Source of the DNA: Lachnospiraceae bacterium
GTDB lineage: Bacteria > Bacillota > Clostridia > Lachnospirales > Lachnospiraceae
Assembly: GCA_017438775.1 (NCBI GenBank)
Contig: JAFRUR010000036.1
Coordinates: forward strand, 1-64,000
Direction of reading: 5' to 3'
Length of the DNA: 64,000 bases
Positions 1 through 64,000 of the stretch are shown piece by piece. The notes below the pieces were generated by a model. That model was not told the origin of the DNA and made no database searches. It saw only the letters and a program-made list of their open reading frames with translations. Position 1 is the stretch's first letter. Each line of letters starts with the position of its first letter. The position numbers and the translations under genes are program-made.

Positions 1-136
1 CAGAGGTTTGCCTGCAGCTTCTTTCAGATTTCACCTCGCGATGAACACCCTTGCTGTTCAGCTATACACTTCCCACTACCTGGGCGTGTTCGGGACTTTC
101 ACCCGTTAGAGCGCGCCCATGGCGCGCATACAACAC
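1..136 (-). mobile_element. Group II intron, 5' part only (continues off the left edge)
   Basis: Read on the minus strand, this stretch carries the run GGGTGAAAGTCCCGAAC at about 93-109, followed by GTAGTGGGAAGTGTATAGC and GAGGTGAAATCTGA. From memory these belong to the 5' domain I of bacterial group II introns. The GTG at about 136-134 is a plausible 5' splice boundary because it follows the TTT of a hairpin on the same strand. The reverse transcriptase/maturase would lie left of the window and is not visible. The exact boundary is uncertain because the hairpin arms may extend into the first intron bases. Confidence 0.7.
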
Positions 137-175
137 AAAGGACGGATCCTCCTTCCGAGAAGTCCGTCCTTTGTG
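134..175 (-). terminator. Hairpin terminator of the first polysaccharide operon
   Basis: A perfect 13-base inverted repeat (134-146 with 163-175) encloses a 16-base loop, about 80 bases after the stop of the FGGY kinase gene. On the minus strand the stem ends in CCTTTGTGTTG, so the T-run is short. It is likely the intrinsic terminator of the operon and also the landing site of the adjoining group II intron. Confidence 0.65.
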
Positions 176-254
176 ATGGCCTGCTATTCTTTCCCGAACC
201 CTTTCCGGGAATACGTCGGGGATTTATTACGTTCTGTCCGCGGTCCGGCCCTCC

Positions 255-1802
255 TTACTCCTCCAGTCCCTTCTGGTATGCGTACAGCGCATCGAAGGTG
301 CCCCTGCTCAGGTCGCGGTAGCAGCGGTCCCAGATCTCGTAGACCGGCCTGTAGGACTCGTGGATATCCGCGTTCGGGGTGTAGTGCGTAAGCACGCGGG
401 TCATGTTCTCCGACGCCTCGCGGTAGCTCCCGTACAGGCCGGACGCCACGGCGCAGATGATGGCCGCGCCCAAGGTCGTGGCCTCCTTCGCGGTGATGGT
501 CTCCACCGGGATGCCGTAGATATCGGCCTGCATCTGGTTCCAGAAACTGTTGTTGGACGCCCCGCCGATGACGCGCAGGCTCTTGGCCTCGGGAAGGCCG
601 CCCTCCTGCAGGGTCTCCAGCATCATGCGGTTTTCAAAGCAGATGCCTTCCATGGTGGCGCGGCAGAGATCGTTCCGGTCGCTTCCCAGGGACATGCCGA
701 TGTAGGCGCCGCGGGCCGCGTCGTCATAGTTCGGGCAGGCCGCTCCCTGCAGATACGGCAGGAAGAGGACGCCGTGCGCGCCGGCCGGAGCCGACATCGC
801 CGCGGACGTCATCAGCTTGTGGTCGCCCGGATCCTGCGGGTACAGGATGTTTTCGGCCCACCGGTACGAGGACATGCAGGACGAGGAATGCGTCTCCATC
901 AGGTACCCGCCCGCGGGATGGCCCTGGATCTGGCACAGCCCCTTCGGGTGCCGCACCGGCACCGGGGAGTAGGCGATGACCAGACCGGCCGTGCCCATGC
1001 AGATGGACATGATGTCGGACGTGCCGTAGTTGCCCGCGCCCAGGGCGCCGCAGTTCTGGTCGCCGGAGCCCGCATAGATGGGCGTGCCCGCGAGCAGGCC
1101 GCAGCGGTGCGAAGCCTCTTCGGAGACGGTGCCGATCATCGTGCCGGGATCGACCGCGACCGGGAACTTGCCCGCGTCAAAATCAAAGATCCGGCACAGC
1201 TCGGGATCGAACTTCTGCGTATCGGGATCGGCGAGGAGCCAGAAGCTCAGGTTGTTGTTCTCCTCCCGGTATTCCTCCACGCCGAAGGCGCGCGTCAGGA
1301 TGGCCTGCGGAGTCACGAACTTATACGTTTTCCGGTAGATGTCCTCCCGCAGATGACGGAACCAGAGCGCCTTGAAGCCGAACTGGAACGACCCGAAGGG
1401 CTGGCCGGTCATCCGGTAGAAATCCTCCTGGGTGAGGCCGTTTGCCGCGAGCCTCTCCCGGATCCACGGGTGGACCTGCTCTCCGCGCTGGTCCTGCCAG
1501 AGGACCATGTTGGACAGGAAGGTCCCGTCCTCGGCCACCGGAACGAAGCTGTTGCGCTGGACCGTCACGCAGAGTCCGATGATTTCCCGCGGATCCACCT
1601 GCGCCACCGCGTCCGCGACGGCGCGGAACGTCAGGTCGATCACCGTGCTGGGATCCTGCTCGGCCAGGCCGGAACTCGGGTAAAAGGTCTTCATGGGATA
1701 ATATCCGCCGGAGACGATGGTGCCGTAGGCATCCATGATGCAGCACCGCGTGCCCGTGGTGCCCGCGTCCACCGCGGCGATCAGTTTACGCTTCGTCTCC
1801 AT
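255..1802 (-). CDS. FGGY-family carbohydrate kinase
   Basis: The 515-residue product has the usual FGGY length and both halves of the fold. An N-terminal phosphate-binding motif DAGTTGTR is at residues 12-19, and the C-terminal ATP-site segment GGASNNSFWNQMQAD is near residue 410. Family members phosphorylate sugars or polyols such as xylulose, ribulose, glycerol or erythritol; the substrate cannot be read from the sequence. The ATG overlaps the end of the upstream IspD-like gene by 17 bases and has GAGGGAAG in front of it, so the two are translationally coupled. Sitting last in a locus with an ABC importer, an IspD-like protein and LicD genes, it probably makes the phosphorylated alcohol used for nucleotide activation. 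A purely catabolic role is possible but fits the context less well. Confidence 0.9.
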   Translation of the reverse strand: METKRKLIAAVDAGTTGTRCCIMDAYGTIVSGGYYPMKTFYPSSGLAEQDPSTVIDLTFRAVADAVAQVDPREIIGLCVTVQRNSFVPVAEDGTFLSNMVLWQDQRGEQVHPWIRERLAANGLTQEDFYRMTGQPFGSFQFGFKALWFRHLREDIYRKTYKFVTPQAILTRAFGVEEYREENNNLSFWLLADPDTQKFDPELCRIFDFDAGKFPVAVDPGTMIGTVSEEASHRCGLLAGTPIYAGSGDQNCGALGAGNYGTSDIMSICMGTAGLVIAYSPVPVRHPKGLCQIQGHPAGGYLMETHSSSCMSSYRWAENILYPQDPGDHKLMTSAAMSAPAGAHGVLFLPYLQGAACPNYDDAARGAYIGMSLGSDRNDLCRATMEGICFENRMMLETLQEGGLPEAKSLRVIGGASNNSFWNQMQADIYGIPVETITAKEATTLGAAIICAVASGLYGSYREASENMTRVLTHYTPNADIHESYRPVYEIWDRCYRDLSRGTFDALYAYQKGLEE

Positions 1803-2526
1803 CCGCTTCCCTCTGTTTCTTCTGTTTCATCATCACAAAGGCTTCAAACAGCTCAAGATCCTCTTTTTTGGTGATCTTGATGTTCATCTGGCTGCCCGGG
1901 GACAGGTAGATCGGAATGTTCATGTGGAACATCAGGGTGGTGGTGTAGGGCTTGACCTTCTCGATCAGACCCGTGGCCACCGCCTCCCGGTACAGGTCGC
2001 GGATGAGCCCGTAGCGCACGGAGTGCGGGTTTTTCAGGCACACGATGGAATCCCGGTCGAACCAGGTGTCCGTCATGTCCGGGTGCTCTTCGCTCTTCAT
2101 GCCGGCCAGGGAGTACAGCGGGTACGAGGTGATCGCGTTCCCCTTCTCGCGGGCCACCCGCAGGTTTTCCGTCAGGAAATCCGGATTCAGGAAGGGGGCC
2201 ACGCCCGTGTGGATCGTCACGATGTCGTCGTCCGCGCAGATGCCGGAGAGCCCCTCCACGCCGCAGCGCACGGACTCCGAGAAGGAGGCGCCGCCCTCCA
2301 CGACCCATTTGACCTTGGTCAGGCCGAATTTGCGGCAGATCTCCCACATCGTATCGATGTAGCCCCTGACGCAGACGATCTCGACCGCGTCGATCTCCGG
2401 ATGCTGCTGGAAGATGTCCAGCGTGTACGCGATGACCGGCTTTCCCAGCACCTCCGCAAACTGCTTCGGCACGGGGAGACCGGCACGGATGCCCTTTCCT
2501 CCCGCGAGGATGATGGCGATGTTCAT
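1786..2526 (-). CDS. Divergent IspD/TarI-like nucleotidyltransferase
   Basis: The 246-residue product starts MNIAIILAGGKG and has the nucleotide loop GGKGIRAGLPVPKQF at about residues 8-22. It keeps the C-terminal NIKITKKEDL segment that supplies a substrate-binding lysine in IspD and TarI. The mid-protein motif is HTGVAPF where IspD/TarI enzymes usually have HDxxRPF, so the conserved Asp and Arg are both replaced. It may use an unusual substrate or metal arrangement. The ATG at 2526 is chosen because GAGGAAAG lies just upstream; an in-frame extension to 2604 has no homology-like content. Its overlap with the FGGY kinase suggests it activates the kinase product with CTP. Confidence 0.8.
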   Translation of the reverse strand: MNIAIILAGGKGIRAGLPVPKQFAEVLGKPVIAYTLDIFQQHPEIDAVEIVCVRGYIDTMWEICRKFGLTKVKWVVEGGASFSESVRCGVEGLSGICADDDIVTIHTGVAPFLNPDFLTENLRVAREKGNAITSYPLYSLAGMKSEEHPDMTDTWFDRDSIVCLKNPHSVRYGLIRDLYREAVATGLIEKVKPYTTTLMFHMNIPIYLSPGSQMNIKITKKEDLELFEAFVMMKQKKQREADGDEA

Positions 2527-2619
2527 ATGGCTTTCCTCAGTTTTTTCCTTCCGACGGCACGGCAGGGAAGCGGATTTGCCCGCTCCCCTGCGCGCCGAAA
2601 TCATTCACGAATCTGACGG

Positions 2620-3633
2620 TCAGGGATTCTCCTTGACCACTTCCCTGGCAAGATCGTCGACGATGAAGTCCCTCACGTTGATCTCGTTCTTGATAGCCTC
2701 GATGCCCATCAGGAACGAAACGGTGTCCTGAAGGCTCTCCGTCACGCTGTCTGTAAACTCCAGCGTATAGATGCACTTGGAGCTGGCTTCCTTGAGCAGG
2801 GCCTCGTCCAGGTTGAACACCTCTCCGATCTTGGCCGTATAGTCCTCGGGCTTCTCCTTGAAGGCCTTGGTCGCCTTCCAGTACTGGGCGAGGAACACCT
2901 TCACGATGTCGGGATTGCTGTCCACGAACTCCTTGCGGGCGAACACGATGTTCACGCCGCCGAAACCGACCGCATCGCCGGCGATCAGGTTCTTGACACC
3001 GTCGACCGCATCGATGCGGCTGACGTTGGGCTCCCAGACCACGACCGCGTCCACGTTGCGGTTGATCAGGACCGTCTGCGCCTCACCCATGGAGACGTTG
3101 ACCGCCTCGATGTCCTTGCCGAAATCAAGGCCGCCGCTCGCCAGGGCCTTTTGCAGCATGTTCTGTCCCGTGGAGCCGATCACGACACCGACTTTCTTTC
3201 CCTTGAGATCCGCGACGCTGTTGATTCCGGAATCTTCGAGGACCAGAATCGCAGTGAAGGAGCCGCCCTCTTCCGCGGCGATGTAGACATTCTTCTGTCC
3301 GTTCGCCACCGCGGTCACGGCCGGGACGTCGCCGATCACGCCGATGTCCTGCTGCCCCGCCACAAAGGATTCATTCATGGGCGGGCCGGATTCGAAATCC
3401 GTCCAGACGACGTCGACGCCGATCTCCTTCATCGCCTCGTCCATCCATCCGGTCTGCCGGGCGATGTAGAGCGGGATAAAGGCGCAGGAAGGCTGGATGG
3501 CGATGCGGATCGACCGCTTCTCGGTGCCGCCGGAGGCCGTTGTGCCGGGCGCGTTTCCGCCGCCGCAGGCCGCGAGACAGCCGGCCGTCAGGACCAGAGC
3601 CAGGATCAGAGCCAGAACTTTTGTTTTCTTCAT
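2620..3633 (-). CDS. NitT/TauT-type ABC substrate-binding lipoprotein
   Basis: This 337-residue protein begins with a lipoprotein signal peptide; the likely lipobox is LAAC with Cys23, followed by a Gly-rich linker. The mature part resembles NMT1/SsuA/TauA binding proteins, with IRIAIQPSCAFIPLYIARQTGW followed by GVIGDVPAVTAVANG. Such proteins bind sulfonates, nitrate, pyrimidine precursors or similar small molecules; the ligand here is unknown. The permease and ATPase genes lie directly upstream. The 129 bases between the ATPase stop and this start contain a good RBS (GAGGAGAG) but no promoter I can recognise. Its place inside a capsule-type locus is unusual and suggests import of a glycan decoration precursor. 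Confidence 0.9.
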   Translation of the reverse strand: MKKTKVLALILALVLTAGCLAACGGGNAPGTTASGGTEKRSIRIAIQPSCAFIPLYIARQTGWMDEAMKEIGVDVVWTDFESGPPMNESFVAGQQDIGVIGDVPAVTAVANGQKNVYIAAEEGGSFTAILVLEDSGINSVADLKGKKVGVVIGSTGQNMLQKALASGGLDFGKDIEAVNVSMGEAQTVLINRNVDAVVVWEPNVSRIDAVDGVKNLIAGDAVGFGGVNIVFARKEFVDSNPDIVKVFLAQYWKATKAFKEKPEDYTAKIGEVFNLDEALLKEASSKCIYTLEFTDSVTESLQDTVSFLMGIEAIKNEINVRDFIVDDLAREVVKENP

Positions 3634-3762
3634 TGTATTCTCTCCTCTTCTTTAGAGTGTGAAACCCTGTGTGATGCCGCGTGAAAGATTCGAAGTCCCC
3701 GCTGATTCTGCGCCGCAGGGGAGCCCCTTTCCCGCCGCGGACGCACGGGCCGAAATCCCGCT

Positions 3763-4512
3763 TTACTGCTGCACGAAGAAGCAGTCGTAGACCTGCCGGC
3801 GGACCTCCAGGAAGGCCTCGCTGTTGCGGTCGCGCGGGAAGGGCAGCGTGTTGACCACGATCTCCTTCACCTTGCCGGGGTTCTTGGACATGACCAGAAT
3901 CTTGTCCGAGAGATAGACCGCCTCGTCGATATCGTGCGTGACGAAGATGACCGTCATTCTGCTCTTCTCGCGGATGCGCAGAAGTTCGTTCTGCATGTTG
4001 ATCTTGGTCATGTAGTCCAGTGCGCCGAACGGCTCGTCCATGAAAAGGACCTGGGGCCGGTTGACCAGCGCGCGGGCGATGGAGACGCGCTGCGCCATGC
4101 CGCCCGAAAGTTCGCGGGGCAGGGCCTTTTTGAAATCCGACAGGCCGACCAGCGAGACGTACTCGTCCACCAGCTTGTTCTTCTCTTCCCGGGACATGCC
4201 CTGAAGCGGGAAAGCGACGTTATTGCTCACATTCATCCACTCCAGAAGTCTCGCCTCCTGGAACACCACGCCGCGGGCCTTGTCCGGGCCCTTGACCTCG
4301 GAACCCCCGATCGTGACCGTGCCCTCGTGCACCGGATCGATTCCGGCCATGATGCGCAGCAGGGTGCTCTTGCCGCAGCCGCTCTGGCCGACGATGCAGA
4401 GGAATTCGCCCTGTTCCATGGTGAAGCTGACGTCCTGGATGGCCGTCACCGTGTTTTCGCCCACGAACGTCCTGCTGACGTTATTCACAACGATGTATTC
4501 TTCCGCCATCAT
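3763..4512 (-). CDS. NitT/TauT-type ABC transporter ATP-binding protein
   Basis: The 249-residue ATPase has Walker A GQSGCGKST at residues 42-50, a Q-loop GVVFQEARLLEW, signature LSGGM, Walker B VLFMDEP and the switch histidine in FVTHDIDEA. These match the SsuB/TauB/NrtD group that energises the neighbouring permease. The start ATG at 4512 overlaps the permease stop in an ATGA, so the two are coupled. An in-frame extension upstream would run through the permease gene in another frame and is not credible. Confidence 0.93.
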   Translation of the reverse strand: MMAEEYIVVNNVSRTFVGENTVTAIQDVSFTMEQGEFLCIVGQSGCGKSTLLRIMAGIDPVHEGTVTIGGSEVKGPDKARGVVFQEARLLEWMNVSNNVAFPLQGMSREEKNKLVDEYVSLVGLSDFKKALPRELSGGMAQRVSIARALVNRPQVLFMDEPFGALDYMTKINMQNELLRIREKSRMTVIFVTHDIDEAVYLSDKILVMSKNPGKVKEIVVNTLPFPRDRNSEAFLEVRRQVYDCFFVQQ

Positions 4513-5270
4513 TTCCACCTGATCACTCTCTTTTCGACTGCCATCAGGATGCTGTCCATGATCTTTCCAATGATTCCGATCATCAGCATACCCACGATGA
4601 CGACGTCCGTCTGGCCGAACTGACGGGCGTACATGATCATGTAGCCCAGACCCGTGGAGGAGGCGACCAGCTCGGCCGCGACCACGCACATCCAGCACTG
4701 TCCGAGCCCGACGCGCAGGCCCGTGAAGATGTTCGGAAGGGCGTACGGGATGACCACCCGGAACACGTACTTCAGCTTCGGGACGACCATGGCGTTGGAC
4801 AGTTCCACCAGCTTCGGGTCGATGCGGCGGATGCCGTCCACGACGTTCACCAGGATGGTGAAGAAGCCGCCGATGAAGATCAGAAAGATCTTCCCCTCTT
4901 CCCCGATGCCGAACCACAGGATGACCAGCGGGATCCAGGAGATGGGAGGGATGGGCTTCAAGATCTGGACGATCAGGTCAGTCAGCTTCTTAAAGTGCTT
5001 CGAAAGGCCCATCAGGACGCCCAGAACGACAGCCGACACGGCCGCGATCGCATAGCCCGACAGCACGCGCCGGGAGCTGATCAGGAGATTCTGCTGCAGC
5101 GTTCCTTTTTTGATGAGCGAAAGAAAGGTATCGACGATGGTCGCGGGCGAGGGAAGCGTCAGGGGATTGATGATCCCCGCGTTGGAAGCGATCTGCCAGA
5201 AGGCGATGATCAGGGCCAGCAGCCCCACATATTCCAGCCCGCCCAGAAGTTTTTTGCCGCTTTTTTTCAT
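4509..5270 (-). CDS. NitT/TauT-type ABC transporter permease
   Basis: The 253-residue membrane protein has about six hydrophobic segments and the inner-membrane EAA-like loop near LVELSNAMVVPKLKYVFRVV, followed by the assembly segment IPYALPNIFTGLRVGLG. It matches SsuC/TauC-type permeases in length and pattern. It lies 12 bases after the first of three LicD genes and overlaps the ATPase start. The trio permease-ATPase-binding protein is complete, so this looks like a working importer placed inside a polysaccharide operon. Confidence 0.92.
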   Translation of the reverse strand: MKKSGKKLLGGLEYVGLLALIIAFWQIASNAGIINPLTLPSPATIVDTFLSLIKKGTLQQNLLISSRRVLSGYAIAAVSAVVLGVLMGLSKHFKKLTDLIVQILKPIPPISWIPLVILWFGIGEEGKIFLIFIGGFFTILVNVVDGIRRIDPKLVELSNAMVVPKLKYVFRVVIPYALPNIFTGLRVGLGQCWMCVVAAELVASSTGLGYMIMYARQFGQTDVVIVGMLMIGIIGKIMDSILMAVEKRVIRWK

Positions 5271-5282
5271 AGATTTCGGTCC

Positions 5283-6134
5283 TTACTCTGCGCAGTAGCT
5301 CTTTCCCTTGTATTCCGTGTACGGTCTGTCGGTACTCACAGTCACAAATCTTGCCACCTTCTCGGCCTGGACGTCCGGGATCGGCACTTCCGTATAATCT
5401 CCGTAGCGGAGCGTCAGCCACTCCTTCCAGCCGCAGGGGATCCTGACCTGCATGTCCTCAAACTCCCAGGGGAGCGCCTCGGCAAACCACGCGCGGGAGA
5501 GCACAAGGCGGATCGAACGGCTGCCCGCGAGGACAAAGCAGTCCCTGGTGTCCGCATTCTCATACGCCGTCAGCTTGGCGAGAAGTTCGTCCCGGGTCCG
5601 CACCTTCTTGTGATCCGAAGACGCGAGCAGGATCGAGGAAATGATCTTGAGGGGCAGTTCCTCGGACGAGAGCGGCTCATCCTCCGCCATGGCCTTGTAC
5701 AGCTTCGCGTTGTGGATCTGGCGGCGGCGGTCCTCCGGGTCGTCGGAGAGCCGGATGATGGGCATGATGTTCATGTAGATCCCGTGGTGGATATCCAGAT
5801 TCGCGTCCTCGACCTTGATGAGCGTGGTCCGGCTGTCCCGCAGCCTCGCGTAGATGCGGTTGTACTTCGGATCCGTCTTGTGGGTCTGCAGGAACAGATC
5901 CTCTCCCCACGTCTCCTTCGGGAGCGCGAGCAGCTTCATGTAATCCGGGTACGGCATCACCACGTCGATGGAATCGTCCCAGGGAAGGATCTTATGGCCG
6001 CGCACCGCGCCGATGAGGGAGCCAAAGGCCAGGAACCATGTGAGCTTCTGCTCCTCGCAGACCTGCATGAGTTTGGCGAGAAGGTTCTTTTGGACTTGGT
6101 GGAGTCCGTCGAGGTTGTAATTGATCGTTTCCAT
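5283..6134 (-). CDS. LicD-family phosphotransferase with altered active-site motif
   Basis: LicD proteins are nucleotidyltransferase-fold enzymes that move phosphocholine or polyol phosphate from a CDP-activated donor to a glycan. This one is about 283 residues and has the family opening FGSLIGAVR then PWDDSIDVVM near residues 37-60. The other LicD copies here have WDDDxD; this copy has Ser in the third acidic position. The protein may be inactive, use a different metal arrangement or act on another substrate. The start at 6134 is the first ATG; a TTG 15 bases upstream is an alternative. Confidence 0.85.
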   Translation of the reverse strand: METINYNLDGLHQVQKNLLAKLMQVCEEQKLTWFLAFGSLIGAVRGHKILPWDDSIDVVMPYPDYMKLLALPKETWGEDLFLQTHKTDPKYNRIYARLRDSRTTLIKVEDANLDIHHGIYMNIMPIIRLSDDPEDRRRQIHNAKLYKAMAEDEPLSSEELPLKIISSILLASSDHKKVRTRDELLAKLTAYENADTRDCFVLAGSRSIRLVLSRAWFAEALPWEFEDMQVRIPCGWKEWLTLRYGDYTEVPIPDVQAEKVARFVTVSTDRPYTEYKGKSYCAE

Positions 6135-6182
6135 AGTAGTTTCTTTCAATTCCTCTCCGGGAATGAACTGTTCCGGGATGCT

Positions 6183-7103
6183 TCAGTCAACTTTGTTCGA
6201 TTTTCTGTCCTCGATCACCTGTTTGTACGACCGATCGACGTCAAAAATGAGTTCGCCCATCTTGCCGTGTGTGGTCACGATCCGCTTCGGCACAAGATAA
6301 TCCTCTCCGTACCGTACGGCCAGAACGCGGTCATAGTTGCCCGGTACGGGAAAAACGCCGTCCTCGAACGGGATATATTGAACCGTCGAAAACCATTCCT
6401 TTTTATACCTGTAGATCGTGGCGCCCTTGCGGCGGAACATCAGATTTTCCACCTCGTCCGCATCCACACTGCGGAATATATTTTCCCAAGCCCGATACAC
6501 GCCCGCCGTATCGCCGTATCTGGCCGCAAGGTATCTCTTGCGAATCCGCTGCGCGATGCTGCGAGGAGACAAGCCACGAATCTCCCGCTCGATGGCGACC
6601 ATGTCCCGTTTGCACTGCTGGGAACGGGCAATCTGGCTCTCGACCCTGCTGTCGTCGATTCCGTCCAGAACGAAGATATCGATAAAGATCCCCTGATTGA
6701 AAGGCACGACGTCGATCTCCGTGGGGCGGGCAGCACAGGTTTCGCTGTTTCTCAGCTGCGAGTGCCCGCGCGCATACCGACGATCCGTATACCCCGTCTG
6801 CAGAAAAAACGGATGCTCGAAACAGGCAGGTCCCTGACTGACCAGGATATCATAGTCTTTGCGGAGCATCATCACATCGACGTCGTCGTCCCAAGGGATA
6901 AAGTGCCCGTCTCTGACCGCGCCGATCAAAGAACCGTTTGACAGACAGTACTGCACGCCAAGTTCTCTGCAGACACGGTCAAGTTCGTAGAGCAGATCCA
7001 GTTCGACAGCCCAGACCTCTTTTTTCCACCTCTTGATATAGAAGCCGTATCGCTCCTCTTCCCGAAAGAAGTCGGAATCAAATACGTGTTTTGTTTTTAC
7101 CAT
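6183..7103 (-). CDS. LicD-family phosphotransferase
   Basis: The product is about 306 residues with the intact LicD motif SNGSLIGAVR followed by FIPWDDDVDVMM, near residues 50-75. The C-terminal half keeps the usual LicD pattern ending YGEDYLVPK. It probably transfers a phosphorylated alcohol from a CDP donor to a repeat-unit sugar on the cytoplasmic side. It is the middle of three consecutive LicD genes and differs from both in sequence, so the three probably have separate acceptors or linkage positions. The ATG at 7103 is preferred over the GTG directly before it. Confidence 0.88.
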   Translation of the reverse strand: MVKTKHVFDSDFFREEERYGFYIKRWKKEVWAVELDLLYELDRVCRELGVQYCLSNGSLIGAVRDGHFIPWDDDVDVMMLRKDYDILVSQGPACFEHPFFLQTGYTDRRYARGHSQLRNSETCAARPTEIDVVPFNQGIFIDIFVLDGIDDSRVESQIARSQQCKRDMVAIEREIRGLSPRSIAQRIRKRYLAARYGDTAGVYRAWENIFRSVDADEVENLMFRRKGATIYRYKKEWFSTVQYIPFEDGVFPVPGNYDRVLAVRYGEDYLVPKRIVTTHGKMGELIFDVDRSYKQVIEDRKSNKVD

Positions 7104-7129
7104 CACGCATCCTCAAAACGCATCGCCGC

Positions 7130-8062
7130 TCAGATCTGATCAGCCAAAGAGCACTGATACGCCTCTCCAAGGGACCCGGGAATCGGATCGATGCAGAACA
7201 CCTGACCGTTTCCAAGGTCGGCAAAAATGAAGTTGATGTGAAACCGGTCTTTCTCCGGAGGAAACTGCATATAGGTATCGCCGTAGGCGACCTTCAGAAA
7301 CTGCTCGTAATTCTTCGGGACCGGAATCTCCATATCTTCGAAGCGGCAGGACTGCAGGGGAAAGACGTCCGTACGGGCGAAGTACATATCCGCGTGGTTG
7401 GAGTAATACGAACCGATCCGCGAACCCGCACGGCCGCCCCGAATGGCTTCCAGCTGTTCCCTGTACAGTTTCTTCCAGGGTTCCTTGGAAATCAGTCCAA
7501 CCGTTTTCCGATAGGCCTCTTTTCCGATATTCTTGACAAGCCGTTTTGCCGGGACGTTTTTCAAATTTGAGGGGAGCTTTGCGGCTTTATACCACTTTTT
7601 GCTTTTATGTACGACCTTCCGTATCCGGAGATACTCTTCCTGGTCATCCGGAATGGCGTCAAACACGTAAAGATCGATCATGAGCGACGTCGACCACGGC
7701 CGCTTCGAAACCGGATCGATCCAGTCCCGCACGTCGCGGTAGCTCTGGATCCGCGTGTTTTTCAGGTACACGCGCGGAAAGATCTTGTCATGTCTGGGGT
7801 CGGGATCATCCGGCATCACGAGTTCCACATCGTCTCCCCATGCCTCCTTCGGAAGCGCTGCCAGCCGGTCAAGATCCTCCCGGAGAATGCCGATGTCCAG
7901 ATCGTCGTCCCAGGGAATGTAGCCGTTATGCCGGATCGCTCCGAGCAGGGTCCCGGCAAAAGCAAAATACAAAGCGCCGCTTTTCCTGCACGCTTCGTCA
8001 AAACCGTGAAGCAGACGAAGTCCCGACAACTGAATTTCCCTGATGATCTCTCTGTCAACCAT
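7130..8062 (-). CDS. LicD-family phosphotransferase
   Basis: The 310-residue protein has the canonical LicD block AGTLLGAIRHNGYIPWDDDLDIGI near residues 37-60 and a C-terminal YGDTYMQFPPE segment typical of the family. It belongs to the LicD run between the flippase and the ABC importer. ATG at 8062 is chosen; the longer frame begins with a TTG two codons earlier. All acidic residues expected for catalysis are present, in contrast to the LicD at 5283-6134. Confidence 0.9.
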   Translation of the reverse strand: MVDREIIREIQLSGLRLLHGFDEACRKSGALYFAFAGTLLGAIRHNGYIPWDDDLDIGILREDLDRLAALPKEAWGDDVELVMPDDPDPRHDKIFPRVYLKNTRIQSYRDVRDWIDPVSKRPWSTSLMIDLYVFDAIPDDQEEYLRIRKVVHKSKKWYKAAKLPSNLKNVPAKRLVKNIGKEAYRKTVGLISKEPWKKLYREQLEAIRGGRAGSRIGSYYSNHADMYFARTDVFPLQSCRFEDMEIPVPKNYEQFLKVAYGDTYMQFPPEKDRFHINFIFADLGNGQVFCIDPIPGSLGEAYQCSLADQI

Positions 8063-8114
8063 GATCAAAAACGCCTCCGGGCCGCGGCAGCGGGCGCTGC
8101 CATCGGTCTTCCGA

Positions 8115-9575
8115 CTAAAACACTTTCTTCAAAACTTTCCGGACAAGTCCCCAGGCCATGTGGACCAGTTCGGTCATCATCTTATCCCTGAGCGCCAGCA
8201 GGACCAGACCGTAGCACGCGGCTCCGGCGATCACCTGCAGAATGATCAGGGACACGCCGTGCAGCGGAACCGCGGCACCGATCCACCAGATCAAAAGAAG
8301 CATCAGAACGCCTGCGGTGATTTTACGGTAAGAGATCGCCCACAGCTGCCCCCACCTGATATACCCGCCGCTCATCTGCACGTACAGAACGGCGATCGTG
8401 AGCTCCGCGATGACGGAAGCGACGGTCGCTCCGTAAGCCAGAAACCGCGGGATCAGGAGCAGGTTGAAGCACAGATTGATGCACGCTCCCAAAACGATCA
8501 CTTTCGCACTCCGCTTCCGCTGGCCGCTCGGCGTGAAATACTGGCTGCCGAGGCAGTTGCTTGTACCGATGATCAGAATCAAAGGGACCATGCAGTAAAG
8601 CAGAGGCACCACGGGATCATATCCCTCGCCGAAAAACAGCGGAACGAAGCGGGAGGCGATTCCCACGATTCCGAAGATCGCACCGTAGGCAAGGAGATAT
8701 ATAAAATCCATCGACCTCGCGATTCGTCTTCGGATCTCATCGTACTTCTCTTCCGCAAAGAGATATGAAATCCTTGCTCCCATCACCGAATTGACCGCCA
8801 CGAAAACGACCGATTTTACGATCTTGATGATCTTTGTCGCCTGTTCGTAGTATCCGTTCTGATAAGAGCTCCCGGTGATCGCCCCGATGAGTGTCTTGTC
8901 CAGGACAGTGTAGATCGAAGTGGCAATGGTGGGGATGAAGTAGATCAGCGTCTCATGAAGATGATGTCTGAAATGCAGTCCCCTAAAGTCCACTTTTGTC
9001 AGCATCCCGGGAAGGTACAGCCACATGGACAGGTTCCCCAGGAGCATCGTCATGGAATTGATCACGCAGTAAAGGATGAGGTCATCCTTCTTTTTCACAA
9101 GAAGGAATAAAAGAACAATGCCCAGGATCTTGACCGCGGAGTTTCGAACGACGATGTTTCTGACTTTTTCCAGCCCCGTGAAGTACCACGAGATATCGAA
9201 CATTGTGCTCAGAAGAAACGGCGTCAGCGCGAGGAAATACCACCTGTAGCGGGCAAAAACGATAATAACGCCGATCCACACCGCCAGGCAGGCGCCGGAG
9301 GTCATGACGGTCAGGAGCTCGATCTCCCAGAACAGCTTGCTTGAGCGCTCCCTGTCGTCCCGTGCCCGCGCGATCTCCCGCGCACCGTATCCGGCGGTCC
9401 CGAGGGCGCCAAACAGCATGAAATACGTGATGATCGAATGTGTATAACTGTAGATTCCGACACCGTCAGCCTTTAAGATTCTGGATACGTAAGGCGTTGT
9501 AATAAACGGTGTGATCAGCACCAGCAGTTCATAAAAAACCCGGAACAGATAATTTTTCTTGAGGCTCGGCTGCAT
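8115..9575 (-). CDS. Wzx-type polysaccharide flippase
   Basis: The 486-residue product is hydrophobic throughout with about 12-14 membrane segments. It shows the oligosaccharide flippase hallmarks PFITTPYVSRILKADGVG near the N-terminus and GYGAREIARAR in the first cytoplasmic loop. It should flip the undecaprenyl-linked repeat unit across the membrane. The start ATG lies three bases after the polymerase stop with GAAGGTGG as RBS. Together with the neighbouring polymerase it defines this locus as Wzx/Wzy-dependent. Confidence 0.92.
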   Translation of the reverse strand: MQPSLKKNYLFRVFYELLVLITPFITTPYVSRILKADGVGIYSYTHSIITYFMLFGALGTAGYGAREIARARDDRERSSKLFWEIELLTVMTSGACLAVWIGVIIVFARYRWYFLALTPFLLSTMFDISWYFTGLEKVRNIVVRNSAVKILGIVLLFLLVKKKDDLILYCVINSMTMLLGNLSMWLYLPGMLTKVDFRGLHFRHHLHETLIYFIPTIATSIYTVLDKTLIGAITGSSYQNGYYEQATKIIKIVKSVVFVAVNSVMGARISYLFAEEKYDEIRRRIARSMDFIYLLAYGAIFGIVGIASRFVPLFFGEGYDPVVPLLYCMVPLILIIGTSNCLGSQYFTPSGQRKRSAKVIVLGACINLCFNLLLIPRFLAYGATVASVIAELTIAVLYVQMSGGYIRWGQLWAISYRKITAGVLMLLLIWWIGAAVPLHGVSLIILQVIAGAACYGLVLLALRDKMMTELVHMAWGLVRKVLKKVF

Positions 9576-9577
9576 TT

Positions 9578-10840
9578 CTAGACCACCTTCGCCCATCGGA
9601 CATGCGCGCTGTCTCCCTGTCCCGCATACGCCGCAGCCAGAAGAAAAATATACGGAATCGAGAATGCGGAGTTGGAAATCAGAAGATTAAATACCAACAC
9701 GGCAATGACCAGGAACCAGACGCTCCTGTTGGTGCGGAAATACTGGCTTTTGTACGAAACCGCGGCAGCTCCGACATAGATCGACAGCAGCCAGAGTCCG
9801 CCGTAACTCATCAGAACAGTCAGCCCCATGCTCAGGCCCCGGTTGCTTCTGGAAACATTCTGAAAATCGATGATCGCCTGTGAATTGTTGTAGCCTGCGC
9901 CAAACAGTGGATGCTGCAGGAAGGCTTTCAGTCCCGCGATAAAGTCATCCATCCGCACCATGCCGGACGTGGTCAGCATTTTTTCGCCGATCAGGGCGCT
10001 GCTGACAAACGCGATTCCGGCGATGGCAACAGAGGCAGCCACGATCTTGACCACAGCGGCGGACCTGTTTCGGCTCCCCTTCGAGACATAGTTGATGGCG
10101 ATCGCAATCATGACAACGATGATGCCTTTCGTAGAACTGGTCGAAAGAAGAGTGACAACAAAAATGACAATGCTGATAATGGCCTTGCGCTGCTTATCCT
10201 TCGTGTCCGCAAACTTCCGGGTCACCATTTCGATCAGCAGAGCGTAAGTCAGGAACCCGGAATAGCCGGGAGCCTCCGCGAAAATACCCACATTGCAGAG
10301 AGTGCTGTGCACGTTGTTCTGCACAGGGTTTTCAAAATACATATAGAAATACGTATACGTCGTCCGGTAGTGGTCCGCCCAGTAATACACCAGCTCTCTT
10401 CTGCCCGGCAGGATATCCAGAACCGAACCGAACAGCCAGAAAAAGAGACTGACGACGGCGAGAATCAGCATGACTCTCGAATACACGGTCAGGAATTCCT
10501 GCATCAATCCCTTTCGGTACAGAACGCAGGAAAACAGAAACAGGCAGACAAACACACCGACAAAGGATGTCAGGAATCTGTTCGTGTTGTAGCGGGTCAC
10601 AAGCGCATAGACCAGGAAAGCCGCCACGATCACCACGAGCCGAATCAGTTGACCCTGCCTGATGCTCAGAGACCCAGCGGTGACCAGAAAAAGAAGGCAG
10701 AGAATCCCCATCAGCCAACCAAAACCGCGGCCATACAGCGGTGTATTTGTCAGGTATCTGTACATGGTCGACGAGTCCAGCAGAACCACGACGACGATCA
10801 GATACATGATGGCTTTCAGGATTCCGGTTTTTGTTTTCAT
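9578..10840 (-). CDS. Wzy-type O-antigen/capsule polymerase
   Basis: A 420-residue polytopic membrane protein with about ten or more hydrophobic segments and a large loop around residues 125-200. The segment FLQHPLFGAGYNNSQ near residue 310 is typical of the Wzy/O-antigen ligase superfamily. It should polymerise the flipped repeat units. The sequence family is very variable, so the assignment rests on topology, the GAGY-like loop and its position beside the flippase. Confidence 0.85.
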   Translation of the reverse strand: MKTKTGILKAIMYLIVVVVLLDSSTMYRYLTNTPLYGRGFGWLMGILCLLFLVTAGSLSIRQGQLIRLVVIVAAFLVYALVTRYNTNRFLTSFVGVFVCLFLFSCVLYRKGLMQEFLTVYSRVMLILAVVSLFFWLFGSVLDILPGRRELVYYWADHYRTTYTYFYMYFENPVQNNVHSTLCNVGIFAEAPGYSGFLTYALLIEMVTRKFADTKDKQRKAIISIVIFVVTLLSTSSTKGIIVVMIAIAINYVSKGSRNRSAAVVKIVAASVAIAGIAFVSSALIGEKMLTTSGMVRMDDFIAGLKAFLQHPLFGAGYNNSQAIIDFQNVSRSNRGLSMGLTVLMSYGGLWLLSIYVGAAAVSYKSQYFRTNRSVWFLVIAVLVFNLLISNSAFSIPYIFLLAAAYAGQGDSAHVRWAKVV

Positions 10841-10904
10841 TCGATCGTTACCATATGTCAGACCCGACTGCTCCCCCGTTCCGGAGCGGATAGCCTTTTC
10901 CTCG

Positions 10905-11975
10905 TCAGTTGATTTGAGATACTGCCTTTTTCAGGTATTCTCCGCCGCGAAGCTTTTCAGAGATTCGCGCCGCATTGGCGACCATCCGCTGATACTCTTC
11001 TTCCGTAAGATCCGTGATCCGGCCTCCGATCTCCTTCAGCGAGTTCACGGAAAGGCCGCATCCGTTCTCTGTGATGAACTCTGACAGAGCAGCTTCCTTC
11101 CAGATAATCACCGGCAGGCCGGACGCCAGATACAGCGACGCCTTGTGCGGGTTGTTGATTCGCAGATACTCTCCGCTCACCCCGGTACAGGAGTCCGCGG
11201 AATCGCCGTCCCAGACCAGACCGAAAGACGCCTCGAGCACGCCGGGCAGCTCCTCCGGAGGAAAAGCCCCGTGATACGTCACCTGCGGCATCCCCTGGTC
11301 TTCGTATCCGATGCCGTACAGCTGAAAGCTGACGTTGTCCGGGAGCCGGAGCAGATACTGGCATTTATGGGGCTTGAGCGTACCGGCGATCGCAACGTTT
11401 TTTTCCAGTTTTCTTTCCGCTCCGGAAAACGCCGGGATCAGATAGTCGAAAATATCGAGCGAGATCAGCCTGCAGTCTGCAAAGCCCGCCCCGCGCAGGG
11501 TCTCGATCATCTTCGGATTGTGAGCGATGATCGAATCCGCGCACTTGAGAACGGCGCTTTCCTCCAGTTTGATCCTTAGTTTTTTGAGAAAGCCCACGTC
11601 GCTTCTTCTGTTGTAACGAAGGAGTTCCAGGTCATGGATCAAAAGCGCAACTTTTCCGCCGCGCTTCTGTACCGCGCGGAATTCCCACGCAAGAGCGATC
11701 GGCCTGCGCAGCACCGGGAACTGGGCGAGCACTGTGTCACCCGCCTTGATTTTCCTTAACTGCGTCCGCCACTCCTTTCGAAGCGCCAGATTGTCCTTCA
11801 GCTTCCGCAGAAACCCCCTGCTGTCAAGTTCGGCCGCCTTCTCCACAAAGGTGAAATCCAGCGTCAGGGGGACCCAACCGCTCTCCTGAAGGATATCGGA
11901 TGCGTCATTCCTGGCCTTCGGACCCGCCGTGGGGTCCCCGTTGATGATCTCGCGGATAAAATAGTTCATGCTCAT
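10905..11975 (-). CDS. Galactofuranosyltransferase-like glycosyltransferase
   Basis: The 356-residue protein has a GT-B-like layout. An N-terminal half contains KVALLIHDLELLRY and CADSIIAHNPKMIE; the C-terminal half contains VSGEYLRINNPHKASLYLASGLPVI and KEAALSEFITENGCG. This pattern is that of proteins annotated as beta-1,6-galactofuranosyltransferases in Clostridia and streptococci. Sugar specificity is not provable from sequence. It lies between the polymerase and the epimerase genes and probably adds one sugar of the repeat unit. Confidence 0.8.
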   Translation of the reverse strand: MSMNYFIREIINGDPTAGPKARNDASDILQESGWVPLTLDFTFVEKAAELDSRGFLRKLKDNLALRKEWRTQLRKIKAGDTVLAQFPVLRRPIALAWEFRAVQKRGGKVALLIHDLELLRYNRRSDVGFLKKLRIKLEESAVLKCADSIIAHNPKMIETLRGAGFADCRLISLDIFDYLIPAFSGAERKLEKNVAIAGTLKPHKCQYLLRLPDNVSFQLYGIGYEDQGMPQVTYHGAFPPEELPGVLEASFGLVWDGDSADSCTGVSGEYLRINNPHKASLYLASGLPVIIWKEAALSEFITENGCGLSVNSLKEIGGRITDLTEEEYQRMVANAARISEKLRGGEYLKKAVSQIN

Positions 11976-11988
11976 ATTCCCGTGTCTG

Positions 11989-13029
11989 TCACAGATAACG
12001 CAGGGTCCGCTCTGTTCCCTCTTTCAATCCGAAAACGCCCCTCCAGCCCAGACCTTCCAGTTTTTCGGAATCCAGGACGGAATGGTTCATGGGATTATAA
12101 CTCTTCCGTTCCGTTTCGCTGGGGCATTCATACACCACCCGCACGCCGCCGGCAGCTGCCAGCGCCTCTGCGACCTCTCTGACGGAAGCGATGGAGTTCC
12201 TGTTTGAGATATTGTATGCCTCTCCGTCTTCCCCGTTGAGGAGAACTGCCAGAATGGCCGAAGCGCAGTCAAGGGTGTAGCAGTAAGAACGGCGCTGTTC
12301 CCCCGTGCTTTTCATGACGATATCTCTTCCTGCCGCCGCATCGCGCGAGAAAGAAGCGGAAGCACGTGTGTCGGAATCCGTAACGGACGGACCGTAGATA
12401 TGTCCGGGGCGCACGATCACGAAGTCGACGCCGTACTCCTGGCGGTAAGCCGCGCACAGAGTTTCCGCTGCGCGTTTTCCGTCCGGATAGCAGGCCCTTG
12501 GATTCAGGATGTCCACATAGCCGTATTCGTCTTCCCGGAAAGGGCCTTCCCGGCGGTCCGCCCGGTTTCCGTATACCTCGCTGGACGAGATAAACAGAAG
12601 GCGCGAACAGGGATTCTTCCTTGCCGCTTCCAGCATGCTTCTCAGGCCGACGATATTCCCGACCAGCGTCTCGACAGGCTCCTTTGCGTAAACAGCAGGG
12701 TTCGCATTACCTGCGCCGTGGAGAAAATAGTCCGCCCTGACGTCCGCGATCTGCGGTGCAGTAGCTTCAAAGGGCAGGAACTGATACTCCGTCTCCTTCA
12801 GGACGCCGTCAAACCTGCGGGCAGCCCGCTCGCGGCTTCGCCCCGCAAGGATCAGTCGAATCCCGGCGTGACGATGACAGTTCAGCCAGACGATCACGTC
12901 GATCACTGCAGAACAGATCATGCCTGTCCCGCCGGTGATCAGAAGCGTCTTTCCGTACAGGGTCTCAAGACGCGGGATCCTCTCTGCGGCCAGCGCGGCA
13001 TCGTCCCAGTACTCCCGATCATATTTCAT
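11989..13029 (-). CDS. NAD-dependent epimerase/dehydratase
   Basis: The 346-residue short-chain dehydrogenase-type enzyme has the NAD loop ITGGTGMICSAV near residues 31-42 and catalytic SSSEVYG plus YPDGKRAAE, with Tyr-x3-Lys in the variant form YPDGK. The C-terminal part is like UDP-glucuronate decarboxylases and CDP-sugar epimerases. It lies 10 bases after an IspD/TarI-type gene, a pairing frequent next to LicD genes, so it may act on a CDP-linked sugar or polyol. The substrate is unknown. Confidence 0.88.
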   Translation of the reverse strand: MKYDREYWDDAALAAERIPRLETLYGKTLLITGGTGMICSAVIDVIVWLNCHRHAGIRLILAGRSRERAARRFDGVLKETEYQFLPFEATAPQIADVRADYFLHGAGNANPAVYAKEPVETLVGNIVGLRSMLEAARKNPCSRLLFISSSEVYGNRADRREGPFREDEYGYVDILNPRACYPDGKRAAETLCAAYRQEYGVDFVIVRPGHIYGPSVTDSDTRASASFSRDAAAGRDIVMKSTGEQRRSYCYTLDCASAILAVLLNGEDGEAYNISNRNSIASVREVAEALAAAGGVRVVYECPSETERKSYNPMNHSVLDSEKLEGLGWRGVFGLKEGTERTLRYL

Positions 13030-13038
13030 ACAGGCGCC

Positions 13039-13752
13039 TCACTTCAGCCAGCTGTCTTTTTTCGTGTGAAGAAGGGCCTTGAAGATCAGCATATCGTCGA
13101 TCGTCGTGATTTTCAGATTCGTCTCAGACCCTTTGGAAAAATAGACCGTCTCTCCCAGTTTCTGCATCAGGGTGCAGGAAGCGGCCGTGTTGGTGATTCC
13201 CTGCTTTTCTGCCTCTTTGTGAGCCCACAGAAGTTTTCCCAACGTATAAGTATGCGGCGTCTGGGTCCGGAACAGCTGCTCGCGCGGAACAGAGATCGTG
13301 GACGTCTTTCCCTCGTCGCTGCTGCGGAAAACAGCTTCCACACAAGGAATCGCGGCGACGGCGGAACCGTGGACATGGAACGTGGCCAGAGAATCCGAAA
13401 TGATCTCGCTCGACACGAGGCACCGGTTCCCGTCGTGTACCATGACGATATCTTCCGGAGAGAGTTCGTCAGCCAGCGCAAGCAGGCCTTTTCGGATCGA
13501 TTCCTGTCCGGTCGCGCCTCCGGGAACTACCCAGCGCAGCTTTGTGATATTGAACTGACTGGCATAGGCGCGAAGCACCGCTCCCCATTCGGGAAGCGTG
13601 ACCACGATGATCGCATCGACGCTCGGATGGTTCTGAAAAGCTTCCATCGTATGGATGATCAGGGGCTTGTTCTCGACATGCATGAACTGCTTCGGAATGT
13701 CCTGTCCCATCCTGCTGCCGGTTCCGGCAGCCGTCAGTAACGCAACAACCAT
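13039..13752 (-). CDS. IspD/TarI-family cytidylyltransferase
   Basis: The 237-residue enzyme has the full family pattern: LLTAAGTGSRMGQDIPKQF at residues 5-23, VHDGNRCLV near residue 105, QTPHTYTLG near residue 156 and NLKITTIDD near the C-terminus. It should join CTP to a phosphorylated alcohol, giving a CDP-activated donor. With the neighbouring epimerase and LicD it forms a donor-synthesis-and-transfer module. It may instead be the housekeeping IspD of the MEP pathway, but its operon position argues against that. The ATG at 13752 has GGAGAGA upstream. Confidence 0.85.
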   Translation of the reverse strand: MVVALLTAAGTGSRMGQDIPKQFMHVENKPLIIHTMEAFQNHPSVDAIIVVTLPEWGAVLRAYASQFNITKLRWVVPGGATGQESIRKGLLALADELSPEDIVMVHDGNRCLVSSEIISDSLATFHVHGSAVAAIPCVEAVFRSSDEGKTSTISVPREQLFRTQTPHTYTLGKLLWAHKEAEKQGITNTAASCTLMQKLGETVYFSKGSETNLKITTIDDMLIFKALLHTKKDSWLK

Positions 13753-13815
13753 TCTCTCCACCTCACTTTTCCTCTCCGAAAGGCCGATCATTTTCCACTG
13801 AAAGGCACTGACAGT

Positions 13816-14727
13816 TCAGCTGAACAGTTTTTCCCGATCCAGCTCCATGAACACATGGTGTTCCCTCTTATCCTCCGGGGGAATCGTCATATAATCGCCG
13901 TAGAGGTTCTTCATATACGCATCGTAGTCCTTCGTGATTTTGACAGTCCGGCCTTCGAACTGCGCGTCGATGGACTCGCACATTTTCTTTCTGTCGTAGA
14001 TCTCGTCAAAATATTGCTTGCTTCCGGAAATGATAGCCATCTGCTTTGACTGATGGTTTTTGCAGAGCCGCAGCCACCACATCGAAGCCTTCATCCAGAA
14101 CGAGAGCGGAAGAATGCTCAGCACCTTGCCGATTTTCGTCCTGCGGCCGGCAATAGCCTGGAATTCTTCGTTCTCTCCCAGCAGTTTCTGAAACTCTTTT
14201 TCGTTGCGGACGAAGCGGATACAGGACAGCAGATAACGGGCACCCATGCATCCGATTCCGTGAATCTTCCTGAGAACGCGGTTCTTCGGGATGTTTTCCA
14301 TCACGAAGATGTCGACCCACAGACCGCACTCCTCCAGATCGCAGTTGAAAATGTCCCTCGCTCGGATCTCTTTGGAGATCACCCGGGGCGTCAAACGGTC
14401 ATAACCGCGGGAGATTCCCGGCGCGTGCAGCCAGTATTTGTCTCCGTACTCCTTCGGGAACACAGTGACGAACCGGTCGAAATCACGGCGCGTCATATTG
14501 ATGTCAAGGTCGTCATCCCACGGGATGTATCCCTTGTGCCGGATCGCGCCCAGCGCGCTCCCGCCGCTCATCTGCCAATTGATCCCATGCTTTTCGCAGC
14601 ACGCGATGATATCATCCAAAATCAGAAGAAGCTTCTCCTGAATCTTTTTTACGTCAGCATCTGTCGCGACTACCACAGAGCCGTTCTCAGAGCTCACACT
14701 CTTCAGAATATGTGTTAACTCCGCCAC
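13816..14727 (-). CDS. LicD-family phosphotransferase
   Basis: The 303-residue protein carries the canonical LicD block GGSALGAIRHKGYIPWDDDLDI near residues 54-75, with all acidic residues present. It lies directly beside the intact cytidylyltransferase and epimerase, and is the LicD most likely to use their CDP-activated product. It is separated by about 5.7 kb from the other three LicD genes of the locus. Confidence 0.9.
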   Translation of the reverse strand: MAELTHILKSVSSENGSVVVATDADVKKIQEKLLLILDDIIACCEKHGINWQMSGGSALGAIRHKGYIPWDDDLDINMTRRDFDRFVTVFPKEYGDKYWLHAPGISRGYDRLTPRVISKEIRARDIFNCDLEECGLWVDIFVMENIPKNRVLRKIHGIGCMGARYLLSCIRFVRNEKEFQKLLGENEEFQAIAGRRTKIGKVLSILPLSFWMKASMWWLRLCKNHQSKQMAIISGSKQYFDEIYDRKKMCESIDAQFEGRTVKITKDYDAYMKNLYGDYMTIPPEDKREHHVFMELDREKLFS

Positions 14728-14741
14728 TTCGGGCCGCCTCC

Positions 14742-15929
14742 TTACCTGCTCATCTGTCGAACGATGTCGGCCTCGACGATCTCTTCACCTGTCCGCGTCT
14801 TCAGCTGCTCTCTGCTGGCCTCGCTCAGGCCGTCGCTGACAACGGCCGAAAGGTCGCAGGTCGAGCACCGGTCAAGCTGTTCCTTCGTGACGAGCCCGTC
14901 ACGATATGCGCGGCATATTTTGTTTTCGTACATGCTGTACGGCTTCTTCGAAAACAGGCTCTTCACTTTGTGTGAAAAGACCCACCAGCCCGGTTTCCAG
15001 ATGTACTTGTGCATCGCCGGAGAGACGGACCCGATCATCCAGCACTGGCGGTCGCACTTCCGTACTTTCGCCCGGACCTGATCCGCCTCAGGGCTGTTCC
15101 ACAATTCCTCCCACGACTGCCGGTTCAGGTTTCCCATCACCTCTTTATCCTTGGTCCCGTTGCAGGGCATGACATCGCCGTAGGGATCGATAAAGAACGT
15201 GTCGAACGACATGTCGCAGGGGAGCAGGCGGGGCTGACCGTAGATATAGTTGATCAGACCGTGATTGAAATAGGCGCGGAACCACTTCTTGGGGCTTTTG
15301 CTCTTCAGCAGTTTGTTGATGAGCGCTTCAAAATGTCCCGCAACCATGGGCCGGTCGTGAATGATATTCTTTGCCTCAACAAAGTAAAAGCTGTTGTGAA
15401 GGCTGGCCGTGGCGAATTCCATCCCCATCTCATCCGAGATGTCATACAGCGGCACGAGGTCAGGTGCGTTTTTGTCCTGGACCGTCATTCCGAAGCCGAC
15501 GTCCTTCATCCCCATCTCGCGCAGCTTACGGAGAGTTTGATAACCACGCTCGTACCCGTTCTCGAGACCGCGGATCTCGTTGTTCGTCTGTTCCAGGCCC
15601 TCGATCGAAATGCGGATCCCGATCTGCGGGAACTCCTTGGCAAGCGCAACGATCCGATCGGTAAAAAACCCGTTTGTGCTGATGACGATTCGGTCAGACT
15701 TGCGGTATAATTCGCGCACGATCTCGGGAAGATCCTCACGGATAAACGGTTCTCCTCCCGTAATGTTCGTAAAATACATCTGCGGGAGTTTTCGAATCGT
15801 CTCGATGCTGATCTCTTCTTCCGGCCTGGACGGCGCTTTATAACGATTGCACATGGAGCAGCGGGCGTTGCATCTGTAGGTAACGATCACTGTTCCGTTC
15901 AGTTTTCTGGTTTTGCGTTGAGAATCCAT
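14742..15929 (-). CDS. Radical SAM/SPASM protein in polysaccharide locus
   Basis: The 395-residue protein has the radical SAM cysteines C20, C24 and C27 in the motif CNARCSMC and the GGEPF motif near residue 59. A C-terminal cysteine-rich SPASM-like part runs from LPCDMSF through PCNGTKD, CDRQCWM and CSTCDLS. It can therefore bind one SAM-cleaving and probably one or two auxiliary iron-sulfur clusters. Its reaction is unknown. No peptide gene is visible beside it, so a carbohydrate or polyol substrate of the glycan pathway is more likely than a peptide. It sits between LicD and a GT4 gene with short gaps. Confidence 0.88.
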   Translation of the reverse strand: MDSQRKTRKLNGTVIVTYRCNARCSMCNRYKAPSRPEEEISIETIRKLPQMYFTNITGGEPFIREDLPEIVRELYRKSDRIVISTNGFFTDRIVALAKEFPQIGIRISIEGLEQTNNEIRGLENGYERGYQTLRKLREMGMKDVGFGMTVQDKNAPDLVPLYDISDEMGMEFATASLHNSFYFVEAKNIIHDRPMVAGHFEALINKLLKSKSPKKWFRAYFNHGLINYIYGQPRLLPCDMSFDTFFIDPYGDVMPCNGTKDKEVMGNLNRQSWEELWNSPEADQVRAKVRKCDRQCWMIGSVSPAMHKYIWKPGWWVFSHKVKSLFSKKPYSMYENKICRAYRDGLVTKEQLDRCSTCDLSAVVSDGLSEASREQLKTRTGEEIVEADIVRQMSR

Positions 15930-15940
15930 GATGCTTTCCT

Positions 15941-17059
15941 TCAGTTCGATCCGTAGACAGCCAATGTGCGGGCAACCACATCGTCCCAGCTGTACTTATT
16001 CACGATAAAATCCGACGCTTCCGAACGAAGCTGACCCACTCTCCCGGGATCATCCAACAATTCCTGGAGAACGCGGCGCAGATCATCCACATTTCCGTGC
16101 CGGAACACGGCAGCTTTATCCTCCACGACCTCCGCACATTCGGGGATGTCCGATACCAGACAGGCGTTTCCGTAGCTCATTGCCTCCAGAAGGCTCAGAG
16201 GCATTCCCTCAAGGTCGCTCGGGAGCACATAGAGATACGCGTTGCTGTATAGTTCTTCGAGCACCCTTCCCTGCTGGAAGCCGGTAAAAATGACTCTCTC
16301 ATCTGCCATTCCGCGGAGCTCCTTCACAAAGGAATCCGTATCGGAACTTCCTCCGGCGATCACGAGTTTCAGATCCGTCCGGATACCTTTCCAGGCCTCC
16401 ACCAGATACCGCAGGCCCTTCTCCGGGACGATTCTACCCAGAAACAGAACGTACGAACCTTTTTTCAGGCCCCAGCGACTGCTGATCTCCTCTGCAGGCT
16501 GTATGGCCGGTTGCGTCACTCCGTTTGGAATAAAGATGGTTTTTCTGCCGTAGGTCTCAGAAAAATACTTCTGGACCCCTCTGCTGAGTACAATGATCTC
16601 GTCTGCCCTGCGGACGGCCTGCTTCTCTCCCCACTTGATATAGCGGGTCGCAAAGCCGCCCCATTTAGCCCTCGCCCAGTCAAGGCCATGTACGGTAACG
16701 ATGACTTTTTTCCCTCCAAGTTTGGGAATCCAGCACATCGCGGCAGGGCCTTCCGCATGGATATGGACGATATCGTATTTTCCGAATGCAGTCCGGAGTG
16801 CCGCCGACAGGGACGAGGTCATGGCGGCGAGGCCCTTTTTCTCTACCGTCCATACGGAACGGATCCTGACGCTCTGAAACTCCGATACGTCTGCGATTTT
16901 CTCTCCGCTCACATGCGCGGACCTGCGGTCATAGCAGGTGACCTCGTGCCCCAGCGCCGCCATTCTCGTGGAGAGTTCCTTGACAACGATCTCCACGCCG
17001 CCTTCGCGGGACAGCACATGTTTTTGCCCAAACATGGCGATTTTCCACTTGTTGCTCAT
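15941..17059 (-). CDS. GT4-family glycosyltransferase
   Basis: The 372-residue GT-B enzyme has an N-terminal acceptor domain opening MAMFGQKHVLSREGGVEIVV and the C-terminal donor-binding GT4 motif LPSDLEGMPLSLLEAMSYG near residue 270. The segment VLFLGRIVPEKGLRYLVEAW before it is also typical. It probably adds the second or a later sugar of the repeat unit. It lies directly downstream of the phosphoglycosyltransferase gene, an order common in capsule loci. Confidence 0.92.
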   Translation of the reverse strand: MSNKWKIAMFGQKHVLSREGGVEIVVKELSTRMAALGHEVTCYDRRSAHVSGEKIADVSEFQSVRIRSVWTVEKKGLAAMTSSLSAALRTAFGKYDIVHIHAEGPAAMCWIPKLGGKKVIVTVHGLDWARAKWGGFATRYIKWGEKQAVRRADEIIVLSRGVQKYFSETYGRKTIFIPNGVTQPAIQPAEEISSRWGLKKGSYVLFLGRIVPEKGLRYLVEAWKGIRTDLKLVIAGGSSDTDSFVKELRGMADERVIFTGFQQGRVLEELYSNAYLYVLPSDLEGMPLSLLEAMSYGNACLVSDIPECAEVVEDKAAVFRHGNVDDLRRVLQELLDDPGRVGQLRSEASDFIVNKYSWDDVVARTLAVYGSN

Positions 17060-17123
17060 GCCGGTTGAAGACCTTCCTCTCCGTCAAATCCCCGCTGCAT
17101 CCGGAGACGGCGGGCTGAAAGAG

Positions 17124-18632
17124 TTATTCCGCTCCGCGTCCTTTTAATACCACCAGAACCGTCTTGATCAGGATAATCACGTCCAGAGAGAGACGCCAGT
17201 TTTCCAGATACACCCGGTCCAGCCGGACCACCTCGTCAAAATCGGTGATCTCGCTTCGTCCAGAGACCTGCCAGAGGCCCGTCACGCCAGGCTTCATGAC
17301 GGCGCGGATACGGTGCTCCGCCCCATATTTTTCCCATTCGTCCAGAGTGCAGGGACGCCAGCCGACCAGGCTCATCTTGCCGCGCAGCACGTCAAAGAAC
17401 TGCGGGAATTCATCCAGGGATGTACGGCGGATGAAATTTCCAACGCCCTTCGGACGGCCGTTCTTGTCCTTCTTTTCGCTCCCCAGGATGCGCGGATCGT
17501 CTCCGATTTTGAACATCATGCCGTCAGCGTGCTGATTCTGCGCCATGAGGGCAGCCTTGCGCTCCTCCGCGTCCTGATACATGCTGCGGAACTTATGCAT
17601 GCGGAAACGGTGGCCGTTCTTGCCGATGCGCACCTGCGTAAAGAAGATGGGGCCGGGATCCGCTTTGTAGATGGCGGGCGCAATGAACAGGAAGATGATT
17701 CCCGTCAGAACGCATCCCACCAGGCCTCCGATGATATCCACAGCGCGCTTAACGAGCATCTGGCCGGCAGTGAAAGATCTGACGCCGTTCGCCAGCACGC
17801 GGTAACCTCCCAGTCTTCCCGATTCGCGCATGGCCCAGCGGCCATCCGCAATGGACGTGACAGTATAGTTCACGGTAATGCCCGAAGTCATGAGCTCATG
17901 CGTAAAGTCCGCAGGGAAGGGCTGGTCCTCCGGCTGCAGCAGGAGCACCTCGTCCACCCAGCCGTGGATCAGCCGATTCATGGCCTCCTCCCCCATCGGA
18001 AGGATGGGGAATTTCTCCTCGCTGTCCGGCACGCAGGAAGGGAGGGTGCTCCGCAGTTCCTTCTCCTCCGCAGGGGAAAGGGGCCCGTGACGGCCCAGAA
18101 GGATGACGCCGGAGACGAAGTAGTCACGAAACTCATCCGGACCCTCCAGGCGGTCCATGGCCTCTGGCACATGGGGGAGCGAGGTGACCAGAACGATGGA
18201 ACGCTGATTGACGCCTCGCGTCACGCGGGACTTAAGCCGCTTTTTGTTCCCCTGGCGCGCCAGATAGTCCAGCACCGCATAGACCGCGCTCGTCACGGCC
18301 AGGTGCAGTCGGGAAACTTCTCCCGCACGGTGTACCATGAAAAGAAGCACAAGTCCCGCCACCGCAGTCGAGATCAGCTGCTTGAACAGAGCCACGGCCT
18401 CCTCGAAGCGTCTCCTGCGGAGGATCCCGCTGTATCGGTTGGCAAAAAGGATGGCCAGCAGCTGACCGAAAAGCAGGAGCAGTGCCTCGACGCGATACGT
18501 ATCCTCTCTGTATGGATTGCCGAAGCCGCGAAGAATCCAGAAAGCCAGCACAAAGGAGAGCTGGAGGCAAATGATATCCACCAGAATGAAATCCAGGTGC
18601 TTGACCCATCCTTTTCCATTGCCTTCGTGCAT
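17124..18632 (-). CDS. Polyprenyl-phosphate sugar-1-phosphate transferase (WcaJ/CpsE type)
   Basis: The 502-residue protein has several N-terminal membrane segments (about residues 10-130), a middle nucleotide-binding-like region and a C-terminal bacterial sugar transferase domain from about residue 295. The latter is marked by VKRAVDIIGGLVGC, HKFRSMYQDAEERKA, RRTSLDEFPQFFDVL and MSLVGWRPCT. It should load the first sugar-phosphate onto undecaprenyl phosphate and so start each repeat unit. WRPCT replaces the more usual PRP. It is the initiating enzyme of the first glycan locus; a second such enzyme is at 45916-47307. Confidence 0.92.
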   Translation of the reverse strand: MHEGNGKGWVKHLDFILVDIICLQLSFVLAFWILRGFGNPYREDTYRVEALLLLFGQLLAILFANRYSGILRRRRFEEAVALFKQLISTAVAGLVLLFMVHRAGEVSRLHLAVTSAVYAVLDYLARQGNKKRLKSRVTRGVNQRSIVLVTSLPHVPEAMDRLEGPDEFRDYFVSGVILLGRHGPLSPAEEKELRSTLPSCVPDSEEKFPILPMGEEAMNRLIHGWVDEVLLLQPEDQPFPADFTHELMTSGITVNYTVTSIADGRWAMRESGRLGGYRVLANGVRSFTAGQMLVKRAVDIIGGLVGCVLTGIIFLFIAPAIYKADPGPIFFTQVRIGKNGHRFRMHKFRSMYQDAEERKAALMAQNQHADGMMFKIGDDPRILGSEKKDKNGRPKGVGNFIRRTSLDEFPQFFDVLRGKMSLVGWRPCTLDEWEKYGAEHRIRAVMKPGVTGLWQVSGRSEITDFDEVVRLDRVYLENWRLSLDVIILIKTVLVVLKGRGAE

Positions 18633-18742
18633 GATCCGCTCTAACCCTTTCCTGAAGCCAAAAACGAAAGACTGCTTCTGCCGTTTCAGGTTTCCCCGCG
18701 ATAAAACCGTTTTGCCAAAAACTGCCCGGTACAGACGTACCG

Positions 18743-19990
18743 TTATCTGATCATTCTCCGCGCACCCACGAGCCTCGCAAACTCTGCGTCATTCACGCCC
18801 CGCGCGCGGTCCTCGCCCATACTCTTCAAAGATATTTTCCCTTTCAGCAGCCTTCCGGTGATCAGGAAAAACTGATAGATCCAGGCAAAAGGACGAAGGA
18901 GCCTGTGCCGCTGCGCCGCTTTCCAGTTGGTGACTCCGCCGCGCTGCAATCTGCTGAAGAAGCCTTTGACATCGCGGACTTCCGAGAAGTAGTCCCTGTA
19001 ATGGACACCCCTCCTGTCTTTGATTCCGAGATTTCCCTTGAATGCCACATATGCCAGGAGGTCGGCCGTGAGCGCCCGGTCTGCCTCAGGCAGGAAGGGC
19101 ATCTCTTTCGATAATCCCAGATAATTTCGGCAGAGCGAAGTCGCAAACCGCGCCAGTTCCGTAAGATCCGTCGCCTCCACGATGGGGCGCATCTCCTCCC
19201 AGACGTCTTCGTTTCCGTATTTTTCCAGAAACATCTGCCAATCAAGAAAATGACGCAGGCCGAGGCCGGTGCGGGACAGGTGATGATTGATGTGCAGAAG
19301 GAGCGAAAAACCGTGTATATAAGCCGGCAGACAGGGGAAAACGATTCCTTCTGCACTCATGGTTTCGCGCTGATCCATTCCCTTTTCCAGAAGATCGGTC
19401 AGAATTCTGTTGTCCCGGCTCATGCTCCCAAAACGGCGGTGGCATTCATATTCGATTCCGTTTTTGGAATACCCGGCATGATGCCCGTCGATATCCTGGT
19501 TCTCTTCCGGCCGAAATCCGTTCTCCTCCAGCAGCCGGTTGGCCCGGTCGTAGTCCTCCCGCCTTACCAGAAAGTCGATATCGCCCATGCGGCGGAGTGA
19601 GGGCTGCGGATAAGCCTCCGCGCTGGTCATTCCCTTCAGAATGACGGCCGGAATGCTGTTTTCCTCCAGGAGCGCGAGCAGTTCCTTCTGCGCCTGCGCG
19701 ATCCGAAGAAACGTGGCCTGCGACGCCAGGCAGTCCCTCTGCCACGCGGTCTGCAGTTCCGCATCCGGCAGGGTATGCGTGCGCAGCCACATCCCCGGCA
19801 GGGCGTCCACGGCCTGGGCGCGCATCTCTTTCCGGACCGCGCCCCAGTCGGACACCCGGCTCTCCCAGCCGGCGTCCTCCGGCCGCTCCCTCTCCGGATA
19901 GAGACAGGAGCGCAGAAGACGCAGCACGTCCGAGAACGCGCCGGGAAGCACCTGTTCAGTTGTATTTCGGATGCTGTTTTTCCGCGCCAT
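18743..19990 (-). CDS. PF14907-like nucleotidyltransferase family protein
   Basis: The 415-residue product carries LKGMTSAEAYPQPSLRRMGDIDFLV at about residues 118-142, written here as its key blocks LKG and R-x-MGDIDFLV, the metal-binding Asp pair of the uncharacterised nucleotidyltransferase family. Further conserved pieces are HRRFGSM and FSLLLHINHHL. The family is found in exopolysaccharide loci but no reaction is established. The ATG at 19990 with AGGACAGGAA upstream is preferred; the longer open frame would overlap cpsB by 160 bases. A 110-base gap separates it from the next gene. Confidence 0.8.
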   Translation of the reverse strand: MARKNSIRNTTEQVLPGAFSDVLRLLRSCLYPERERPEDAGWESRVSDWGAVRKEMRAQAVDALPGMWLRTHTLPDAELQTAWQRDCLASQATFLRIAQAQKELLALLEENSIPAVILKGMTSAEAYPQPSLRRMGDIDFLVRREDYDRANRLLEENGFRPEENQDIDGHHAGYSKNGIEYECHRRFGSMSRDNRILTDLLEKGMDQRETMSAEGIVFPCLPAYIHGFSLLLHINHHLSRTGLGLRHFLDWQMFLEKYGNEDVWEEMRPIVEATDLTELARFATSLCRNYLGLSKEMPFLPEADRALTADLLAYVAFKGNLGIKDRRGVHYRDYFSEVRDVKGFFSRLQRGGVTNWKAAQRHRLLRPFAWIYQFFLITGRLLKGKISLKSMGEDRARGVNDAEFARLVGARRMIR

Positions 19991-20115
19991 TTCCTGTCCT
20001 GCCGTCCCCGCCTTTTCGCGGGAACACCTGCTGCCGTCTCCGATGACAGTCTGTCCAAACTCCAGGAACGATTGCCTGTATCGCTGCGATCCGCGACAGA
20101 CGAATCGCTTCTCTG

Positions 20116-20814
20116 TTACAGTCCCAGGATCTCCTCCGCGAAATCGTCCATTCCCGCGAGGAAGTCCTCCCCCAGTTTTTTCAGAAGCACCGCGCGCCCC
20201 TCCGCAAGGTCCGGCGGACGGCGGTCCGTGTTGTGGCAGTCCGAGCCCAGAAGATGGGCCTTTCCTGCCTTGAACCACTTCAGCACCTGGTGCCGCGGCC
20301 CCCAGGAGAGCAGGGCCTCCGCGTTGATCTGCACGAGCAGAGGCAGGTCCAGCACCGCCTCCAGGATCCCCTTGTCTCTCTGGAACTCCGGGAAGCGCTC
20401 CATGTGGGCCAAGATGAGTTCGTATCCGCCGTTCAGGAGCCGCTCCAGCTCGCGCACGTCGCGCGCGGACCAGGCCCGGAAGGGCATCTCCAGGAGGAGC
20501 AGGTCCGTGCCCTCGATCTTCAGTTTTTCGATTTCCTCCGCCGCGCTCATGCCGTCGAAGAAGGCGGCTTCCGCGCCGACGAAGAGATCCACGCCGGCCT
20601 CCTGCGCCAGCGGCACCGCGGTCTCTATGGCCCGCTCACGCCGTGCCAGGAAACGATCCACGGTGTCCAAATCCGCATAGAAATGCGGGGTGGCCACCAT
20701 GTGGGTGACCCCCTGGGCCGCCGACATCTCCAGCATGGCGCGGGTCATGGCCGCGTCACGGCTGCCGTCGTCGATTCCGGGCAGGATGTGGCTGTGGAAA
20801 TCGATCATACTCAT
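20116..20814 (-). CDS. cpsB: CpsB/Wzb-type protein tyrosine phosphatase (PHP family)
   Basis: The 232-residue protein begins MSMIDFHSHILPGIDDGSRD, the metal-binding signature of the manganese-dependent PHP-type phosphatases of Gram-positive capsule loci. Later metal ligands appear in VATPHFY and LLGSDCHNTDRR. It should dephosphorylate the tyrosine-rich tail of the CpsD kinase and so set polymer length and export. It overlaps cpsD by four bases. The wzz-cpsD-cpsB order is the standard regulatory head of a Firmicute polysaccharide operon. Confidence 0.93.
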   Translation of the reverse strand: MSMIDFHSHILPGIDDGSRDAAMTRAMLEMSAAQGVTHMVATPHFYADLDTVDRFLARRERAIETAVPLAQEAGVDLFVGAEAAFFDGMSAAEEIEKLKIEGTDLLLLEMPFRAWSARDVRELERLLNGGYELILAHMERFPEFQRDKGILEAVLDLPLLVQINAEALLSWGPRHQVLKWFKAGKAHLLGSDCHNTDRRPPDLAEGRAVLLKKLGEDFLAGMDDFAEEILGL

Positions 20815-21557
20815 TTTTTATTTGCGCGCGCCGCGCTCTGGGCATAGCCGTAGCCGTAATAGCCGCTCTTCCTGTACGCGTTCTGTTTCTCGTTTTCCAC
20901 ACCTGTGAAGATGAAGCCCAGGATGCGGGCCCCGGCAAACTCCAGGGCGGAGATGGCGCTGTCGATGCTTTCTTCCGTGGCCATATTCTGGCGCACCACG
21001 ATGGCGACGCCGGAGGCCTCTCCGGAAAGGATGGCCGCGTCCGCCACCGCGTTGATGGGCGGCGTGTCAAGAACGATGTATTCGTAATGATTGCGCAGCG
21101 AGCGCAGCAGCATGCTCATCTGGTCCGAGCCGAGAAGCTCCGTGGGGTTGGGCGGCACGGTGCCCGCCGGCAGGAAGTGCATGCCGGTCGGCAGGGCGCG
21201 GATGACCTCGTTGATGGAGTTCATGCCCACGAGCACGTCCGTCAGGCCGGGCGTTCCTTTGACTTTAAGCTTGGCCGCGTCCGTGGGAAGGCGCAGGTCG
21301 CAGTCGATCAGCAGGACCTTGTTCCCGTTCTGCGCGAAGGCGATCGCCAGGTTCACGGCCGTGGTGCTCTTGGCCTCGCCCTGGACGCTGGAGGTGATCA
21401 GAATGGTCTTGCACCCGTCCTCCGGCATGGAGAAGATCAGGTTGGTGCGCAGGGCCTTGTAGGCCTCCTGGATGGCAAACGGCGTCTTATCCGATAACAG
21501 ATGGACCTCTTTGTCCCTCAGCGCGATGTCTTTTTTCCTGAACTTGAACAATCTCAT
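20811..21557 (-). CDS. cpsD: CpsD/Wze-type BY tyrosine kinase
   Basis: The 248-residue cytoplasmic kinase has Walker A at residues 59-65 reading QGEAKST; the usual family form is GEGKST, so Gly is replaced by Ala just before the catalytic Lys. The Walker A' motif LLIDCDLR and Walker B-like IVLDTPP are normal. The C-terminal tail YYGYGYAQ holds the tyrosine cluster that such kinases autophosphorylate. It works with the Wzz-like membrane activator encoded immediately upstream and the CpsB phosphatase immediately downstream, both overlapping by four bases. Confidence 0.93.
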   Translation of the reverse strand: MRLFKFRKKDIALRDKEVHLLSDKTPFAIQEAYKALRTNLIFSMPEDGCKTILITSSVQGEAKSTTAVNLAIAFAQNGNKVLLIDCDLRLPTDAAKLKVKGTPGLTDVLVGMNSINEVIRALPTGMHFLPAGTVPPNPTELLGSDQMSMLLRSLRNHYEYIVLDTPPINAVADAAILSGEASGVAIVVRQNMATEESIDSAISALEFAGARILGFIFTGVENEKQNAYRKSGYYGYGYAQSAARANKK

Positions 21558-22420
21558 TCTTCCGTCTCCTTTGACGCCGCCTCACGGGCCTCGGTCCTCT
21601 CCGTCGTTCTCACGCGGGCCTGCCCCGCACCTGCTTCTATCGTGCGCGCCGCAGCGCCGCCCTGCTTTGTGCCGCGCCCGGATCTGGACCGGCCGTAGCC
21701 GTAACCGTAGGCGCTCATGCGCTCCGCATCGGCGAAATCGGGGACGGAGACCAGCACCGGGTACTTCCAGCGCTCAAAATCCGCCGCGCTCTTGATCGAA
21801 TTGTCCAGAACAGCCAGCAGCAGGATGGCCAGGACGGCAGCGAGGAAGCCGGCGCCGGCGCCCAGAAGCGCGTTTTTCTTCGCGTTGGGCGAGACCTGCG
21901 TCGTCGGGACCTTCGCGCGGTCCACCACCTTCACGGAGCTGCCTTCCACGATCTCGGAGAGCTCCTGCGGCACCACGTCGGCGATGCCGTTGGCCAGATC
22001 TGCCGCGCGCTGCGGGTCCACGCTGGTCACGTAGACCTTGAAAACCTCCGTATTGTTGACCGAGGCGGCAGTGACCATGGTCTTAAAGGTGGCCGGCAGG
22101 ATGGGAACATTCGCAGCGGCTGCCGCCAGTTCCATCACATGGTCGCTGCGGATGATGGCGCTGTAGGTGCTCACCAGATGCGCGGAAGCGTTCAGGTCTC
22201 CCTGTGACAGCGACGTACTTCCTTCCATGGCGCGGTTGTTCACGTAGAAGGTCACGTCGGTGCGGTACTTCGGCGTAACGAACAGCTTTGTGTAAACAAG
22301 AGCCGCGCCTCCGGTGATGGCCGCGCACAGCAGAATGATCCACGCCCTCTTCCAAAGGAGGCGCAGAAGTTCGCCGAAATTGAGCTCGAGTTCGTCGTCT
22401 TTTTTCCGGATCACACTCAT
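21554..22420 (-). CDS. cpsC: Wzz/CpsC-type chain-length and kinase-activator protein
   Basis: The 288-residue protein has two membrane segments (about residues 30-52 and 190-212) enclosing an extracellular domain, the layout of CpsC/CapA proteins that activate the CpsD kinase and control chain length. The cytoplasmic tail after the second segment is long and basic, and includes YGYGYGRSRSGRG, which shares the YGYGY motif with the tyrosine cluster of the neighbouring kinase. It is the first gene of the 22-kb polysaccharide operon; the ATG is preceded by GAGAGGAT. Confidence 0.9.
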   Translation of the reverse strand: MSVIRKKDDELELNFGELLRLLWKRAWIILLCAAITGGAALVYTKLFVTPKYRTDVTFYVNNRAMEGSTSLSQGDLNASAHLVSTYSAIIRSDHVMELAAAAANVPILPATFKTMVTAASVNNTEVFKVYVTSVDPQRAADLANGIADVVPQELSEIVEGSSVKVVDRAKVPTTQVSPNAKKNALLGAGAGFLAAVLAILLLAVLDNSIKSAADFERWKYPVLVSVPDFADAERMSAYGYGYGRSRSGRGTKQGGAAARTIEAGAGQARVRTTERTEAREAASKETEE

Positions 22421-22540
22421 AAATCCATCCTCTCAGTGTCTGCTCTCTTTTGTCCCCGTACCGGGGCGGATGCGCCGTCTCTCTTTATATAGCAGGGACT
22501 GCAGACAATACCAAACAAGCCCGAAGGTATTCGAGCCCAC

Positions 22541-22583
22541 ATTATAACTAGTGTAGTATATCACACCACCCTGTAAGGGTCAA
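22541..22583 (-). promoter_or_regulatory. Promoter of the first polysaccharide operon
   Basis: On the minus strand TTGACC (22583-22578) and TATACT (22560-22555) are separated by 17 bases. A second -10-like TATAAT is at 22546-22541. The leader to the wzz start is about 120-130 bases and contains small hairpins, for example around CCCCGTACCGGGGCGG at 22455-22470. No other promoter of this quality was seen between here and position 255. Confidence 0.65.
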
Positions 22584-22782
22584 TGAAAACGGGCCGATTC
22601 GGGCTATGAAAACTCGTCATGTTTGCTCGCTTTTCCTCCATGAAACGCGGCGGGAAAACAGCACAAAACTGCAGAAGGGCAAGGCTGCTGCCGTGCGGTC
22701 GAGGCCGGAAAAAACAGGGGAACACCTCGCGGTCCGGCCGGGAAAAGCCAGGGGAACGCCGCACGGTTTGAGGACGTAAAAA
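22584..22782. repeat. Intergenic stretch with two imperfect 34-base tandem units
   Basis: Two adjacent units beginning GCGGTC at 22695 and 22729 share GGCCGG-AAAA-CAGGGGAAC with a period of 34 bases; a third, weaker partial unit follows from about 22763. The rest of the stretch between the wzz promoter and the murI terminator holds no gene I can support. Two short minus-strand frames here overlap the promoter and have no RBS. Confidence 0.45.
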
Positions 22783-22809
22783 TCCCAGCCCGCACAGACA
22801 CGGACCGGG
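22778..22809 (-). terminator. Terminator after murI
   Basis: On the minus strand CCCGGTCCGTG and TGCGGGCTGGG form an 11-pair stem including several G-T pairs around the loop TCTG, followed by ATTTTT. It lies 11 bases past the murI stop and closes the proS-ddl-murI group. Confidence 0.6.
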
Positions 22810-22820
22810 ACAAGATGGTC

Positions 22821-23846
22821 TCAGTACTCTTCGATTCTCACCACGCTGGCGCTCTCCACCGGCACCGGCAGGATCTCACGGGCAAAGCGGACGAAGCGCT
22901 CCGCGCCGTCGCTCACGTAAAACTCGTGCGCGGGGTTCATTTCCGCCGCCCAGGCGCCGCCGGGCGGCGCACCGGCCGTTTTTGCCGTCCTGCTTCGGAA
23001 GGCATTGCCGGGCACCTCTCCCAGTGCTCCCGCCTCCCGCAGAAGGCCGCGGGAAGCGAGTTCCTCCTTCAGGGCGATGGCGGTCTCGTACGCGGGATTG
23101 ACCAGGGTCACGTCTTCGCCCATGATTCTGCGGAAGACGCGGCGCAGCAGCGGATAGTGCGTGCAGCCGAGGATCAGGGTGTCCACGCCGGCTGCGCGGA
23201 AGCCCTCCGTGTAGCGGCGCACCATCTCCTCCGTGACCGGATCCGACAGCATCCCCTCTTCCACCAGCGGGACCAGCAGGGGACCGGGCTGGGACACGAC
23301 CTTCGCCTCCGGAAGGAAGCGGCGGATGGCGGCCTCGTAGCTGCCGCTGCAGACCGTGGCCTCCGTCGCGATCACGCCGATCCGGCCGCGCTGCGTGGCC
23401 GCCGCGGCAACCTTCGCTCCGGGCTCCAGGACGCCCAGCAAAGGGAAACTCGCATCAAGATAGTGAGGAATCTGCGTCTTCACGCCGTCCTGTCTGCCGT
23501 CTTCGCAGACACAAGCCTCTCCGGCCTGCCCCTTCCCTTCTTCCGCGCCGTCCGCACAAACACACGCCTGCGCAGCCTCGCGCTCCGCGAGGATGGCCGG
23601 GAGTCCCAGGGCGCTGGCCGTGTTGCAGGCCACCACCGCGGCCTTGACCTGCTTCCCCTCCAGGAAGCGCAGGATCTGCCGCGTGTAGCGCACGATGGTC
23701 TCCGGGGTCTTGGAGCCGTATGGCACGCGCGCCGTATCGCCGAAGTATACGATGTTTTCCGCCGGCATCTGGCGCATGATCTCCCGCGCGACGGTCAGGC
23801 CGCCCACGCCGGAATCGAACACGCCGATGGGTGCGTTTTTATCCAT
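22821..23846 (-). CDS. murI: Glutamate racemase
   Basis: The 341-residue enzyme interconverts L- and D-glutamate for peptidoglycan. The first catalytic cysteine is in VVACNTASALG and the second in LILGCTHYPLL; the opening IGVFDSGVGGLTV and GRIGVIATEATV are canonical. It is longer than the usual 260-290 residues because of an insert after residue ~85 that contains the repeated motif ACVCxDG twice, and extra sequence near the C-terminus. The ATG at 23846 follows GGAGAAAACC; the longer frame overlaps ddl. It is the last gene after proS and ddl. Confidence 0.93.
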   Translation of the reverse strand: MDKNAPIGVFDSGVGGLTVAREIMRQMPAENIVYFGDTARVPYGSKTPETIVRYTRQILRFLEGKQVKAAVVACNTASALGLPAILAEREAAQACVCADGAEEGKGQAGEACVCEDGRQDGVKTQIPHYLDASFPLLGVLEPGAKVAAAATQRGRIGVIATEATVCSGSYEAAIRRFLPEAKVVSQPGPLLVPLVEEGMLSDPVTEEMVRRYTEGFRAAGVDTLILGCTHYPLLRRVFRRIMGEDVTLVNPAYETAIALKEELASRGLLREAGALGEVPGNAFRSRTAKTAGAPPGGAWAAEMNPAHEFYVSDGAERFVRFAREILPVPVESASVVRIEEY

Positions 23847-23890
23847 GGTTTTCTCCGTCACCTCTGCCCGCCAAAAGGACAGGGCATCTC

Positions 23891-24997
23891 TCAAAGGACG
23901 GGGCAGCCCTTCCGGACAGCCCCGCACCGTCGTTTCTCATATCTTTCCGCAGACAGGTCGATCAGTTTCTGCACCAGCTGCGGCAGGGCCAGCCCGCGGG
24001 CCGCCCAGAGCTGCGGATACATGCTGATGGCCGTAAAGCCGGGCAGGGTGTTGATCTCATTGAAGACCACATCCCCGTTCGCAAGCACAAAGAAGTCCAC
24101 CCGGGCCAGGCCGAAGCCGTCCACGGCGCGGAAGATCTTCACGGCCGCCTCGCGCACGCGCTCCGCCGCCCCCTCCGGGAGCTCGGGATCCGCGACGGTC
24201 TGCGATTCCGTGTTGAAGTACTTGGAATCATAATCGTAAAAGCCGGTGTCGCCCGCGGCCAGGATCTCTCCCACACCCGAGGCCTGCGCGCCGTGTCCGC
24301 CCAGGACCGCGCACTCGATCTCGCGGCCGCGGATCTCCTCTTCCACCAGAATCTTGCGGTCGTTGTCAAAGGCTTCCGCAAGGCCGGCCAGCAGGGACGC
24401 ACGGTCCGCCGCGCGGCTCACGCCCTTGGAGGAGCCGGCGTTGCAGGGCTTGATGAAGACCGGGTAGGCAAAGGCCGCCTCGACCTTTTCCGCCGCCGCG
24501 GCGAGGTCCGGGGTCTCCTCTTTGCGGAACTCCAGATAGGCCGCCTGGCGGATGCCCGTCGGCGCGACGACCAGCTTGGTGTAGGACTTGTCCATGGACA
24601 CGCTGCTCGCAAGAACGCCGCAGCCCACGTAGGGGATTCCTGCCAGCTCCAGGACGCCCTGGACGGTGCCGTCCTCTCCGTAAAGACCGTGCAGCACCGG
24701 GAAGACCACGTCCACGCGGCGGGTCTCCATGCTGCCGTCCCTGCGGAGGATCACCACGCCGTGCACGGAGGCGTCCGGCGACAGGAAGGCGCGGGTCGTG
24801 CTCTCCCGCCAGGTCCCGTCCTCCATGGAGGCGAGGCTGGGGGCGAGGAGCCAGGTCCCCTCCCGGGTGATGCCGATCAGAAGCACTTCGTAGCGCTCCG
24901 CGTCGATGGCGCCGGCCACGGTGCGGCCGGAGATGCAGGAAATATCGTGCTCCGAGGACTGTCCCCCGAAGAGCACGGCGATCACTTGTCTGTTCAT
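23891..24997 (-). CDS. ddl: D-alanine--D-alanine ligase
   Basis: The 368-residue ATP-grasp enzyme has VLFGGQSSEHDISC at the N-terminus, HGLYGEDGTVQG near residue 104, FIKPCNAGSSKGV for ATP binding, YDYDSKYF in the active-site loop and FNEINTLPGFT for magnesium binding. It makes the D-Ala-D-Ala dipeptide of peptidoglycan. The loop sequence looks like ordinary dipeptide ligases rather than D-lactate variants, though residue-level proof needs an alignment. It lies between proS and murI. Confidence 0.95.
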   Translation of the reverse strand: MNRQVIAVLFGGQSSEHDISCISGRTVAGAIDAERYEVLLIGITREGTWLLAPSLASMEDGTWRESTTRAFLSPDASVHGVVILRRDGSMETRRVDVVFPVLHGLYGEDGTVQGVLELAGIPYVGCGVLASSVSMDKSYTKLVVAPTGIRQAAYLEFRKEETPDLAAAAEKVEAAFAYPVFIKPCNAGSSKGVSRAADRASLLAGLAEAFDNDRKILVEEEIRGREIECAVLGGHGAQASGVGEILAAGDTGFYDYDSKYFNTESQTVADPELPEGAAERVREAAVKIFRAVDGFGLARVDFFVLANGDVVFNEINTLPGFTAISMYPQLWAARGLALPQLVQKLIDLSAERYEKRRCGAVRKGCPVL

Positions 24998-25078
24998 TCT
25001 CTCTCCTTATGCCTTCCCCGCATGCCTGAAGGCCGCGGGGTCTCCGCCCGCTCTGCGCGGGCCGGGCGGCAGTTCTCT

Positions 25079-26512
25079 TTAATACGCGCGGCCCCAGTAC
25101 ACCAGCTTCTTCGCGGGCTTTCCGCAGCAGACGCAGGTGTCCGCGATGTGCTCCTGCTCGAACGGCATGCAGCGGCTGGTCGCGGCCACGTCGGCCTTGA
25201 TCCTGTCCTCGCAGGCCTGATCGCCGCACCACATGGCCTTCACGAAACCGGGCTTCTCTTCGATGGTCTTCTTGAAGGTCTCGTAATCCGTGGCCTCGTA
25301 GGTGTGGGCAGCCAGGTGCTTTCTGGCGCGCTCCAGCATCTCGCGCTGCATGGCGGCCAGCTCTTCACCCACCGTCTGCACAAGAGCGGAAAGCTCCACG
25401 GTCTTCTTCTCTCCGGTGTCGCGGCGCACCAGCACGCAGGTGCCGGCCTCGATGTCGCGCGGGCCGATCTCCACACGGAGCGGCACGCCGCGCATCTCGC
25501 ATTCGTTGAACTTCCAGCCCGGGCTCTTGTCGGAATCGTCCACCTTCACGCGGAAGCCGGACAGCGCCGCGGCGAGCTCCTGCGCCTTGGCCAGGACGCC
25601 CTCCTTCCTCTGCTGGATGGGCACGATGATGACCTGGGTGGGCGCGGCGGCGGGCGGGATGACGAGGCCGCGGTTGTCGCCGTGGACCATGATCATGGCG
25701 CCGATCATGCGGGTGGTCACGCCCCAGGAAGTCTGATGCACGTACTGGAGCTTGTTATCCTTATCCGAATACTGGATGCCGAAGGCGCGGGCGAAGCCGT
25801 CGCCGAAGTTGTGGCTGGTGCCGGACTGGAGGGCCTTGCCGTCGTGCATGAGGGCCTCCACCGTGTAGGTGGCCTTCGCGCCGGCAAACTTCTCCTTGTC
25901 CGTCTTCTGGCCCTTGATGACCGGGATGGCCAGGAACTCCTCCAGGAAGCTGGCGTAGGTGTTGAGCATCAGGATCGTGCGCTCCTCCGCTTCCTCCTCC
26001 GTGGCGTGGGCGGTGTGGCCTTCCTGCCACAGGAACTCGCGGCTCCTGAGGAACGGACGGGTGGTCTTCTCCCAGCGCACGACGCTGCACCACTGGTTGT
26101 AGACCTTCGGCAGGTCGCGGTGAGACTGGATCTCGTCCTTATAAAAATCGCAGAAGAGGGTCTCGGACGTGGGACGCACGCAGAGCTTTTCCTGGAGATC
26201 CTCCAGGCCGCCGCGGGTGACCCAGGCCACCTCCGGCGCAAAGCCCTCCACGTGGTCCTTCTCCCTCTGGAGCAGGCTCTCGGGGATGAACATCGGCATG
26301 TACACGTTTTCCACGCCGGTGGCCTTAAAGCGCCTGTCCAGCTCCGCCTGGATGTTCTCCCAGATGGCGTAGCCCAGGGGCTTGATGATCATGCAGCCCT
26401 TGACGGAGCTGTACGCGATGAGGCCCGCGCGCACGCACACGTCCGTGTACCACTGCGCGAAATCCACCTCCATATCGGTGATCTGCTCCACCATTTTCTT
26501 CTCTTCTGCCAT
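25079..26512 (-). CDS. proS: Prolyl-tRNA synthetase, short archaeal/eukaryote-like type
   Basis: The 477-residue class II synthetase has the motif-2-like region [15 protein letters not shown] and [26 protein letters not shown], the hallmark of the ProRS form without the bacterial editing insert (usual length about 480). The C-terminus has a zinc-type cluster ending in [21 protein letters not shown], shortened here to its CVCCG core. ATG 26512 is chosen because AAAGGAG lies seven bases before it; an earlier in-frame ATG at 26569 would fall inside the leader hairpin. Confidence 0.95.
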
Positions 26513-26527
26513 AGCGGCTCCTTTCAT

Positions 26528-26617
26528 GAAAAAAGCGCCCGCCCCCGGAGGGACGAAAAGCGCCCGCATTCACCTTTCGGTCTTTCTAATTCTATTGAAA
26601 AGCGGCCCGGATGTCAA
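26528..26617 (-). promoter_or_regulatory. proS promoter and terminator-like leader hairpin
   Basis: On the minus strand TTGACA (26617-26612) and TAGAAT (26594-26589) are 17 bases apart, a near-perfect promoter. The roughly 55-base leader then contains a hairpin built from GCGC, CGTCCC, a TCCG loop, GGGGCG and GCGC, followed by six T just before the coding region. This looks like an intrinsic terminator in the 5' leader, so attenuation is possible. The leader is too short for a complete T-box. Confidence 0.6.
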
Positions 26618-26638
26618 CCACAAACCGGCCGCAAAAGC

Positions 26639-26668
26639 AAAAACCCCAGTGGGGATACCACTGGGGGA
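26639..26668 (-). terminator. Terminator after the 40-residue peptide gene
   Basis: CCCCAGTGG (26644-26652) pairs perfectly with CCACTGGGG (26658-26666) and is followed on the minus strand by TTTTT. It ends the short transcript that carries only the peptide gene at 26762-26884. Confidence 0.8.
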
Positions 26669-26761
26669 TTTTGCACTTCTCTGGCAGCCGCAGGGCGCAA
26701 TGACAGCGTAACTCAACAGAGCCGCAATAACGCTGCAGCTACCGCGTTCGTACGCTGAGAA

Positions 26762-26884
26762 TCAGTCGCGCTCTTCTCTGCCGCACTCGTTCTCGTCTTT
26801 GATCGGGCAGTCGGACGTCACGATGATGTTGCTGTTCATGAACTCAACAACCTCGACAGCCGCTTCCTTGTACTCACGCTTCAT
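26762..26884 (-). CDS. Short peptide, candidate RiPP precursor paralogue
   Basis: A 40-residue peptide starts MKREYKEAAVEVVEF, has SDCPIKDENECG near its middle with two cysteines, and ends in a charged tail. A strong RBS (AGGAGGGG, seven bases before the ATG), a consensus promoter upstream and a perfect terminator downstream show it is a real single-gene transcript. Its first 22 residues align without gaps to the 31-residue peptide at 32216-32311: M1, K2, Y5, A8, V10, V12, F15, I20 and V22 are identical. No function is known. It resembles short Clostridia peptides of the MK-x-x-Y-x-P/A-x-x-x-V type. I infer a precursor or signal role. Confidence 0.75.
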   Translation of the reverse strand: MKREYKEAAVEVVEFMNSNIIVTSDCPIKDENECGREERD

Positions 26885-26955
26885 AGTGCATCCCCTCCTG
26901 TTTCACGTTATCGTCAGGGCATAGATACCCCGAGATGTCATATCAATTCCTTTGT

Positions 26956-26984
26956 AGTGTACAACGCGCAGGAACATATGTCAA
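26956..26984 (-). promoter_or_regulatory. Promoter of the 40-residue peptide gene
   Basis: On the minus strand TTGACA (26984-26979) and TACACT (26961-26956) are separated by exactly 17 bases. Transcription should start about 65 bases before the peptide ATG. A small inverted repeat AACCCG/CGGGTT directly upstream (26982-26999) may isolate it from the protease gene. Confidence 0.75.
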
Positions 26985-27042
26985 CCCGCATTTTCGGGTT
27001 TTTCCTGTGTTTTTCATGACGTTTTGCCATGTCTTGCGGGAA

Positions 27043-27072
27043 CTGCGGGCGGCCCCGGAGGACCGCCCGCAG
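27043..27072 (-). terminator. Hairpin after the subtilase gene
   Basis: CTGCGGGCGG (27043-27052) pairs perfectly with CCGCCCGCAG (27063-27072) around a 10-base loop, 19 bases past the protease stop. The T-run on the minus strand is poor, so it may act as an RNA-stabilising 3' hairpin as much as a terminator. Confidence 0.55.
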
Positions 27073-27090
27073 CGCAGTGCTCAGTGCAGA

Positions 27091-30000
27091 TCAGTGCGCC
27101 GCCTGATAGGCTTCGGCCTTCATGTAGTAGTCGTACATGGCCTTGCACAGGTCCGCGGTGACAGGCTTGGTGTTCGCGTTCGCGATCTTGGAGTAGCAGT
27201 AGGAGAACACGCCGTAGGTCTTGGTGTAGGTCTCCTCGCCGCGGCTCACGGAGAACTCATAGAGTTTGCCGTAATCGTCCGCAGGGATGTCCTTGATCTC
27301 GACGTAGTACTCGTCTCCGGCTTCCACAGGCACCACTTCCTCGCCGTCGATGGTCACGATCAGGTCGTCCAGCGTGTCGGCCTCGAAGTAGAACTTGATG
27401 GAGACCATGTCGCCGAAGACCAGGTTGGAACCGGTGTCCTCGAAGCCCTCGACCGCGCCGGCGATGGTCTTCGCATAATCCTGAAGAAGATCCGCCGTCA
27501 CGTACTCGATCAGGCTGGCATCGGGCTCGACTTCGTCGGCCTTGTACTTCAGGAACTTCTGGACGTACTTGCCATAGTTGTTGGTGGAAGCGGCCAGGGC
27601 AGCGACGGTCTCGTCGGTGCTCTGCATCGCGGTCAGCAGGTAGGCCTCGATGGAGTAGTCGTAACCGCCGGTGATGTCCTCGTTGTAGTAGTCCGCGAAC
27701 GCGACATCCGCGTATCCGCCGTCAAACGGGCGAACCACGTTGATGTTGATGTTCTCGCGCATTTCCTTCGCAGCGGACTTCACGGAGACAACACGCATGG
27801 TCTTGCCTTCCATGCGGGCGGTCGGAAGCTCGGAGATGGCCGTGTAGGTGGTCTCACCCTTGTAGGTGACAGCGACCATGGCCTCGTTGACCACGTTCTC
27901 GTCTTCCACTTCCAGATAGAACTTCGCAGCCAGAGCGCTGTTCAGGACAACGTTCTTGCCGTACAGCTTCACGCCGCCGAAGTCGCCGAAATCAACAACG
28001 ACGTCGGTGTCGTCGGCCACGGTCACGAGGAACTGGCCGTTGGCGTCCACTTCCACAGCCTCTCCGTTCACAGCGGCGCTGTCGACCACATGGGCCGCAT
28101 CGGTCGCGGCGGTGAAGCGGATGACGGAGCCTTCCACGGCAATGCCCGGAAGCTCGATGGGCTCGTAGCTGATGCGCTGGTTGCGTCCGGAACCGGTGAC
28201 CTTCTGCAGTTCAGGCGTCACGGTGCCTTCGCCGTTGACGGTCAGGGTGACGTTGAACAGACGGTTTACGGTCACGACAGCGGTGCCGTCGTAGGCGCCG
28301 GCGTAGTTGACCTTGACGGTGAGCTCACGGCTCTTCTCATCCTCACCCACAGTCAGGACGCCCGCTTCGATCGCGGTAGCATCGGAGGTGGCTCCCTCGA
28401 CGTTCCAGGTCAGTTCCGGATCGTCCATCGGGATGGCAAAGCCGCTGGCGTCGGCAACCTTATAGGTCACGGTGCCGCCGGCCGCCACGGTGGTGCGGGC
28501 AGGGGTCAGGACCAGGTCACCGTTGGGATTCAGGGTGTAGCTGGCTTCCCAGCCGGTAAAGTCGTGCAGCAGCACGGTGTAGTTCTCGACGTCGCCCATG
28601 TCGGTCACTTCGAAGGTGATCGCCTCGACCTCTCCGGCCTCTTCCGGATAGAAGACCTGCTGGTCGAACATGTCGAACTGAGCTCTGCTGCCGGTGCCGA
28701 CCATCTGTCCGACTTCGACGTCAGCCAGGTAGTAGTTGTCGGTGGCCTTGAAGATGAGGAACTTCTTGCCGCTGCGGGTGGTCGCCATATCCACGGGGAT
28801 GTTGCCGTCCTCGTAGCCGACGATCGAAGGAGCGGTGTTGTCGACGGTGTAGTAGGACACGACGCTCTCGGGATCGCCGTTGCCCAGAGACGCGGTCGCG
28901 GTGACCTTGATCACGGTATCCTCAGGCAGAGCGTCCTTCGAATCGGACTTGTCGTTGTAGGTGCCCCAGTCGATCTCGGCGAAGGAGGTGAGGGCATCTC
29001 CGTCGTACAGCTTGGGCAGCTGCTCCGCATACTCGTAGTCGAGATAGACATCGCCGGTCTCGTCATCCTCGATGACGATGCGGAACCAGTCGGCGTTTCT
29101 CTTCAGCGGCAGGGTGATCGCCACGATGCCCATGTGGGCGTCGGTATCCTGCATCAGGTAAGGCGCATACTGCGGTCCGAGGATGTCCACGTACAGGCGA
29201 TAGTAGGAATCGGAAGCGATCATGTTGTACTTGGGATCGATCGGATCCGCGACATCCAGGGCGGGATCGTACATGTTGGCGCCGATGTAAGGCATTTTGC
29301 CGACCAGCTGATAGTAGTCAGCATAGTCCTTCCAGCTCCAGGCACCGCCGTACACATGCTCGGGCCACTCGAGGCTGTCGGCCATCCTGTCCATCAGGCC
29401 GGCGGCTTCCCAGTCGCCGTAGAAGCCCATGAACGGGGCGACCAGATTGACTTCGTTGGTCGTGGTGTTTCCGTTGTACTCGGACTCTTCGCCGTCGGCC
29501 TCAAGGATCAGGAAGCCTTCCACGAACGTGCCGTTCGGGAACTGCTCCAGATACTCGCGGTCCTCGTCGGTGAGCTTGATCTTCACGGAGACGCGCTTGG
29601 TGGCGCCGCCGCCCACGGTCACATGTTCCTCGCCGATGACTTCGGGATGCAGCACGTGAGGCTCCATGGTGATGATGCCTTCCTCAGCGGTATCGGTCTG
29701 GGTGACGACCTTGACGTTGTAACCCAGTTCGAAACCGGACCAGTTGTTGATGGTGGTGGTCAGGGTGTAAATGCCCTTCTTGGCCTCATCCTCGCCCAGC
29801 TCGATCTTCGGGCGGTTGCCGGCAGTATTCGTGCCGGTCAGGAAGGTGTAGGTGCTGACCACGCCGGTCAGGTCGATCAGGCCGGCGCCCTGCTTGCGGG
29901 GCGAATAGTAGGAGACGACCTCGTACTCGGGCTCGCCGTCCTCGCCTTCATTCACGGCGACTTCGTAAGGAACCGGGTAGGCCGTGCTCATCAGGAGGGC

Positions 30001-31941
30001 GTTCACATAGTCCGCCTTCTGAAGCTCGGTGGCATAGTCCTCATACAGCATGTCGACCCACTGGGTCGCGAGGGCGGCTGCGCCGGAGGCGTGAGGGGCC
30101 GCCATGGAGGTACCGCTCATGTCCACATAGGCGTTTCCGGGGACGGAGGAATAGATATGTCCGCCGGGGGCCGTCACTTCGGGCTTGAGCTGCAGATCGG
30201 GGGTCACGCCCCAGCTCGAGAAGTCGCTCATCGTCCAGGCGAGATCGTTCTCGAAGGACGCGCCGCTGCCGAGCTCCGTGACCTGCTGCACTTCCGCGTT
30301 CATCAGGATCTGTGCGTCAGCCTGCTTGATGAAGATCGCGGGAATGGAGCCCTTTTGGATGCTCATGTTGATCGTGCCGGGCTGGTTGTTGTAGATGATC
30401 GCGCCGACAGCGCCCATCTCCTCGGCATTGAGCTGCTTTTCCACGAAAGTGGTGCTGCCGCGGGAGATGACTGCGATCTTGCCTTCCACGTCGATGCCTT
30501 CGTAGTCAGACAGTTCGCCGTAGCCGGGAACGAGGACGTAGTCCAGAGGGCAGGCATCCGCCAGGGAGGCGAACATCTGATCCTCGGTCTCCGCGGTGTC
30601 GGTGTACATGATGGTCTGGCCATCCACCACGAAGTAGTCCGTGATCAGGTTGGTGTTCTCGATGGAGGCGATGGACAGGGAAGACCAGTAGGTGCTGGGG
30701 CTGCCCACCGTGCCGTAGTCCGGGTTCTCCACGTAAGGAACACCGTAGCCGTAAGGGGTGTTGAAGCCGAAGTAGTACTCGTTGCCGGCGGAGATCGAAA
30801 GGACCGTGCCGTTCTGGTACACGCGGTTGTAGACCTGATCGATGGTCTCTTCACCGGTGTAGAGTTCGGACGTGAAGCCGCAGGGGCTGCCCAGAGACAG
30901 GTTGATGACGTCGGGGCGAATCACGGTCACGTCTTCCAGGGCCGCCAGGATCCAGTCATCCTTCGCACCGTTGGAGTTGTCGGAGAAGACCTTGAAGATG
31001 GCCAGCTGGGCCTCAGGGGCAACGCCCGAGAAGGTCACGGCGCCGTCTTCGGAGACGGTCTTGCCGGCCACGGTACCGGCAACATGGTTGCCGTGGTTGG
31101 AGCGGCGGGGGAACACGTCGTTGTCGCCGTCCGCGTAGTCATACACGAACGGGACCTTTTCGCTGACCCAGGTCTCGCCGGTGGCGTTAAGGTTGGTGCC
31201 GTCCACCTGCTCCGTGAGAACCAGGGTGTCACTCTCGGGGGCGTTCGCAAACGCCTCGTGGGTGATGTCCAGACCGGTATCCAGGATGCCGACCAGGGTG
31301 CCCTCACCGGAAAAACCGGCCTGGTTCAGGATGTTGGAGTAGATCATGCCCGTGCTGGTGTACATGTTGGGCTCGTTCTCGCTCACCTCAGGCAGGCTGA
31401 AGGTGCGGGAAACGAACGCATTCTTGACGCCGGGCATATTCTTGATCATGGGGACGACGTCGTAAGGCACGTCCACCGCGAAGCCGTTCATGGCATTCAC
31501 GTAGGTGTACTTCACGACAGCGTTGCGCGCAGAAGCGATGGAAGAAACGTCATTGCCCTTCTTCTCGATGGCCTCCACCACAGCCTTGGAGATGGACTTC
31601 ACGTCATTGGCGACGCTCGTCTGCTCAGCCTTCAGGGTGCGGGCGTACGCGGCCGCTTCCTTCGTGCCGGGCTTTAAGCCCTTTTCGATGACGGAGGGGG
31701 CTTCCAGCTCGACGATGACGGTGACAGTCTCTGCACCCGTCAGGGCGAGAAGGGCATCCTTCTCCTTCTGCTCGGCCGTCTTCGTGGCGGTCGCCGTCAG
31801 GCGCTGCACGGAAACGATCGGGTCAGCATCGAAGTCATGGCTCTTTTCTGCCTTCGCAGGGACGGCGGAGCCCAGGACCATGGAGACGGTCAGGACGAGC
31901 GCCAGAGCCGCGGAAAGCAGGCGGGACTTCGTGTGTTTCAT
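27091..31941 (-). CDS. Giant secreted S8 subtilisin-like protease
   Basis: The 1616-residue protein has a signal peptide ending near AKAE (residues 1-32) and an inhibitor-like propeptide. The catalytic Asp is in GILDTGLDITH (about residue 217), His in NHGNHVAGTVAG (about 284) and Ser in MSGTSMAAPHASG (about 610). The long gap between His and Ser holds a PA-type insert, and Fn3-like and beta-rich repeats follow, as in C5a peptidase and lactocepin. No LPxTG or other wall anchor is visible; the C-terminal 150 residues look helical and beta-rich without repeats. It has its own promoter and AAGGAGG RBS. It lies between two short peptide genes, so peptide processing is a possible role beside nutrition. 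Confidence 0.95.
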   Translation of the reverse strand: MKHTKSRLLSAALALVLTVSMVLGSAVPAKAEKSHDFDADPIVSVQRLTATATKTAEQKEKDALLALTGAETVTVIVELEAPSVIEKGLKPGTKEAAAYARTLKAEQTSVANDVKSISKAVVEAIEKKGNDVSSIASARNAVVKYTYVNAMNGFAVDVPYDVVPMIKNMPGVKNAFVSRTFSLPEVSENEPNMYTSTGMIYSNILNQAGFSGEGTLVGILDTGLDITHEAFANAPESDTLVLTEQVDGTNLNATGETWVSEKVPFVYDYADGDNDVFPRRSNHGNHVAGTVAGKTVSEDGAVTFSGVAPEAQLAIFKVFSDNSNGAKDDWILAALEDVTVIRPDVINLSLGSPCGFTSELYTGEETIDQVYNRVYQNGTVLSISAGNEYYFGFNTPYGYGVPYVENPDYGTVGSPSTYWSSLSIASIENTNLITDYFVVDGQTIMYTDTAETEDQMFASLADACPLDYVLVPGYGELSDYEGIDVEGKIAVISRGSTTFVEKQLNAEEMGAVGAIIYNNQPGTINMSIQKGSIPAIFIKQADAQILMNAEVQQVTELGSGASFENDLAWTMSDFSSWGVTPDLQLKPEVTAPGGHIYSSVPGNAYVDMSGTSMAAPHASGAAALATQWVDMLYEDYATELQKADYVNALLMSTAYPVPYEVAVNEGEDGEPEYEVVSYYSPRKQGAGLIDLTGVVSTYTFLTGTNTAGNRPKIELGEDEAKKGIYTLTTTINNWSGFELGYNVKVVTQTDTAEEGIITMEPHVLHPEVIGEEHVTVGGGATKRVSVKIKLTDEDREYLEQFPNGTFVEGFLILEADGEESEYNGNTTTNEVNLVAPFMGFYGDWEAAGLMDRMADSLEWPEHVYGGAWSWKDYADYYQLVGKMPYIGANMYDPALDVADPIDPKYNMIASDSYYRLYVDILGPQYAPYLMQDTDAHMGIVAITLPLKRNADWFRIVIEDDETGDVYLDYEYAEQLPKLYDGDALTSFAEIDWGTYNDKSDSKDALPEDTVIKVTATASLGNGDPESVVSYYTVDNTAPSIVGYEDGNIPVDMATTRSGKKFLIFKATDNYYLADVEVGQMVGTGSRAQFDMFDQQVFYPEEAGEVEAITFEVTDMGDVENYTVLLHDFTGWEASYTLNPNGDLVLTPARTTVAAGGTVTYKVADASGFAIPMDDPELTWNVEGATSDATAIEAGVLTVGEDEKSRELTVKVNYAGAYDGTAVVTVNRLFNVTLTVNGEGTVTPELQKVTGSGRNQRISYEPIELPGIAVEGSVIRFTAATDAAHVVDSAAVNGEAVEVDANGQFLVTVADDTDVVVDFGDFGGVKLYGKNVVLNSALAAKFYLEVEDENVVNEAMVAVTYKGETTYTAISELPTARMEGKTMRVVSVKSAAKEMRENININVVRPFDGGYADVAFADYYNEDITGGYDYSIEAYLLTAMQSTDETVAALAASTNNYGKYVQKFLKYKADEVEPDASLIEYVTADLLQDYAKTIAGAVEGFEDTGSNLVFGDMVSIKFYFEADTLDDLIVTIDGEEVVPVEAGDEYYVEIKDIPADDYGKLYEFSVSRGEETYTKTYGVFSYCYSKIANANTKPVTADLCKAMYDYYMKAEAYQAAH

Positions 31942-32042
31942 ACGTACTTCCTCCTTTTTCTCTCTATATGAGGGCGCCTCGGAGCAGATATAACCTGCGA
32001 ACGTGCGCCGACATACCTTTTCCGTCCGAAGACGTTTTTTTC

Positions 32043-32070
32043 ATTATAAAACTTGAGACCGAGATTTCAA
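32043..32070 (-). promoter_or_regulatory. Promoter of the subtilase gene
   Basis: On the minus strand TTGAAA (32070-32065) and TATAAT (32048-32043) are separated by 16 bases, giving a leader of about 95 bases before the protease ATG. It is divergent from the peptide operon promoter at 32150. Confidence 0.7.
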
Positions 32071-32082
32071 GTGTTAACCATT

Positions 32083-32099
32083 TCGCAAAGTTATCGCAA
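32083..32099. promoter_or_regulatory. Direct repeat between divergent promoters (possible operator)
   Basis: TCGCAA occurs at 32083-32088 and again at 32094-32099, start to start 11 bases, one helical turn, in an AT-rich stretch between the subtilase promoter and the peptide operon promoter. Such spacing suits a dimeric regulator that could control both sides. This is inference only. Confidence 0.35.
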
Positions 32100-32149
32100 T
32101 ATAATATGGGACCCCCCTAACAGGTTATACCAAAAATATGCGCAAACAT

Positions 32150-32178
32150 TTGACGAACGAAAGCGGAACATATATACT
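32150..32178 (+). promoter_or_regulatory. Promoter of the peptide-radical SAM operon
   Basis: TTGACG (32150-32155) and TATACT (32173-32178) are separated by 17 bases, 38 bases before the 31-residue peptide start. AGGAGG at 32202-32207 is the RBS of that peptide. Confidence 0.75.
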
Positions 32179-32215
32179 ATAGGGAAGTGATCACATCCAT
32201 CAGGAGGCATGCACC

Positions 32216-32311
32216 ATGAAACAGCCCTACGAGACCGCCGAGGTCACCGTTATCGTCTTTGAGGAAGCCGAGATCTCCGTCGTGGATATCTCCATGCCCA
32301 TCGTCCACTGA
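32216..32311 (+). CDS. 31-residue candidate RiPP precursor peptide
   Basis: The peptide begins MKQPYETAEVTVIVF and ends ISMPIVH. It has an ideal RBS, a strong promoter immediately upstream, and is the first gene of an operon with a PqqD-like protein and a radical SAM/SPASM enzyme, the classic set for a ribosomally made, post-translationally modified peptide. The N-terminal 22 residues match the peptide at 26762-26884, which suggests a conserved leader, and the C-terminal Pro-Ile-x-His is repeated at the end of the overlapping reading frame at 32903-33025. The modification and mature product are unknown. Confidence 0.75.
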   Translation: MKQPYETAEVTVIVFEEAEISVVDISMPIVH

Positions 32312-32349
32312 CGCGCGGCCGAACGATTCACAGGCATATGTACACTCCG

Positions 32350-32374
32350 CCGTGCCCTGCGCGGCGGGCCATTC
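32350..32374 (+). terminator. Weak hairpin after the precursor peptide gene
   Basis: CCGCCG and CGGCGG flank a short GC-rich loop and are followed by the T-rich ATTCATTTT. It could reduce read-through so that the peptide is made in excess of the enzymes, a common arrangement in RiPP operons. Confidence 0.4.
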
Positions 32375-32402
32375 ATTTTACGCAGAAAGCGGGTAAACCC
32401 CG

Positions 32403-32939
32403 ATGAAGAAAACCGCACTGGCCGCGGCATCCGTCCTGGCCGGTCTTGTTCTGATCGGAGCCATTGTGCTGATTCTGCTGCCCCGCGGTTCAGACGTCCC
32501 GGAAACGACCACCCTCATGGCGGCGGAGAATGTGACGGCACCCTCCCCGGAGCGGACGCAGCCGCAGTCCCGGCCCGCACCGGAACAGACGCAGCCGCAG
32601 TCCCAGCCGGTCCCCGCGCAGACAGACGCCGCGCCGGCAGAAAGCACGCAGCTCGCGCCCGAAGAGACCGGGACCGCAGAGGCTCCGCAGACCGCAGAGG
32701 CGCAGACGCCCCGCAGCACCGGTTCCTATACCATCCGGCCCACGGCCCCCGCGCACACCGCAGGCTATCACGCCGGACGTGAATACATGCACACAAGGGA
32801 GTATGTGTATCCCACGGCGCCCCCTCTTCCCGGTCAGGCAGAGCCCGCCGGAAACTCCGGAGACCCGGAGGAAGGGCCGTTCGAGCCCACCCCGGAGACC
32901 CCATGCCGGGTGCCGGCGCCATCGCCTACGGGGTCCTGA
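32403..32939 (+). CDS. Membrane-anchored Pro/Gln/Thr-rich protein, probably frameshifted
   Basis: The 178-residue frame has one N-terminal hydrophobic segment (about residues 5-27, AAASVLAGLVLIGAIVLIL) and no lipobox. A long low-complexity linker rich in Pro, Gln, Thr and Ala follows, with the near-repeat TQPQSRPAPEQTQPQSQPVPAQT abbreviated as TQPQS-x-P twice. It ends CRVPAPSPTGS in this frame. Adding one C to the C4 run at 32899-32902 would instead join it to the frame at 32903-33025 and end it in LPIFH. The RBS is weak. I recognise no family; it looks like a surface-exposed stalk that could carry a modified C-terminus. Confidence 0.6.
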   Translation: MKKTALAAASVLAGLVLIGAIVLILLPRGSDVPETTTLMAAENVTAPSPERTQPQSRPAPEQTQPQSQPVPAQTDAAPAESTQLAPEETGTAEAPQTAEAQTPRSTGSYTIRPTAPAHTAGYHAGREYMHTREYVYPTAPPLPGQAEPAGNSGDPEEGPFEPTPETPCRVPAPSPTGS

Positions 32940-33025
32940 CGCCCCCGCCCGAGAAATCCGTGAACGGCATCGTTCCGGACGTCCTCCTGGGTGACGACGG
33001 CCTGGCCCTCCCCATCTTCCACTGA
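32903..33025 (+). CDS. Overlapping 40-residue frame ending LPIFH
   Basis: This frame starts with ATG inside the end of the Pro-rich gene and contains VLTPPPEKSV, then DVLLGDDGLALPIFH and a stop. GGAG lies five bases before the ATG, so independent, coupled translation is possible. The alternative is that it is the true C-terminus of the Pro-rich protein, separated by a one-base change. Its last residues copy the pattern of the 31-residue peptide (Met/Leu-Pro-Ile-x-His-stop), which makes chance unlikely. Confidence 0.55.
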   Translation: MPGAGAIAYGVLTPPPEKSVNGIVPDVLLGDDGLALPIFH

Positions 33026-33037
33026 TCATCGCAACGT

Positions 33038-33078
33038 CAAGGCCCTGCCGCACGCCCGCAGACGCGCCGGCCGAGGCC
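33038..33078 (+). terminator. Possible attenuator hairpin before the PqqD-like gene
   Basis: AAGGCC near 33039 can pair with GGCCTT near 33069, enclosing a GC-rich interior, followed by TTTTCCTTTTTC. The stem is short and the loop long, so read-through is likely; it may set the ratio of peptide to enzyme. Confidence 0.35.
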
Positions 33079-33121
33079 TTTTCCTTTTTCACAGTGCCGC
33101 AGACGCAAGAGGTACCGCATC

Positions 33122-33388
33122 ATGAAGCTCAAAAGCAACGTCATCATTCAGCCCCTGGCCGGAGAGACCATGCTGGTCGTCGCCGCCACCACCCCGGACG
33201 ACTTTCACGGCATCGTGAAGTTCAACGACACCGCAGCCGACATCGCCTCCGCCATGAGGGAAGATGTCACGGAAGATCAGATCCTGACCCTTCTGCAGGA
33301 GAAATACGAAGGTCCCGAAGAAGCCATGCGCGCGGACATCCGCAAGGTGGCGGACCGTCTTCGCCGGATCGGCGTTCTGGAAGGCTGA
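33122..33388 (+). CDS. PqqD-like RiPP recognition protein
   Basis: The 88-residue protein has the PqqD pattern: a short beta N-terminus, the segment IVKFNDTAADIASAM around residues 38-52, then two helices (EDQILTLLQEKYEG and IRKVADRLRRIGVLEG). PqqD-fold proteins bind the leader of a precursor peptide and present it to a radical SAM enzyme. AAGAGGT is a suitable RBS. Its place directly before the SPASM protein and after the peptide gene supports leader recognition here. Confidence 0.85.
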   Translation: MKLKSNVIIQPLAGETMLVVAATTPDDFHGIVKFNDTAADIASAMREDVTEDQILTLLQEKYEGPEEAMRADIRKVADRLRRIGVLEG

Positions 33389-33439
33389 CAGCTCCCGCAC
33401 CCGCACAGCATCCCGCGTTTTCACGCACAGGTGGACCGT

Positions 33440-34954
33440 ATGAAGACTCTGTTCCCGGGGGACGACAACGTTCTCCGCGTTCTCGGCAGACAAAAACCCT
33501 CGCCGGACAGCGCCGTCCGGAAGAATCGCTACGCCCTCTCCTTCACTTCGAACGGGAGGGTGTTTCTTTGGAACGGCCTGACGCGCGCCATCCTTGCCGC
33601 GCAGGCCCCGGAGGAAGAGGCCCTGTTTGCCTCCTTCCCTTCCCTGGATCCCGCACCGGACGGCGCCGATGCGCCTGTTCCTGCCGCCGCAGGGGCCCAC
33701 GGCGGACAGGCAGATTCCGGGGCCGGCGCATCTTCTGCGGAGCCCGCGCCGGAGGATGCCCCCGCACCGGCAGGTGTCCTCTCCTCTCCGGCCGGACAGG
33801 CCCTGTACGACGGATATTTCTTCCTTCCGGAGGGCCGTTCTTCCCGCGCCCTGTATCAGGACGTTCTGAACGCCCTGCGCCTCCTGCGCCGCGACATCGG
33901 GAAGACCACGTCCTACACCATCCTCTCCACCATGGTCTGCAACGCGCGCTGCCCGTACTGCTACGAGGGCGGCCGCCGGCAGTATCCCATGTCCATGGAG
34001 ACCGCGGATGACATCGCCGCCTACATCATTGAGAAGTCCGGAGGGAGCGAGGTCAGCCTCTCCTGGTTCGGCGGGGAGCCCCTCCTGGGCGTCGCCGCGA
34101 TCCGCAGGATCCTGGCTGGTCTCAATGCGGCCGGCGTCGCATATAAGTCCAGCATCGTCACCAACGGGTATCTCTTTACCGAGGCGCTGGCGGAGGAAGC
34201 GGTCCGCGACTGGAAGCTCACCCGCGCCCAGATCTCCCTGGACGGCACGGAGGAGCGGTACAACCGGATCAAAAACTACGTCAATCCCGTGGCGTCGCCG
34301 TACCGGCAGGTGCTCCGCAATATCGGTCTTCTGCTGGATGCCGGCGTGCGCGTCTCCATCCGGCTCAATACCTCGCCCGAAAACATCGAGGACATGTTCC
34401 GGCTGGTCGGGGAGCTCGGGGAGACCTTCCCCGGCAGGAAGAACCTGCGCGTCTACGCCTACCCCCTGCACTTTACCGACAGCATCTACAAGGGTCTGGA
34501 GACGCCTCCCGGCGATCTTCCCGCCCTCTACGACGGCCTCGACCGGCTCGGCGCATACATCCGGTCGCTGGGCTTCCCGGCCTCGGGAAGGTTCCCGAAT
34601 CCCGCAAAGTTCCCCATCTCCTACTGCATGGCCAGCGCGTATTCCTCCGCCTGCGCGATCGACCCCTCCGGGCGGATCACGCACTGCGAGCACTGCGGAG
34701 ACGAATGGTTCTACGGCAATGTGCGGGAAGGCATCACCGACGCCTCCCTCTACCGCTCCCTCATGGAGCCGCCGCTCCCGGACCGGTGCGCCTCGTGCCC
34801 GTTCCTGACCACCTGCACGCCCTTCCGCCACCCCTGCCCCGACATGTCGCCCTGGTGCCGCTGGGAGGTGCGCCGCGACCTGCGCGCGAACCTGCTGCGC
34901 CAGACCGAAGAACAGGCGCCGCAGACCGAGGAGGAAGAGCATGCGGCGTGCTGA
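33440..34954 (+). CDS. Radical SAM/SPASM peptide maturase
   Basis: The 504-residue enzyme has radical SAM cysteines C167, C171 and C174 in CNARCPYC, the GGEPL motif after it, and a C-terminal SPASM region from about residue 396. Its cysteines are spread over CMASAYSSAC, HCEHCGDEWF, CASCPFLTTC and PCPDMSPWC. SPASM radical SAM enzymes form cross-links or other changes in peptides. An N-terminal domain of about 60 residues is separated from the core by an Ala/Pro/Gly-rich insert (about residues 70-115), unlike the compact family. ATG 33440 follows AGGTGG; a GTG three codons earlier is an alternative. The substrate is probably the PI-x-H ended peptide. Confidence 0.9.
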   Translation: MKTLFPGDDNVLRVLGRQKPSPDSAVRKNRYALSFTSNGRVFLWNGLTRAILAAQAPEEEALFASFPSLDPAPDGADAPVPAAAGAHGGQADSGAGASSAEPAPEDAPAPAGVLSSPAGQALYDGYFFLPEGRSSRALYQDVLNALRLLRRDIGKTTSYTILSTMVCNARCPYCYEGGRRQYPMSMETADDIAAYIIEKSGGSEVSLSWFGGEPLLGVAAIRRILAGLNAAGVAYKSSIVTNGYLFTEALAEEAVRDWKLTRAQISLDGTEERYNRIKNYVNPVASPYRQVLRNIGLLLDAGVRVSIRLNTSPENIEDMFRLVGELGETFPGRKNLRVYAYPLHFTDSIYKGLETPPGDLPALYDGLDRLGAYIRSLGFPASGRFPNPAKFPISYCMASAYSSACAIDPSGRITHCEHCGDEWFYGNVREGITDASLYRSLMEPPLPDRCASCPFLTTCTPFRHPCPDMSPWCRWEVRRDLRANLLRQTEEQAPQTEEEEHAAC

Positions 34955-35177
34955 GGCCGGCAAGGAGTTATTTTACAAAAGCGAGAGAAAAGATAAGATC
35001 TGGTGAGTCGACCATCCGAATTTGATCGGTGTATGGGAGTTTTCCTTCGACCGAAAGACGATCTACAATATGTTTGCAGATTATCCCTGGGAACTGACTC
35101 CTGAGCAGGTCGAGCTCTTTGACCGCGAGAATCCATACTGGGCAGAATTCTTCACCGACCGAAAACAGCAGAAATGA
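34941..35177 (+). pseudogene. Small conserved protein interrupted by an in-frame TGA
   Basis: A 79-codon frame starting inside the end of the radical SAM gene reads KELFYKSERKDKIW, then TGA at 35004-35006, then continues in the same frame through VDHPNLIGVWEFSFDRKT and LFDRENPYWAEFF to a normal TGA. From memory this matches a short Clostridia family with KIWW-VD, FSFD and ENPYW; the TGA occupies the position of the second Trp. TGA is the usual stop of many genes here, so this is best read as a nonsense mutation. I do not know the function of the family. Confidence 0.65.
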
Positions 35178-35181
35178 ACAA

Positions 35182-35214
35182 AAAAAGAGATGAGCGCGGG
35201 CTCATCTCTTTTTG
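35182..35214. terminator. Bidirectional terminator between the radical SAM operon and purC
   Basis: GAGATGAGC (35187-35195) pairs with GCTCATCTC (35200-35208) around the loop GCGG, with A-rich and T-rich flanks (AAAAA and TTTTT). It suits both the plus-strand operon and the minus-strand purC gene. Confidence 0.85.
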
Positions 35215-35240
35215 ATTTTCTCTCTGTGTGCCGCGTAAGC

Positions 35241-36107
35241 TTACAGCTCCTCTCCCGTCAGCATATGATAGGCTTCCTTGTAGAGGGCGGCGGTGCGGTC
35301 CACGACTTCCTGCGGCAGCGTCCAGCCATGGTCCTTCGTGGCCTTCAGCCAGTTGCGCACGTACTGCTTGTCGAAAGAACTCTGGCCGCGGCCGGGCTCG
35401 TAGTCGGAGGCGCGCCAGAAGCGGGAGGAGTCGGGGGTGAGGACCTCGTCTCCGAGAACGATATCGCCATTCTCGTCCAGGCCGAACTCGAACTTGGTGT
35501 CCGCGATGATGATCCCGCGCTCCAGGGCGTAATCCGCGCAGGTCTTGTACACGGCCAGGGTCGCGTCCTTCACACAGCGGGCGATCTCCTCGCCGCGGCC
35601 GGGGAAAGCCTTCTCCAGCACAACGATGGACTGCTCGTAGCTGATGTTTTCGTCATGGTCGCCCAATTCCGCCTTCGTGGACGGGGTGTAGAGCGGTTCC
35701 GGCAGCTTGTCGCACTCGCGCAGGCCCTCCGGGAGCTTCAGCCCGCAGATGGTGCCGTCCTTCTTGTAGTTCTCCCAGCCGGAACCGGTAATGTAGCCGC
35801 GCACGATGCATTCCACGGGGATCATCGTGAGCTTTTTGCACAGGGTGCTGCGGCCCTCGAAGGCCTCGGTCCGGAACTGCTCCGGCATGTCGGCCGTATC
35901 CACGCTGACGAGGTCGTTTTTGATGACGTCCTTCGTGAGGTCGAACCAGAAGCGGCTCATCTGCGTGAGGACCTTGCCCTTGTCCGGAATGGTGTTGTGG
36001 AGGATCACGTCAAACGCGGAGATGCGGTCCGTGGCCACCATGATCAGTTCTTCTCCGAGGTCGTAGATCTCGCGGACCTTGCCTTCTTTTACCGGACGAT
36101 ATTCCAT
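35241..36107 (-). CDS. purC: Phosphoribosylaminoimidazole-succinocarboxamide synthase
   Basis: The 288-residue SAICAR synthetase catalyses the aspartate-adding step of purine synthesis. It has EGKVREIYDLGEELIMVATDRISAFDVIL at its N-terminus, shortened as KVREIYD and TDRISAFDV, then VECIVRGYITGSGW, and IIIADTKFEFGLD near residue 200. Its length lies in the longer PurC group (about 290). AAGGAGAG precedes the ATG. It is a single gene between two promoters and a shared terminator. Confidence 0.96.
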   Translation of the reverse strand: MEYRPVKEGKVREIYDLGEELIMVATDRISAFDVILHNTIPDKGKVLTQMSRFWFDLTKDVIKNDLVSVDTADMPEQFRTEAFEGRSTLCKKLTMIPVECIVRGYITGSGWENYKKDGTICGLKLPEGLRECDKLPEPLYTPSTKAELGDHDENISYEQSIVVLEKAFPGRGEEIARCVKDATLAVYKTCADYALERGIIIADTKFEFGLDENGDIVLGDEVLTPDSSRFWRASDYEPGRGQSSFDKQYVRNWLKATKDHGWTLPQEVVDRTAALYKEAYHMLTGEEL

Positions 36108-36178
36108 GCTTCTCTCCTTCTGCCGATGATATCGGCCACCGATATGATCCCTGTGCGCCTCTTCGCCGCACAGATTGC

Positions 36179-36208
36179 ATTATAGCATAGCGCAGCGCCG
36201 TCTTTCAA
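36179..36208 (-). promoter_or_regulatory. purC promoter
   Basis: On the minus strand TTGAAA (36208-36203) and TATAAT (36184-36179) are 18 bases apart, about 70 bases before the purC ATG. No purine riboswitch was recognised in the short leader. Confidence 0.65.
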
Positions 36209-36321
36209 GAGAAGAAAACAAGACGGTTTTCCCGTTTTCGCGGGCTGGCAAAACTGCACACAGAAGGCGCGGGAAGTCCTGCCGATTCTCTTTCCCAAAT
36301 CTGTCTTTTTTGTGAATTATG

Positions 36322-36399
36322 TTGCCATTTCCGGCCTTTTGTACTATTATATCCCCATATTTATCTTGGAAGTTTTGGATGACGCGGCATTGCCGCGTC
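36322..36399 (+). promoter_or_regulatory. Promoter and leader hairpin of the LCP gene
   Basis: TTGCCA (36322-36327) and TATTAT (36345-36350) are 17 bases apart. The leader of about 115 bases contains GACGCGG (36381-36387) and CCGCGTC (36393-36399) as a hairpin followed by CGCTTTTGCC, a weak terminator-like element that might allow attenuation. The remainder of the purC-LCP gap shows nothing else. Confidence 0.55.
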
Positions 36400-36474
36400 C
36401 GCTTTTGCCGTCTATTTTCGGGCCGCAGCGCGTTTTGCAGCCCCGGCGGCAGTCTTCCGATACGAGGTATATCT

Positions 36475-38076
36475 ATGAAATCCTATCGAAACAAGGTGAT
36501 CGCGTTTTCCGCTTTGTGGGCGGTCATGCTCATCGCTGAGGGCGTCCTGATCTTCAATCTGATCCACCGTCAGCTGCTCCCCACAAAGTATCTGGCGCTC
36601 ATCGTCGTCCTGCTTCTCCTGCTCTGGGGCATCACCGGCGCCTTCCTGTACTACCACGGGAAACGCAAGCACAAGACCCGCCGCACCGTGTTCAACGCCT
36701 TCGGCTGCGCGCTGGCCGTGCTCGGCATCGTCGGTTCCCTCTTTGCGACCGGCGCCCTGCGGCAGGTCCATCAGGTCATCGACGACGTCACCGACATCGA
36801 CAAGAAGACCGTCGCCATGACCGTGTACGTCCGCACGGCCGACAAGGCCCGCACCCTGGCCGACGCCGCGGATTACACCTTCCTCGTCCCGACCGCCTTT
36901 GACAATAAGAACACCCAGAACGCCCTGGATGCCCTGGCGAAGGAACTCGGCCGCGAGGTCAAAGTCCTGCGGGGCGGCACCCTGAACGAGATGGCCGACC
37001 TCCTCCTTTCCGGAGGTGCGGACGCCCTTCTGGTCAACCAGACGCATTTCGAGCTGCTCGCGGATCACGATGAATACGCGGACATTTACGACAAGATCCG
37101 CCTCCTCTACGAGACCACCGTGGAAGACCTCGAAGAAGCCACCGTCCTCCCGGAGGTGATGATCAACATCGCTGCGAAGGGCGATATCGACGATCCGGAA
37201 AACCCGGATGATCCCGGCAGCATCCCGGACGAGTCCGGCGACGTCCCGCCCGAGACCGAGCCCGCTCCCGCGATGGAGAACCTGGGCGCCAAGAACGTCA
37301 CGAAGGACGCCTTCCTGCTCTACGTGGCCGGCTCCGACACCCGCACCCAGTCCCTGCCGTACAAGACCCGCAACGATGTGAACCTCCTTCTGGCCGTGAA
37401 CCCGAAGACCAAGACCATCCAGGTCGTCACCACGCCGCGCGACTCCTATCTGCCGGATCCCAAGCACAGCTACAAGCGCGACAAGCTCACGCACTGCGGC
37501 AACGGCGGCATTGAGAACTCCATCGCGGTCCTGGAGTCCCTGTACGGCCTGCACATCGACTACTACTGCCACATCAACTTCACCGGCGTGGTCACCGTGG
37601 TCGACGCCATCGGCGGCATCACGGTCTACTCCAACACGGCGTACGACCGCGAGGGCATGCACATCGTGAAGGGCAACAACACCTTAAACGGCACGCAGGC
37701 CCTGCTGTTTGCCCGCGAGCGCTATCTCCTGCCCAACGGAGACTTTGACCGCGGCCGCAACCACATCCGCATCCTGACGGCCGTCTTCAACAAGGTGGCC
37801 TCCGCGAAGACCCTGCTGAGGAGCTACTCCTCCATCCTGTCCAGTATCTCCACGATGTTCCGGACCAGCCTGAGTCCCTCCGAGATCGAGGCCCTGGTGC
37901 GCATGCAGCTGGACGATATGTCCCAGTGGAAGATCGAGTCCTACGCGGTGGATGCCACCGGCGGCTGGAACTACACGGCCACCAGCCCGAACGCCAAGCG
38001 CTGGGTCTGCTATCCCAAGGCCAACAGCATCAAGGAAGCCAAGAAGCTCCTCAAGAAAGTGCTGAACATCGACTGA
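36475..38076 (+). CDS. LytR-CpsA-Psr (LCP) family ligase
   Basis: The 533-residue protein has three hydrophobic segments near the N-terminus and then an accessory domain of about 190 residues with an acidic Pro-rich linker (DDPENPDDPGSIPD). The LCP domain follows from about residue 280. Its marks are YVAGSDTRT, NLLLAVNPKTKTIQVVTTPRDSYL, INFTGVVTVVDAIGGI and LFARERYLLPNGDFDRGRNH. LCP enzymes attach teichoic-acid-like or capsular polymers from undecaprenyl pyrophosphate to peptidoglycan. With two glycan loci nearby it could anchor either polymer. ATG 36475 is preferred for its GAGG RBS over a longer frame. Confidence 0.93.
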   Translation: MKSYRNKVIAFSALWAVMLIAEGVLIFNLIHRQLLPTKYLALIVVLLLLLWGITGAFLYYHGKRKHKTRRTVFNAFGCALAVLGIVGSLFATGALRQVHQVIDDVTDIDKKTVAMTVYVRTADKARTLADAADYTFLVPTAFDNKNTQNALDALAKELGREVKVLRGGTLNEMADLLLSGGADALLVNQTHFELLADHDEYADIYDKIRLLYETTVEDLEEATVLPEVMINIAAKGDIDDPENPDDPGSIPDESGDVPPETEPAPAMENLGAKNVTKDAFLLYVAGSDTRTQSLPYKTRNDVNLLLAVNPKTKTIQVVTTPRDSYLPDPKHSYKRDKLTHCGNGGIENSIAVLESLYGLHIDYYCHINFTGVVTVVDAIGGITVYSNTAYDREGMHIVKGNNTLNGTQALLFARERYLLPNGDFDRGRNHIRILTAVFNKVASAKTLLRSYSSILSSISTMFRTSLSPSEIEALVRMQLDDMSQWKIESYAVDATGGWNYTATSPNAKRWVCYPKANSIKEAKKLLKKVLNID

Positions 38077-38097
38077 GAAATAACACGATACGGAAAA

Positions 38098-38127
38098 CAG
38101 CGCACCCGAAGCGGGTGCGCTGTTTTT
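38098..38127 (+). terminator. Terminator after the LCP gene
   Basis: CAGCGCACCCG (38098-38108) pairs perfectly with CGGGTGCGCTG (38112-38122) around AAG and is followed by TTTTT. Confidence 0.9.
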
Positions 38128-38147
38128 GTCTTGACAATGTAAGACCC

Positions 38148-38176
38148 GGCGCCCCTTCCCTTTCGGAAGGAGCGCC
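38148..38176 (-). terminator. Hairpin after the FAD oxidoreductase gene
   Basis: GGCGCCCCTTCC and GGAAGGAGCGCC form a stem with one mismatch around a short loop, 30 bases past the oxidoreductase stop. The T-run is weak on both strands, so its role as terminator is probable but not certain. Confidence 0.5.
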
Positions 38177-38205
38177 GCTCTTTGTGTCACATCCTTTTCC
38201 CCGTC

Positions 38206-39576
38206 TTATTCCCCCGCGATCTTCCGCGCCACGTAGACGCCGCTCGCGGACGCGTGCGAGAGCGAATGCGTCACGCCGCTGCCGTCGCCGATCACAAAGA
38301 GGCCGGGGTGGCGGGTCTCCAGGTCGTTGTTCAGTTCCACCTCCATGTTGTAGAACTTGACCTCCACGCCGTAGAGCAGGGTGTCGTCGCCGGCCGTGCC
38401 GGGGGCGATGCGGTCCAGGGCGTAGATCATCTCCGTGATGCCGTCCAGGATGCGCTTCGGAAGCACCAGGGACAGATCGCCCGGCGTCGCGGCCAGGGTC
38501 GGACGCACGGTCCCCTCTTCGATTCGCTGCACCGTGCTGCGGCGGCCGCGCTCCAGATCGCCGAAGCGCTGCACGATCACGCCGCCGCCCAGCATGTTGG
38601 ACAGGCGCGCGATGCTCTCGCCGTAGCTGTTGGAATCCTTGAACGGGATGGAGAAGTGCTTGGCGACCAGCAGGGCGAAATTCGTGTTGTCGGTCTTCCG
38701 GGACTCGTCCTCAAAGCTGTGGCCGTTCACGGTGATGATCCCGTTGGTGTTCTCATTCACGACGATCCCGCGCGGGTTCATGCAGAAGGTGCGCACCAGG
38801 TCCTCGTACTTCTTGGTGCGGTACACGATCTTGCCCTCGTAGAGCGCGTCCGTGATGTGCGAGAAGATCGCGGCGGGAAGCTCCACGCGCACGCCGATAT
38901 CCACGCGGTTTGAGCGCGTCGGAATGTCGAGGGAATCGCAGACGCTCTCCATCCACTTCGAGCCGCTGCGCCCGACGGAGATGATGCATTTCCGGCAGGT
39001 GAACTCCTGATCGCCCGCGCGCAGCCGGAAGCCCTCTTCGGTCTTCTCGATCTCGTCCACGTGGGTGTTGAAGAAGAAATCCGCCTCCTCCCGGAGCTTC
39101 GCGTAGAGGTTCTCCAGCACCACGTAGTTGATGTCCGTGCCCAGATGACGCACGGAAGCCTCCAGCAGCTGCAGACCGTTCTGCATGCAGATCTTCTTGA
39201 GCGGGGAGCCCGCCGTGGAGTACATCTGCGTTCCAGCCCCGCCGTTCTCCACGTTGATCTCATCCACGTAGTGCATCAGGGACAGGGCCTCCTCACGGCC
39301 GATGTACTCGTAGAGGGAGCCTCCGAAATCGTTGGTGATGTTGTATTTCCCGTCCGAAAAGGCGCCCGCGCCGCCGAACCCGTTCATGATGGAGCAGGGC
39401 CGGCAGCCGATGCAGGTCTTCACCGTCTTCCCGTCGATGGGACAGCGCCGTCCCGACAGCTCGTGTCCGGCCTCCAGGACCGCCACGGAAAGCTGCGGGG
39501 CCCTGCGCCCCAGTTCGTACGCGGAGAAAATGCCGCCCGGGCCCGCGCCCACGATAATGACATCATAGTGTTTCAT
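38206..39576 (-). CDS. FAD-dependent dehydrogenase (COG2509-like)
   Basis: The 456-residue flavoprotein starts MKHYDVIIVGAGPGGIFSAYELG with the dinucleotide-binding GAGPGG at residues 10-15 and ends with the FAD-binding LFVIGDGSGVTHSLSHASASGV, shortened here as IGDGSG. The N-terminal CPIDGKTVKTCIGCRPC segment, with four cysteines, is typical of the uncharacterised FAD-dependent dehydrogenase group. Substrate unknown. Its ATG overlaps the stop of the alanine racemase gene in ATGA; the longer open frame is the racemase region in another frame and is rejected. The pair follows ispE. Confidence 0.85.
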   Translation of the reverse strand: MKHYDVIIVGAGPGGIFSAYELGRRAPQLSVAVLEAGHELSGRRCPIDGKTVKTCIGCRPCSIMNGFGGAGAFSDGKYNITNDFGGSLYEYIGREEALSLMHYVDEINVENGGAGTQMYSTAGSPLKKICMQNGLQLLEASVRHLGTDINYVVLENLYAKLREEADFFFNTHVDEIEKTEEGFRLRAGDQEFTCRKCIISVGRSGSKWMESVCDSLDIPTRSNRVDIGVRVELPAAIFSHITDALYEGKIVYRTKKYEDLVRTFCMNPRGIVVNENTNGIITVNGHSFEDESRKTDNTNFALLVAKHFSIPFKDSNSYGESIARLSNMLGGGVIVQRFGDLERGRRSTVQRIEEGTVRPTLAATPGDLSLVLPKRILDGITEMIYALDRIAPGTAGDDTLLYGVEVKFYNMEVELNNDLETRHPGLFVIGDGSGVTHSLSHASASGVYVARKIAGE

Positions 39577-40838
39577 CTCTCCTCCTCCTTGTCCCTCTCC
39601 GACACGTCCACATCCGGCACGTCCACGTCCGGCACCTCCGGCGCGCCGGTGATGACCACGCGGTCCGCCAGCGGATTCGACAGCAGCGGATTGATCGAAA
39701 AGCTCACCGTGTCGCCCACGCCGGCCTTCACATCCGTGAGGTCCAGAAGCACATGGGCCACCCCGCACTTGCCCAGAACGGGCACTCTCTTTTCTCCGAT
39801 TTTGGCCGTGATGCGGTCCGCTTTGCGGCGCAGGCCGTGCTTGGCTGCGGAGAGGATTCCGTGCACCAGGGTGTCACGCCCGTCGGTATATCCGATGCCG
39901 ATGCCGTCGCCGTGACCCACGCGCACCAGCCCCAGCCGGCTGTCGCGGGTCAGGGTGTCCTGGCTCTGATAGCTGATCGTACTCCCCTTTTTGCGTCGGA
40001 TGATGTCCGCGATCTCGCTCTCCAGCCAGACCGCCTCGGTCAGTTTCCCCTTCGGCATCGTCTTGCCCAGCAGGGCCGTGCCGGCCCGCACGGCGGTAAA
40101 GCCGAGGTCGCCCAGCGTCATCACCGCGCGGGAGTTGGACAGATGCGTCATGCCGGCCGGAATGCCCATCTCCTCCAGGGATTCGATCGCCTGGGAGAGG
40201 CGGTCAGCCTGCTCCTCGACCTGCTCCGCGTAGCGGCGCGGGCGCCCCGCCAGATGACTGAACACGCCCTCGAAGGAGATATCCTTCGTGAAGTCCTTCA
40301 GGGAGGGCACATCGTCCCAGGCGAAGCCGTAGCGGCCCATGCCGGTGTCGATCTTGACGTGCACACGCACAGGCAGGCCGATCTCGCGGTGCAGGGCGGC
40401 CAGCATCTTGGCCTGCGGCAGGGAGTGCAGCGCCATCACCACGTTAGCGCGCACCAGAGGCAGGGCCTCCTCACGCGAAAGGGGCGGCGTCATCATCAGG
40501 ATCTCCTTCTTCCAGCCGAAGCGGCGCAGGGCCAGGGCTTCCTCGTTCCCGGTCACGCCCAGCCAGGTGACGTCGGTCTGGGCCAGGATGCTGTAGAGCC
40601 GGTGCAGCCCCAGGCCGTACCCGTTCTCCTTGACCACGGCGATCAGTTCGCCCTTCGTCCTCTCGCGGAGCACGCGCACGTTGCGGCGGATGGCCGCCTC
40701 GTCGATCACGAGGCGCCCGTGGCGCACACAGACGAGGTCGTCCTCCTGGGAGCCGCGGCGGACGGCGGAGCCGCCTCCGGGCAACAGCCCCGCCTCGGAG
40801 AGCAGGGGCCACTGTTTGCGGATGGTTTCATCAGACAT
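39573..40838 (-). CDS. Alanine racemase-like PLP enzyme
   Basis: The 421-residue protein has an extra N-terminus of about 40 residues. The PLP-lysine segment AVVKENGYGLG follows with K70, where most alanine racemases read AVVKANAYGHG. The barrel continues with HVKIDTGMGRYGF and MTHLSNSRAV, and the C-terminal domain has ISYQSQDTLTR with the catalytic Tyr, GHGDGIGIGY and VNPLLS-like ends. The departures around Lys and in GHGDG (usual GYADG) mean that another amino acid racemase is possible. It overlaps the FAD enzyme by four bases and has GGGAGGAAACC as RBS. Confidence 0.85.
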   Translation of the reverse strand: MSDETIRKQWPLLSEAGLLPGGGSAVRRGSQEDDLVCVRHGRLVIDEAAIRRNVRVLRERTKGELIAVVKENGYGLGLHRLYSILAQTDVTWLGVTGNEEALALRRFGWKKEILMMTPPLSREEALPLVRANVVMALHSLPQAKMLAALHREIGLPVRVHVKIDTGMGRYGFAWDDVPSLKDFTKDISFEGVFSHLAGRPRRYAEQVEEQADRLSQAIESLEEMGIPAGMTHLSNSRAVMTLGDLGFTAVRAGTALLGKTMPKGKLTEAVWLESEIADIIRRKKGSTISYQSQDTLTRDSRLGLVRVGHGDGIGIGYTDGRDTLVHGILSAAKHGLRRKADRITAKIGEKRVPVLGKCGVAHVLLDLTDVKAGVGDTVSFSINPLLSNPLADRVVITGAPEVPDVDVPDVDVSERDKEEER

Positions 40839-40937
40839 GGTTTCCTCCCGGCCGCACCGCGGCCAGCGATCTTGTTTTTTCTTTTCCCGCGGCCGCGACC
40901 GGCCCTTTCAGGTCCGTTCCCGCCGGCCCTCCAAAAT

Positions 40938-41873
40938 CTAATGCCGGACCGGGCGCGTCACGCAGGCGAAGGGCGCGAGCCCGCTCTCCCGCACGGCCTC
41001 GAGCGCCCTCTGCGCATCAGCCTCGTTTTCAAAAACGCCGAACACGGTGGGACCGCTCCCGCTCATCTGCGCGCCCAGGGCGCCGCAGCGCATCAGGATC
41101 TCCTCCAGCCGCGCCACCTCCGGCACCCAGGCCTTCGTGACCGCGGCCAGGCTGTTGCCGAAATGCGCGCACACGCCGGCGGCATCCCCGCAACGCAGGG
41201 CCTCGGCCGCGGCGTCCGCGTCCGGGTGGACGGGGTCCTCCTGCGCGTCCACGGCCTCAAAGACGGCCCGCGTGGAAATCGAGATCTCCGGCTTGGCCAT
41301 CACGATGCATCCGTGCGCAAGACCCGGAAGCGCGGTGATCTTTTCTCCGATCCCCTCGGTCAGGGCCGCGCTGCAGCCCGCGAAACAGAAGGGGATGTCC
41401 GCGCCCAGGCGCCACATCCAGGAGGGGTAGGCGACAGGCGCGCCGGCGCCTTCACGCGCAAACAGGTCGGCACCGTTTTCCGCAGGATACAGCCTGCCCA
41501 GCCCGCGCAGGACCGCGGCCGCATCGCTGCTGCCGCCCGCAAGCCCGGCCCCGGCCGGGATGCGCTTCTCCAGACGGATCTTCACGCCCCCGGAGATCCC
41601 GAAGCGCGCGAAGAACGCCTCCGCGGCGCGCCAGGCCAGGTTCTCCGGCCCGCACGGGAGCGAAGGATCGCTGCAGGAGAGTTCGATCCCCTCCGGAATC
41701 TTCTCCAGCGTCACGGCATCGGCCAGCTCCAGTTTCTGGTTGACCATGCGCAGCTCGTGGTAGCCGTCCTCCCGGCGCCGGACGACGTCCAGCACCAGGT
41801 TGATCTTGGCGTGCGCGGACAGGGTCACGGCAGCGGGGCCGGCCGGCACGAAGTTTTCTCTGTTTGTATCCAT
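40938..41873 (-). CDS. ispE: 4-diphosphocytidyl-2-C-methyl-D-erythritol kinase
   Basis: The 311-residue GHMP kinase opens with SAHAKINLVLDVVRRREDGYH (residues 19-39) and has the ATP loop PAGAGLAGGSSDAAA at 106-120, followed by FCFAGCSAALTEGIGE and GAQMSGSGPTVFGVF near the C-terminus. It phosphorylates the CDP-methylerythritol intermediate of the MEP isoprenoid pathway. ATG 41873 is chosen; the longer frame includes residues without family likeness. It heads the ispE-alr-oxidoreductase group with a 100-base gap before the racemase gene. Confidence 0.95.
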   Translation of the reverse strand: MDTNRENFVPAGPAAVTLSAHAKINLVLDVVRRREDGYHELRMVNQKLELADAVTLEKIPEGIELSCSDPSLPCGPENLAWRAAEAFFARFGISGGVKIRLEKRIPAGAGLAGGSSDAAAVLRGLGRLYPAENGADLFAREGAGAPVAYPSWMWRLGADIPFCFAGCSAALTEGIGEKITALPGLAHGCIVMAKPEISISTRAVFEAVDAQEDPVHPDADAAAEALRCGDAAGVCAHFGNSLAAVTKAWVPEVARLEEILMRCGALGAQMSGSGPTVFGVFENEADAQRALEAVRESGLAPFACVTRPVRH

Positions 41874-42072
41874 GGCATATATTTTACTCCACTTTCGCGG
41901 GGCTGACAAGACGAAGAGCCGCAGCGGCCGCAGACGCCCGCAGACCGCCGCGTCTTCCCGAAAAGAGTTGAACACCGATGGGATCTGTGGCAAGATAGAT
42001 GGCAGAATTTGTGGACAGATGCGGCTCTCCCCCTGACGGGCCGCGTCCTGCATTCCCTTCCGGGAGGAAGTC

Positions 42073-43368
42073 ATGCCCGAAACAAAGAAACCGGCAGGGC
42101 CGAACGGCCGTCAGCCGCAGAACAGGAAAGACCCGCGGAACCAGGCCGGCAGCGCCCCGCGGAAACAGGCGAACAGCAACCCGCGAAAGCAAACCGGAAG
42201 ACCGTCCGGGAAACCGGACAGCCGCGGCGGACAGGGCGGCAGCGCCCCTCAGAAGAATCCGCGTCCGCAGAGCCGCGGCGGGCAGGGCGGCCTGAAACTG
42301 AAGCAGGCGCACCTCCTGACCGAAAAGCAGCGGGCCGATGCCGCGCACCTGATCGCGGACTGCCGCACCGCGGAGGGCCTGTCCCTCGATCCGCCTCTGG
42401 ACCTCGCCCCGGCCTTCGAAGACGCGCCCCCGGCCTACTATCTCCTCTCCGGCCAGGGCATGCTTCTTTCCCTCCTGGTGCTGGATATGCCCGTGCCCGA
42501 GGAGGGGGAGATCACGGCCTTCACCCACCCGGCCTGCCGCCGTCGCGGGTACTTTACCGCGCTCTGGGAGGCCGTCTGCGCACGGCTCGCGGACACGGAC
42601 TGCGAGGAGGCGGAGATCACCTTCGTGACCGACGGAAAGAGCCGCGACGCCCTCGCCGCCCTCGCGGCGATGGACGCGGAGCTGTCCCACACGGAGTTCT
42701 TCCTGGAGAAGGGACTTGCGGCCGCGCCCGGCCGCACCGCGCCGGCTCTGCCCGAAAACCTTCCTTTCTTCCGTATTGACGGAGGAGCACACGCGGCGGT
42801 CTCACGTCCGAATTCCCCGAAGACGTTTTCTGCGGCAGCGGACGCTCCCGCTTCGGCAAAGCATGCCCCCGCCAGCGCTCCTGTGAGCCCCTCTGCGGCG
42901 TTTGACGTCTCCGCTCCGGCAAATACGTGTGCGGCAGACGAAAACGGCGCCGCGAGCCTCTGCGGGCCTTCTGCGGCCATCCCCGCGGACCCGGCCGGCC
43001 TCCTCTCCGCTCTCCACGAGGATATCTTCGCGGACGGCGCCTCCGGGAGCCGGCGAATCGTGACCGAGGCCCTCGCGGACCCGCAGACCCATACCTTCTT
43101 TCTCACCGACGAATCCGGCGCCCCCGCAGCTCTCTGCCACCTGAAGCTTCTGTCCTCCGGTCAGGCCTATCTCTACGGGCTCGGCGTGCGTCCCGACCTG
43201 CAGGAAAAAGGACTGGGACGCGCCTTCCTCGCCCGGATCGAGAGCGAGGCGGTCTCTCTCGGCGCAGCCGGCATCTTCCTTCAGGTGGGGGACTACAACG
43301 AGGCGGCCTGCGCCCTCTACCGCGGTGCGGATTATAAGGAAAAAGAGCGCCGCGCCTACTACGTCTAG
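42073..43368 (+). CDS. Double GNAT acetyltransferase with RG-rich basic tail
   Basis: The 431-residue protein has three parts. Residues 1-75 are a basic low-complexity tail rich in Arg, Gly, Asn and Pro, with SRGGQGG twice. Residues 80-235 form a first GNAT-like fold with THPACRRRGYFTALWEAV. After a variable Ala/Ser/Pro linker (about 245-305), a second GNAT domain at 310-431 has the acetyl-CoA motif LGVRPDLQEKGLGRAFL and DYNEAACALYR. It may acetylate a small molecule or protein; the RGG-like tail suggests contact with RNA or ribosomes. GGGAGGAAG precedes the ATG. It is divergent from ispE. Confidence 0.85.
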   Translation: MPETKKPAGPNGRQPQNRKDPRNQAGSAPRKQANSNPRKQTGRPSGKPDSRGGQGGSAPQKNPRPQSRGGQGGLKLKQAHLLTEKQRADAAHLIADCRTAEGLSLDPPLDLAPAFEDAPPAYYLLSGQGMLLSLLVLDMPVPEEGEITAFTHPACRRRGYFTALWEAVCARLADTDCEEAEITFVTDGKSRDALAALAAMDAELSHTEFFLEKGLAAAPGRTAPALPENLPFFRIDGGAHAAVSRPNSPKTFSAAADAPASAKHAPASAPVSPSAAFDVSAPANTCAADENGAASLCGPSAAIPADPAGLLSALHEDIFADGASGSRRIVTEALADPQTHTFFLTDESGAPAALCHLKLLSSGQAYLYGLGVRPDLQEKGLGRAFLARIESEAVSLGAAGIFLQVGDYNEAACALYRGADYKEKERRAYYV

Positions 43369-43493
43369 CCTCTTCCGCCCCTGCTGCCCCATACCGGGTA
43401 CGTTCCCCGATACGCGCGGCCTTCCTTCCGCAGCCGGAAGGCGGCCAATGCGGCCCGACTTCGTTGTTTCCCGAAAAACGCGCATTTTGGGGC

Positions 43494-43522
43494 TTGCTTT
43501 TTTGCTATGTCTCTTTTACAAT
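43494..43522 (+). promoter_or_regulatory. Promoter of the 84-residue protein gene
   Basis: TTGCTT (43494-43499) and TACAAT (43517-43522) are 17 bases apart, 36 bases before the ATG at 43558, with AGGAGG at 43543-43548. Confidence 0.65.
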
Positions 43523-43557
43523 CGGTTTTGTGCAATTTGAAGAAGGAGGGCGCCAGC

Positions 43558-43812
43558 ATGAAATTCCGTTTTGAACTGGAAAAGATGACCGTAAAGAAAA
43601 ACGCGAAGCTTCCGCGCGAAGAAAAGGCCGACATCATCAGCTACCTCTCCTCCCTGCAGCTGGAAGCGCCGGAAGAGAAAAAGGCCATCCGCCTCCTCTC
43701 CGCCCAGCTCAACGGACGCCTCTCCAAGGACAGCGAGGGCAGCGAGGCCCTCATCACCCTGCCGGACTACGGCGGATGCCAGCTCCTGGTGCGCGCCGTA
43801 CGGGCCAGCTGA
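43558..43812 (+). CDS. Small acidic/basic protein of unknown function
   Basis: The 84-residue protein starts MKFRFELEKMTVKKNAKLPR and is rich in Lys and Glu, with a predicted helical middle (REEKADIISYLSSLQLEA) and a C-terminal GGCQLLVRAVRAS. It has its own promoter, an optimal AGGAGG and a perfect terminator, so it is a true monocistronic gene. I recognise no family. No membrane segment or signal peptide is present. Confidence 0.75.
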   Translation: MKFRFELEKMTVKKNAKLPREEKADIISYLSSLQLEAPEEKKAIRLLSAQLNGRLSKDSEGSEALITLPDYGGCQLLVRAVRAS

Positions 43813-43832
43813 GCCACCCCAACAGAATCCTG

Positions 43833-43860
43833 AAAGCGGCTGCTGCAGCAGCCGCTTTTT
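43833..43860 (+). terminator. Terminator after the 84-residue protein gene
   Basis: AAAGCGGCTGCTG (43833-43845) is followed directly by its reverse complement CAGCAGCCGCTTT and TT, a strong intrinsic terminator. Confidence 0.85.
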
Positions 43861-44188
43861 GATTTCCTCAGTTCTGCGCCGGCATCGAAGCGGTTTCCGC
43901 GGTCCGGCCCCTCACAGTTTCGGGGATAAAAACTCCGCTGCGATGAGCCTGTTTCGAAAAATCAACCGCCAAAATCGTCCGCGGCTGTGACCCGGTCACG
44001 GAAAGAGGGTGCCTCCCTGATATAGAATACCGCTGTTGGGTCCGCCGCGGATCCGCACGCGGCGCGGCCCCTGACCCCACCCCCTTCTTCACACCTCTTT
44101 TCCTTACCGGAAGAGCCCTGCAGGAAGACCTGCAGGGCTCTGTTTTTCACTTTGTTCTTCCAGCCGGATCCCTGCGCGGGTCCGGGGT
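43861..44188 (+). ncRNA. Intergenic stretch ending in an orphan plus-strand terminator; possible small RNA
   Basis: No supported gene lies here. A perfect stem AGAGCCCTGCAGG (44112-44124) / CCTGCAGGGCTCT (44129-44141) with loop AAGA is followed by GTTTTT on the plus strand only. The neighbouring plus-strand gene already has its own terminator at 43833-43860, and the other neighbour (VanZ) is on the minus strand. A plus-strand transcript of up to about 250 bases may therefore end here. I see no clear promoter and none of the signature sequences of SRP RNA, tmRNA or RNase P RNA. Confidence 0.3.
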
Positions 44189-44782
44189 TCACCTCTCTGC
44201 GGTCCCGCCCCATCCCCGTTCATACAGGAAGCGCGCCAGCACATACGACAGGCAGCCGGCGGCCGTCCCGATCGTGTTCATGATCACATCGTCGGTCTCC
44301 GCCCTCCCGAGCGAAAACGAATACTGCAGGGCCTCCACGATGAGGGAGCAGAGGATCCCGAGCGCAAGCGCGGAAATGACCGGGTTCCTGCGCCCCCGCG
44401 GGGAAACGCCTTCCGGCCCTCCCGCAAAGCCCTTTTCTTCAGCCACCACGAACGGCAGGAACAGCCCAAACGGGAAAAACAGCAGGACGTTCATCAGCAT
44501 GGAGCGGTACAGCTCCGGCTGGATCCTCGCGTCGATCCACACCTGGAACGGCCGCAGGACCAGCGCGGCGTAATCGACCGGGCTCCGGTGCATCGTCGCG
44601 TAAAAGATTCCGGCGAAGAACAGCAGAAAAAGGACCAGGCTGCTCACGCGGACCAGATTCTGCTTTTTACGGCTCCAGAGCACGGCTGCCGCCCACGCCC
44701 AGACAATGACCGCACAGGCCATCAGAATCACGACGCGGTGCAGCGGCTGAGCATAGACCCGAAAAATGAGTTTGTCGATCAT
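44189..44782 (-). CDS. VanZ-family membrane protein
   Basis: The 197-residue protein has about four to five hydrophobic segments and the VanZ landmarks NVLLFFPFGLFLPF in the middle and SLIVEALQYSFSLGRAETDDVIMNTIGTAAG near the C-terminus, here shortened to EALQ, GR-x-x-DDVI-x-N-x-x-G. VanZ-like proteins occur in glycopeptide resistance and in surface-polymer loci, with no proven reaction. It is the last gene of the second glycan locus. Confidence 0.88.
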   Translation of the reverse strand: MIDKLIFRVYAQPLHRVVILMACAVIVWAWAAAVLWSRKKQNLVRVSSLVLFLLFFAGIFYATMHRSPVDYAALVLRPFQVWIDARIQPELYRSMLMNVLLFFPFGLFLPFVVAEEKGFAGGPEGVSPRGRRNPVISALALGILCSLIVEALQYSFSLGRAETDDVIMNTIGTAAGCLSYVLARFLYERGWGGTAER

Positions 44783-44823
44783 GGTTTCGCACTTGCTTTC
44801 CGGTCAAAACGAATCCTGTTTCT

Positions 44824-45822
44824 TCAAAAACCCTTCTTCAGCAGATTTTTCACTCGCACGGTCCCCCAGAAACTCAGGCGCGACAGCCGCAGCCACAGGC
44901 CGCTCTTAAGGCCCATGCCGGCAAGGTCGGCTTTCCCGAGCGGGAACCGGTCTCTCACCCCGTCGATGATCTCCCGCGCCTTCCGCTGCTCTTCGCCGCG
45001 AAGGTTCTTCAGACTCATCTGTCCGGCATACAGGCAGGAGGCGATCAGGCTGCGCCGCGCATCGCCCGCCAGGGCGGGGAAATTCTTCTCGATATACGTC
45101 TGCCGTCCGGCCTTCGCCTCCAAAGAATCCAGACGCTTCAGGCCGTAGGAGGTCCCCATGATGCTGCCCGGCCGCTGGAAATAGCAGTACAGCGCATCGT
45201 CGATCTTCGCGATCTTCTTCGCCCGGCCGAACACCTGATACGTCCAGAACTCGTCCTCGTTCGTCTTCCCCTTCTCAAAGAGGATCCCATCCGGGCACGG
45301 CCTGCGGTACAGCTTGTTCCACACCGTCTGATGGAATACGCCGTCGTGAATCAGTTCCCTCAGCGCGTCTTCCGTGCCGAAGCAGACCGGCTCCGTTTTC
45401 GCGGACATGTCTTTCTTTTCAGGTGCCTCCGTCCCGGAAGCCTGCGGCTCCTCCGCTTCGCCCGACGTCCTGACAACGCCGCACTCGCAGATATCCGCTC
45501 CCGTCTGCATCAGCGCCCCGTACAGACGCTGCAGGAAGTCCTTCGAGACCCAGTCGTCGCTGTCCACAAAGGCGATGAGCCCGCCGGAAGCGATCTGCAG
45601 TCCCGCGTTCCTGGCGTCGGAGAGGCCGCCGTTTTCCTTGTGAACGACCCGGATCCGCGGATCTGTTTCCGCGTACGCGTCGCAGATCTCCCCGCACCGG
45701 TCCGTCGAACCGTCGTCGACGAGAATCATCTCCAGATCCGCATACGTCTGCATGCGGAGCGAGTCGACGCAGCGCGGAAGGTAAGCTTCCACGTTATAGA
45801 TCGGCACAATGACAGAGATCAT
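44824..45822 (-). CDS. GT2-family glycosyltransferase
   Basis: The 332-residue GT-A enzyme starts MISVIVPIYNVEAYLPRCVDSL, with LVDDGSTD near residue 33 and the metal-binding FVDSDDWV near residue 86. The C-terminal half after residue 200 is helical and variable. The ATG at 45822 lies after GGAAGGG; an upstream in-frame start gives 12 extra residues without family likeness. It adds a sugar to the lipid-linked unit of the second locus; donor and acceptor are unknown. Confidence 0.9.
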   Translation of the reverse strand: MISVIVPIYNVEAYLPRCVDSLRMQTYADLEMILVDDGSTDRCGEICDAYAETDPRIRVVHKENGGLSDARNAGLQIASGGLIAFVDSDDWVSKDFLQRLYGALMQTGADICECGVVRTSGEAEEPQASGTEAPEKKDMSAKTEPVCFGTEDALRELIHDGVFHQTVWNKLYRRPCPDGILFEKGKTNEDEFWTYQVFGRAKKIAKIDDALYCYFQRPGSIMGTSYGLKRLDSLEAKAGRQTYIEKNFPALAGDARRSLIASCLYAGQMSLKNLRGEEQRKAREIIDGVRDRFPLGKADLAGMGLKSGLWLRLSRLSFWGTVRVKNLLKKGF

Positions 45823-45915
45823 ACCCTTCCCTCTTGTGTATCCGGGTCCGGCCGGCATCCGGCGTTCTGTATCCGGACTCCGCCTGCTTCACGGTGCTTC
45901 TCGTCCGATCCGGCA

Positions 45916-47307
45916 TCACGGCCTGTCCGAAGATTCCTCCTTCACCGCGCCGGCGCTTGTCTTCAGCGCGGTCTCCTGTCCTTCCTGAACGCCCTCGGTG
46001 CTCTCCGGCATGAAGAGGATCTTGATCGTCGCGAGGACGATGCGGAGGTCCGTAATCAGGTCCGGCTTCGCGATGTACATCAGATCCATCATCAGCTTGT
46101 CATAGGGCGACGTGTTGTATTTTCCGTAGACCTGGGCATACCCGGTCAGACCCGCCTTGCACTGCAGGCGCAGGGCAAACTCCGGGAGTTCCTTCTCGTA
46201 CTGCTCCGCGATCTCCGGGCGCTCCGGACGGGGTCCGACAATGCTCATCTCCCCCTTCAGGACGTTGAGCAGCTGCGGCAGCTCGTCGATCCGGTATTTC
46301 CGGATGATGCGTCCGACCTTCGTCACGCGGTCATCGTTATCTCCCGCGGAGAGCCGCGCGACGCCGTCCTTTTCGGCATCGACGCGCATGGAGCGGAACT
46401 TGATGACGTCGAACTCGGCGCGGTTTCGCGTCAGACGCTTCTGCTTATAGAACACCGGGCCGCCGTCGCTCCTGACCGCGATCGCCGTGATCAGCATGAC
46501 GGGGCTGAAAATGATGAGGACCAGAAGGCTGATCACGATGTCCAGGATGCGCTTGAAGATCCGGTATTCGGGATCCGGACGGTAGCGGGACACGCCCAGA
46601 ACCGGCAGGTGCATGATATGCATCTCCCGCGCGCCGCTCATGATGACGTCGCCGATCCTCGGAATCACCAGCGCGTGGATTCCCACCGCGACGCAGTGCT
46701 TGATGATGACGTTCCGGTCATGGCTGTGGACGCCGCTCAGGAACACGTCCTCGGCGCCGTCCAGGAGGCTCAGGTCGTTCACGACCTCGTCCGCGGTCAT
46801 CGTCTTCGTGACCTTGAACTTCCTCACCAGGCTGTAATGATCGAGCATGCTCTCGAGGCCTTCCCGCTTGTCGTAGACGATGTAGGCCGTCTTCGGCGGG
46901 AACTTCCAGAAATACCAGTTGTGCGCGGCGATCGACCACACGACCGCGATGGCAGCCTGGCCGACGATCGCAAGGAGACCCGGCCAGATCGGCTGCGCGC
47001 TTTTGCACAGGAAGCAGATGATCACATACAGAATCCCGTCCGCGACCATGGCCGCGAGCATCTGGCTGAAGACCATCTCGGACAGCCGGTTGTAGGAGAC
47101 CAGAAACGCGTCATAGACCCGTCCCAGCCACGCGTACAGAATCGCGTATAAGATGATGACGTAGGTCTGCGCGTTGCGCGCGAACAGAGCCGCCGTGTGC
47201 TGGGAATAAAACCAGATCCAGCACATCGCGAACGGTACGGTGATGAGAACGATATTCAGCAATTTGACGATCCGCAGAGGAACGTCGTGAGTCCAGAAGT
47301 TTTTCAT
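45916..47307 (-). CDS. Polyprenyl-phosphate sugar-1-phosphate transferase of the second locus
   Basis: The 463-residue protein has four to five membrane segments in the first 140 residues, a CoA-binding-like middle domain, and a C-terminal sugar transferase domain from about residue 245. The domain has FKRILDIVISLLVLII, VIKFRSMRVDAE, KYRIDELPQLLNVLKGEMSIVGPRPERPE (key: DELPQ, GPRPERP) and GLTGYAQVYGKY. It is the WbaP/CpsE-type initiating enzyme and is closer to the consensus than the one at 17124-18632. Two initiating enzymes mean two separate polymers. Confidence 0.93.
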   Translation of the reverse strand: MKNFWTHDVPLRIVKLLNIVLITVPFAMCWIWFYSQHTAALFARNAQTYVIILYAILYAWLGRVYDAFLVSYNRLSEMVFSQMLAAMVADGILYVIICFLCKSAQPIWPGLLAIVGQAAIAVVWSIAAHNWYFWKFPPKTAYIVYDKREGLESMLDHYSLVRKFKVTKTMTADEVVNDLSLLDGAEDVFLSGVHSHDRNVIIKHCVAVGIHALVIPRIGDVIMSGAREMHIMHLPVLGVSRYRPDPEYRIFKRILDIVISLLVLIIFSPVMLITAIAVRSDGGPVFYKQKRLTRNRAEFDVIKFRSMRVDAEKDGVARLSAGDNDDRVTKVGRIIRKYRIDELPQLLNVLKGEMSIVGPRPERPEIAEQYEKELPEFALRLQCKAGLTGYAQVYGKYNTSPYDKLMMDLMYIAKPDLITDLRIVLATIKILFMPESTEGVQEGQETALKTSAGAVKEESSDRP

Positions 47308-47404
47308 GCGATGGTTCCCTGAGAAGCCGAATGGTCATGGCTTCCTTCACTGAGTTTTTGTATCCGAAGGGCGGCGTCCGGGGTGCGCGGCGGCAGGCCC
47401 GGGA

Positions 47405-48682
47405 CTACCTCTTCAGTATCTTTTTCACCCACGCTTTCACATATCGGGGCTGAAAAGCCTGCCACCAGAACAGCGGCTTCTTCTTTTCGAGCCACGGCCG
47501 GAAAACCTCCAGCGCCTCATCATAAGCTTCCATGATGGTCTGCCGATGGATCCACTGCCAGGCGGTATACTGACGCTGATACCCGTACTCTTTATCGCAG
47601 GCCCGGATATACTTTCTCAGGCACTGGTTCAGATACGCTTCCGACGTATACTTTTCGTCCGGAGGAAGGTACCCCCTCTCCTGCGTAAACTGCCGAAACC
47701 ACTTCGTATAGGCCAGCAGATAAGGACCGTATCCCACGGCTGTGGTGTAGATCTCGTAGTTTGCATCGATGTATGCGGGATGCAGGCCCCTCATGACATC
47801 GACGTTGCACTGATAATCGTTGATCGTGGCCTGCCTCTCAACGATGATGCAGTCCTTCTCAGGCTGCATGAACAGGAAGTTGTGTGTGAGCGTTCCCGAC
47901 TCCGAAGCGACCGTTTTCGCCGCCCTCAGAAGCCGGATCATCCGGCCCAGAGAGACCTCCTCGGGATAGAGGATCCTGTACCCGTTCTTCTCAAAATAGT
48001 GATCCAGAAAGTCCAGTCCGCTCTCGACGTCTTTTCCCCGGAAGTGGTTTCTAGACAGATACACCCTGTCGAACGTTTCCTCCTCCGTCGTCCGTTCGGC
48101 CGCTTCCGCTGCCGCATCGAAAATGTCGGCAAACTTCGGGCTGTAATACCGAAGTTTGCTGAAGGCACGCTCCGGAACGGTCACCTCTCTGAACCTGGTC
48201 GGGACATTGACCAGAAGAAGCCTGTCCGCGATTCCGAGCAGCCGGAAAAACTCCAGATAGTTCCCGGAGACCTCCGGCACCGAATTCTCGTCCACGACAA
48301 AGACGTATGCCTCGACTTCCGAATCGTGTTCCAGGGCATACCACAGTCTGGACACGGCCTCCATAAGGAAATGGCCCCAATGGAAGATCAAATAGCCGCA
48401 AAAGCAAACCTTCCTGTCGGATTCCACGGCGTTCTCATACGCGTAGGCCCCGCCAAACAGCTCTGACAGGCCGGAAGCTTCAACATACTCCCCGTCCTGA
48501 TCCAGCACGCCGCCGATGCCGTGATAGCATTTGACGTCTGCTCTCCTGGGCAGGACGACAGCATTCGAAAGCACATAGGCTTCCAGGTTTTCCCTGCGCT
48601 GAAAACCAGTCCCGTATGCCTCCGCGATCTCGCCCCGCTTCATGGGGCGGACATATGAAAGATTTGACTTCGGATCCATCAT
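47405..48682 (-). CDS. GT61-family glycosyltransferase (DUF563)
   Basis: The 425-residue protein has HWGHFLMEAVSRLWYAL near residue 105, RVYLSRNHFRGKD near residue 205 and ESGTLTHNFLFMQPE near residue 260, the pattern of the DUF563/GT61 group. Such enzymes transfer pentoses or hexosamines in some eukaryotes and bacteria; specificity is not predictable here. It lies between the LtaS-like gene and the initiating transferase. Confidence 0.82.
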   Translation of the reverse strand: MMDPKSNLSYVRPMKRGEIAEAYGTGFQRRENLEAYVLSNAVVLPRRADVKCYHGIGGVLDQDGEYVEASGLSELFGGAYAYENAVESDRKVCFCGYLIFHWGHFLMEAVSRLWYALEHDSEVEAYVFVVDENSVPEVSGNYLEFFRLLGIADRLLLVNVPTRFREVTVPERAFSKLRYYSPKFADIFDAAAEAAERTTEEETFDRVYLSRNHFRGKDVESGLDFLDHYFEKNGYRILYPEEVSLGRMIRLLRAAKTVASESGTLTHNFLFMQPEKDCIIVERQATINDYQCNVDVMRGLHPAYIDANYEIYTTAVGYGPYLLAYTKWFRQFTQERGYLPPDEKYTSEAYLNQCLRKYIRACDKEYGYQRQYTAWQWIHRQTIMEAYDEALEVFRPWLEKKKPLFWWQAFQPRYVKAWVKKILKR

Positions 48683-48708
48683 CTGCGCCGCGCCCCTCAG
48701 GCAATGTT

Positions 48709-50955
48709 TCAGTGCTGCTCCTGCTTCTCGACAAAGAGTCTCTCCTGATACCGCTGTTTGTCTTTCAGCAGGTTGTACTCCGCAAAAAAGTAATCCCTCA
48801 GCAATTCCGTGGTACGGTCCGTATTGCCCGGCTCATACCTGCGAATACTCCCGTCCGCCGTTTCGTACAGCCCGTTGGAAAGCCGCACCGGCGCAGCGTT
48901 GTGAAGGTCCAGGATCATGGCGTCATAAGTGCTCAGCGGCAGGCCCGCAGCCTGCTTGAGAAGCGGTCCGATATCCGGAACGCTGATCTCCTCCGTGTTC
49001 TCCGGCCAGTTCAGGTCAAAATTGGCCCAGACCGCGTACGGCACTGACCGCGCCGCGATCTCCTGCTCCTCCGCGGACATGCCGTCTTTCGGCTGAAGCC
49101 CGGAAATGAACGAAGGCGCGTGATCCCCAAGCATGAAGACGATCGTCGGACGGTTCGACTCTCTGCAGCGGTCGGTCAGTTTCCGAAACGCGGAGGCTGA
49201 AAGCTCAACGCTGGTCAGGTACTCGTTCACGTCATCCGTCAGGTCTCCGAGGTTCGAAGTCGTGTGGACGGTATCCATGCCGGATGCGTTTTTATTCCAA
49301 TCGCCGTGATTCTGCATTGTCAGCAGGTAACAGAACCGGGGCCCGTCTCCCATGCTCTCTCCGACGGAGATCATGTCCTGATAATTAGCCTCGTCTGTCC
49401 AGGAACGCTCCCCGTAAGCGGAAGCCGTAAAATTCTCCGCTCCGAGAACGACCCGTTCAAATCCGATCAGCGGATAGACACGGTCTCTCGAGTAATTGTT
49501 CGGCACTTCACAGTGCAGCCCCGCCGTCGCATATCCCTGTCTTTGGAGATACGAGGCCAGACTGTTCCGGTCGCTGGAAAAGTCCAGATAATTGAACGGG
49601 GCGTCGATCGGCAGAAGATGCATGGAGTTCGAAGTCAGGAGTTCAAACTCCGTATTGTTCGTCCCGCCGCCGATGGACGGAACAACGGCATGACCGTAAA
49701 AGGCGCCTTCGATTCCGTAAAACTCCGAGAGAAAGTCCCGGTCCGGTGCGACGTCCGCATACCGGCCGATGTCATAGAAGGTCTCGTTCAGGATCAGGAT
49801 GATATCCGGTTTTCCGACTGCGAGCGCCTCGCCGGTACGTGCACGATCCGGCAGGGCTTCGACCTTCTCTGCGGCATAGCCCTCCGGCTGCGTGACCGGA
49901 TTCATGCGCTTCTCGAGATCCTCGTAGATGCAGCTGAGATACCCGTACTCCTCTACGCCCGCTCTCCAGGAAAAACCCATGGCGACTCTCGGCTTTACGG
50001 CAGGCGTCCGGTACAGCACAACGACAAGTCCCATCACAGCCAGACCGAAAGCGATACGGAACACACCCCGTGAAAACTTCTTCGGTGTCCGGGGCGTCTT
50101 TTCCCTGAGCAGCCGGATCGCAGTGATGATTTCCGAAAGAAACAGCGCTGCAATGCACAGGACCTGCAGTGAAACGGTCAGACGGTATTTGGAGAGTACG
50201 TTCGCCGCCGTCGCCGCATTCGCAAACTCACTGAAAAACAGCGGGCTTCCGTGGAACAGAACGGCATAATAGTCGATCAGGCTCCAGAGAAGCGTCGTCA
50301 CCGACGTGATGACCAGTGCCGCGCCGCTGCTCCTCACGAGGCAGGAGATCAGAAGATTTACGGCATACACGGACACGACCGCCAGCACGGCCATGTGCCA
50401 TCTCACGCCGAACACCCTCGCGTATTCCTGCGTGGCGCTCATCTGCAGCTGGAGGCACTGCAGCAGCGACACCGCGAGAATCAGGACTTGCGTACGGACG
50501 GCAGTTCCGCGGCCGGGATGCTCCGAAGACCGGGCCGTGCTTCCGTGATCAAAGAAGAGAAAGTACAGCAGACAGAACACGAAAAGAAACGCTCCCGCGC
50601 CAAGAAGCGCTCCCGCGATGTACAGAAACACCTGCACCGGCAGATGCACGCGGGAAGCGATTCTCTGAACAAGGGAGGACACCTTCCAGTTCCCGGCAAA
50701 TATGCCGACGGAAAGGGCCAGGACCGCAGCCGCCGTCACGGCGCAGACAAAAACGGACGCTTTTGTCATACCGGCTTTCTTCTGTCTGAGATTCCGAAAA
50801 CAGAACCGCGACAGAAGCAGGCCTGCCGCCCCGCAGACCACGGCAAACACCGCCATATGGCGGACCGTGGACGGCGCGGTCAGAAGGCAGAAAAGCATCG
50901 CCGATATCAGAAGAAGAATCGCATCTGTCATTGCCTTTACAACCGACCGAAACAC
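48709..50955 (-). CDS. LtaS-like phosphoglycerol transferase
   Basis: The 748-residue protein has a membrane part of about eight segments in residues 1-320, then an extracellular sulfatase-type domain. Metal-site motifs are ILILNETFYDIGRY, the nucleophile Thr in SIGGGTNNTEFELL, HNHGDWN-type QNHGDW and VFMLGDHAPSF. LtaS-group enzymes transfer glycerol phosphate from phosphatidylglycerol to lipoteichoic acid or, in capsule loci, to sugars of the repeat unit. Its place inside a glycosyltransferase operon favours glycan decoration rather than polyglycerol phosphate synthesis. Confidence 0.88.
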   Translation of the reverse strand: MFRSVVKAMTDAILLLISAMLFCLLTAPSTVRHMAVFAVVCGAAGLLLSRFCFRNLRQKKAGMTKASVFVCAVTAAAVLALSVGIFAGNWKVSSLVQRIASRVHLPVQVFLYIAGALLGAGAFLFVFCLLYFLFFDHGSTARSSEHPGRGTAVRTQVLILAVSLLQCLQLQMSATQEYARVFGVRWHMAVLAVVSVYAVNLLISCLVRSSGAALVITSVTTLLWSLIDYYAVLFHGSPLFFSEFANAATAANVLSKYRLTVSLQVLCIAALFLSEIITAIRLLREKTPRTPKKFSRGVFRIAFGLAVMGLVVVLYRTPAVKPRVAMGFSWRAGVEEYGYLSCIYEDLEKRMNPVTQPEGYAAEKVEALPDRARTGEALAVGKPDIILILNETFYDIGRYADVAPDRDFLSEFYGIEGAFYGHAVVPSIGGGTNNTEFELLTSNSMHLLPIDAPFNYLDFSSDRNSLASYLQRQGYATAGLHCEVPNNYSRDRVYPLIGFERVVLGAENFTASAYGERSWTDEANYQDMISVGESMGDGPRFCYLLTMQNHGDWNKNASGMDTVHTTSNLGDLTDDVNEYLTSVELSASAFRKLTDRCRESNRPTIVFMLGDHAPSFISGLQPKDGMSAEEQEIAARSVPYAVWANFDLNWPENTEEISVPDIGPLLKQAAGLPLSTYDAMILDLHNAAPVRLSNGLYETADGSIRRYEPGNTDRTTELLRDYFFAEYNLLKDKQRYQERLFVEKQEQH

Positions 50956-51001
50956 CGCTGTGTTTCGATCGCCTTTTCATTCGATGCGGCCGGGCCGCTC
51001 T

Positions 51002-52555
51002 TCACCTCACCCGCTTCAGGACCCCGGTCAGCCTCCCCTCCGCGTAAAACTCCCTCTTCGGAATCAGGTCTCCGACCATGCCGTCATGCGTGTATTCCGG
51101 GAAAAACAGCACGTTCGGGTCCTTCCGGAACGTCGCGGAGAACAGCAGTTTCGGATACGGGATCCGCAGCCACTGCGTATAGGTCTCTTCGGTAAACCCG
51201 TCCCGGTCCGTGCAGAAAACAGCAATTTTGTCCGGGTCGAGCCTTTGTTTCCGCTCTTCCCACTTTTCCTTCGCTTCCGAACACAGGTCATAATGCTGGA
51301 AGAAAACAGGAATATCGTCCAGATAGCCGACCGGGTATTCCTCTCCCCACGTCATCCGCAGATCCGCTTTCAGATAGTGATCCAGATTCAGGACAAACCT
51401 GACGAAGTCCGGAGACCGGAAATACAGGTTGATCGTCGGAGACAGGAACTGCTGCCCAAGGTCGTGATAGACGACGCCGCCGATGCAGTTCTGCGAGAGT
51501 ATCGAGTATGTCCCGCCCTGCAGCTGTTTCTTCACGGAAGCGACGGTCCGCCGCAGCCGCAGCTGACCGATTCTTCCCTGAATCCAGGAAAACACCTGTC
51601 TGACGGCCTTTGCGACGTCCTTTGCCCTGCCCTTATGAAGGACAGCGGCTTCCCTCCGGTAGTGCTCCTCTGCCCTGCCGTCCCCCATGATCTTCTCGAT
51701 CAGCGCCAGTTTTTCCTTTTTGTTCCGGCTTTTGTCGAGAACGGTCCGATAGACGTTATTCTTCTTCGTTTTCGCAATGGCAGTTTTATACTGCCTGACG
51801 CAGTCCGGATCGTCTTCGCCGGCAAGAGCCAGGACTTTTCGAAAGCGTTTATACTCGAGTTCTTCGTCCTGCTTTCCGAACCCGCTCATCAGCGAAGTGG
51901 CTTTTGACCGGGTATAGAAATACAGGGGTTCGTTCAAAACGCGGAGATCCCGGATGCCGCTGCATTCCAGGTAATCCAGCACGAACTGGAAATCTTCTCC
52001 CATGCTCTGCGTTTCATCGAAGCGCAGATGGTTCTTCTCGATGATCTCTCTTCGAAATGCCTTGTTCCAGATCTGCTGGAGATGGACCCGGTCGAGCAGC
52101 GCAAACAGCTGCTTTTCCGTCAGTTCGTATTCGTTCTCCCCGTTCCTGTTCCAGACATAATCCTGTTTTTGGCCGTGGAGATAATCGAGAAAGCGGAAGC
52201 CGCAGACCGGCAGGGAATCCGGATACCGCTCTGCCGCACCGATCAGTTTCCCGGCGTATCTCCCCGACACCCAGTCATCGCTGTCAACAAACAGAACGTA
52301 CTTGCCCTCGGCCAGAGACAGGCCGTGATTTCTGGTGAAGGAGACGCCCGAATTCACCTCGTTCCGAACGGCGCAGACATTTTCGTTTTCTTCGCTGAGT
52401 TTCCGGCAAAGGTCCCAGCTCCCATCAGTCGAGCAGTCATCGACAAGGATGATCCGGACATTCGGAACAGAGCCGAACAGAATCGACTCCGCACACTTCT
52501 GAAGCGTGGTCTCCGAATTGTAGACCGGTATGATAATACTTGCCGAATAGATCAT
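51002..52555 (-). CDS. GT2 glycosyltransferase fused to a DUF1919-like domain
   Basis: The 517-residue product has an N-terminal GT2 domain (about residues 4-240; SIIIPVYNSETTL, LVDDCSTDGSW and FVDSDDWV). A helical linker rich in Lys leads to a C-terminal domain from about residue 330 that begins ILSQNCIGGVVYHDLGQQF, followed by LSPTINLYF, the opening of DUF1919 proteins known from exopolysaccharide loci. The DUF1919 function is unknown. ATG 52555 is preferred to the TTG at 52573. The two parts normally occur as separate proteins, so their fusion suggests they act on the same unit. Confidence 0.85.
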   Translation of the reverse strand: MIYSASIIIPVYNSETTLQKCAESILFGSVPNVRIILVDDCSTDGSWDLCRKLSEENENVCAVRNEVNSGVSFTRNHGLSLAEGKYVLFVDSDDWVSGRYAGKLIGAAERYPDSLPVCGFRFLDYLHGQKQDYVWNRNGENEYELTEKQLFALLDRVHLQQIWNKAFRREIIEKNHLRFDETQSMGEDFQFVLDYLECSGIRDLRVLNEPLYFYTRSKATSLMSGFGKQDEELEYKRFRKVLALAGEDDPDCVRQYKTAIAKTKKNNVYRTVLDKSRNKKEKLALIEKIMGDGRAEEHYRREAAVLHKGRAKDVAKAVRQVFSWIQGRIGQLRLRRTVASVKKQLQGGTYSILSQNCIGGVVYHDLGQQFLSPTINLYFRSPDFVRFVLNLDHYLKADLRMTWGEEYPVGYLDDIPVFFQHYDLCSEAKEKWEERKQRLDPDKIAVFCTDRDGFTEETYTQWLRIPYPKLLFSATFRKDPNVLFFPEYTHDGMVGDLIPKREFYAEGRLTGVLKRVR

Positions 52556-52573
52556 GAGATGTCCCTGCTCCAA

Positions 52574-53554
52574 TCAGTCAAAGAGCTCGCCCGCGGGCTT
52601 CGAATGCTCCGCCACGCGCCTGCGTTTCTTCAAAAAGCCTCCGGGGGATGTGTACTTCAGCCGCAGAAGGGCCAGATCCGTTCCCCGGTCTTCCCCGGAA
52701 AACCGGCACTGTCTCCATCGTCTGCGCAGCGTTTTCTGAATCTGTTCGATCTCTTTCTCCGTCACGCAGGGGTCCTGGGACATCCAGTTCATTATGAAGA
52801 GAAACTCGCGCCGGAACGCCCCGGACAGCTGCGGATACCGCGCTTCGATCCGGTCGAGCCGCTTTCCGAGATGATCCAGACGGTCCGAGACGATTCTCAT
52901 GCGGTGCTCCGGCGTCCCCATCGCGCCGGACCTGCGTTTGCGGTAGTTGTAGACGACCCTGTCCCTGCAGGCGACCTTCTTCGCGTTCATGACGCCCTGG
53001 TACGTGAAGTACTCGTCGTCCACGACGTGGCCCGTTTCGAAGCGGATCCCGTCGAACAGTTCCCGCCGGTACAGCTTGTCCCAGAGAAGGCTGCAGGTCC
53101 AGTCTTCGGTAAATCTCTCCAGAAAGGCGATCTGGTCCATATCCCGGCCGGCCGCCCTGCAGATGTGATCCACCGTGCGGTCCGCGTACACGTCCCGGAA
53201 GCTGCACTGGACGATGTCCGCGCCGCTCTTCTCCAGTTCACCGACCATATAGGCAAAGGCATCCGGCTCGACCCAGTCGTCGCTGTCCACAAACGCCAGA
53301 TACTCGCCCGAGGCGCGGTCCAGCCCGGTATTCTTGGCCGCCGCCGCCCCGCCGTTTGCCTGGTGGAACACCCGGATTCGCGGATCTTTCGCCGCGTAAG
53401 CATCACAAAGAGAACCTGACTGGTCCGTGGATCCGTCGTCGATCACCAGGATCTCCAGGTTCCGGTACGTCTGGCTTACCAGACTCTCCAGACATCTTTC
53501 GACGTACCGCTCCACGTTGTAGACCGGCACGATCACGCTGATCCGACCGTTCAA
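52574..53554 (-). CDS. GT2-family glycosyltransferase with TTG start
   Basis: The 326-residue enzyme has RISVIVPVYNVERYVERCLESL, VIDDGSTDQSG and FVDSDDWVEPDAF, the GT2 A-fold marks. I place the start at TTG 53554, because AGGAG lies five bases before it and the codon overlaps the stop of the upstream acetyltransferase gene in TTGA; no in-frame ATG is near. The long open frame upstream is the acetyltransferase gene in another frame. It is closely related in its first 100 residues to the GT2 at 44824-45822. Confidence 0.88.
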   Translation of the reverse strand: MNGRISVIVPVYNVERYVERCLESLVSQTYRNLEILVIDDGSTDQSGSLCDAYAAKDPRIRVFHQANGGAAAAKNTGLDRASGEYLAFVDSDDWVEPDAFAYMVGELEKSGADIVQCSFRDVYADRTVDHICRAAGRDMDQIAFLERFTEDWTCSLLWDKLYRRELFDGIRFETGHVVDDEYFTYQGVMNAKKVACRDRVVYNYRKRRSGAMGTPEHRMRIVSDRLDHLGKRLDRIEARYPQLSGAFRREFLFIMNWMSQDPCVTEKEIEQIQKTLRRRWRQCRFSGEDRGTDLALLRLKYTSPGGFLKKRRRVAEHSKPAGELFD

Positions 53555-54114
53555 GGATGCTCCTGTCTGACGTTTTTTGCCGGCAGACCGGCCAGGGTGA
53601 TATCGTCCTCCGGAAAACTGGCCGTCACGACGGCGTTGGCCCCGACCCGCACGCGGTTCCCCAGCGTGACCGGACCGATCACCGCCGCGCCGAACCCCAG
53701 GTCCAGGCCGTCGCCGATCACCGGATTCTCGTCCGTTTTCCCGTTGTTGCCGATGCAGTTGTTCCCGTGAAAGACCGCGTCCGCGCCGATTCTTGCGGCC
53801 TCGTTCACAATGAGGCCGCCGTGGTGATAGATCGCGACGCCCGGCCCCAGCGTGTTGGGCGGAATCTTGAAGCCGAGCCGCTCTCCCAGGCGGTTTTTGC
53901 GGAGGCGGAACCAGTGCGCCAGGACCCGGTCGACGGGCCCGCGGCAGCGGTTCAGATGAAGTTCTTCCCTCCGCAGAAAGCGGAGATATTTTACGATCCG
54001 CCACGCCGGATCGCCGGTCAGAACGCACACGAGCCGGTCGCGCCCGGAGAGCGCGTGAAAGAACGCCATGTCGCGGCCCAGATACTCTTTCAGCTGTGCT
54101 TTGTCCGTGATCAC
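53551..54114 (-). CDS. Serine acetyltransferase-like left-handed beta-helix protein
   Basis: The 187-residue protein has a helical N-terminus of about 85 residues and hexapeptide repeats from about residue 95 (LGPGVAIYHHGGLIVNEAARIGADAVFHGNN and VTLGNRVRVGANAVVTASF, given by their LGPG, IGADA and VGANAVV cores). The His in IYHHGG matches the catalytic position of SAT enzymes. In glycan loci such proteins acetylate sugars rather than serine. A second, different member lies 70 bases upstream. Confidence 0.82.
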   Translation of the reverse strand: MITDKAQLKEYLGRDMAFFHALSGRDRLVCVLTGDPAWRIVKYLRFLRREELHLNRCRGPVDRVLAHWFRLRKNRLGERLGFKIPPNTLGPGVAIYHHGGLIVNEAARIGADAVFHGNNCIGNNGKTDENPVIGDGLDLGFGAAVIGPVTLGNRVRVGANAVVTASFPEDDITLAGLPAKNVRQEHP

Positions 54115-54183
54115 GGGGTCCCTCCTCTCTCATCAAAGCGCACAAAACCCTCAAAACCCGCTGCGGGTCCTCCCGGGCAGAAC

Positions 54184-54753
54184 TTACCGGATCCTCACGG
54201 CCGGAATGCCGCCCATGACGGCTCCCGGTTCCACGTCCTTCACAACGACGGCATTCGCCCCGATGACGGCGCCGTCGCCTACCGTGATATTCCCCAGCAC
54301 CTTCGCGCCGCAGGTGATCATGACGTTATTTCCGATCACGGGCGCCTTCGTCTGATCCCGGTATCCGACGGTCACCTGCTGGTTGATCCAACAGTTCTCT
54401 CCGACCGATTCCGCCGTGACCATCGTGGCAAACCCGTGCTGGATATACAGGCCGCCCCCGATCTCCTTCGCCTCAAGAAACAGCGTGTCGAGGGGACGGT
54501 ACCAGAGCCGAATCCAAAAGCGGTACAGCCGGCGCGCCCGGTTGCGGTACACGAAAAGATTCCGGAACTCCTTCTTCGAGCCGAGCAGAGAAGCCAGGAC
54601 ATTTCGGTCCGACCCGGAGAGATGACAGATCTCTCTCCAGCGGGCGAGGTCCATCCGCAGTTTTTCGTCCTTCCAGTCGACGCCCGGAGCGACCGGGAGG
54701 AAGCGGAGCCGGATCAGAATGGTCTGCAGTTTTTTGAGCAGTGTCGTCATCAT
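54184..54753 (-). CDS. Serine acetyltransferase-like left-handed beta-helix protein
   Basis: About 189 residues with a helical N-terminal half and hexapeptide repeats with GGGLYIQHGFATMV, NCWINQQVTVGY and VIGANAVVVKDVEPGAVMGGIPA. The catalytic His is in IQHG. It should acetylate a glycan component or act as SAT. ATG 54753 or 54750 is the likely start, both behind AGGTGG. A perfect 14-base palindrome (54762-54775) lies just upstream, across the previous stop codon. Confidence 0.82.
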   Translation of the reverse strand: MMTTLLKKLQTILIRLRFLPVAPGVDWKDEKLRMDLARWREICHLSGSDRNVLASLLGSKKEFRNLFVYRNRARRLYRFWIRLWYRPLDTLFLEAKEIGGGLYIQHGFATMVTAESVGENCWINQQVTVGYRDQTKAPVIGNNVMITCGAKVLGNITVGDGAVIGANAVVVKDVEPGAVMGGIPAVRIR

Positions 54754-54771
54754 TTCCACCTGTGACCGCGG

Positions 54772-55620
54772 TCACGTCTCCCTGTTTGCAGGCGCCTCTC
54801 CGGACAAAGTGTCGTCCGCCGTCACATACGGTTTTCTTTTTGAGAGTTTCATGAAAAGTTTCCAAAACAGCCGGCTCGGCAGCGACTTCATCGTAAAGAC
54901 ACCCAGGTGCGCGGCGACGTTGCGGAATACGTACTCCAGTCTGCTGTCGACGTAGGGCTGATTCGTCTCGCCGATGTTCCCGAACATTCTGGGATAGGTA
55001 CGGAAACTGCCGACGTCCGCGTCGGAATGGATCAGGGTGAGCCAGTAGCAGATCTCCATGTCCCGGCGCCTGATGTCGTCGCAGTACTGGTACACGTCCC
55101 GCATCAGGCGCCAGTAGTCGTCCTTGTTCATCTTGAAGATCCAGGTCATGACCCAGCCGATTCCGTCGTAGGAGATGAACTCGTTCTGATGACGGCGGCA
55201 GGTGCGGTACACCTTATCGATATTCTCGATCGGAAGGCGGCCCGAGACCTTGTAGAAAAAGGTCTGGTTCTTCATCTCCTCGCTCTGCTCGAGCGCTTCC
55301 TGCACCAGCAGGGCGTCTCCGTACCCTTTCCCGTGCTTTTTCGTCTCCTCCACGGGTCTGGACCCGGTCAGGAACTCGATCCGCTTCCCGTGCTCCGCAG
55401 CCAGCGCCCGAAACCCGTCATAGTCAAAGGGGTAGCCCGAATTCTCGATGTAGATGATCGGGTTCATCTTCGTCTCGCAGATATACCGGCGCAGGGTGCT
55501 CTCGTACAGATGGACGCGCGCCTCCAGGTCCTTCACCGGGCCGCCCAGAGCCGTCGGGTCCAGCGTCGCGGTGATGACCGTCGGGTATTCGGTTTTTGAT
55601 CGATTCCTTTTTGCCGCCAT
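54772..55620 (-). CDS. Unrecognised protein of glycan locus, glycosyltransferase-like
   Basis: The 282-residue soluble protein begins with a basic stretch and then YPTVITATLDPTALGG. It contains IYIENSGYPFDYDGF, KGYGDALLVQEALE, FYKVSGRLPIENID and a C-terminal FRTYPRMFGNIGETNQPY. The middle resembles GT-A proteins in which VSGR sits near the sugar-nucleotide site, but no DxD motif is evident and I do not recognise the family. ATG 55620 is favoured by AAAGGA; earlier in-frame starts at 55641 and GTG 55674 are possible. Confidence 0.6.
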   Translation of the reverse strand: MAAKRNRSKTEYPTVITATLDPTALGGPVKDLEARVHLYESTLRRYICETKMNPIIYIENSGYPFDYDGFRALAAEHGKRIEFLTGSRPVEETKKHGKGYGDALLVQEALEQSEEMKNQTFFYKVSGRLPIENIDKVYRTCRRHQNEFISYDGIGWVMTWIFKMNKDDYWRLMRDVYQYCDDIRRRDMEICYWLTLIHSDADVGSFRTYPRMFGNIGETNQPYVDSRLEYVFRNVAAHLGVFTMKSLPSRLFWKLFMKLSKRKPYVTADDTLSGEAPANRET

Positions 55621-55681
55621 AAGCATCCTTTGTTTCGACATGCGGATGAAGGTCTTTCGTCCGAAAAACAGCACTCTTTTC

Positions 55682-56830
55682 TCAAAAGCCGAGTTTTCCC
55701 CGGATCCGCTGCAGAAGCCCCCTCTTTTCCGGAGGGTCCAGACACTGCCGGATCGTCTCTGTCACCGGCGCTCCCGCCTCCAGCGAGGCGAAAAACCGCT
55801 CCCGTTCCGGATGCGCCGGCGAGCTTCGGAGCGCGCTCGGGTTTTGCGCAGCAGCCTGCTCTGCCGTCAGCGGATATGTGCGGAAACCCGGGGCGACGGC
55901 GTCCCATGCCCGGCGTCCCGCCTCGGTGTGGATCAGGACCAGGGACGTCCCTTTATCGTCATCAAATTCCGGCGCGATGTCCCAGATCCCCCAGCCGTCT
56001 CCCAGCGTCAGGTCGCTGCAGCGCCCGATGCCCTTGAAGCCGCACTGCGCGCAGGAGGGGCGCAGATAAAGGTTCTGAACAAAGCCCCGCAGGAACGGGT
56101 CCTGTGCCTGGTGCATCCGGTACTGCGATCCGTCCTCATACCCGATCTTCACGCTGTAGGCGTAGCGGCTCCAGCCCGTCTCCTTGTTTCTCAGGTCGAT
56201 GTCCCGGACGGCGGCTCCCGCCGCGTCCGTGCGCCGGCGCTCAGCGAGGTACTTCTCCCAGACCAGGGGCGAGGGGACGCCGTGGCAGATCATGTCGACC
56301 AGAAGCAGCGACTCATACTTTCTTCCCAGAAACCGGTCCAGTCCCGCCGTCTGGCAGGGGGTCCCGACAAACAGAACGCTTCGCCCCTTCTTCAGCGCAT
56401 CCCTGAGTTCGGGAAAGCACGGCTCCGCGGCGCTCTGCGCGTATTTGGCGCCCCGCATCCGGCCGAGTTCCTCCGGCCGGCCGGTCACGACATGCGTGAC
56501 CCGGTGCGCCTCATCGTAAACCGCGGCGCAGACCAGACCGTCTTCGGAAAGAACCTGCCGTGCGAGCGCGGTAAACACGCCCCCGGAAGAGCTCTGCCCG
56601 CGGACCGCCTCGTCGCGATTCTGCGCGGCAAGGACCGACGTCTCCTGCGAGACGGCCGGCGCGTGATCGGCCGGACAGACCGCTTCGCACATGCCGCAGG
56701 AGATGCAGCGGTCCGCGTCGATCTGCGGATACCGAAAGCCCTCCGCGTCCGCCGTCATCGCTATGCAGTTCTGCGGACATGCCGCTGCGCAGGCACCGCA
56801 GCCGGTGCAGCGCGCCTTTTCAGGAAGCAT
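55682..56830 (-). CDS. Ferredoxin/FdhB-type (F420 hydrogenase beta-like) protein
   Basis: The 382-residue product begins MLPEKARCTGCGACAAACP with a full 4Fe-4S motif and a second set in CISCGMCEAVCP; the rest resembles the coenzyme F420 hydrogenase/dehydrogenase beta family, with VFVGTPCQTAGLDRFLG and a further cysteine pair in CAQCGFKG. It should pass electrons to an unknown acceptor. In Firmicute surface-glycan loci it is often beside a polysaccharide pyruvyl transferase gene, as here. ATG 56830 is chosen over a TTG at 56869. Confidence 0.85.
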   Translation of the reverse strand: MLPEKARCTGCGACAAACPQNCIAMTADAEGFRYPQIDADRCISCGMCEAVCPADHAPAVSQETSVLAAQNRDEAVRGQSSSGGVFTALARQVLSEDGLVCAAVYDEAHRVTHVVTGRPEELGRMRGAKYAQSAAEPCFPELRDALKKGRSVLFVGTPCQTAGLDRFLGRKYESLLLVDMICHGVPSPLVWEKYLAERRRTDAAGAAVRDIDLRNKETGWSRYAYSVKIGYEDGSQYRMHQAQDPFLRGFVQNLYLRPSCAQCGFKGIGRCSDLTLGDGWGIWDIAPEFDDDKGTSLVLIHTEAGRRAWDAVAPGFRTYPLTAEQAAAQNPSALRSSPAHPERERFFASLEAGAPVTETIRQCLDPPEKRGLLQRIRGKLGF

Positions 56831-56933
56831 ATGTATCACCCGGATTGACCGGCCCCTTCTCTGCTGCAAAAATCTTCCGGCCGTCTTAAAGGATCCTGCT
56901 GCCCCGCCTTTCCGAATACGGAAGCGCGCCGCC

Positions 56934-58079
56934 TTACCGGAACAGCTCCAGATCCGCAGGGATCCTCGCCATCTCCCGGTACGCGGGCATGACCGCCTCC
57001 AGCCGGCTCCTGACCTCCTTCTCGTGATCCTTCAGCCAGTCAAACGCATCGCTCAGTTCGAACTCCGTCTTCAGACCCTGGACCGGAAGCACGTAGTGTT
57101 CCTCCGTCCCGAACAGGTCGAGCGCGATGCTCCTTGACTTCGTGGAGTACCCCACGACGACCGTCGGGACCCCCGTGGAATACGCCGCGATCGTCGCGTG
57201 CGTCCTCGCGCCGACAAAGAACCGGCACCTGGCGATATAGCCCTTAAGCTGCATCGCCGTCCCCTCCGTGATCCGGCAGGTCCGGCCGGTCTCCCGGAAC
57301 TCGTCGTGCAGGAGGCGCAGCGGCGCCATGTCGTCGTTGTGGCTCCAGAATACGTGGGGGATCAAGCAGATATTCATCTCCGTTTTCCCGAGGATATTCC
57401 GGATCAGATTCCGGTAATTCTCCAGAATCACGGACCTCTCCGTCCCGTACTGCATGATCAGGGGGCTGACGTTGATTCCGACGGTGTTCCCCTCAGCAAA
57501 GCCCTCCGGGAGCGGCAGGTCCTCCCTCCCCAGCAGGAAGGCAGGGTCCGCCACGCGGATCACATGGGAGTTCACCTCTTTCAGAAGGTCATACGTCAGC
57601 GGTTCCCGCGCGGTGATCAGATCGTATCCCGCCAGGTCTTCCCGGATCTCCGGCGTCAGCGCCTCCGGGTCGACCGAGCACGCCCAGAGAACGGACGCTT
57701 TGCAGCACCTGCGGATCTCGCGGTTGAGCTGCGCATTGTACTTTGCCGACCACGGATAGCAGTAATTGTCGCCGCCGACGCTGACCGCGGCCGCGTCCCG
57801 GAACAGTTCCCGGAGAAATACCTTCAGGTTCGCGTCGCCCTGATGCAGCACGCGCCGTCCCCAGAAAGCCTTCAGATGCGCGAGCGAATACCGCGCGATC
57901 TCCTCGGAGACCACGACTCTCTCAAATCCCCGGTCGGCGCCGCACGCTTCGTCTTCCGGTTTTGCGCCGGACCACAGGATCAGATCTTTCGGGCCGCGCA
58001 GGATCTCCGACGTCGTGCGGATGATCGCCTCGCAGCCGCGGTTCCCGCTGCCGGTGTGCATGTACAGTACTTTTTTCAT
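56934..58079 (-). CDS. Polysaccharide pyruvyl transferase family protein
   Basis: The 381-residue protein has the family opening YMHTGSGNRGCEAIIRTT (residues 6-23), a middle domain with SVGGDNYCYPW, and a C-terminal half with FFVGARTHATIAAYSTGVPTVVVGYSTKS, the PS_pyruv_trans signature with its H-x-x-I-x-A core. It probably adds a ketal pyruvate to a sugar of the second polymer, although some members have other roles. It is 12 bases from the ABC ATPase gene. Confidence 0.88.
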   Translation of the reverse strand: MKKVLYMHTGSGNRGCEAIIRTTSEILRGPKDLILWSGAKPEDEACGADRGFERVVVSEEIARYSLAHLKAFWGRRVLHQGDANLKVFLRELFRDAAAVSVGGDNYCYPWSAKYNAQLNREIRRCCKASVLWACSVDPEALTPEIREDLAGYDLITAREPLTYDLLKEVNSHVIRVADPAFLLGREDLPLPEGFAEGNTVGINVSPLIMQYGTERSVILENYRNLIRNILGKTEMNICLIPHVFWSHNDDMAPLRLLHDEFRETGRTCRITEGTAMQLKGYIARCRFFVGARTHATIAAYSTGVPTVVVGYSTKSRSIALDLFGTEEHYVLPVQGLKTEFELSDAFDWLKDHEKEVRSRLEAVMPAYREMARIPADLELFR

Positions 58080-58091
58080 GGCTATGGCGGC

Positions 58092-59390
58092 TTATTCGCC
58101 GGGATCCTCTTCCTGATCTTTCACACGGATCATCTTCTCGAACAGAACATTGCCCCAGTACTTCTTCTGCCAGACGGTGTTGTAATAGATCACCGCGCTG
58201 CTCACCCGAAAGCCAATGGCCTGGATGATGTGCGTGATCTTGACATAGTCCTCTTTTCTCCGGTCGTACAGGACCGGGTCGAACAGATACGAGCCCGGGG
58301 CCAGTTCTCCCGTGCGCAGGACCATGGTGATCTCCGTCACGCCCGCGCCGATGGAGAATTCCTCGGACGGCACCAGGCCGATGGCCTCGCCCGACAGGGA
58401 CGTCACGACGCAGCGAAAGCCCGCCGACGCCATCGGGATACGGCTGTTGATTCGAAACGTGATTTCCAGATCCTCCCCCTGTTCCACGTCCGACGAAGAA
58501 AGAACGACGGACTCGATCCAGGCCGACTTTTCGCCCTCCGGCCCCTGATCCTCTTCGGTGAAGGCATAGGCGGACCGGATCAGCGCGTCTTTGGAGGCCG
58601 AGTAAAGGCTGATCGCCTTCTCGACGTCGCCGTCAAAGATCACCTTTCCCTGGTCCATCACGATGCAGCGGCTGCAGAGCTGGCGGATCGTGTTCATGTT
58701 GTGGCTGACGTAGAGGACGGTCCTTCCCTCTTTCATGGCGGCCTCGCGCATCTTGCCAAGGCACTTCTTCTGAAATGCCATATCGCCGACGGCCAGGACC
58801 TCGTCCATGATCATGATCTCGTTGTCCAGGTGCGCCGCGACCGAGAACGCCAGCTTGACGTACATGCCGCTGGAATAGCGCTTGACGGGCGTGTCGATGA
58901 AATCGCGCACCTCGGAGAACTCGACGATCTGCTCCATCTTCTTGTCGATCTCCGCCTTGGTCATGCCGAGGATGGTGCCGTTCATGTAGATGTTCTCGCG
59001 TCCGGTCATCTCGCCGTTGAAACCGGTGCCGACTTCCAGCATCGACGCCACGCGGCCGTACAGGTCGATCTCGCCCGCCGTCGGCGCGGTCACGCGGGAC
59101 AGGAGCTTGAGCAGCGTGCTCTTTCCGGCGCCGTTGCTTCCGATGATGCCGACCGCCTCGCCCTGATAGATCGTCAGGTCGATCCCGTTGAGCGCCATAA
59201 ACGACTGACCGATCAGTCTCTGATCCTGGCCGATGACCGTATTCGGATCTTCTTTCCCGTGCTTTCTCGCCCACCAGCTCTGGAGGTCCGCCTGCAGCGT
59301 CCTGCCGCCGATCTGGCCCAGGACATATCGCTTTTTGACTCCGGAGATCCGGATGGCGACCTTGCGGGAATCGTTTGTCATGTCTGCCAT
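58092..59390 (-). CDS. wzt: Polysaccharide ABC exporter ATPase (Wzt type)
   Basis: The 432-residue protein has an N-terminal ATPase domain with Walker A GSNGAGKST at residues 84-92, the O-antigen exporter features EVGTGFNGEMTGRENIYMNG and YSSGMYVKLAFSVAAH, and Walker B IMIMDEVLAVGD. From about residue 285 a beta-rich domain follows, like the carbohydrate-binding C-terminus of Wzt proteins that recognise a modified polymer end. ATG 59390 follows GGGGGCTCGAG. It works with the Wzm permease directly upstream. Confidence 0.93.
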   Translation of the reverse strand: MADMTNDSRKVAIRISGVKKRYVLGQIGGRTLQADLQSWWARKHGKEDPNTVIGQDQRLIGQSFMALNGIDLTIYQGEAVGIIGSNGAGKSTLLKLLSRVTAPTAGEIDLYGRVASMLEVGTGFNGEMTGRENIYMNGTILGMTKAEIDKKMEQIVEFSEVRDFIDTPVKRYSSGMYVKLAFSVAAHLDNEIMIMDEVLAVGDMAFQKKCLGKMREAAMKEGRTVLYVSHNMNTIRQLCSRCIVMDQGKVIFDGDVEKAISLYSASKDALIRSAYAFTEEDQGPEGEKSAWIESVVLSSSDVEQGEDLEITFRINSRIPMASAGFRCVVTSLSGEAIGLVPSEEFSIGAGVTEITMVLRTGELAPGSYLFDPVLYDRRKEDYVKITHIIQAIGFRVSSAVIYYNTVWQKKYWGNVLFEKMIRVKDQEEDPGE

Positions 59391-59401
59391 CTCGAGCCCC
59401 C

Positions 59402-60247
59402 TTACACCGTATCCATGAAGGTCTTTTCCACGCGGTTGAAGATCAGGATGCCAAGGATCATCACCGCGAACGTAAAGACGATCGACCAGATCAGGTACCC
59501 GGCCACGATGGTCCCCTGCCCCAGAAACGCATAGCGGAACACCTCCACCGGCAGGGTCACCGGGTTGATCAGCATGATGTTCCGGGTGAGGCTCGGGCCC
59601 ACGATGGAGAGCGAGTACACGATGGGCGTCGCGTACATCCAAAGCTGAACGCCGAACCCGACCAGAATGGACAGGTCGCGGTATTTCGTCGTCAGGCTGG
59701 ACACGATGATGCCGACGCCCAGCCCCATCATCCCGAGCTGCAGCAGCACAAAGGGAAGCACGGGCCAATACGCCCAGTGCGGATGGACCTCGCCCCGGAG
59801 CAGGAAGAACACCAGGAAGGCACCGACCAGCAGCATCTGGATCGCAAAGCGGATGAGCGCGGAGATCATATTGGAGATCGGGATCGACAGACGGGGGAAA
59901 TACACCTTGCCGAAGACGGCGGCGTTGCTCGTAAACGTCGTGGCGTTCTGCGTGATGCAGTTCGCGTAATAGTTCCAGAGCGCCGTGCTGGTGAAGTAAA
60001 ACAGGATCTTCGGAATGCCGTCCGTCCCGAACCCGGCGATCTCGCCGAACACCAGCGTGTGGATGATGCTGGTGATCAGGGGATTCAGGAAGATCCAGGC
60101 CGGTCCCAGGACCGTCTGTTTGAACGTCAGCGCGAAGCTGCGCTTCGTAAACAACACGATCAAATCGCGGTAATCCCAGACCTCTCTGAGATTCAGCGAC
60201 AATCCCTTCGGTTTTGACGTTATGTGGATGTGGTAATTCGTATCCAT
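59402..60247 (-). CDS. wzm: Polysaccharide ABC exporter permease (Wzm type)
   Basis: The 281-residue ABC-2 permease has an N-terminal amphipathic region, LREVWDYRDLIVLFTKRSF, and six hydrophobic segments, with FKQTVLGPAWIFLNPL and LTTKYRDLSILVGFGVQLWMYATPIVY, the family core. It exports a completed lipid-linked polymer, in contrast to the Wzx/Wzy route of the first locus. It lies 12 bases before the wzt start. Confidence 0.93.
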   Translation of the reverse strand: MDTNYHIHITSKPKGLSLNLREVWDYRDLIVLFTKRSFALTFKQTVLGPAWIFLNPLITSIIHTLVFGEIAGFGTDGIPKILFYFTSTALWNYYANCITQNATTFTSNAAVFGKVYFPRLSIPISNMISALIRFAIQMLLVGAFLVFFLLRGEVHPHWAYWPVLPFVLLQLGMMGLGVGIIVSSLTTKYRDLSILVGFGVQLWMYATPIVYSLSIVGPSLTRNIMLINPVTLPVEVFRYAFLGQGTIVAGYLIWSIVFTFAVMILGILIFNRVEKTFMDTV

Positions 60248-60308
60248 AGGTCCTAATTCCGTGACTCTCCCATCAGCGGTTTGCCGGTTTCCAAAAACAG
60301 CGCATCCT

Positions 60309-61076
60309 TCAGCAGATCACCTGGCCGTAATCCTCGATATGGCCCCATTTGATCGGCGTCATATAGTTTTTTCCGTATACGCCCGTGAGATATGCATCGT
60401 AGTCTTTCACGCCCCAGATCGTATCCCCGGAGAATTCATACAAGGTGCGGTTTTCTAAGAACTTCCTGTCAAAGAAAACGCTGTTTTCGTTCTCGATACA
60501 GACGATCTCCGGCGATTTTTTACTGCCCAGAACGCGTATCGCTCCGAGGATCCGTCTGTCAAGCCAAAGGCAGAACGGCACCGGCAGTCTGCAGAGCAGC
60601 GGATACAGTTTCTTCTGAGGGTCGTTCAGAACATGGTAGTATCTGCAGCGATAGGACTGCAGGGCTTTGATCAGGAACACCTGCAGTTTTTTCGCAATTT
60701 TGCTTTTTCCCGCGTTCGTGTACAAAAAGATGTCGATCCAGACCCCTTTGTGCATGTTGAGGCCGCGCTGAAGCAGGTCCTCCATCACGGTGCCGTTTTT
60801 GCGGATCTTCATCATGAGATACGGGGCCTCGATGTCGTTTTCGGGACACTGAAGGAAATACTCTTCCGACCGGAACACATTCCGAAGCTTCTGCCCGTCC
60901 TCCAGGGGGAGGAAAACGTCGACGTCGTCATCCCACGGAATGAACCCCTGATGACGGACCGCCCCCAGCATGGTCCCGAAAACGGCGGTGTATTTCAGAC
61001 CGTTTTCTTCACAGATCTGATGGAACCATCTCAGTATGTTCTGTTCCGTCTCCTGAATCGCCTGAAGTGTTGCCAT
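60309..61076 (-). CDS. LicD-family phosphotransferase of the second locus
   Basis: The 255-residue protein has the full LicD block FGTMLGAVRHQGFIPWDDDVDVFL near residues 33-57 and the C-terminal GVKDYDAYLTGVYGKNYM. It is shorter than the four LicD proteins of the first locus. No cytidylyltransferase is visible in the right-hand locus, so it may depend on a CDP donor made by one of the two cytidylyltransferase-like proteins at 1786-2526 or 13039-13752, or on genes beyond the window. Confidence 0.9.
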   Translation of the reverse strand: MATLQAIQETEQNILRWFHQICEENGLKYTAVFGTMLGAVRHQGFIPWDDDVDVFLPLEDGQKLRNVFRSEEYFLQCPENDIEAPYLMMKIRKNGTVMEDLLQRGLNMHKGVWIDIFLYTNAGKSKIAKKLQVFLIKALQSYRCRYYHVLNDPQKKLYPLLCRLPVPFCLWLDRRILGAIRVLGSKKSPEIVCIENENSVFFDRKFLENRTLYEFSGDTIWGVKDYDAYLTGVYGKNYMTPIKWGHIEDYGQVIC

Positions 61077-61077
61077 A

Positions 61078-62067
61078 TTATTTCACATCCCAGTTGGGTT
61101 TGCGGATCCGGTCGTAAACCGAATAGCACACCCGGTATAAGGCCGGTGCCGCTTTCATCAGCCTGGCGTCGGTCCGGTTTCTGCGGGAAAGGGAGATGTC
61201 CTCGGATTCCAGCATTTCCATGCGCTTTCGGATCTGCGCCTGCTCCGGGTCCGATGCCTTCTTCTTCCCGAAGACGCCGGCACGGAAAGAGCACACCAGA
61301 TCGTAGTAGTACCGGTTTGCCGCGGCCTCCCCCGCCTCCGTGTCCCGGAACAACTGCCAGACCTTCTCCGAAACCGCGAGGGAATCTCTGCGCCGCAGCG
61401 CGTTGTTGTTCGACGACGACGCGGAATTCCTCCGGATATAGTACTGATAGAACGGCTTGTCCAGAAATACCGCCTTCCCCGCAGCGCGGAACAGCTGGAA
61501 GTTTAAGAGGAAGTCCTCGTTGTGGACCAGGGACTCGTCCATCTCCAGCCCGGAGAACAGTTCCGTTTTATAGATCTTATTGCACAGGCTCCCGATGTAC
61601 TTTTCCCCTTTTAGCAGATGATCGATCGCCTGCCAGTTTGTCTCGGCCAGATACTCCCCGGTGCCGGAAATGTCCCGGAACGAACCGTCCGGCTCATACC
61701 GCCGGTATCCGCAGTGGGCGATGTCCGCGCCTTCGTTTTCCATGGCGCCGATCAGCGTTTCGTACATCTTCGGAGCGACCGCGTCGTCGCTGTCCACAAA
61801 GGTGATATATTCTCCTCCCGCGGCCCGGATCCCCGCGTTCCTGGCGGCCGACACGCCCTTCTTTTTCTCCTCCAGAACGGTGATTCTGGGGTCTTCCTTC
61901 TCAAACTCCCTCAGGATCTGCAGACTGTCGTCAGAAGAGCCGTTGTCGACGCAGAGAATCTCCAGGTTCCGGTAAGACTGATTCCGGATACTGGAAATAC
62001 ACCGCAGGAGATATGCCGCGGTGTTGTAGACCGGTATGATCACGGAGAGCAGTTTTTCTTCGGTCAT
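61078..62067 (-). CDS. GT2-family glycosyltransferase
   Basis: The 329-residue enzyme has LLSVIIPVYNTAAYLLRCISSI, CVDNGSSDDSLQIL and FVDSDDAVAPKMYE, the GT2 A-fold motifs. The C-terminal third carries variable helices with basic residues. It lies one base after the LicD start region and eight bases before the next glycosyltransferase gene, in a tight operon. Confidence 0.9.
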   Translation of the reverse strand: MTEEKLLSVIIPVYNTAAYLLRCISSIRNQSYRNLEILCVDNGSSDDSLQILREFEKEDPRITVLEEKKKGVSAARNAGIRAAGGEYITFVDSDDAVAPKMYETLIGAMENEGADIAHCGYRRYEPDGSFRDISGTGEYLAETNWQAIDHLLKGEKYIGSLCNKIYKTELFSGLEMDESLVHNEDFLLNFQLFRAAGKAVFLDKPFYQYYIRRNSASSSNNNALRRRDSLAVSEKVWQLFRDTEAGEAAANRYYYDLVCSFRAGVFGKKKASDPEQAQIRKRMEMLESEDISLSRRNRTDARLMKAAPALYRVCYSVYDRIRKPNWDVK

Positions 62068-62074
62068 GTCACAC

Positions 62075-63052
62075 TTACACTTTGGGGAGCGCCGCGTACT
62101 CCGCGGATCTCACGAAGGCTTTTCCGTCCCTCAGACCCTGCCGGATCGCCTCCAGATCTTCTTTCGAATACTTCCCGCGAAGGACGGCCAGCCGGTCCAG
62201 AACGGCTCCGCAGAGCAGCCGGTAGCGATAGGCCGCCGCGCACCAGGCTTTCCCGGCCGCGGTCTTTTTCCGATCGTACAGGAACCGCTTCCAGAACACG
62301 GTCCGGTTGTACCGATGCGCGTACAGGACCGGGGCCCGGTTTCCCTGCGTCGACGTCTTCGCGTCCAGATGCTCGTAGACCGCGTCGGAAACGACGACTG
62401 CCTTTTTCCCCCTCAGCCAGGCCTTATAGAAGAGCACCTGGTCCTCCATGGACGAATACCGCTGCGCATCCACCCAGAACTCCTCCTCCAGACCCGCCTC
62501 CAGAATGGCTTTCGTCTCGCAGAAGAAGCAGGTCCCCGGGAGGGACTGCGACATATAGTATTTCCTGATTTTTGCCAGATGCCGGTTATACGAATACCCG
62601 GAGGTGTTCAGCACGGAGACGTATCTGTTCCGATGGAACAGCGTCGGAGCGGCCGCCCCGGACAGACAGTCGATCACAGCCCGGATCCCCTTCTGCGGAA
62701 GAAAGCTGTACAGCGGGGCCGCGGAGATCTTTCCGAGCCCGTCCCGGATCGGCGTGTAAAGCTTTTTCACAAAGTCAGGGCCGAAGCAGACGTCGTCGTC
62801 ACAGACCAGCATGTACGGGCTGCGGCACATCTCGAAGCCCTTCTGGCGCTGGTGGACCATCCCCTTCGGAGAAAAATAAAACGTCTCGGTCCCAAGCTGC
62901 TCCGCCGGCGGATCATAGCCTTCCGGAAGAACGACGATGACTTCCTCCGGCTGCGGGTCCAGGGCTTTCACGGAATCCAGAAGACGCCGGTACTTTTCCC
63001 CGGCTTTTCCGATCGTTCTGATCACGACAGAGTATTCGATCTTTTCAGTCAT
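62075..63052 (-). CDS. GT2-like glycosyltransferase
   Basis: The 325-residue protein begins MTEKIEYSVVIRTIGKAGEKY, with VIVVLPEGYDPP near residue 40 and the metal motif VCDDDVCFGPDFV near residue 82, then SMEDQVLFYKAWLRGKKAV, where ED is the likely catalytic pair. It is a GT-A enzyme of GT2 type with a shortened N-terminal nucleotide region. ATG 63052 overlaps the preceding stop in ATGA; the long upstream extension is the neighbouring gene in another frame. Confidence 0.82.
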   Translation of the reverse strand: MTEKIEYSVVIRTIGKAGEKYRRLLDSVKALDPQPEEVIVVLPEGYDPPAEQLGTETFYFSPKGMVHQRQKGFEMCRSPYMLVCDDDVCFGPDFVKKLYTPIRDGLGKISAAPLYSFLPQKGIRAVIDCLSGAAAPTLFHRNRYVSVLNTSGYSYNRHLAKIRKYYMSQSLPGTCFFCETKAILEAGLEEEFWVDAQRYSSMEDQVLFYKAWLRGKKAVVVSDAVYEHLDAKTSTQGNRAPVLYAHRYNRTVFWKRFLYDRKKTAAGKAWCAAAYRYRLLCGAVLDRLAVLRGKYSKEDLEAIRQGLRDGKAFVRSAEYAALPKV

Positions 63053-64000
63053 GACACCAAACCCTTCAGGACCCGTTCCACTTCCGCGGCCGTCTCCTCC
63101 GCGCGAAACGCCTGCCCGCGCTTTGCCGCGCCGGCTCTCATGCTCTCCCGCAGGTCCGCGTCCGAGATCAGGTCCCGGAGCCCGCAAAAGAGCCCGTCTT
63201 CGCTGTTTTCCGTGATCCGGCCGCAGCTTCCGTCCTCTCCCAGCAGTTCCCGCATCCCCGAGACGTCTGTCGTGCACACTGGGATCCCGACGATCAGCGC
63301 TTCCGCAGCCGCCGTCGAAAAGCCCTCGGAAAAGCTGGGGCAGACAAAGAGGTCGCACTTCGCCAGATACTTGTAGGGGTTCGTCTGATAGCCCAGGAAT
63401 GTGACGCGGTCCGCGGCGCCTTCTTTCTCCGCGAGCGCCCCGAGTTTTTCCCGCAGAGGCCCCTTCCCGAGAATATACAGATGCACGCCTCTCTGCTCCC
63501 GCTTCAGCCGGCCTATGACCGCGATGAGCCGCTCGAAGCCCTTGCCTTCCTTCAGGCTCCCCACCGCCGCAAGTTTCACGGCGCCGTCCTCTTCGATCTC
63601 CGGCGCGGGCTCCTTCATGAGGCGCAGGATCGTTTCGGAATCGATCGTGTTGTAGAGCACGCAGCCCTTTCCGGTGATGCCGGAGACCTTCTGAAAGGCC
63701 TGCAGCACGCCCTCCGAAACGCCGACGTTCAGATCGAACTTCGAATAGCAGTCCACGGTCTCTTTCCGGCTGCGGAACGAGGCGGAAAACGCCTGTTCCG
63801 TCATTGTGCTGTGGATCCAGGATACAAGTTTTGTGTCCCTGTCCGGGCACCCGCTGATGATCCTCGCGCAGGGCCCCTCCAGATAGGAGACTTCGATGTC
63901 GTACGTCTCTTTGACGTACCGCCTGTGGATCTGCTGCGGAGTGAGCAGCTTCATCAGATGCGAGTTTCCGGGCATCGCCTTCGGATAGACGGTGCGGTAC
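63049..64000 (-). CDS. GT4-family glycosyltransferase, 5' end outside the window
   Basis: The visible 316 codons carry a GT-B enzyme with KLAAVGSLKEGKGFERLIAV and VCPSFSEGFSTAAAEALIVG, the GT4 donor-binding motif with its paired Glu, and IPVCTTDVSGMRELLG. The first visible ATG is at 63975, but the frame stays open to the right edge and the N-terminal domain is short, so the true start is probably beyond 64000. It overlaps the next gene by four bases. Confidence 0.88.
   Translation of the reverse strand, partial: YRTVYPKAMPGNSHLMKLLTPQQIHRRYVKETYDIEVSYLEGPCARIISGCPDRDTKLVSWIHSTMTEQAFSASFRSRKETVDCYSKFDLNVGVSEGVLQAFQKVSGITGKGCVLYNTIDSETILRLMKEPAPEIEEDGAVKLAAVGSLKEGKGFERLIAVIGRLKREQRGVHLYILGKGPLREKLGALAEKEGAADRVTFLGYQTNPYKYLAKCDLFVCPSFSEGFSTAAAEALIVGIPVCTTDVSGMRELLGEDGSCGRITENSEDGLFCGLRDLISDADLRESMRAGAAKRGQAFRAEETAAEVERVLKGLVS

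Follow-up and report, generated by a model that had tools for sequence, protein, structure and literature searches.

The window (the whole 64,000-nucleotide stretch analysed here) carries a Wzx/Wzy capsule operon that ends in genes for LicD proteins, an ABC importer, an IspD-like cytidylyltransferase and an FGGY-family kinase. The genome context gives good support to a route of import, phosphorylation, CTP activation and LicD transfer for an alcohol other than choline. We propose that positions 255-6149 form a mobile cassette for decoration within this operon. In our estimate there is an even chance that the cassette imports 3-sulfopropane-1,2-diol (DHPS), phosphorylates it, activates it with CTP and uses LicD3 to transfer it onto the capsule. 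The first-pass annotation had described an unbroken chain of three LicD genes, an importer, an IspD-like gene and an FGGY gene, and the open reading frames and domains bear out this tightly packed minus-strand arrangement:

7130-8068, minus strand: LicD1 (PF04991), putative capsule phosphotransferase outside the conserved cassette
6183-7106, minus strand: LicD2 (PF04991), putative capsule phosphotransferase outside the conserved cassette
5283-6149, minus strand: LicD3 (PF04991), proposed phosphotransferase of the cassette; L099 counterpart in the same place, 372 bits
4509-5270, minus strand: ABC transporter permease (PF00528)
3763-4512 (or 4509, refined start), minus strand: ABC transporter ATPase (PF00005)
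2620-3633, minus strand: substrate-binding lipoprotein (SBP) of the SsuA/NMT1 family (PF09084, TIGR01728)
1786-2526 (alternative longer start 2604), minus strand: IspD-like cytidylyltransferase, IspDa (PF01128)
255-1802, minus strand: FGGY-family kinase of 515 aa (PF00370, PF02782), proposed alcohol kinase
105-185, minus strand: strong hairpin just downstream of the FGGY gene (MFE -44 kcal/mol, z -6.1)
1-45, minus strand: 5' portion of a group II intron, truncated at the contig end (RF02001, 36.9 bits; gathering score 32)

All three LicD genes match PF04991 over the cut-off (E 1e-31 to 1e-35). LicD3 and the permease gene are separated by 12 bases, the permease and ATPase genes abut, gaps of about 129 and of 15 to 93 bases flank the SBP gene on its ATPase and IspD sides, and the IspD-like and FGGY reading frames overlap by 17 bases. 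Because a strong hairpin lies downstream, FGGY is probably the last gene and the hairpin region probably the operon end; the hairpin is absent from the output of a simple terminator scan. Contig base 1 is window base 1, and the sequence downstream of the intron fragment lies out of view.

The IspD loci used for comparison (80 in all, with genes taken as greedy ORF calls) came from an alignment-based scan of contigs; a contig scan that used just the one IspD-like sequence as query gave no relative. In L099, a Clostridia MAG, LicD3, permease, ATPase, SBP, IspD and FGGY genes follow in an order identical to that of the window, within an otherwise different polysaccharide locus. Window proteins score 443 (TMD), 452 (ATPase), 432 (SBP) and 826 bits (FGGY) against those of L099. 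The other L099 LicD reaches 65 bits at best, against LicD1. LicD1 and LicD2, not conserved in L099, were rejected as cassette members, and the conserved cassette includes LicD3. None of the four genes lying upstream of the L099 LicDs matches the window reference proteins, and the shared unit is therefore the cassette, not the locus. Parts of it are found in L100 (SBP-IspDa-FGGY-PF04464 transferase), L146 (IspDa-FGGY-PF04464 transferase) and L139 (IspDa-FGGY-LicD). The L146 and L139 genomes gave 0 matches to an importer of the window kind at E <= 1e-15, and these two may therefore use a different alcohol. The gene order recurs beyond chance, in full in L099 and in part in L100, and the co-occurrence, checked in other genomes, is not unique to the window genome.

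The predicted model of IspDa (pLDDT 94.1) superimposes on IspD-CTP with Z 28.9 and an rmsd of 1.9 over 224 aligned positions, and on TarI-CDP-ribitol with Z 28.2; in profile comparison IspDa aligns best with TarI. Arg20, Lys27 and Lys213 are kept, Asp106 is replaced by T and Arg109 by A, and T165 is also lost. Asp106 and Arg109 are described as strictly conserved in IspD (PMC11770629). In the model and the alignment, IspDa has the IspD fold and the CTP-handling residues of a cytidylyltransferase. An isoprenoid-synthesis role was rejected because another PF01128 match lies at C26 and IspDa lacks D106 and R109.

D106 and R109 are both absent from 43 of the 80 IspD loci and 35 loci are canonical, with the mixed cases L152 and L153 kept outside both groups. 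A kinase gene lies within 2.5 kb in 30 of the 43 IspDa-class loci (30/42 when L159, a fragment with gaps at D106/R109, is set aside) versus none of the 35 canonical ones; the Fisher p of 1e-11 assumes more independence than there is, because the loci were pulled by IspDa similarity and some are close relatives. The 30 kinase neighbours comprise 26 of choline-kinase type, three FGGY and one locus with both, and FGGY adjacency alone (4/43 vs 0/35) is not significant (p 0.12). R20, K27 and K213 are retained in 42 of the 43 proteins, and one relative, L035, adjoins phosphonopyruvate decarboxylase. The partnership of FGGY with IspDa has at least two origins in the tree, where two changes are forced by starred branches (XylB, LyxK and the duplicate L098 are left out of the FGGY tree). 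The IspDa class pairs repeatedly with kinases and phosphotransferases.

The window FGGY retains the catalytic Asp and is 68% and 57% identical to its partners in L099 and L100. Its best NCBIfam model is XylB (247.9 bits, under the cut-off of 380.25), and the GlpK model gives 188 bits (cut-off 590). The GlpK signature of Arg83, Glu84, Tyr135, Asp245 and Phe270 (PMC3245297) is only partly kept, with R, N, F, D and L at these positions. Substrates of the FGGY family are described as ranging from glycerol to hexoses (PMC3245297). The predicted kinase model has a middling pLDDT of 74.7, built on 5 sequences, and structure search confirms the family only. We know of no FGGY enzyme that acts on DHPS. 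Near relatives, the own genome included, were found in 3/299 family genomes at E <= 1e-90 and in 2/391 class genomes at 1e-110, and the L146 kinase as query gave 3/398 phylum genomes at 1e-95, again with its own; the best FGGY match in the congener G109 (86% complete) reaches only 26%. Relatives outside the cassette (L079/L080/L081/L082, L083, L199, L197 and L198) have neighbourhoods that vary among DeoC-type aldolase, Fe-dehydrogenase, transaldolase, transketolase or other metabolic genes, and no IspD or LicD match was found in any of these loci. Their adjoining aldolase and, often, Fe-alcohol dehydrogenase form a counterpoint to DHPS, fitting polyols and ketoses while being mute on sulfonates.

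The same logic could instead act on a plain polyol (ribitol, erythritol, xylitol or related), FGGY forming a polyol phosphate, IspDa a CDP-polyol and LicD3 transferring it. FGGY enzymes do act on polyols and ketoses, TarI gives IspDa its best profile alignment and a close fold, and L146 and L139 keep the FGGY-IspDa pair without a sulfonate-type importer. These steps would parallel the human FGGY-ISPD-FKTN/FKRP route, which likewise joins an FGGY kinase, an IspD-fold cytidylyltransferase and LicD-domain transferases: as reported, when ribitol is supplied, human FGGY phosphorylates it and so increases CDP-ribitol, and LicD domains are present in FKTN and FKRP (PMC4873967). Human ISPD, however, makes CDP-ribitol (PMC4873967), whereas IspDa lacks D106 and R109, and the cassette is one operon with its importer. 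TarI also shares the fold and CTP residues with IspDa, but D106, R109 and T165, all lost from IspDa, are kept by the TarI-type L072 and by the second window IspD. The importer, moreover, belongs to a sulfonate family, and its closest kin are the DHPS-linked importers. We consider a polyol substrate unlikely. In the first-pass annotation, the alternative Lic-like route had been drawn with a plain polyol or sugar as ligand; that ligand is the less likely one, while the import, kinase, nucleotidyltransferase and LicD logic for a non-choline alcohol is upheld by the conserved cassette and the IspDa-kinase pairing.

The SBP scores 175.7 bits against TIGR01728 (SsuA_fam), over the cut-off of 163.5, and a nitrate or taurine importer was ruled out by scores below the equivalog cut-offs. 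The three best-scoring foreign importer relatives in 299 family genomes (47, 41 and 43% identity) each lie next to a gene for a glycyl radical enzyme, with scores of 1512.6, 1506.8 and 1411.9 bits; the NCBIfam cut-off for (2S)-3-sulfopropanediol (DHPS) dehydratase is 1000 bits. These gene neighbours suggest that the dehydratase-linked SBPs bind DHPS. In the tree, the SBPs of the window, L099, L100, the DHPS-linked loci, L203 and L207 separate from nitrogenase-like-linked SBPs (100/100), and neighbours and tree together make the window SBP a putative DHPS binder. The L203 and L207 SBPs have no dehydratase adjoining. TauA, SsuA and L187 were left out of the final tree, an earlier one being dominated by long branches. 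Identity to the DHPS-linked SBPs is 40-53%, a divergence large enough for a change of ligand, and no further close relative beyond the own SBP was found in 287 class genomes at E <= 1e-50. Given an importer that belongs to the SsuA family, and with sulfopropanediol dehydratases encoded beside its nearest relatives, a sulfonated diol is a likelier ligand than a plain polyol or sugar.

SsuA-family importers commonly supply sulfur. The importer could accordingly serve sulfonate nutrition or sulfur supply and sit in the capsule operon by chance, IspDa and FGGY using an internal metabolite, as may seem apt for L146 and L139, which work without it. This we hold to be distinctly improbable: the importer lies between LicD3 and IspDa in both the window and L099, in loci that otherwise differ, the L100 SBP adjoins IspDa-FGGY, and no member of the sulfopropanediol-dehydratase family was found in the window genome (G000, 98% complete; 0 NF048009 matches at E <= 0.001). 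The L099 genome likewise has 0 NF048009 matches. In other genomes the same search picked up glycyl radical enzymes related to this family, and the L100 genome has others, the best at 488.6 bits and under the cut-off. The HpfG/HpsG loci of gut Firmicutes, home of the importer's nearest relatives, are described as degrading DHPS by a glycyl radical enzyme (PMC11489063), a family not found in the window genome; our test of DHPS catabolism covered this HpfG/HpsG-type dehydratase family, alongside which the HpsN/HpsOP routes also use DHPS. A nutrient sulfonate as ligand had been named in advance as fatal to a decoration role; a sulfonate is indeed likely, but its use as nutrient is disfavoured by the missing dehydratase family. 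SsuA-type importers have broad sulfonate ranges, and the substrate breadth of FGGY enzymes noted above would also admit another hydroxysulfonate (isethionate) or a sulfosugar with the chain unchanged, yet such a ligand is very unlikely, as the dehydratases next to the related importers exceed the DHPS equivalog cut-off by a wide margin and isethionate has no second hydroxyl.

DHPS is an analogue of glycerol that carries a sulfonate and is set free from plant sulfolipid in guts; its chance of being the imported substrate is about even. We infer both the individual reactions and the alcohol used, as follows. The SsuA-type ABC importer would take up a small hydroxylated sulfonate, most likely DHPS, and the FGGY kinase would phosphorylate its free primary hydroxyl. 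IspDa, with CTP-handling residues kept and Asp106/Arg109 lost, would transfer CMP to give CDP-sulfopropanediol. LicD3 (elsewhere a TagF-like transferase) would then move sulfopropanediol phosphate to a repeat-unit sugar, leaving a phosphodiester-linked sulfonate on the polysaccharide.

This proposed DHPS route resembles Lic-1 (the choline importer LicB, the choline kinase LicA, the cytidylyltransferase LicC and LicD) in its import, phosphorylation, CTP activation, LicD transfer and phosphodiester substituent. In contrast to Lic-1, the cassette has a sulfonate-family ABC importer and not LicB, FGGY and not a choline-kinase fold, an IspD-type and not a LicC-type enzyme, and a substrate other than choline. 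A plain choline pathway was ruled out, no choline-kinase domain being found among the 20 window proteins scanned. The idea that an unrelated protein fills each role goes too far, because LicD is the same family and IspD and LicC, which both match PF12804, are distantly related within a single nucleotidyltransferase superfamily. In the Pnt pathway, as described, a small acidic headgroup is also cytidylylated and passed by LicD-like transfer to surface glycans, but in Pnt a C-P compound is synthesised intracellularly and the LicC-like PntC is used (PMC6697681), whereas the imported compound of the cassette needs a kinase. Literature searches did not find dihydroxypropanesulfonate and teichoic together, and none of the matches listed joined DHPS with capsule or LicD.

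Somewhat short of an even chance, we propose that gut Clostridia build scavenged DHPS into capsules via FGGY, an IspD-fold enzyme whose acceptor site has been remodelled, and a LicD/TagF-like transferase and, more broadly, that the IspD class lacking Asp106/Arg109 is an interchangeable activation module for different kinases and headgroups. The capsule substituent would be the sulfonated counterpart of glycerol phosphate. If this is true, the window holds a bacterial operon with FGGY, IspD-fold and LicD proteins, three families of the human dystroglycan route, and a first substrate is at hand for an IspD-like class now annotated as isoprenoid enzymes. Plant-derived sulfur compounds would provide a new capsule decoration, and sulfoquinovose cross-feeding in guts would be tied to capsule chemistry and immune recognition. 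A dietary plant sulfonate would thereby become part of the structure of bacterial surfaces, beyond its role as food or sulfur source.

From a Wzx-type flippase onward, the minus strand carries the following genes, listed in transcription order:

8115-9596 (-), Wzx-type flippase
7130-8068 (-), LicD1
6183-7106 (-), LicD2
5283-6149 (-), LicD3
4509-5270 (-), permease
3763-4512 (-), ATPase
2620-3633 (-), substrate-binding lipoprotein (SBP)
1786-2526 (-), IspD-like nucleotidyltransferase
255-1802 (-), FGGY kinase

The domain scan, covering 20 proteins in the first 22 kb of the window, places a Wzy-like protein, a GT4 glycosyltransferase, an extended SDR, a second IspD and a fourth LicD 5' of the flippase. 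A radical SAM protein, a priming sugar transferase, a PF14907 nucleotidyltransferase, an AAA_31-type ATPase and Wzz are also located upstream. These neighbours thus identify the locus as capsule-type. The second IspD, with canonical residues, adjoins the extended SDR and a LicD (11989-14727, -), one more LicD gene lies far upstream (about 60372-61013, -), and contig C81 of this genome carries another. At the opposite end (1-185, -), a strong hairpin lies 3' of the FGGY gene, and beyond it is a group II intron (RF02001) that the contig edge truncates to its 5' end; group II introns are frequently inserted behind terminators.

The segment from LicD3 to the FGGY kinase forms a cassette that recurs elsewhere. 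Seven atypical IspD proteins (the class lacking Asp106 and Arg109, both kept in canonical IspD) were aligned and used to search 84,980 species genomes; 80 of the 495 confirmed loci were retained, among which the two nearest matches, L099 and L100, also contain the cassette. L099 (CAMVGD010000032.1, an uncultured Clostridia MAG) is arranged as LicD, LicD3-like, permease, ATPase, SBP (8341-9336), IspD (76%), FGGY, GT2 glycosyltransferase and a PF14907 protein. PF14907 nucleotidyltransferase-like proteins occur in both capsule loci (window 18743-20278, -; L099:12777-13943). L100, a 5 kb contig of Lachnospiraceae RUI229 (JAILLN010000017.1), carries SBP, IspD (67%), FGGY and a PF04464 CDP-glycerol-type phosphotransferase. 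The Clostridiales RUG11065 locus (L146) likewise combines IspD and FGGY with a PF04464 transferase, whose top NCBIfam model is TarF, under its cut-off. A Solobacterium locus (L139) contains three LicDs, IspD, a LicC-choline-kinase fusion, a second atypical IspD, an FGGY of a different clade and a further LicD. L139:4602-16095 additionally encodes a PhnW-like aminotransferase (under cut-off) and a cytidylyltransferase-oxidoreductase fusion, with four LicDs and two atypical IspDs in total. The IspD partnership needs at least two changes on the FGGY protein tree.

The window IspD-like protein is modelled confidently (pLDDT 94.1), and its fold superposes equally well on the CTP complex of IspD (Z 28.9, rmsd 1.9 over 224 residues) and the CDP-ribitol complex of TarI (Z 28.2, rmsd 2.1 over 225 residues). 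It retains Arg20, Lys27 and Lys213, whereas Asp106, Arg109 and Thr165 of E. coli IspD are replaced by Thr, Ala and Asn; all three are retained by the window's second IspD and a TarI-type protein. A review counts Asp106 and Arg109 among the strictly conserved IspD residues (PMC11770629). Across the 80 loci, a kinase gene lies within 2.5 kb of 30 of 43 atypical IspDs (one a fragment) versus none of 35 canonical ones; 26 of these 30 have choline-kinase-type neighbours, three FGGY and one both. An SDR resembling that beside the window's second IspD adjoins 19/35 canonical versus 2/43 atypical IspDs (the fragment included). The residue pattern and kinase neighbourhood therefore favour reading the atypical IspDs as active cytidylyltransferases whose acceptor site is altered and which act downstream of a kinase step.

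Several atypical IspDs (L033, L034, L037, L040, L048, L101 and others) lie next to a LicC-like domain that is either fused to a choline-kinase domain or its direct neighbour, and such fusions already possess their own nucleotidyltransferase domain. In L035:8422-10265 the neighbour is a phosphonopyruvate decarboxylase (458 bits; equivalog cut-off 312.5), a hint that atypical IspDs may activate phosphonates. Fusions of atypical IspD with UDP-galactopyranose mutase (L103:9980-11845) and with a DJ-1/PfpI domain (L040:9149-10423, L136:10019-11311) were also observed.

The importer bears on which alcohol enters the cassette. SBP matches at E <= 1e-40 occur in 9 of 299 family genomes, the window genome included. 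The three best foreign SBPs among them (47, 41 and 43% identity) are each encoded together with a permease and an ATPase, next to genes for a glycyl radical enzyme and the corresponding activase; the glycyl radical enzymes score 1512.6 and 1506.8 bits (NF048009) and 1411.9 bits (NF048011) as (2S)-3-sulfopropanediol dehydratases, over a cut-off of 1000. The remaining foreign SBPs are an orphan pair from one genome (L203/L207), L204, L205, L206 and the distant L187. The SsuA-type importers of L204 and L205 adjoin nitrogenase-like and radical SAM genes as well as genes judged MetK-like by eye, gene sets probably serving organosulfur metabolism. In the SBP tree without long-branched rows, the cassette SBPs side with the dehydratase-linked SBPs and the orphan pair (100/100). 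An NF048009 search at E <= 0.001 gave no match in the window genome (98% complete) or the L099 genome, and in the L100 genome only matches under the cut-off; each of these genomes has a single SBP match at E <= 1e-15.

These relatives point to 3-sulfopropane-1,2-diol (DHPS), a glycerol-like molecule with a sulfonate replacing one hydroxyl, and we give it about an even chance of being the imported alcohol; its chief competitor is a plain polyol. In the window FGGY, the catalytic Asp and Arg83 of the five-residue glycerol-kinase signature (PMC3245297) are kept and the other three positions are Asn, Phe and Leu; the absence of the acidic Glu84 may, we infer, fit an anionic substrate. No listed NCBIfam FGGY equivalog scores over its cut-off. 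Elsewhere, FGGY kinases accompany DeoC-type aldolases in catabolic-looking clusters (L079, L080, L197, L198, L199), with an Fe-alcohol dehydrogenase in L079 and L080 (by eye), L198 and L199.

The cassette works like the Lic-1 pathway and the human FGGY-ISPD-FKTN/FKRP system (PMC4873967), and has cytidylyl-activation logic in common with phosphonate tailoring as reported (PMC6697681), but does not show all defining features of any of them. In the proposed route, DHPS would be phosphorylated by the FGGY kinase, activated by the cytidylyltransferase and transferred by LicD or a TagF-like phosphotransferase, yielding a phosphodiester-linked substituent. The genomic logic of this import-kinase-cytidylyltransferase-LicD chain is probably right, and deserves more confidence than the choice of alcohol. 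Gut Firmicutes are described as producing DHPS when they ferment sulfoquinovose (PMC11489063, PMC12890257), so the compound would be available in such habitats.

Follow-up and report, generated by a model that had tools for sequence, protein, structure and literature searches.

A run of genes at positions 32,150 to 34,954 of a Lachnospiraceae contig (JAFRUR010000036.1) raises two questions, namely whether these genes specify the radical-based modification of a small peptide, and whether the Pro-Ile-x-His tail of that peptide defines a class of such products. The window analyzed here is the 64,000-nucleotide stretch of this contig in which the genes lie, read on its forward strand.

Gene content of the operon and fold of its enzyme

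The initial annotation described a single plus-strand run made up of a promoter, a 31-residue peptide with a ribosome-binding site (RBS), a proline-rich membrane-anchored protein, a PqqD-like protein and a SPASM radical SAM enzyme, and the sequence confirms all of these elements. The run begins with a sigma-70-like promoter (TTGACG-17-TATACT, 32,150–32,178, 10 of 12 matches). The precursor-like peptide that follows (32,216–32,311), MKQPYETAEVTVIVFEEAEISVVDISMPIVH, consists of a leader, MKQPYETAEVTVIVFEEAE, and a putative Cys-free core ending in ISMPIVH. Its AGGAGG RBS lies 8 nt upstream of the ATG, and its codon use is strongly coding-like, at 1.07 bits per codon against the other frames. On the 3′ side of this gene is a weak hairpin (plus strand, 32,346–32,368) that may act as an attenuator; four terminator-like sites were found in this region, compared with 2.1 expected. 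Next come the proline-rich stalk protein (32,403–32,939), an 88-residue PqqD-like RiPP recognition element (RRE; 33,122–33,388) and the SPASM radical SAM peptide maturase (33,440–34,954). The reading frame of the maturase also opens at a GTG at 33,431, but the profile match begins at 33,440, and the ATG at this position is therefore the likelier start.

The proposed set of precursor, PqqD-like protein and SPASM maturase is supported by Pfam matches to PqqD (6e-10) and radical SAM (7e-17); the SPASM model itself scores below its cut-off (13.6 versus 21.5 bits), as does lasso_PqqD, the best NCBIfam match of the PqqD-like protein. The operon is a RiPP-type gene set for a small modified peptide. 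It contains no gene for transport or for a leader protease, and no cyclase, B2 peptidase, SpI peptidase, kinase or transporter is encoded among the adjacent genes between 26.9 and 38 kb. Searches of the same genus and family for close relatives of the whole operon found none; the six same-family matches at E<1e-20 all belong to other systems.

The enzyme falls within a clade of 81 members that is separate from outgroup maturases (SH-aLRT 99), in which it forms a long, lone and unplaced branch. Its radical SAM motif CxxxCxxC is invariant in 30 relatives, as are C399, C419, C453, C456, C462 and C469, and C476 is nearly so. An AlphaFold2 model based on an alignment of 30 enzymes (pLDDT 83.8, pTM 0.86) has as its nearest solved folds CteB (5why/5wgg, the best), TigE (8vpo), anSME and SuiB. 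The predicted fold confirms a peptide-modifying SPASM architecture; it leaves the chemistry undecided. All scores of the enzyme against curated NCBIfam models are below cut-off. The best of these models, TIGR04463, describes maturases of Cys-rich peptides and is matched by 30 of the 30 clade members scanned, but for the enzyme in the window the score is 95.7 bits, with the cut-off at 525, and the precursors fit no NCBIfam or Pfam model. Similarly, CteB, a SCIFF maturase, is the nearest solved structure by sequence profile (1.7e-24) as well as by fold, whereas its score with the SCIFF model TIGR03974, 35.9 bits, is far below the cut-off of 425, and the six-Cys substrate is absent.

The leader family and its core peptides

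A genome scan with the single enzyme protein as the query gave no matches. When 84,980 species genomes were scanned with a two-sequence alignment of the enzyme and its paralogue, 313 relatives were obtained, and the best 79 loci, mostly from rumen Clostridia, were kept. A phylum search with a 30-enzyme profile added one further match, in a different system. A short peptide with a common leader is present in 55 of the 79 loci, and in 46 a PqqD gene lies on the same strand within 1.5 kb of the enzyme. The consensus of the leader is M-x-K-Y-x-x-[P/A]-x-[ML]-E-[VI]-[VI]-x-[LF]-x-x-[ED]-D-[VI]-I-x-[TA]-S, in which the position after P/A-x varies among M, L and V, i.e., Y-x-x-[P/A]-x-[MLV]-E-[VI]. 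Leader profiles trained on one half of the loci had 39 of 46 and 36 of 43 of their matches in the other half within 2.5 kb of an enzyme gene and on its strand. Other loci of the family also carry apparent genes for a kinase, an S26-like peptidase, an ABC transporter and a nucleotidyltransferase.

The motif YxxPxL is that of lasso-peptide leaders, whose recognition domain is a PqqD homologue (PMC10368454), and linear polyphosphorylated peptides (LPP) share this leader motif and use an RRE of the same type (PMC13381572). The family resembles LPP and paeninodin-type lasso systems in its [Y/W]xxPx[L/V..] leader, its stand-alone PqqD-like RRE, its short peptide and its variable C-terminus. In the window, however, the position of the cyclase or kinase is filled by a radical SAM enzyme of the SPASM type, and the operon is without kinase, nucleotidyltransferase, peptidase and transporter. 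What is new is the combination of a SPASM-type RiPP with a lasso/LPP-like leader; SPASM RiPPs as such are already known. No Pfam or NCBIfam model matches the family precursors, and a literature search, mostly of papers outside subscription, found no account of the family in connection with a radical SAM enzyme. The YxxP/A-leader SPASM family is widespread, was not found in the curated libraries searched and is apparently undescribed.

The cores that follow these leaders are variable, and most contain cysteine (62 of 67 peptides, the other 5 being Cys-free), with enrichment of the motif Cys-x-x-[Asp/Glu]. An acidic residue occupies position +3 from Cys in 44% of cases versus 18% (z 8.1, a value that overstates independence because the sequences are related). 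Counted per locus, the motif occurs in 33 of 55 loci versus 20 expected, which is above the maximum of 400 shuffles (32). PapB links Cys to Asp/Glu through thioethers in C-x3-D/E motifs and accepts spacings from C-x0 to C-x6 (PMC9413430), and such thioethers are thus the likeliest chemistry for the family. As in PapB ranthipeptides, a SPASM maturase is paired with acidic cores in which Cys is followed by Asp or Glu a few residues on. The differences are that the enzyme in the window reaches 82.1 bits against the NF047865 cut-off of 340, that the family spacing is C-x2-D/E and not C-x3-D/E, that PqqD is a separate protein, and that neither the 31-residue peptide, which has no Cys, nor the orphan precursor described below, with a single C-x3-D, carries repeated C-x3-D/E motifs.

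The initial annotation assigned the 31-residue peptide to no precursor class. This view has to be revised: against a leader profile built without sequences from the window, the peptide scores 12.6 bits (E 0.0087), third among 1935 open reading frames, and so belongs, weakly, to the family found beside 55 of the 79 homologous enzymes. Its motif, YETAEV, has Ala in place of the Pro of YxxPx[L/V], and the usual core feature of the family, a Cys that is often part of CxxD/E, is absent. We regard it as a divergent, Cys-free member of the YxxP/A-leader family. Without a Cys, it can take no part in Cys-Asp/Glu thioether chemistry, and its Pro-Ile-x-His tail is only a candidate for the modified core proposed in the initial annotation.

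Two frames score better. One (E 7e-8) belongs to a paralogous cluster on contig C52, in which precursor, PqqD and enzyme genes again occur together (BLAST identity 38%). The other is an orphan precursor in the window, on the minus strand at 26,762–26,884 and outside the span considered initially, MKREYKEAAVEVVEFMNSNIIVTSDCPIKDENECGREERD, which is better conserved than the 31-residue peptide (29.5 bits, E 4.5e-8, versus 12.6 bits). Inspection by eye shows a separate promoter (TTGACA/TACACT), an AGGAGG RBS and a terminator-like hairpin for this gene. The encoded peptide (...SDCPIKDENECGREERD) contains two Cys and has acidic residues four and three positions after Cys (one C-x3-D and one CxxE), and so this peptide, unlike the 31-residue one, could in principle undergo thioether formation. 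A genome-wide search whose query contained the first three of these peptides recovered the 31-residue peptide, the orphan (E 1.2e-13, with itself in the query), the C52 precursor and a weak fourth, at 77.7 kb of contig C94 in a different cluster. Five other family genomes contain two to nine leader peptides each, mostly scattered. Homology between the promoters of the 31-residue peptide and the orphan was considered and dropped, because the similar stretch is too short: only the RBS and start region are alike, and 1 of 400 shuffles was as good.

The proline-rich protein and the shared tail

The stalk protein is 178 residues long as assembled and starts with a hydrophobic segment. Overlapping its end, in the −1 frame relative to it, is a 40-residue frame (plus strand, 32,903–33,025) that ends in DGLALPIFH. 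This frame has a GGAG 5 nt upstream of its ATG and a codon score of 0.73 bits per codon. The coding signal leaves the 178-residue frame, where it falls to −0.56, and moves into the 40-residue frame at about 32,883–32,903, and in the window the stalk acquires the tail LALPIFH only through a change of frame here. From this shift, the 40-residue frame probably encodes either the true end of the stalk protein or a coupled gene product. The simplest reading is a single protein of about 218 residues whose frame is broken by one base, either in the genome itself or through an error of assembly; a coupled gene with its own GGAG is possible.

Two frames ending in Pro-Ile-x-His do exist, as had been noticed (ISMPIVH and LALPIFH). 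Over their last seven residues they have a BLOSUM62 score of 23, which a fraction of 2.6e-4 of random C-terminal pairs reaches. The pattern P-[ILV]-x-H occurs before a stop codon twice in the window, 0.7 kb apart, versus six times in the other 79 loci (52,477 stops overall). The likeness of the two tails thus seems to be more than chance, but it was spotted after the fact. As the signature of a class, the motif does not hold, in that no precursor beside the 79 homologous enzymes ends this way; relatives of the radical SAM enzyme without a P-I-x-H peptide nearby had been named beforehand as evidence against the claim. The shared tail is nevertheless the most interesting part of the locus, for a reason other than the one first given. 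It is probably meaningful because two related loci show this arrangement as well, each with a different tail.

In the first of these, L130, the precursor ends in CTWELPRN, and 13 nt further on begins a membrane-anchored Thr/Pro-rich protein that ends in DWELPRV. In the second, L095, a precursor ending in CQYELPEHG is followed after 6 nt by a membrane-anchored Thr/Pro-rich protein ending in SWELPEVN. The anchored proteins of L130 and L095 share 51% identity, a transmembrane region and the WELP motif, and their tails differ (PR versus PE) in step with their own precursors. Lipoproteins with comparable ends are encoded 3′ of the enzyme in L069 and L106 (YELPEVPIG and YELPEIPIG, respectively) and 3′ of a precursor in L114 (FELPLVPVV), a locus of the culturable relative Ruminococcus sp. 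FC2018 that was picked out by the ELP motif itself; in these three loci the precursor tails are only loosely like those of the lipoproteins. A close match between precursor and stalk tails is confined to L130, L095 and the window, and in all three the anchored tail is Cys-free. Of the 79 loci, no more than 5 yielded a stalk protein, and the sequences of these proteins differ.

The pair ISMPIVH/LALPIFH appears to fit this pattern, although the tail in the window lacks the aromatic-Glu of [WYF]ELP. Searches for homologues of the proline-rich protein and the 40-residue frame returned low-complexity matches only, the YGxPP motif of the 40-residue frame was not found in the relatives, and no stalk protein was found in a search that covered 391 genomes from the class. 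With modest confidence, we infer that the proline-rich protein presents, in tethered form, a copy of the peptide tail that lacks Cys. More tentatively, and with somewhat less than even confidence, we propose that such stalks are an undescribed recurring RiPP component, i.e., an anchored protein whose C-terminus is a Cys-free, co-varying copy of the precursor tail and serves as a mimic, for immunity, or for display.

Proposed mechanism, alternatives and implications

The explanation that best accounts for the whole, to which we assign a probability of about 0.6, is a YxxP/A-leader RiPP operon with PqqD-mediated delivery, SPASM modification and a tail-mimicking stalk. By analogy with known systems, the PqqD-like protein would bind the 31-residue peptide, and the orphan precursors of this genome, through their Y-x-x-[P/A]-x-[MLV] leaders and deliver them to the SPASM enzyme, which would then modify the region past the leader. 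Across the family, the product would most likely be Cys-to-Asp/Glu thioethers in C-x-x-[D/E] motifs, whereas the Cys-free 31-residue peptide may undergo another radical reaction, or none. The stalk, anchored in the membrane, rich in proline and tipped by LALPIFH as a Cys-free copy of ISMPIVH, would most likely expose a mimic of the peptide on the cell surface, either to protect the producer itself or to display the tail.

A credible, if unlikely, alternative is that the 31-residue peptide is decayed or regulatory and that the real substrate is the Cys-containing orphan, along with others, which would receive Cys-Asp/Glu thioethers, the P-I-x-H likeness being incidental. The far better leader score of the orphan, its two Cys with nearby acidic residues, its own promoter and terminator-like signals, and the usual scatter of orphan precursors in the five family genomes all argue for this. 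However, the 31-residue peptide is encoded by the first gene of the operon, directly after a promoter, and has a strong coding signal, an RBS and Cys-free siblings in other family loci. It is also conceivable, though we think it improbable, that the stalk tail is a second substrate, in which case both tails would be modified by the enzyme and the stalk would carry its altered residues on the outside of the cell. This would account for exact C-terminal tail copies in L130, L095 and the window, but the stalk starts with a membrane anchor and not a Y-x-x-P leader, which argues against delivery by PqqD, and its tail has no Cys in any of the three loci.

The shared tail might instead be what a protease or exporter common to both proteins recognizes, since an exact C-terminal [WYF]ELPx(1-6) recurs on otherwise unlike anchored proteins. 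We regard this as rather doubtful: the tails in L095 and L130 track the local precursor (PE with PE, PR with PR), which a general signal would not need. Pathways to mycofactocin and PQQ convert a peptide of about 30 residues into a small redox molecule by means of a PqqD-like protein and a SPASM enzyme. The parts list of our operon is similar, and its peptide has a C-terminal residue that could react; the ...PIVH end might then be cross-linked or decarboxylated and released as a cofactor. This we consider very improbable, in view of the lack of any mycofactocin or PQQ model above cut-off among the 25 enzyme matches listed, of a C-terminal Val-Tyr or Glu-Tyr core in place of PIVH, and of a dehydrogenase partner among the adjacent genes examined.

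A formerly cryptic operon is now assigned to a large RiPP family of the rumen and gut that Pfam and NCBIfam do not model, and for this family Cys-x-x-Asp/Glu is the predicted cross-link motif. The assignment ties the leader code of lasso and LPP peptides to SPASM radical chemistry. In addition, it points to surface proteins that carry a copy of the peptide at their tip as a possible new type of partner in RiPP systems, an idea that is directly testable.

Genes flanking the operon

The orphan precursor MKREYKEAAVEVVEFMNSNIIVTSDCPIKDENECGREERD (window 26762-26884, minus strand) lies downstream of a subtilase gene (1616 aa), and has promoter-like and terminator-like signals of its own. Immediately 3' of the operon, a separate promoter-like site precedes the gene for a small DUF7675 protein (window 35022-35177, plus strand; Pfam 1.8e-25), which is probably unrelated to the operon.

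Tail and core motifs

Within the 40-aa frame, the stretch IVPDVLLG (window 32960-33005, plus strand) is similar to the ELPEVPIG tails of the lipoproteins in two related loci, L069 and L106; it is possibly a second, internal copy. In the leader-family peptides (loci L062-L140), the cores are enriched in C-x-x-[D/E], with a z-value of 8.1 that overstates independence, as the sequences are related. This pattern is a possible cross-link motif.

Other clusters in this genome and in related loci

The same genome holds two further PqqD/radical SAM clusters. The paralogous cluster L035 (G000:C52, 5025-9606) comprises PqqD, a 374-aa protein, a Cys-rich precursor, MEKKKYVKPVLSVLELSEDVIAASLCPGDSPCYCSGDCGGYCYDCMSV, a glycosyltransferase-like gene and a SPASM enzyme on the opposite strand. 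The third, L048 (G000:C94:65500-85105, 6543-12296), lies ~10 kb past the window, and encodes a 99-aa precursor-like protein, a kinase-like protein, a 385-aa radical SAM enzyme, a transmembrane Pro/Thr-rich protein, PqqD and an ABC transporter.

Among the related loci, three from one subclade (L104, L112 and L122) have a precursor and, directly downstream, a ~800-aa protein with an N-terminal membrane segment. The genomes of L095 and L130, relatives in which a membrane-anchored protein repeats the precursor tail, also hold long precursors of ~110-130 aa with the leader core VVRFNESDVIVASG (L172, L178, L183 and L186), several of which adjoin PqqD and an S26-like peptidase. These long precursors are a related system, with a different core type.
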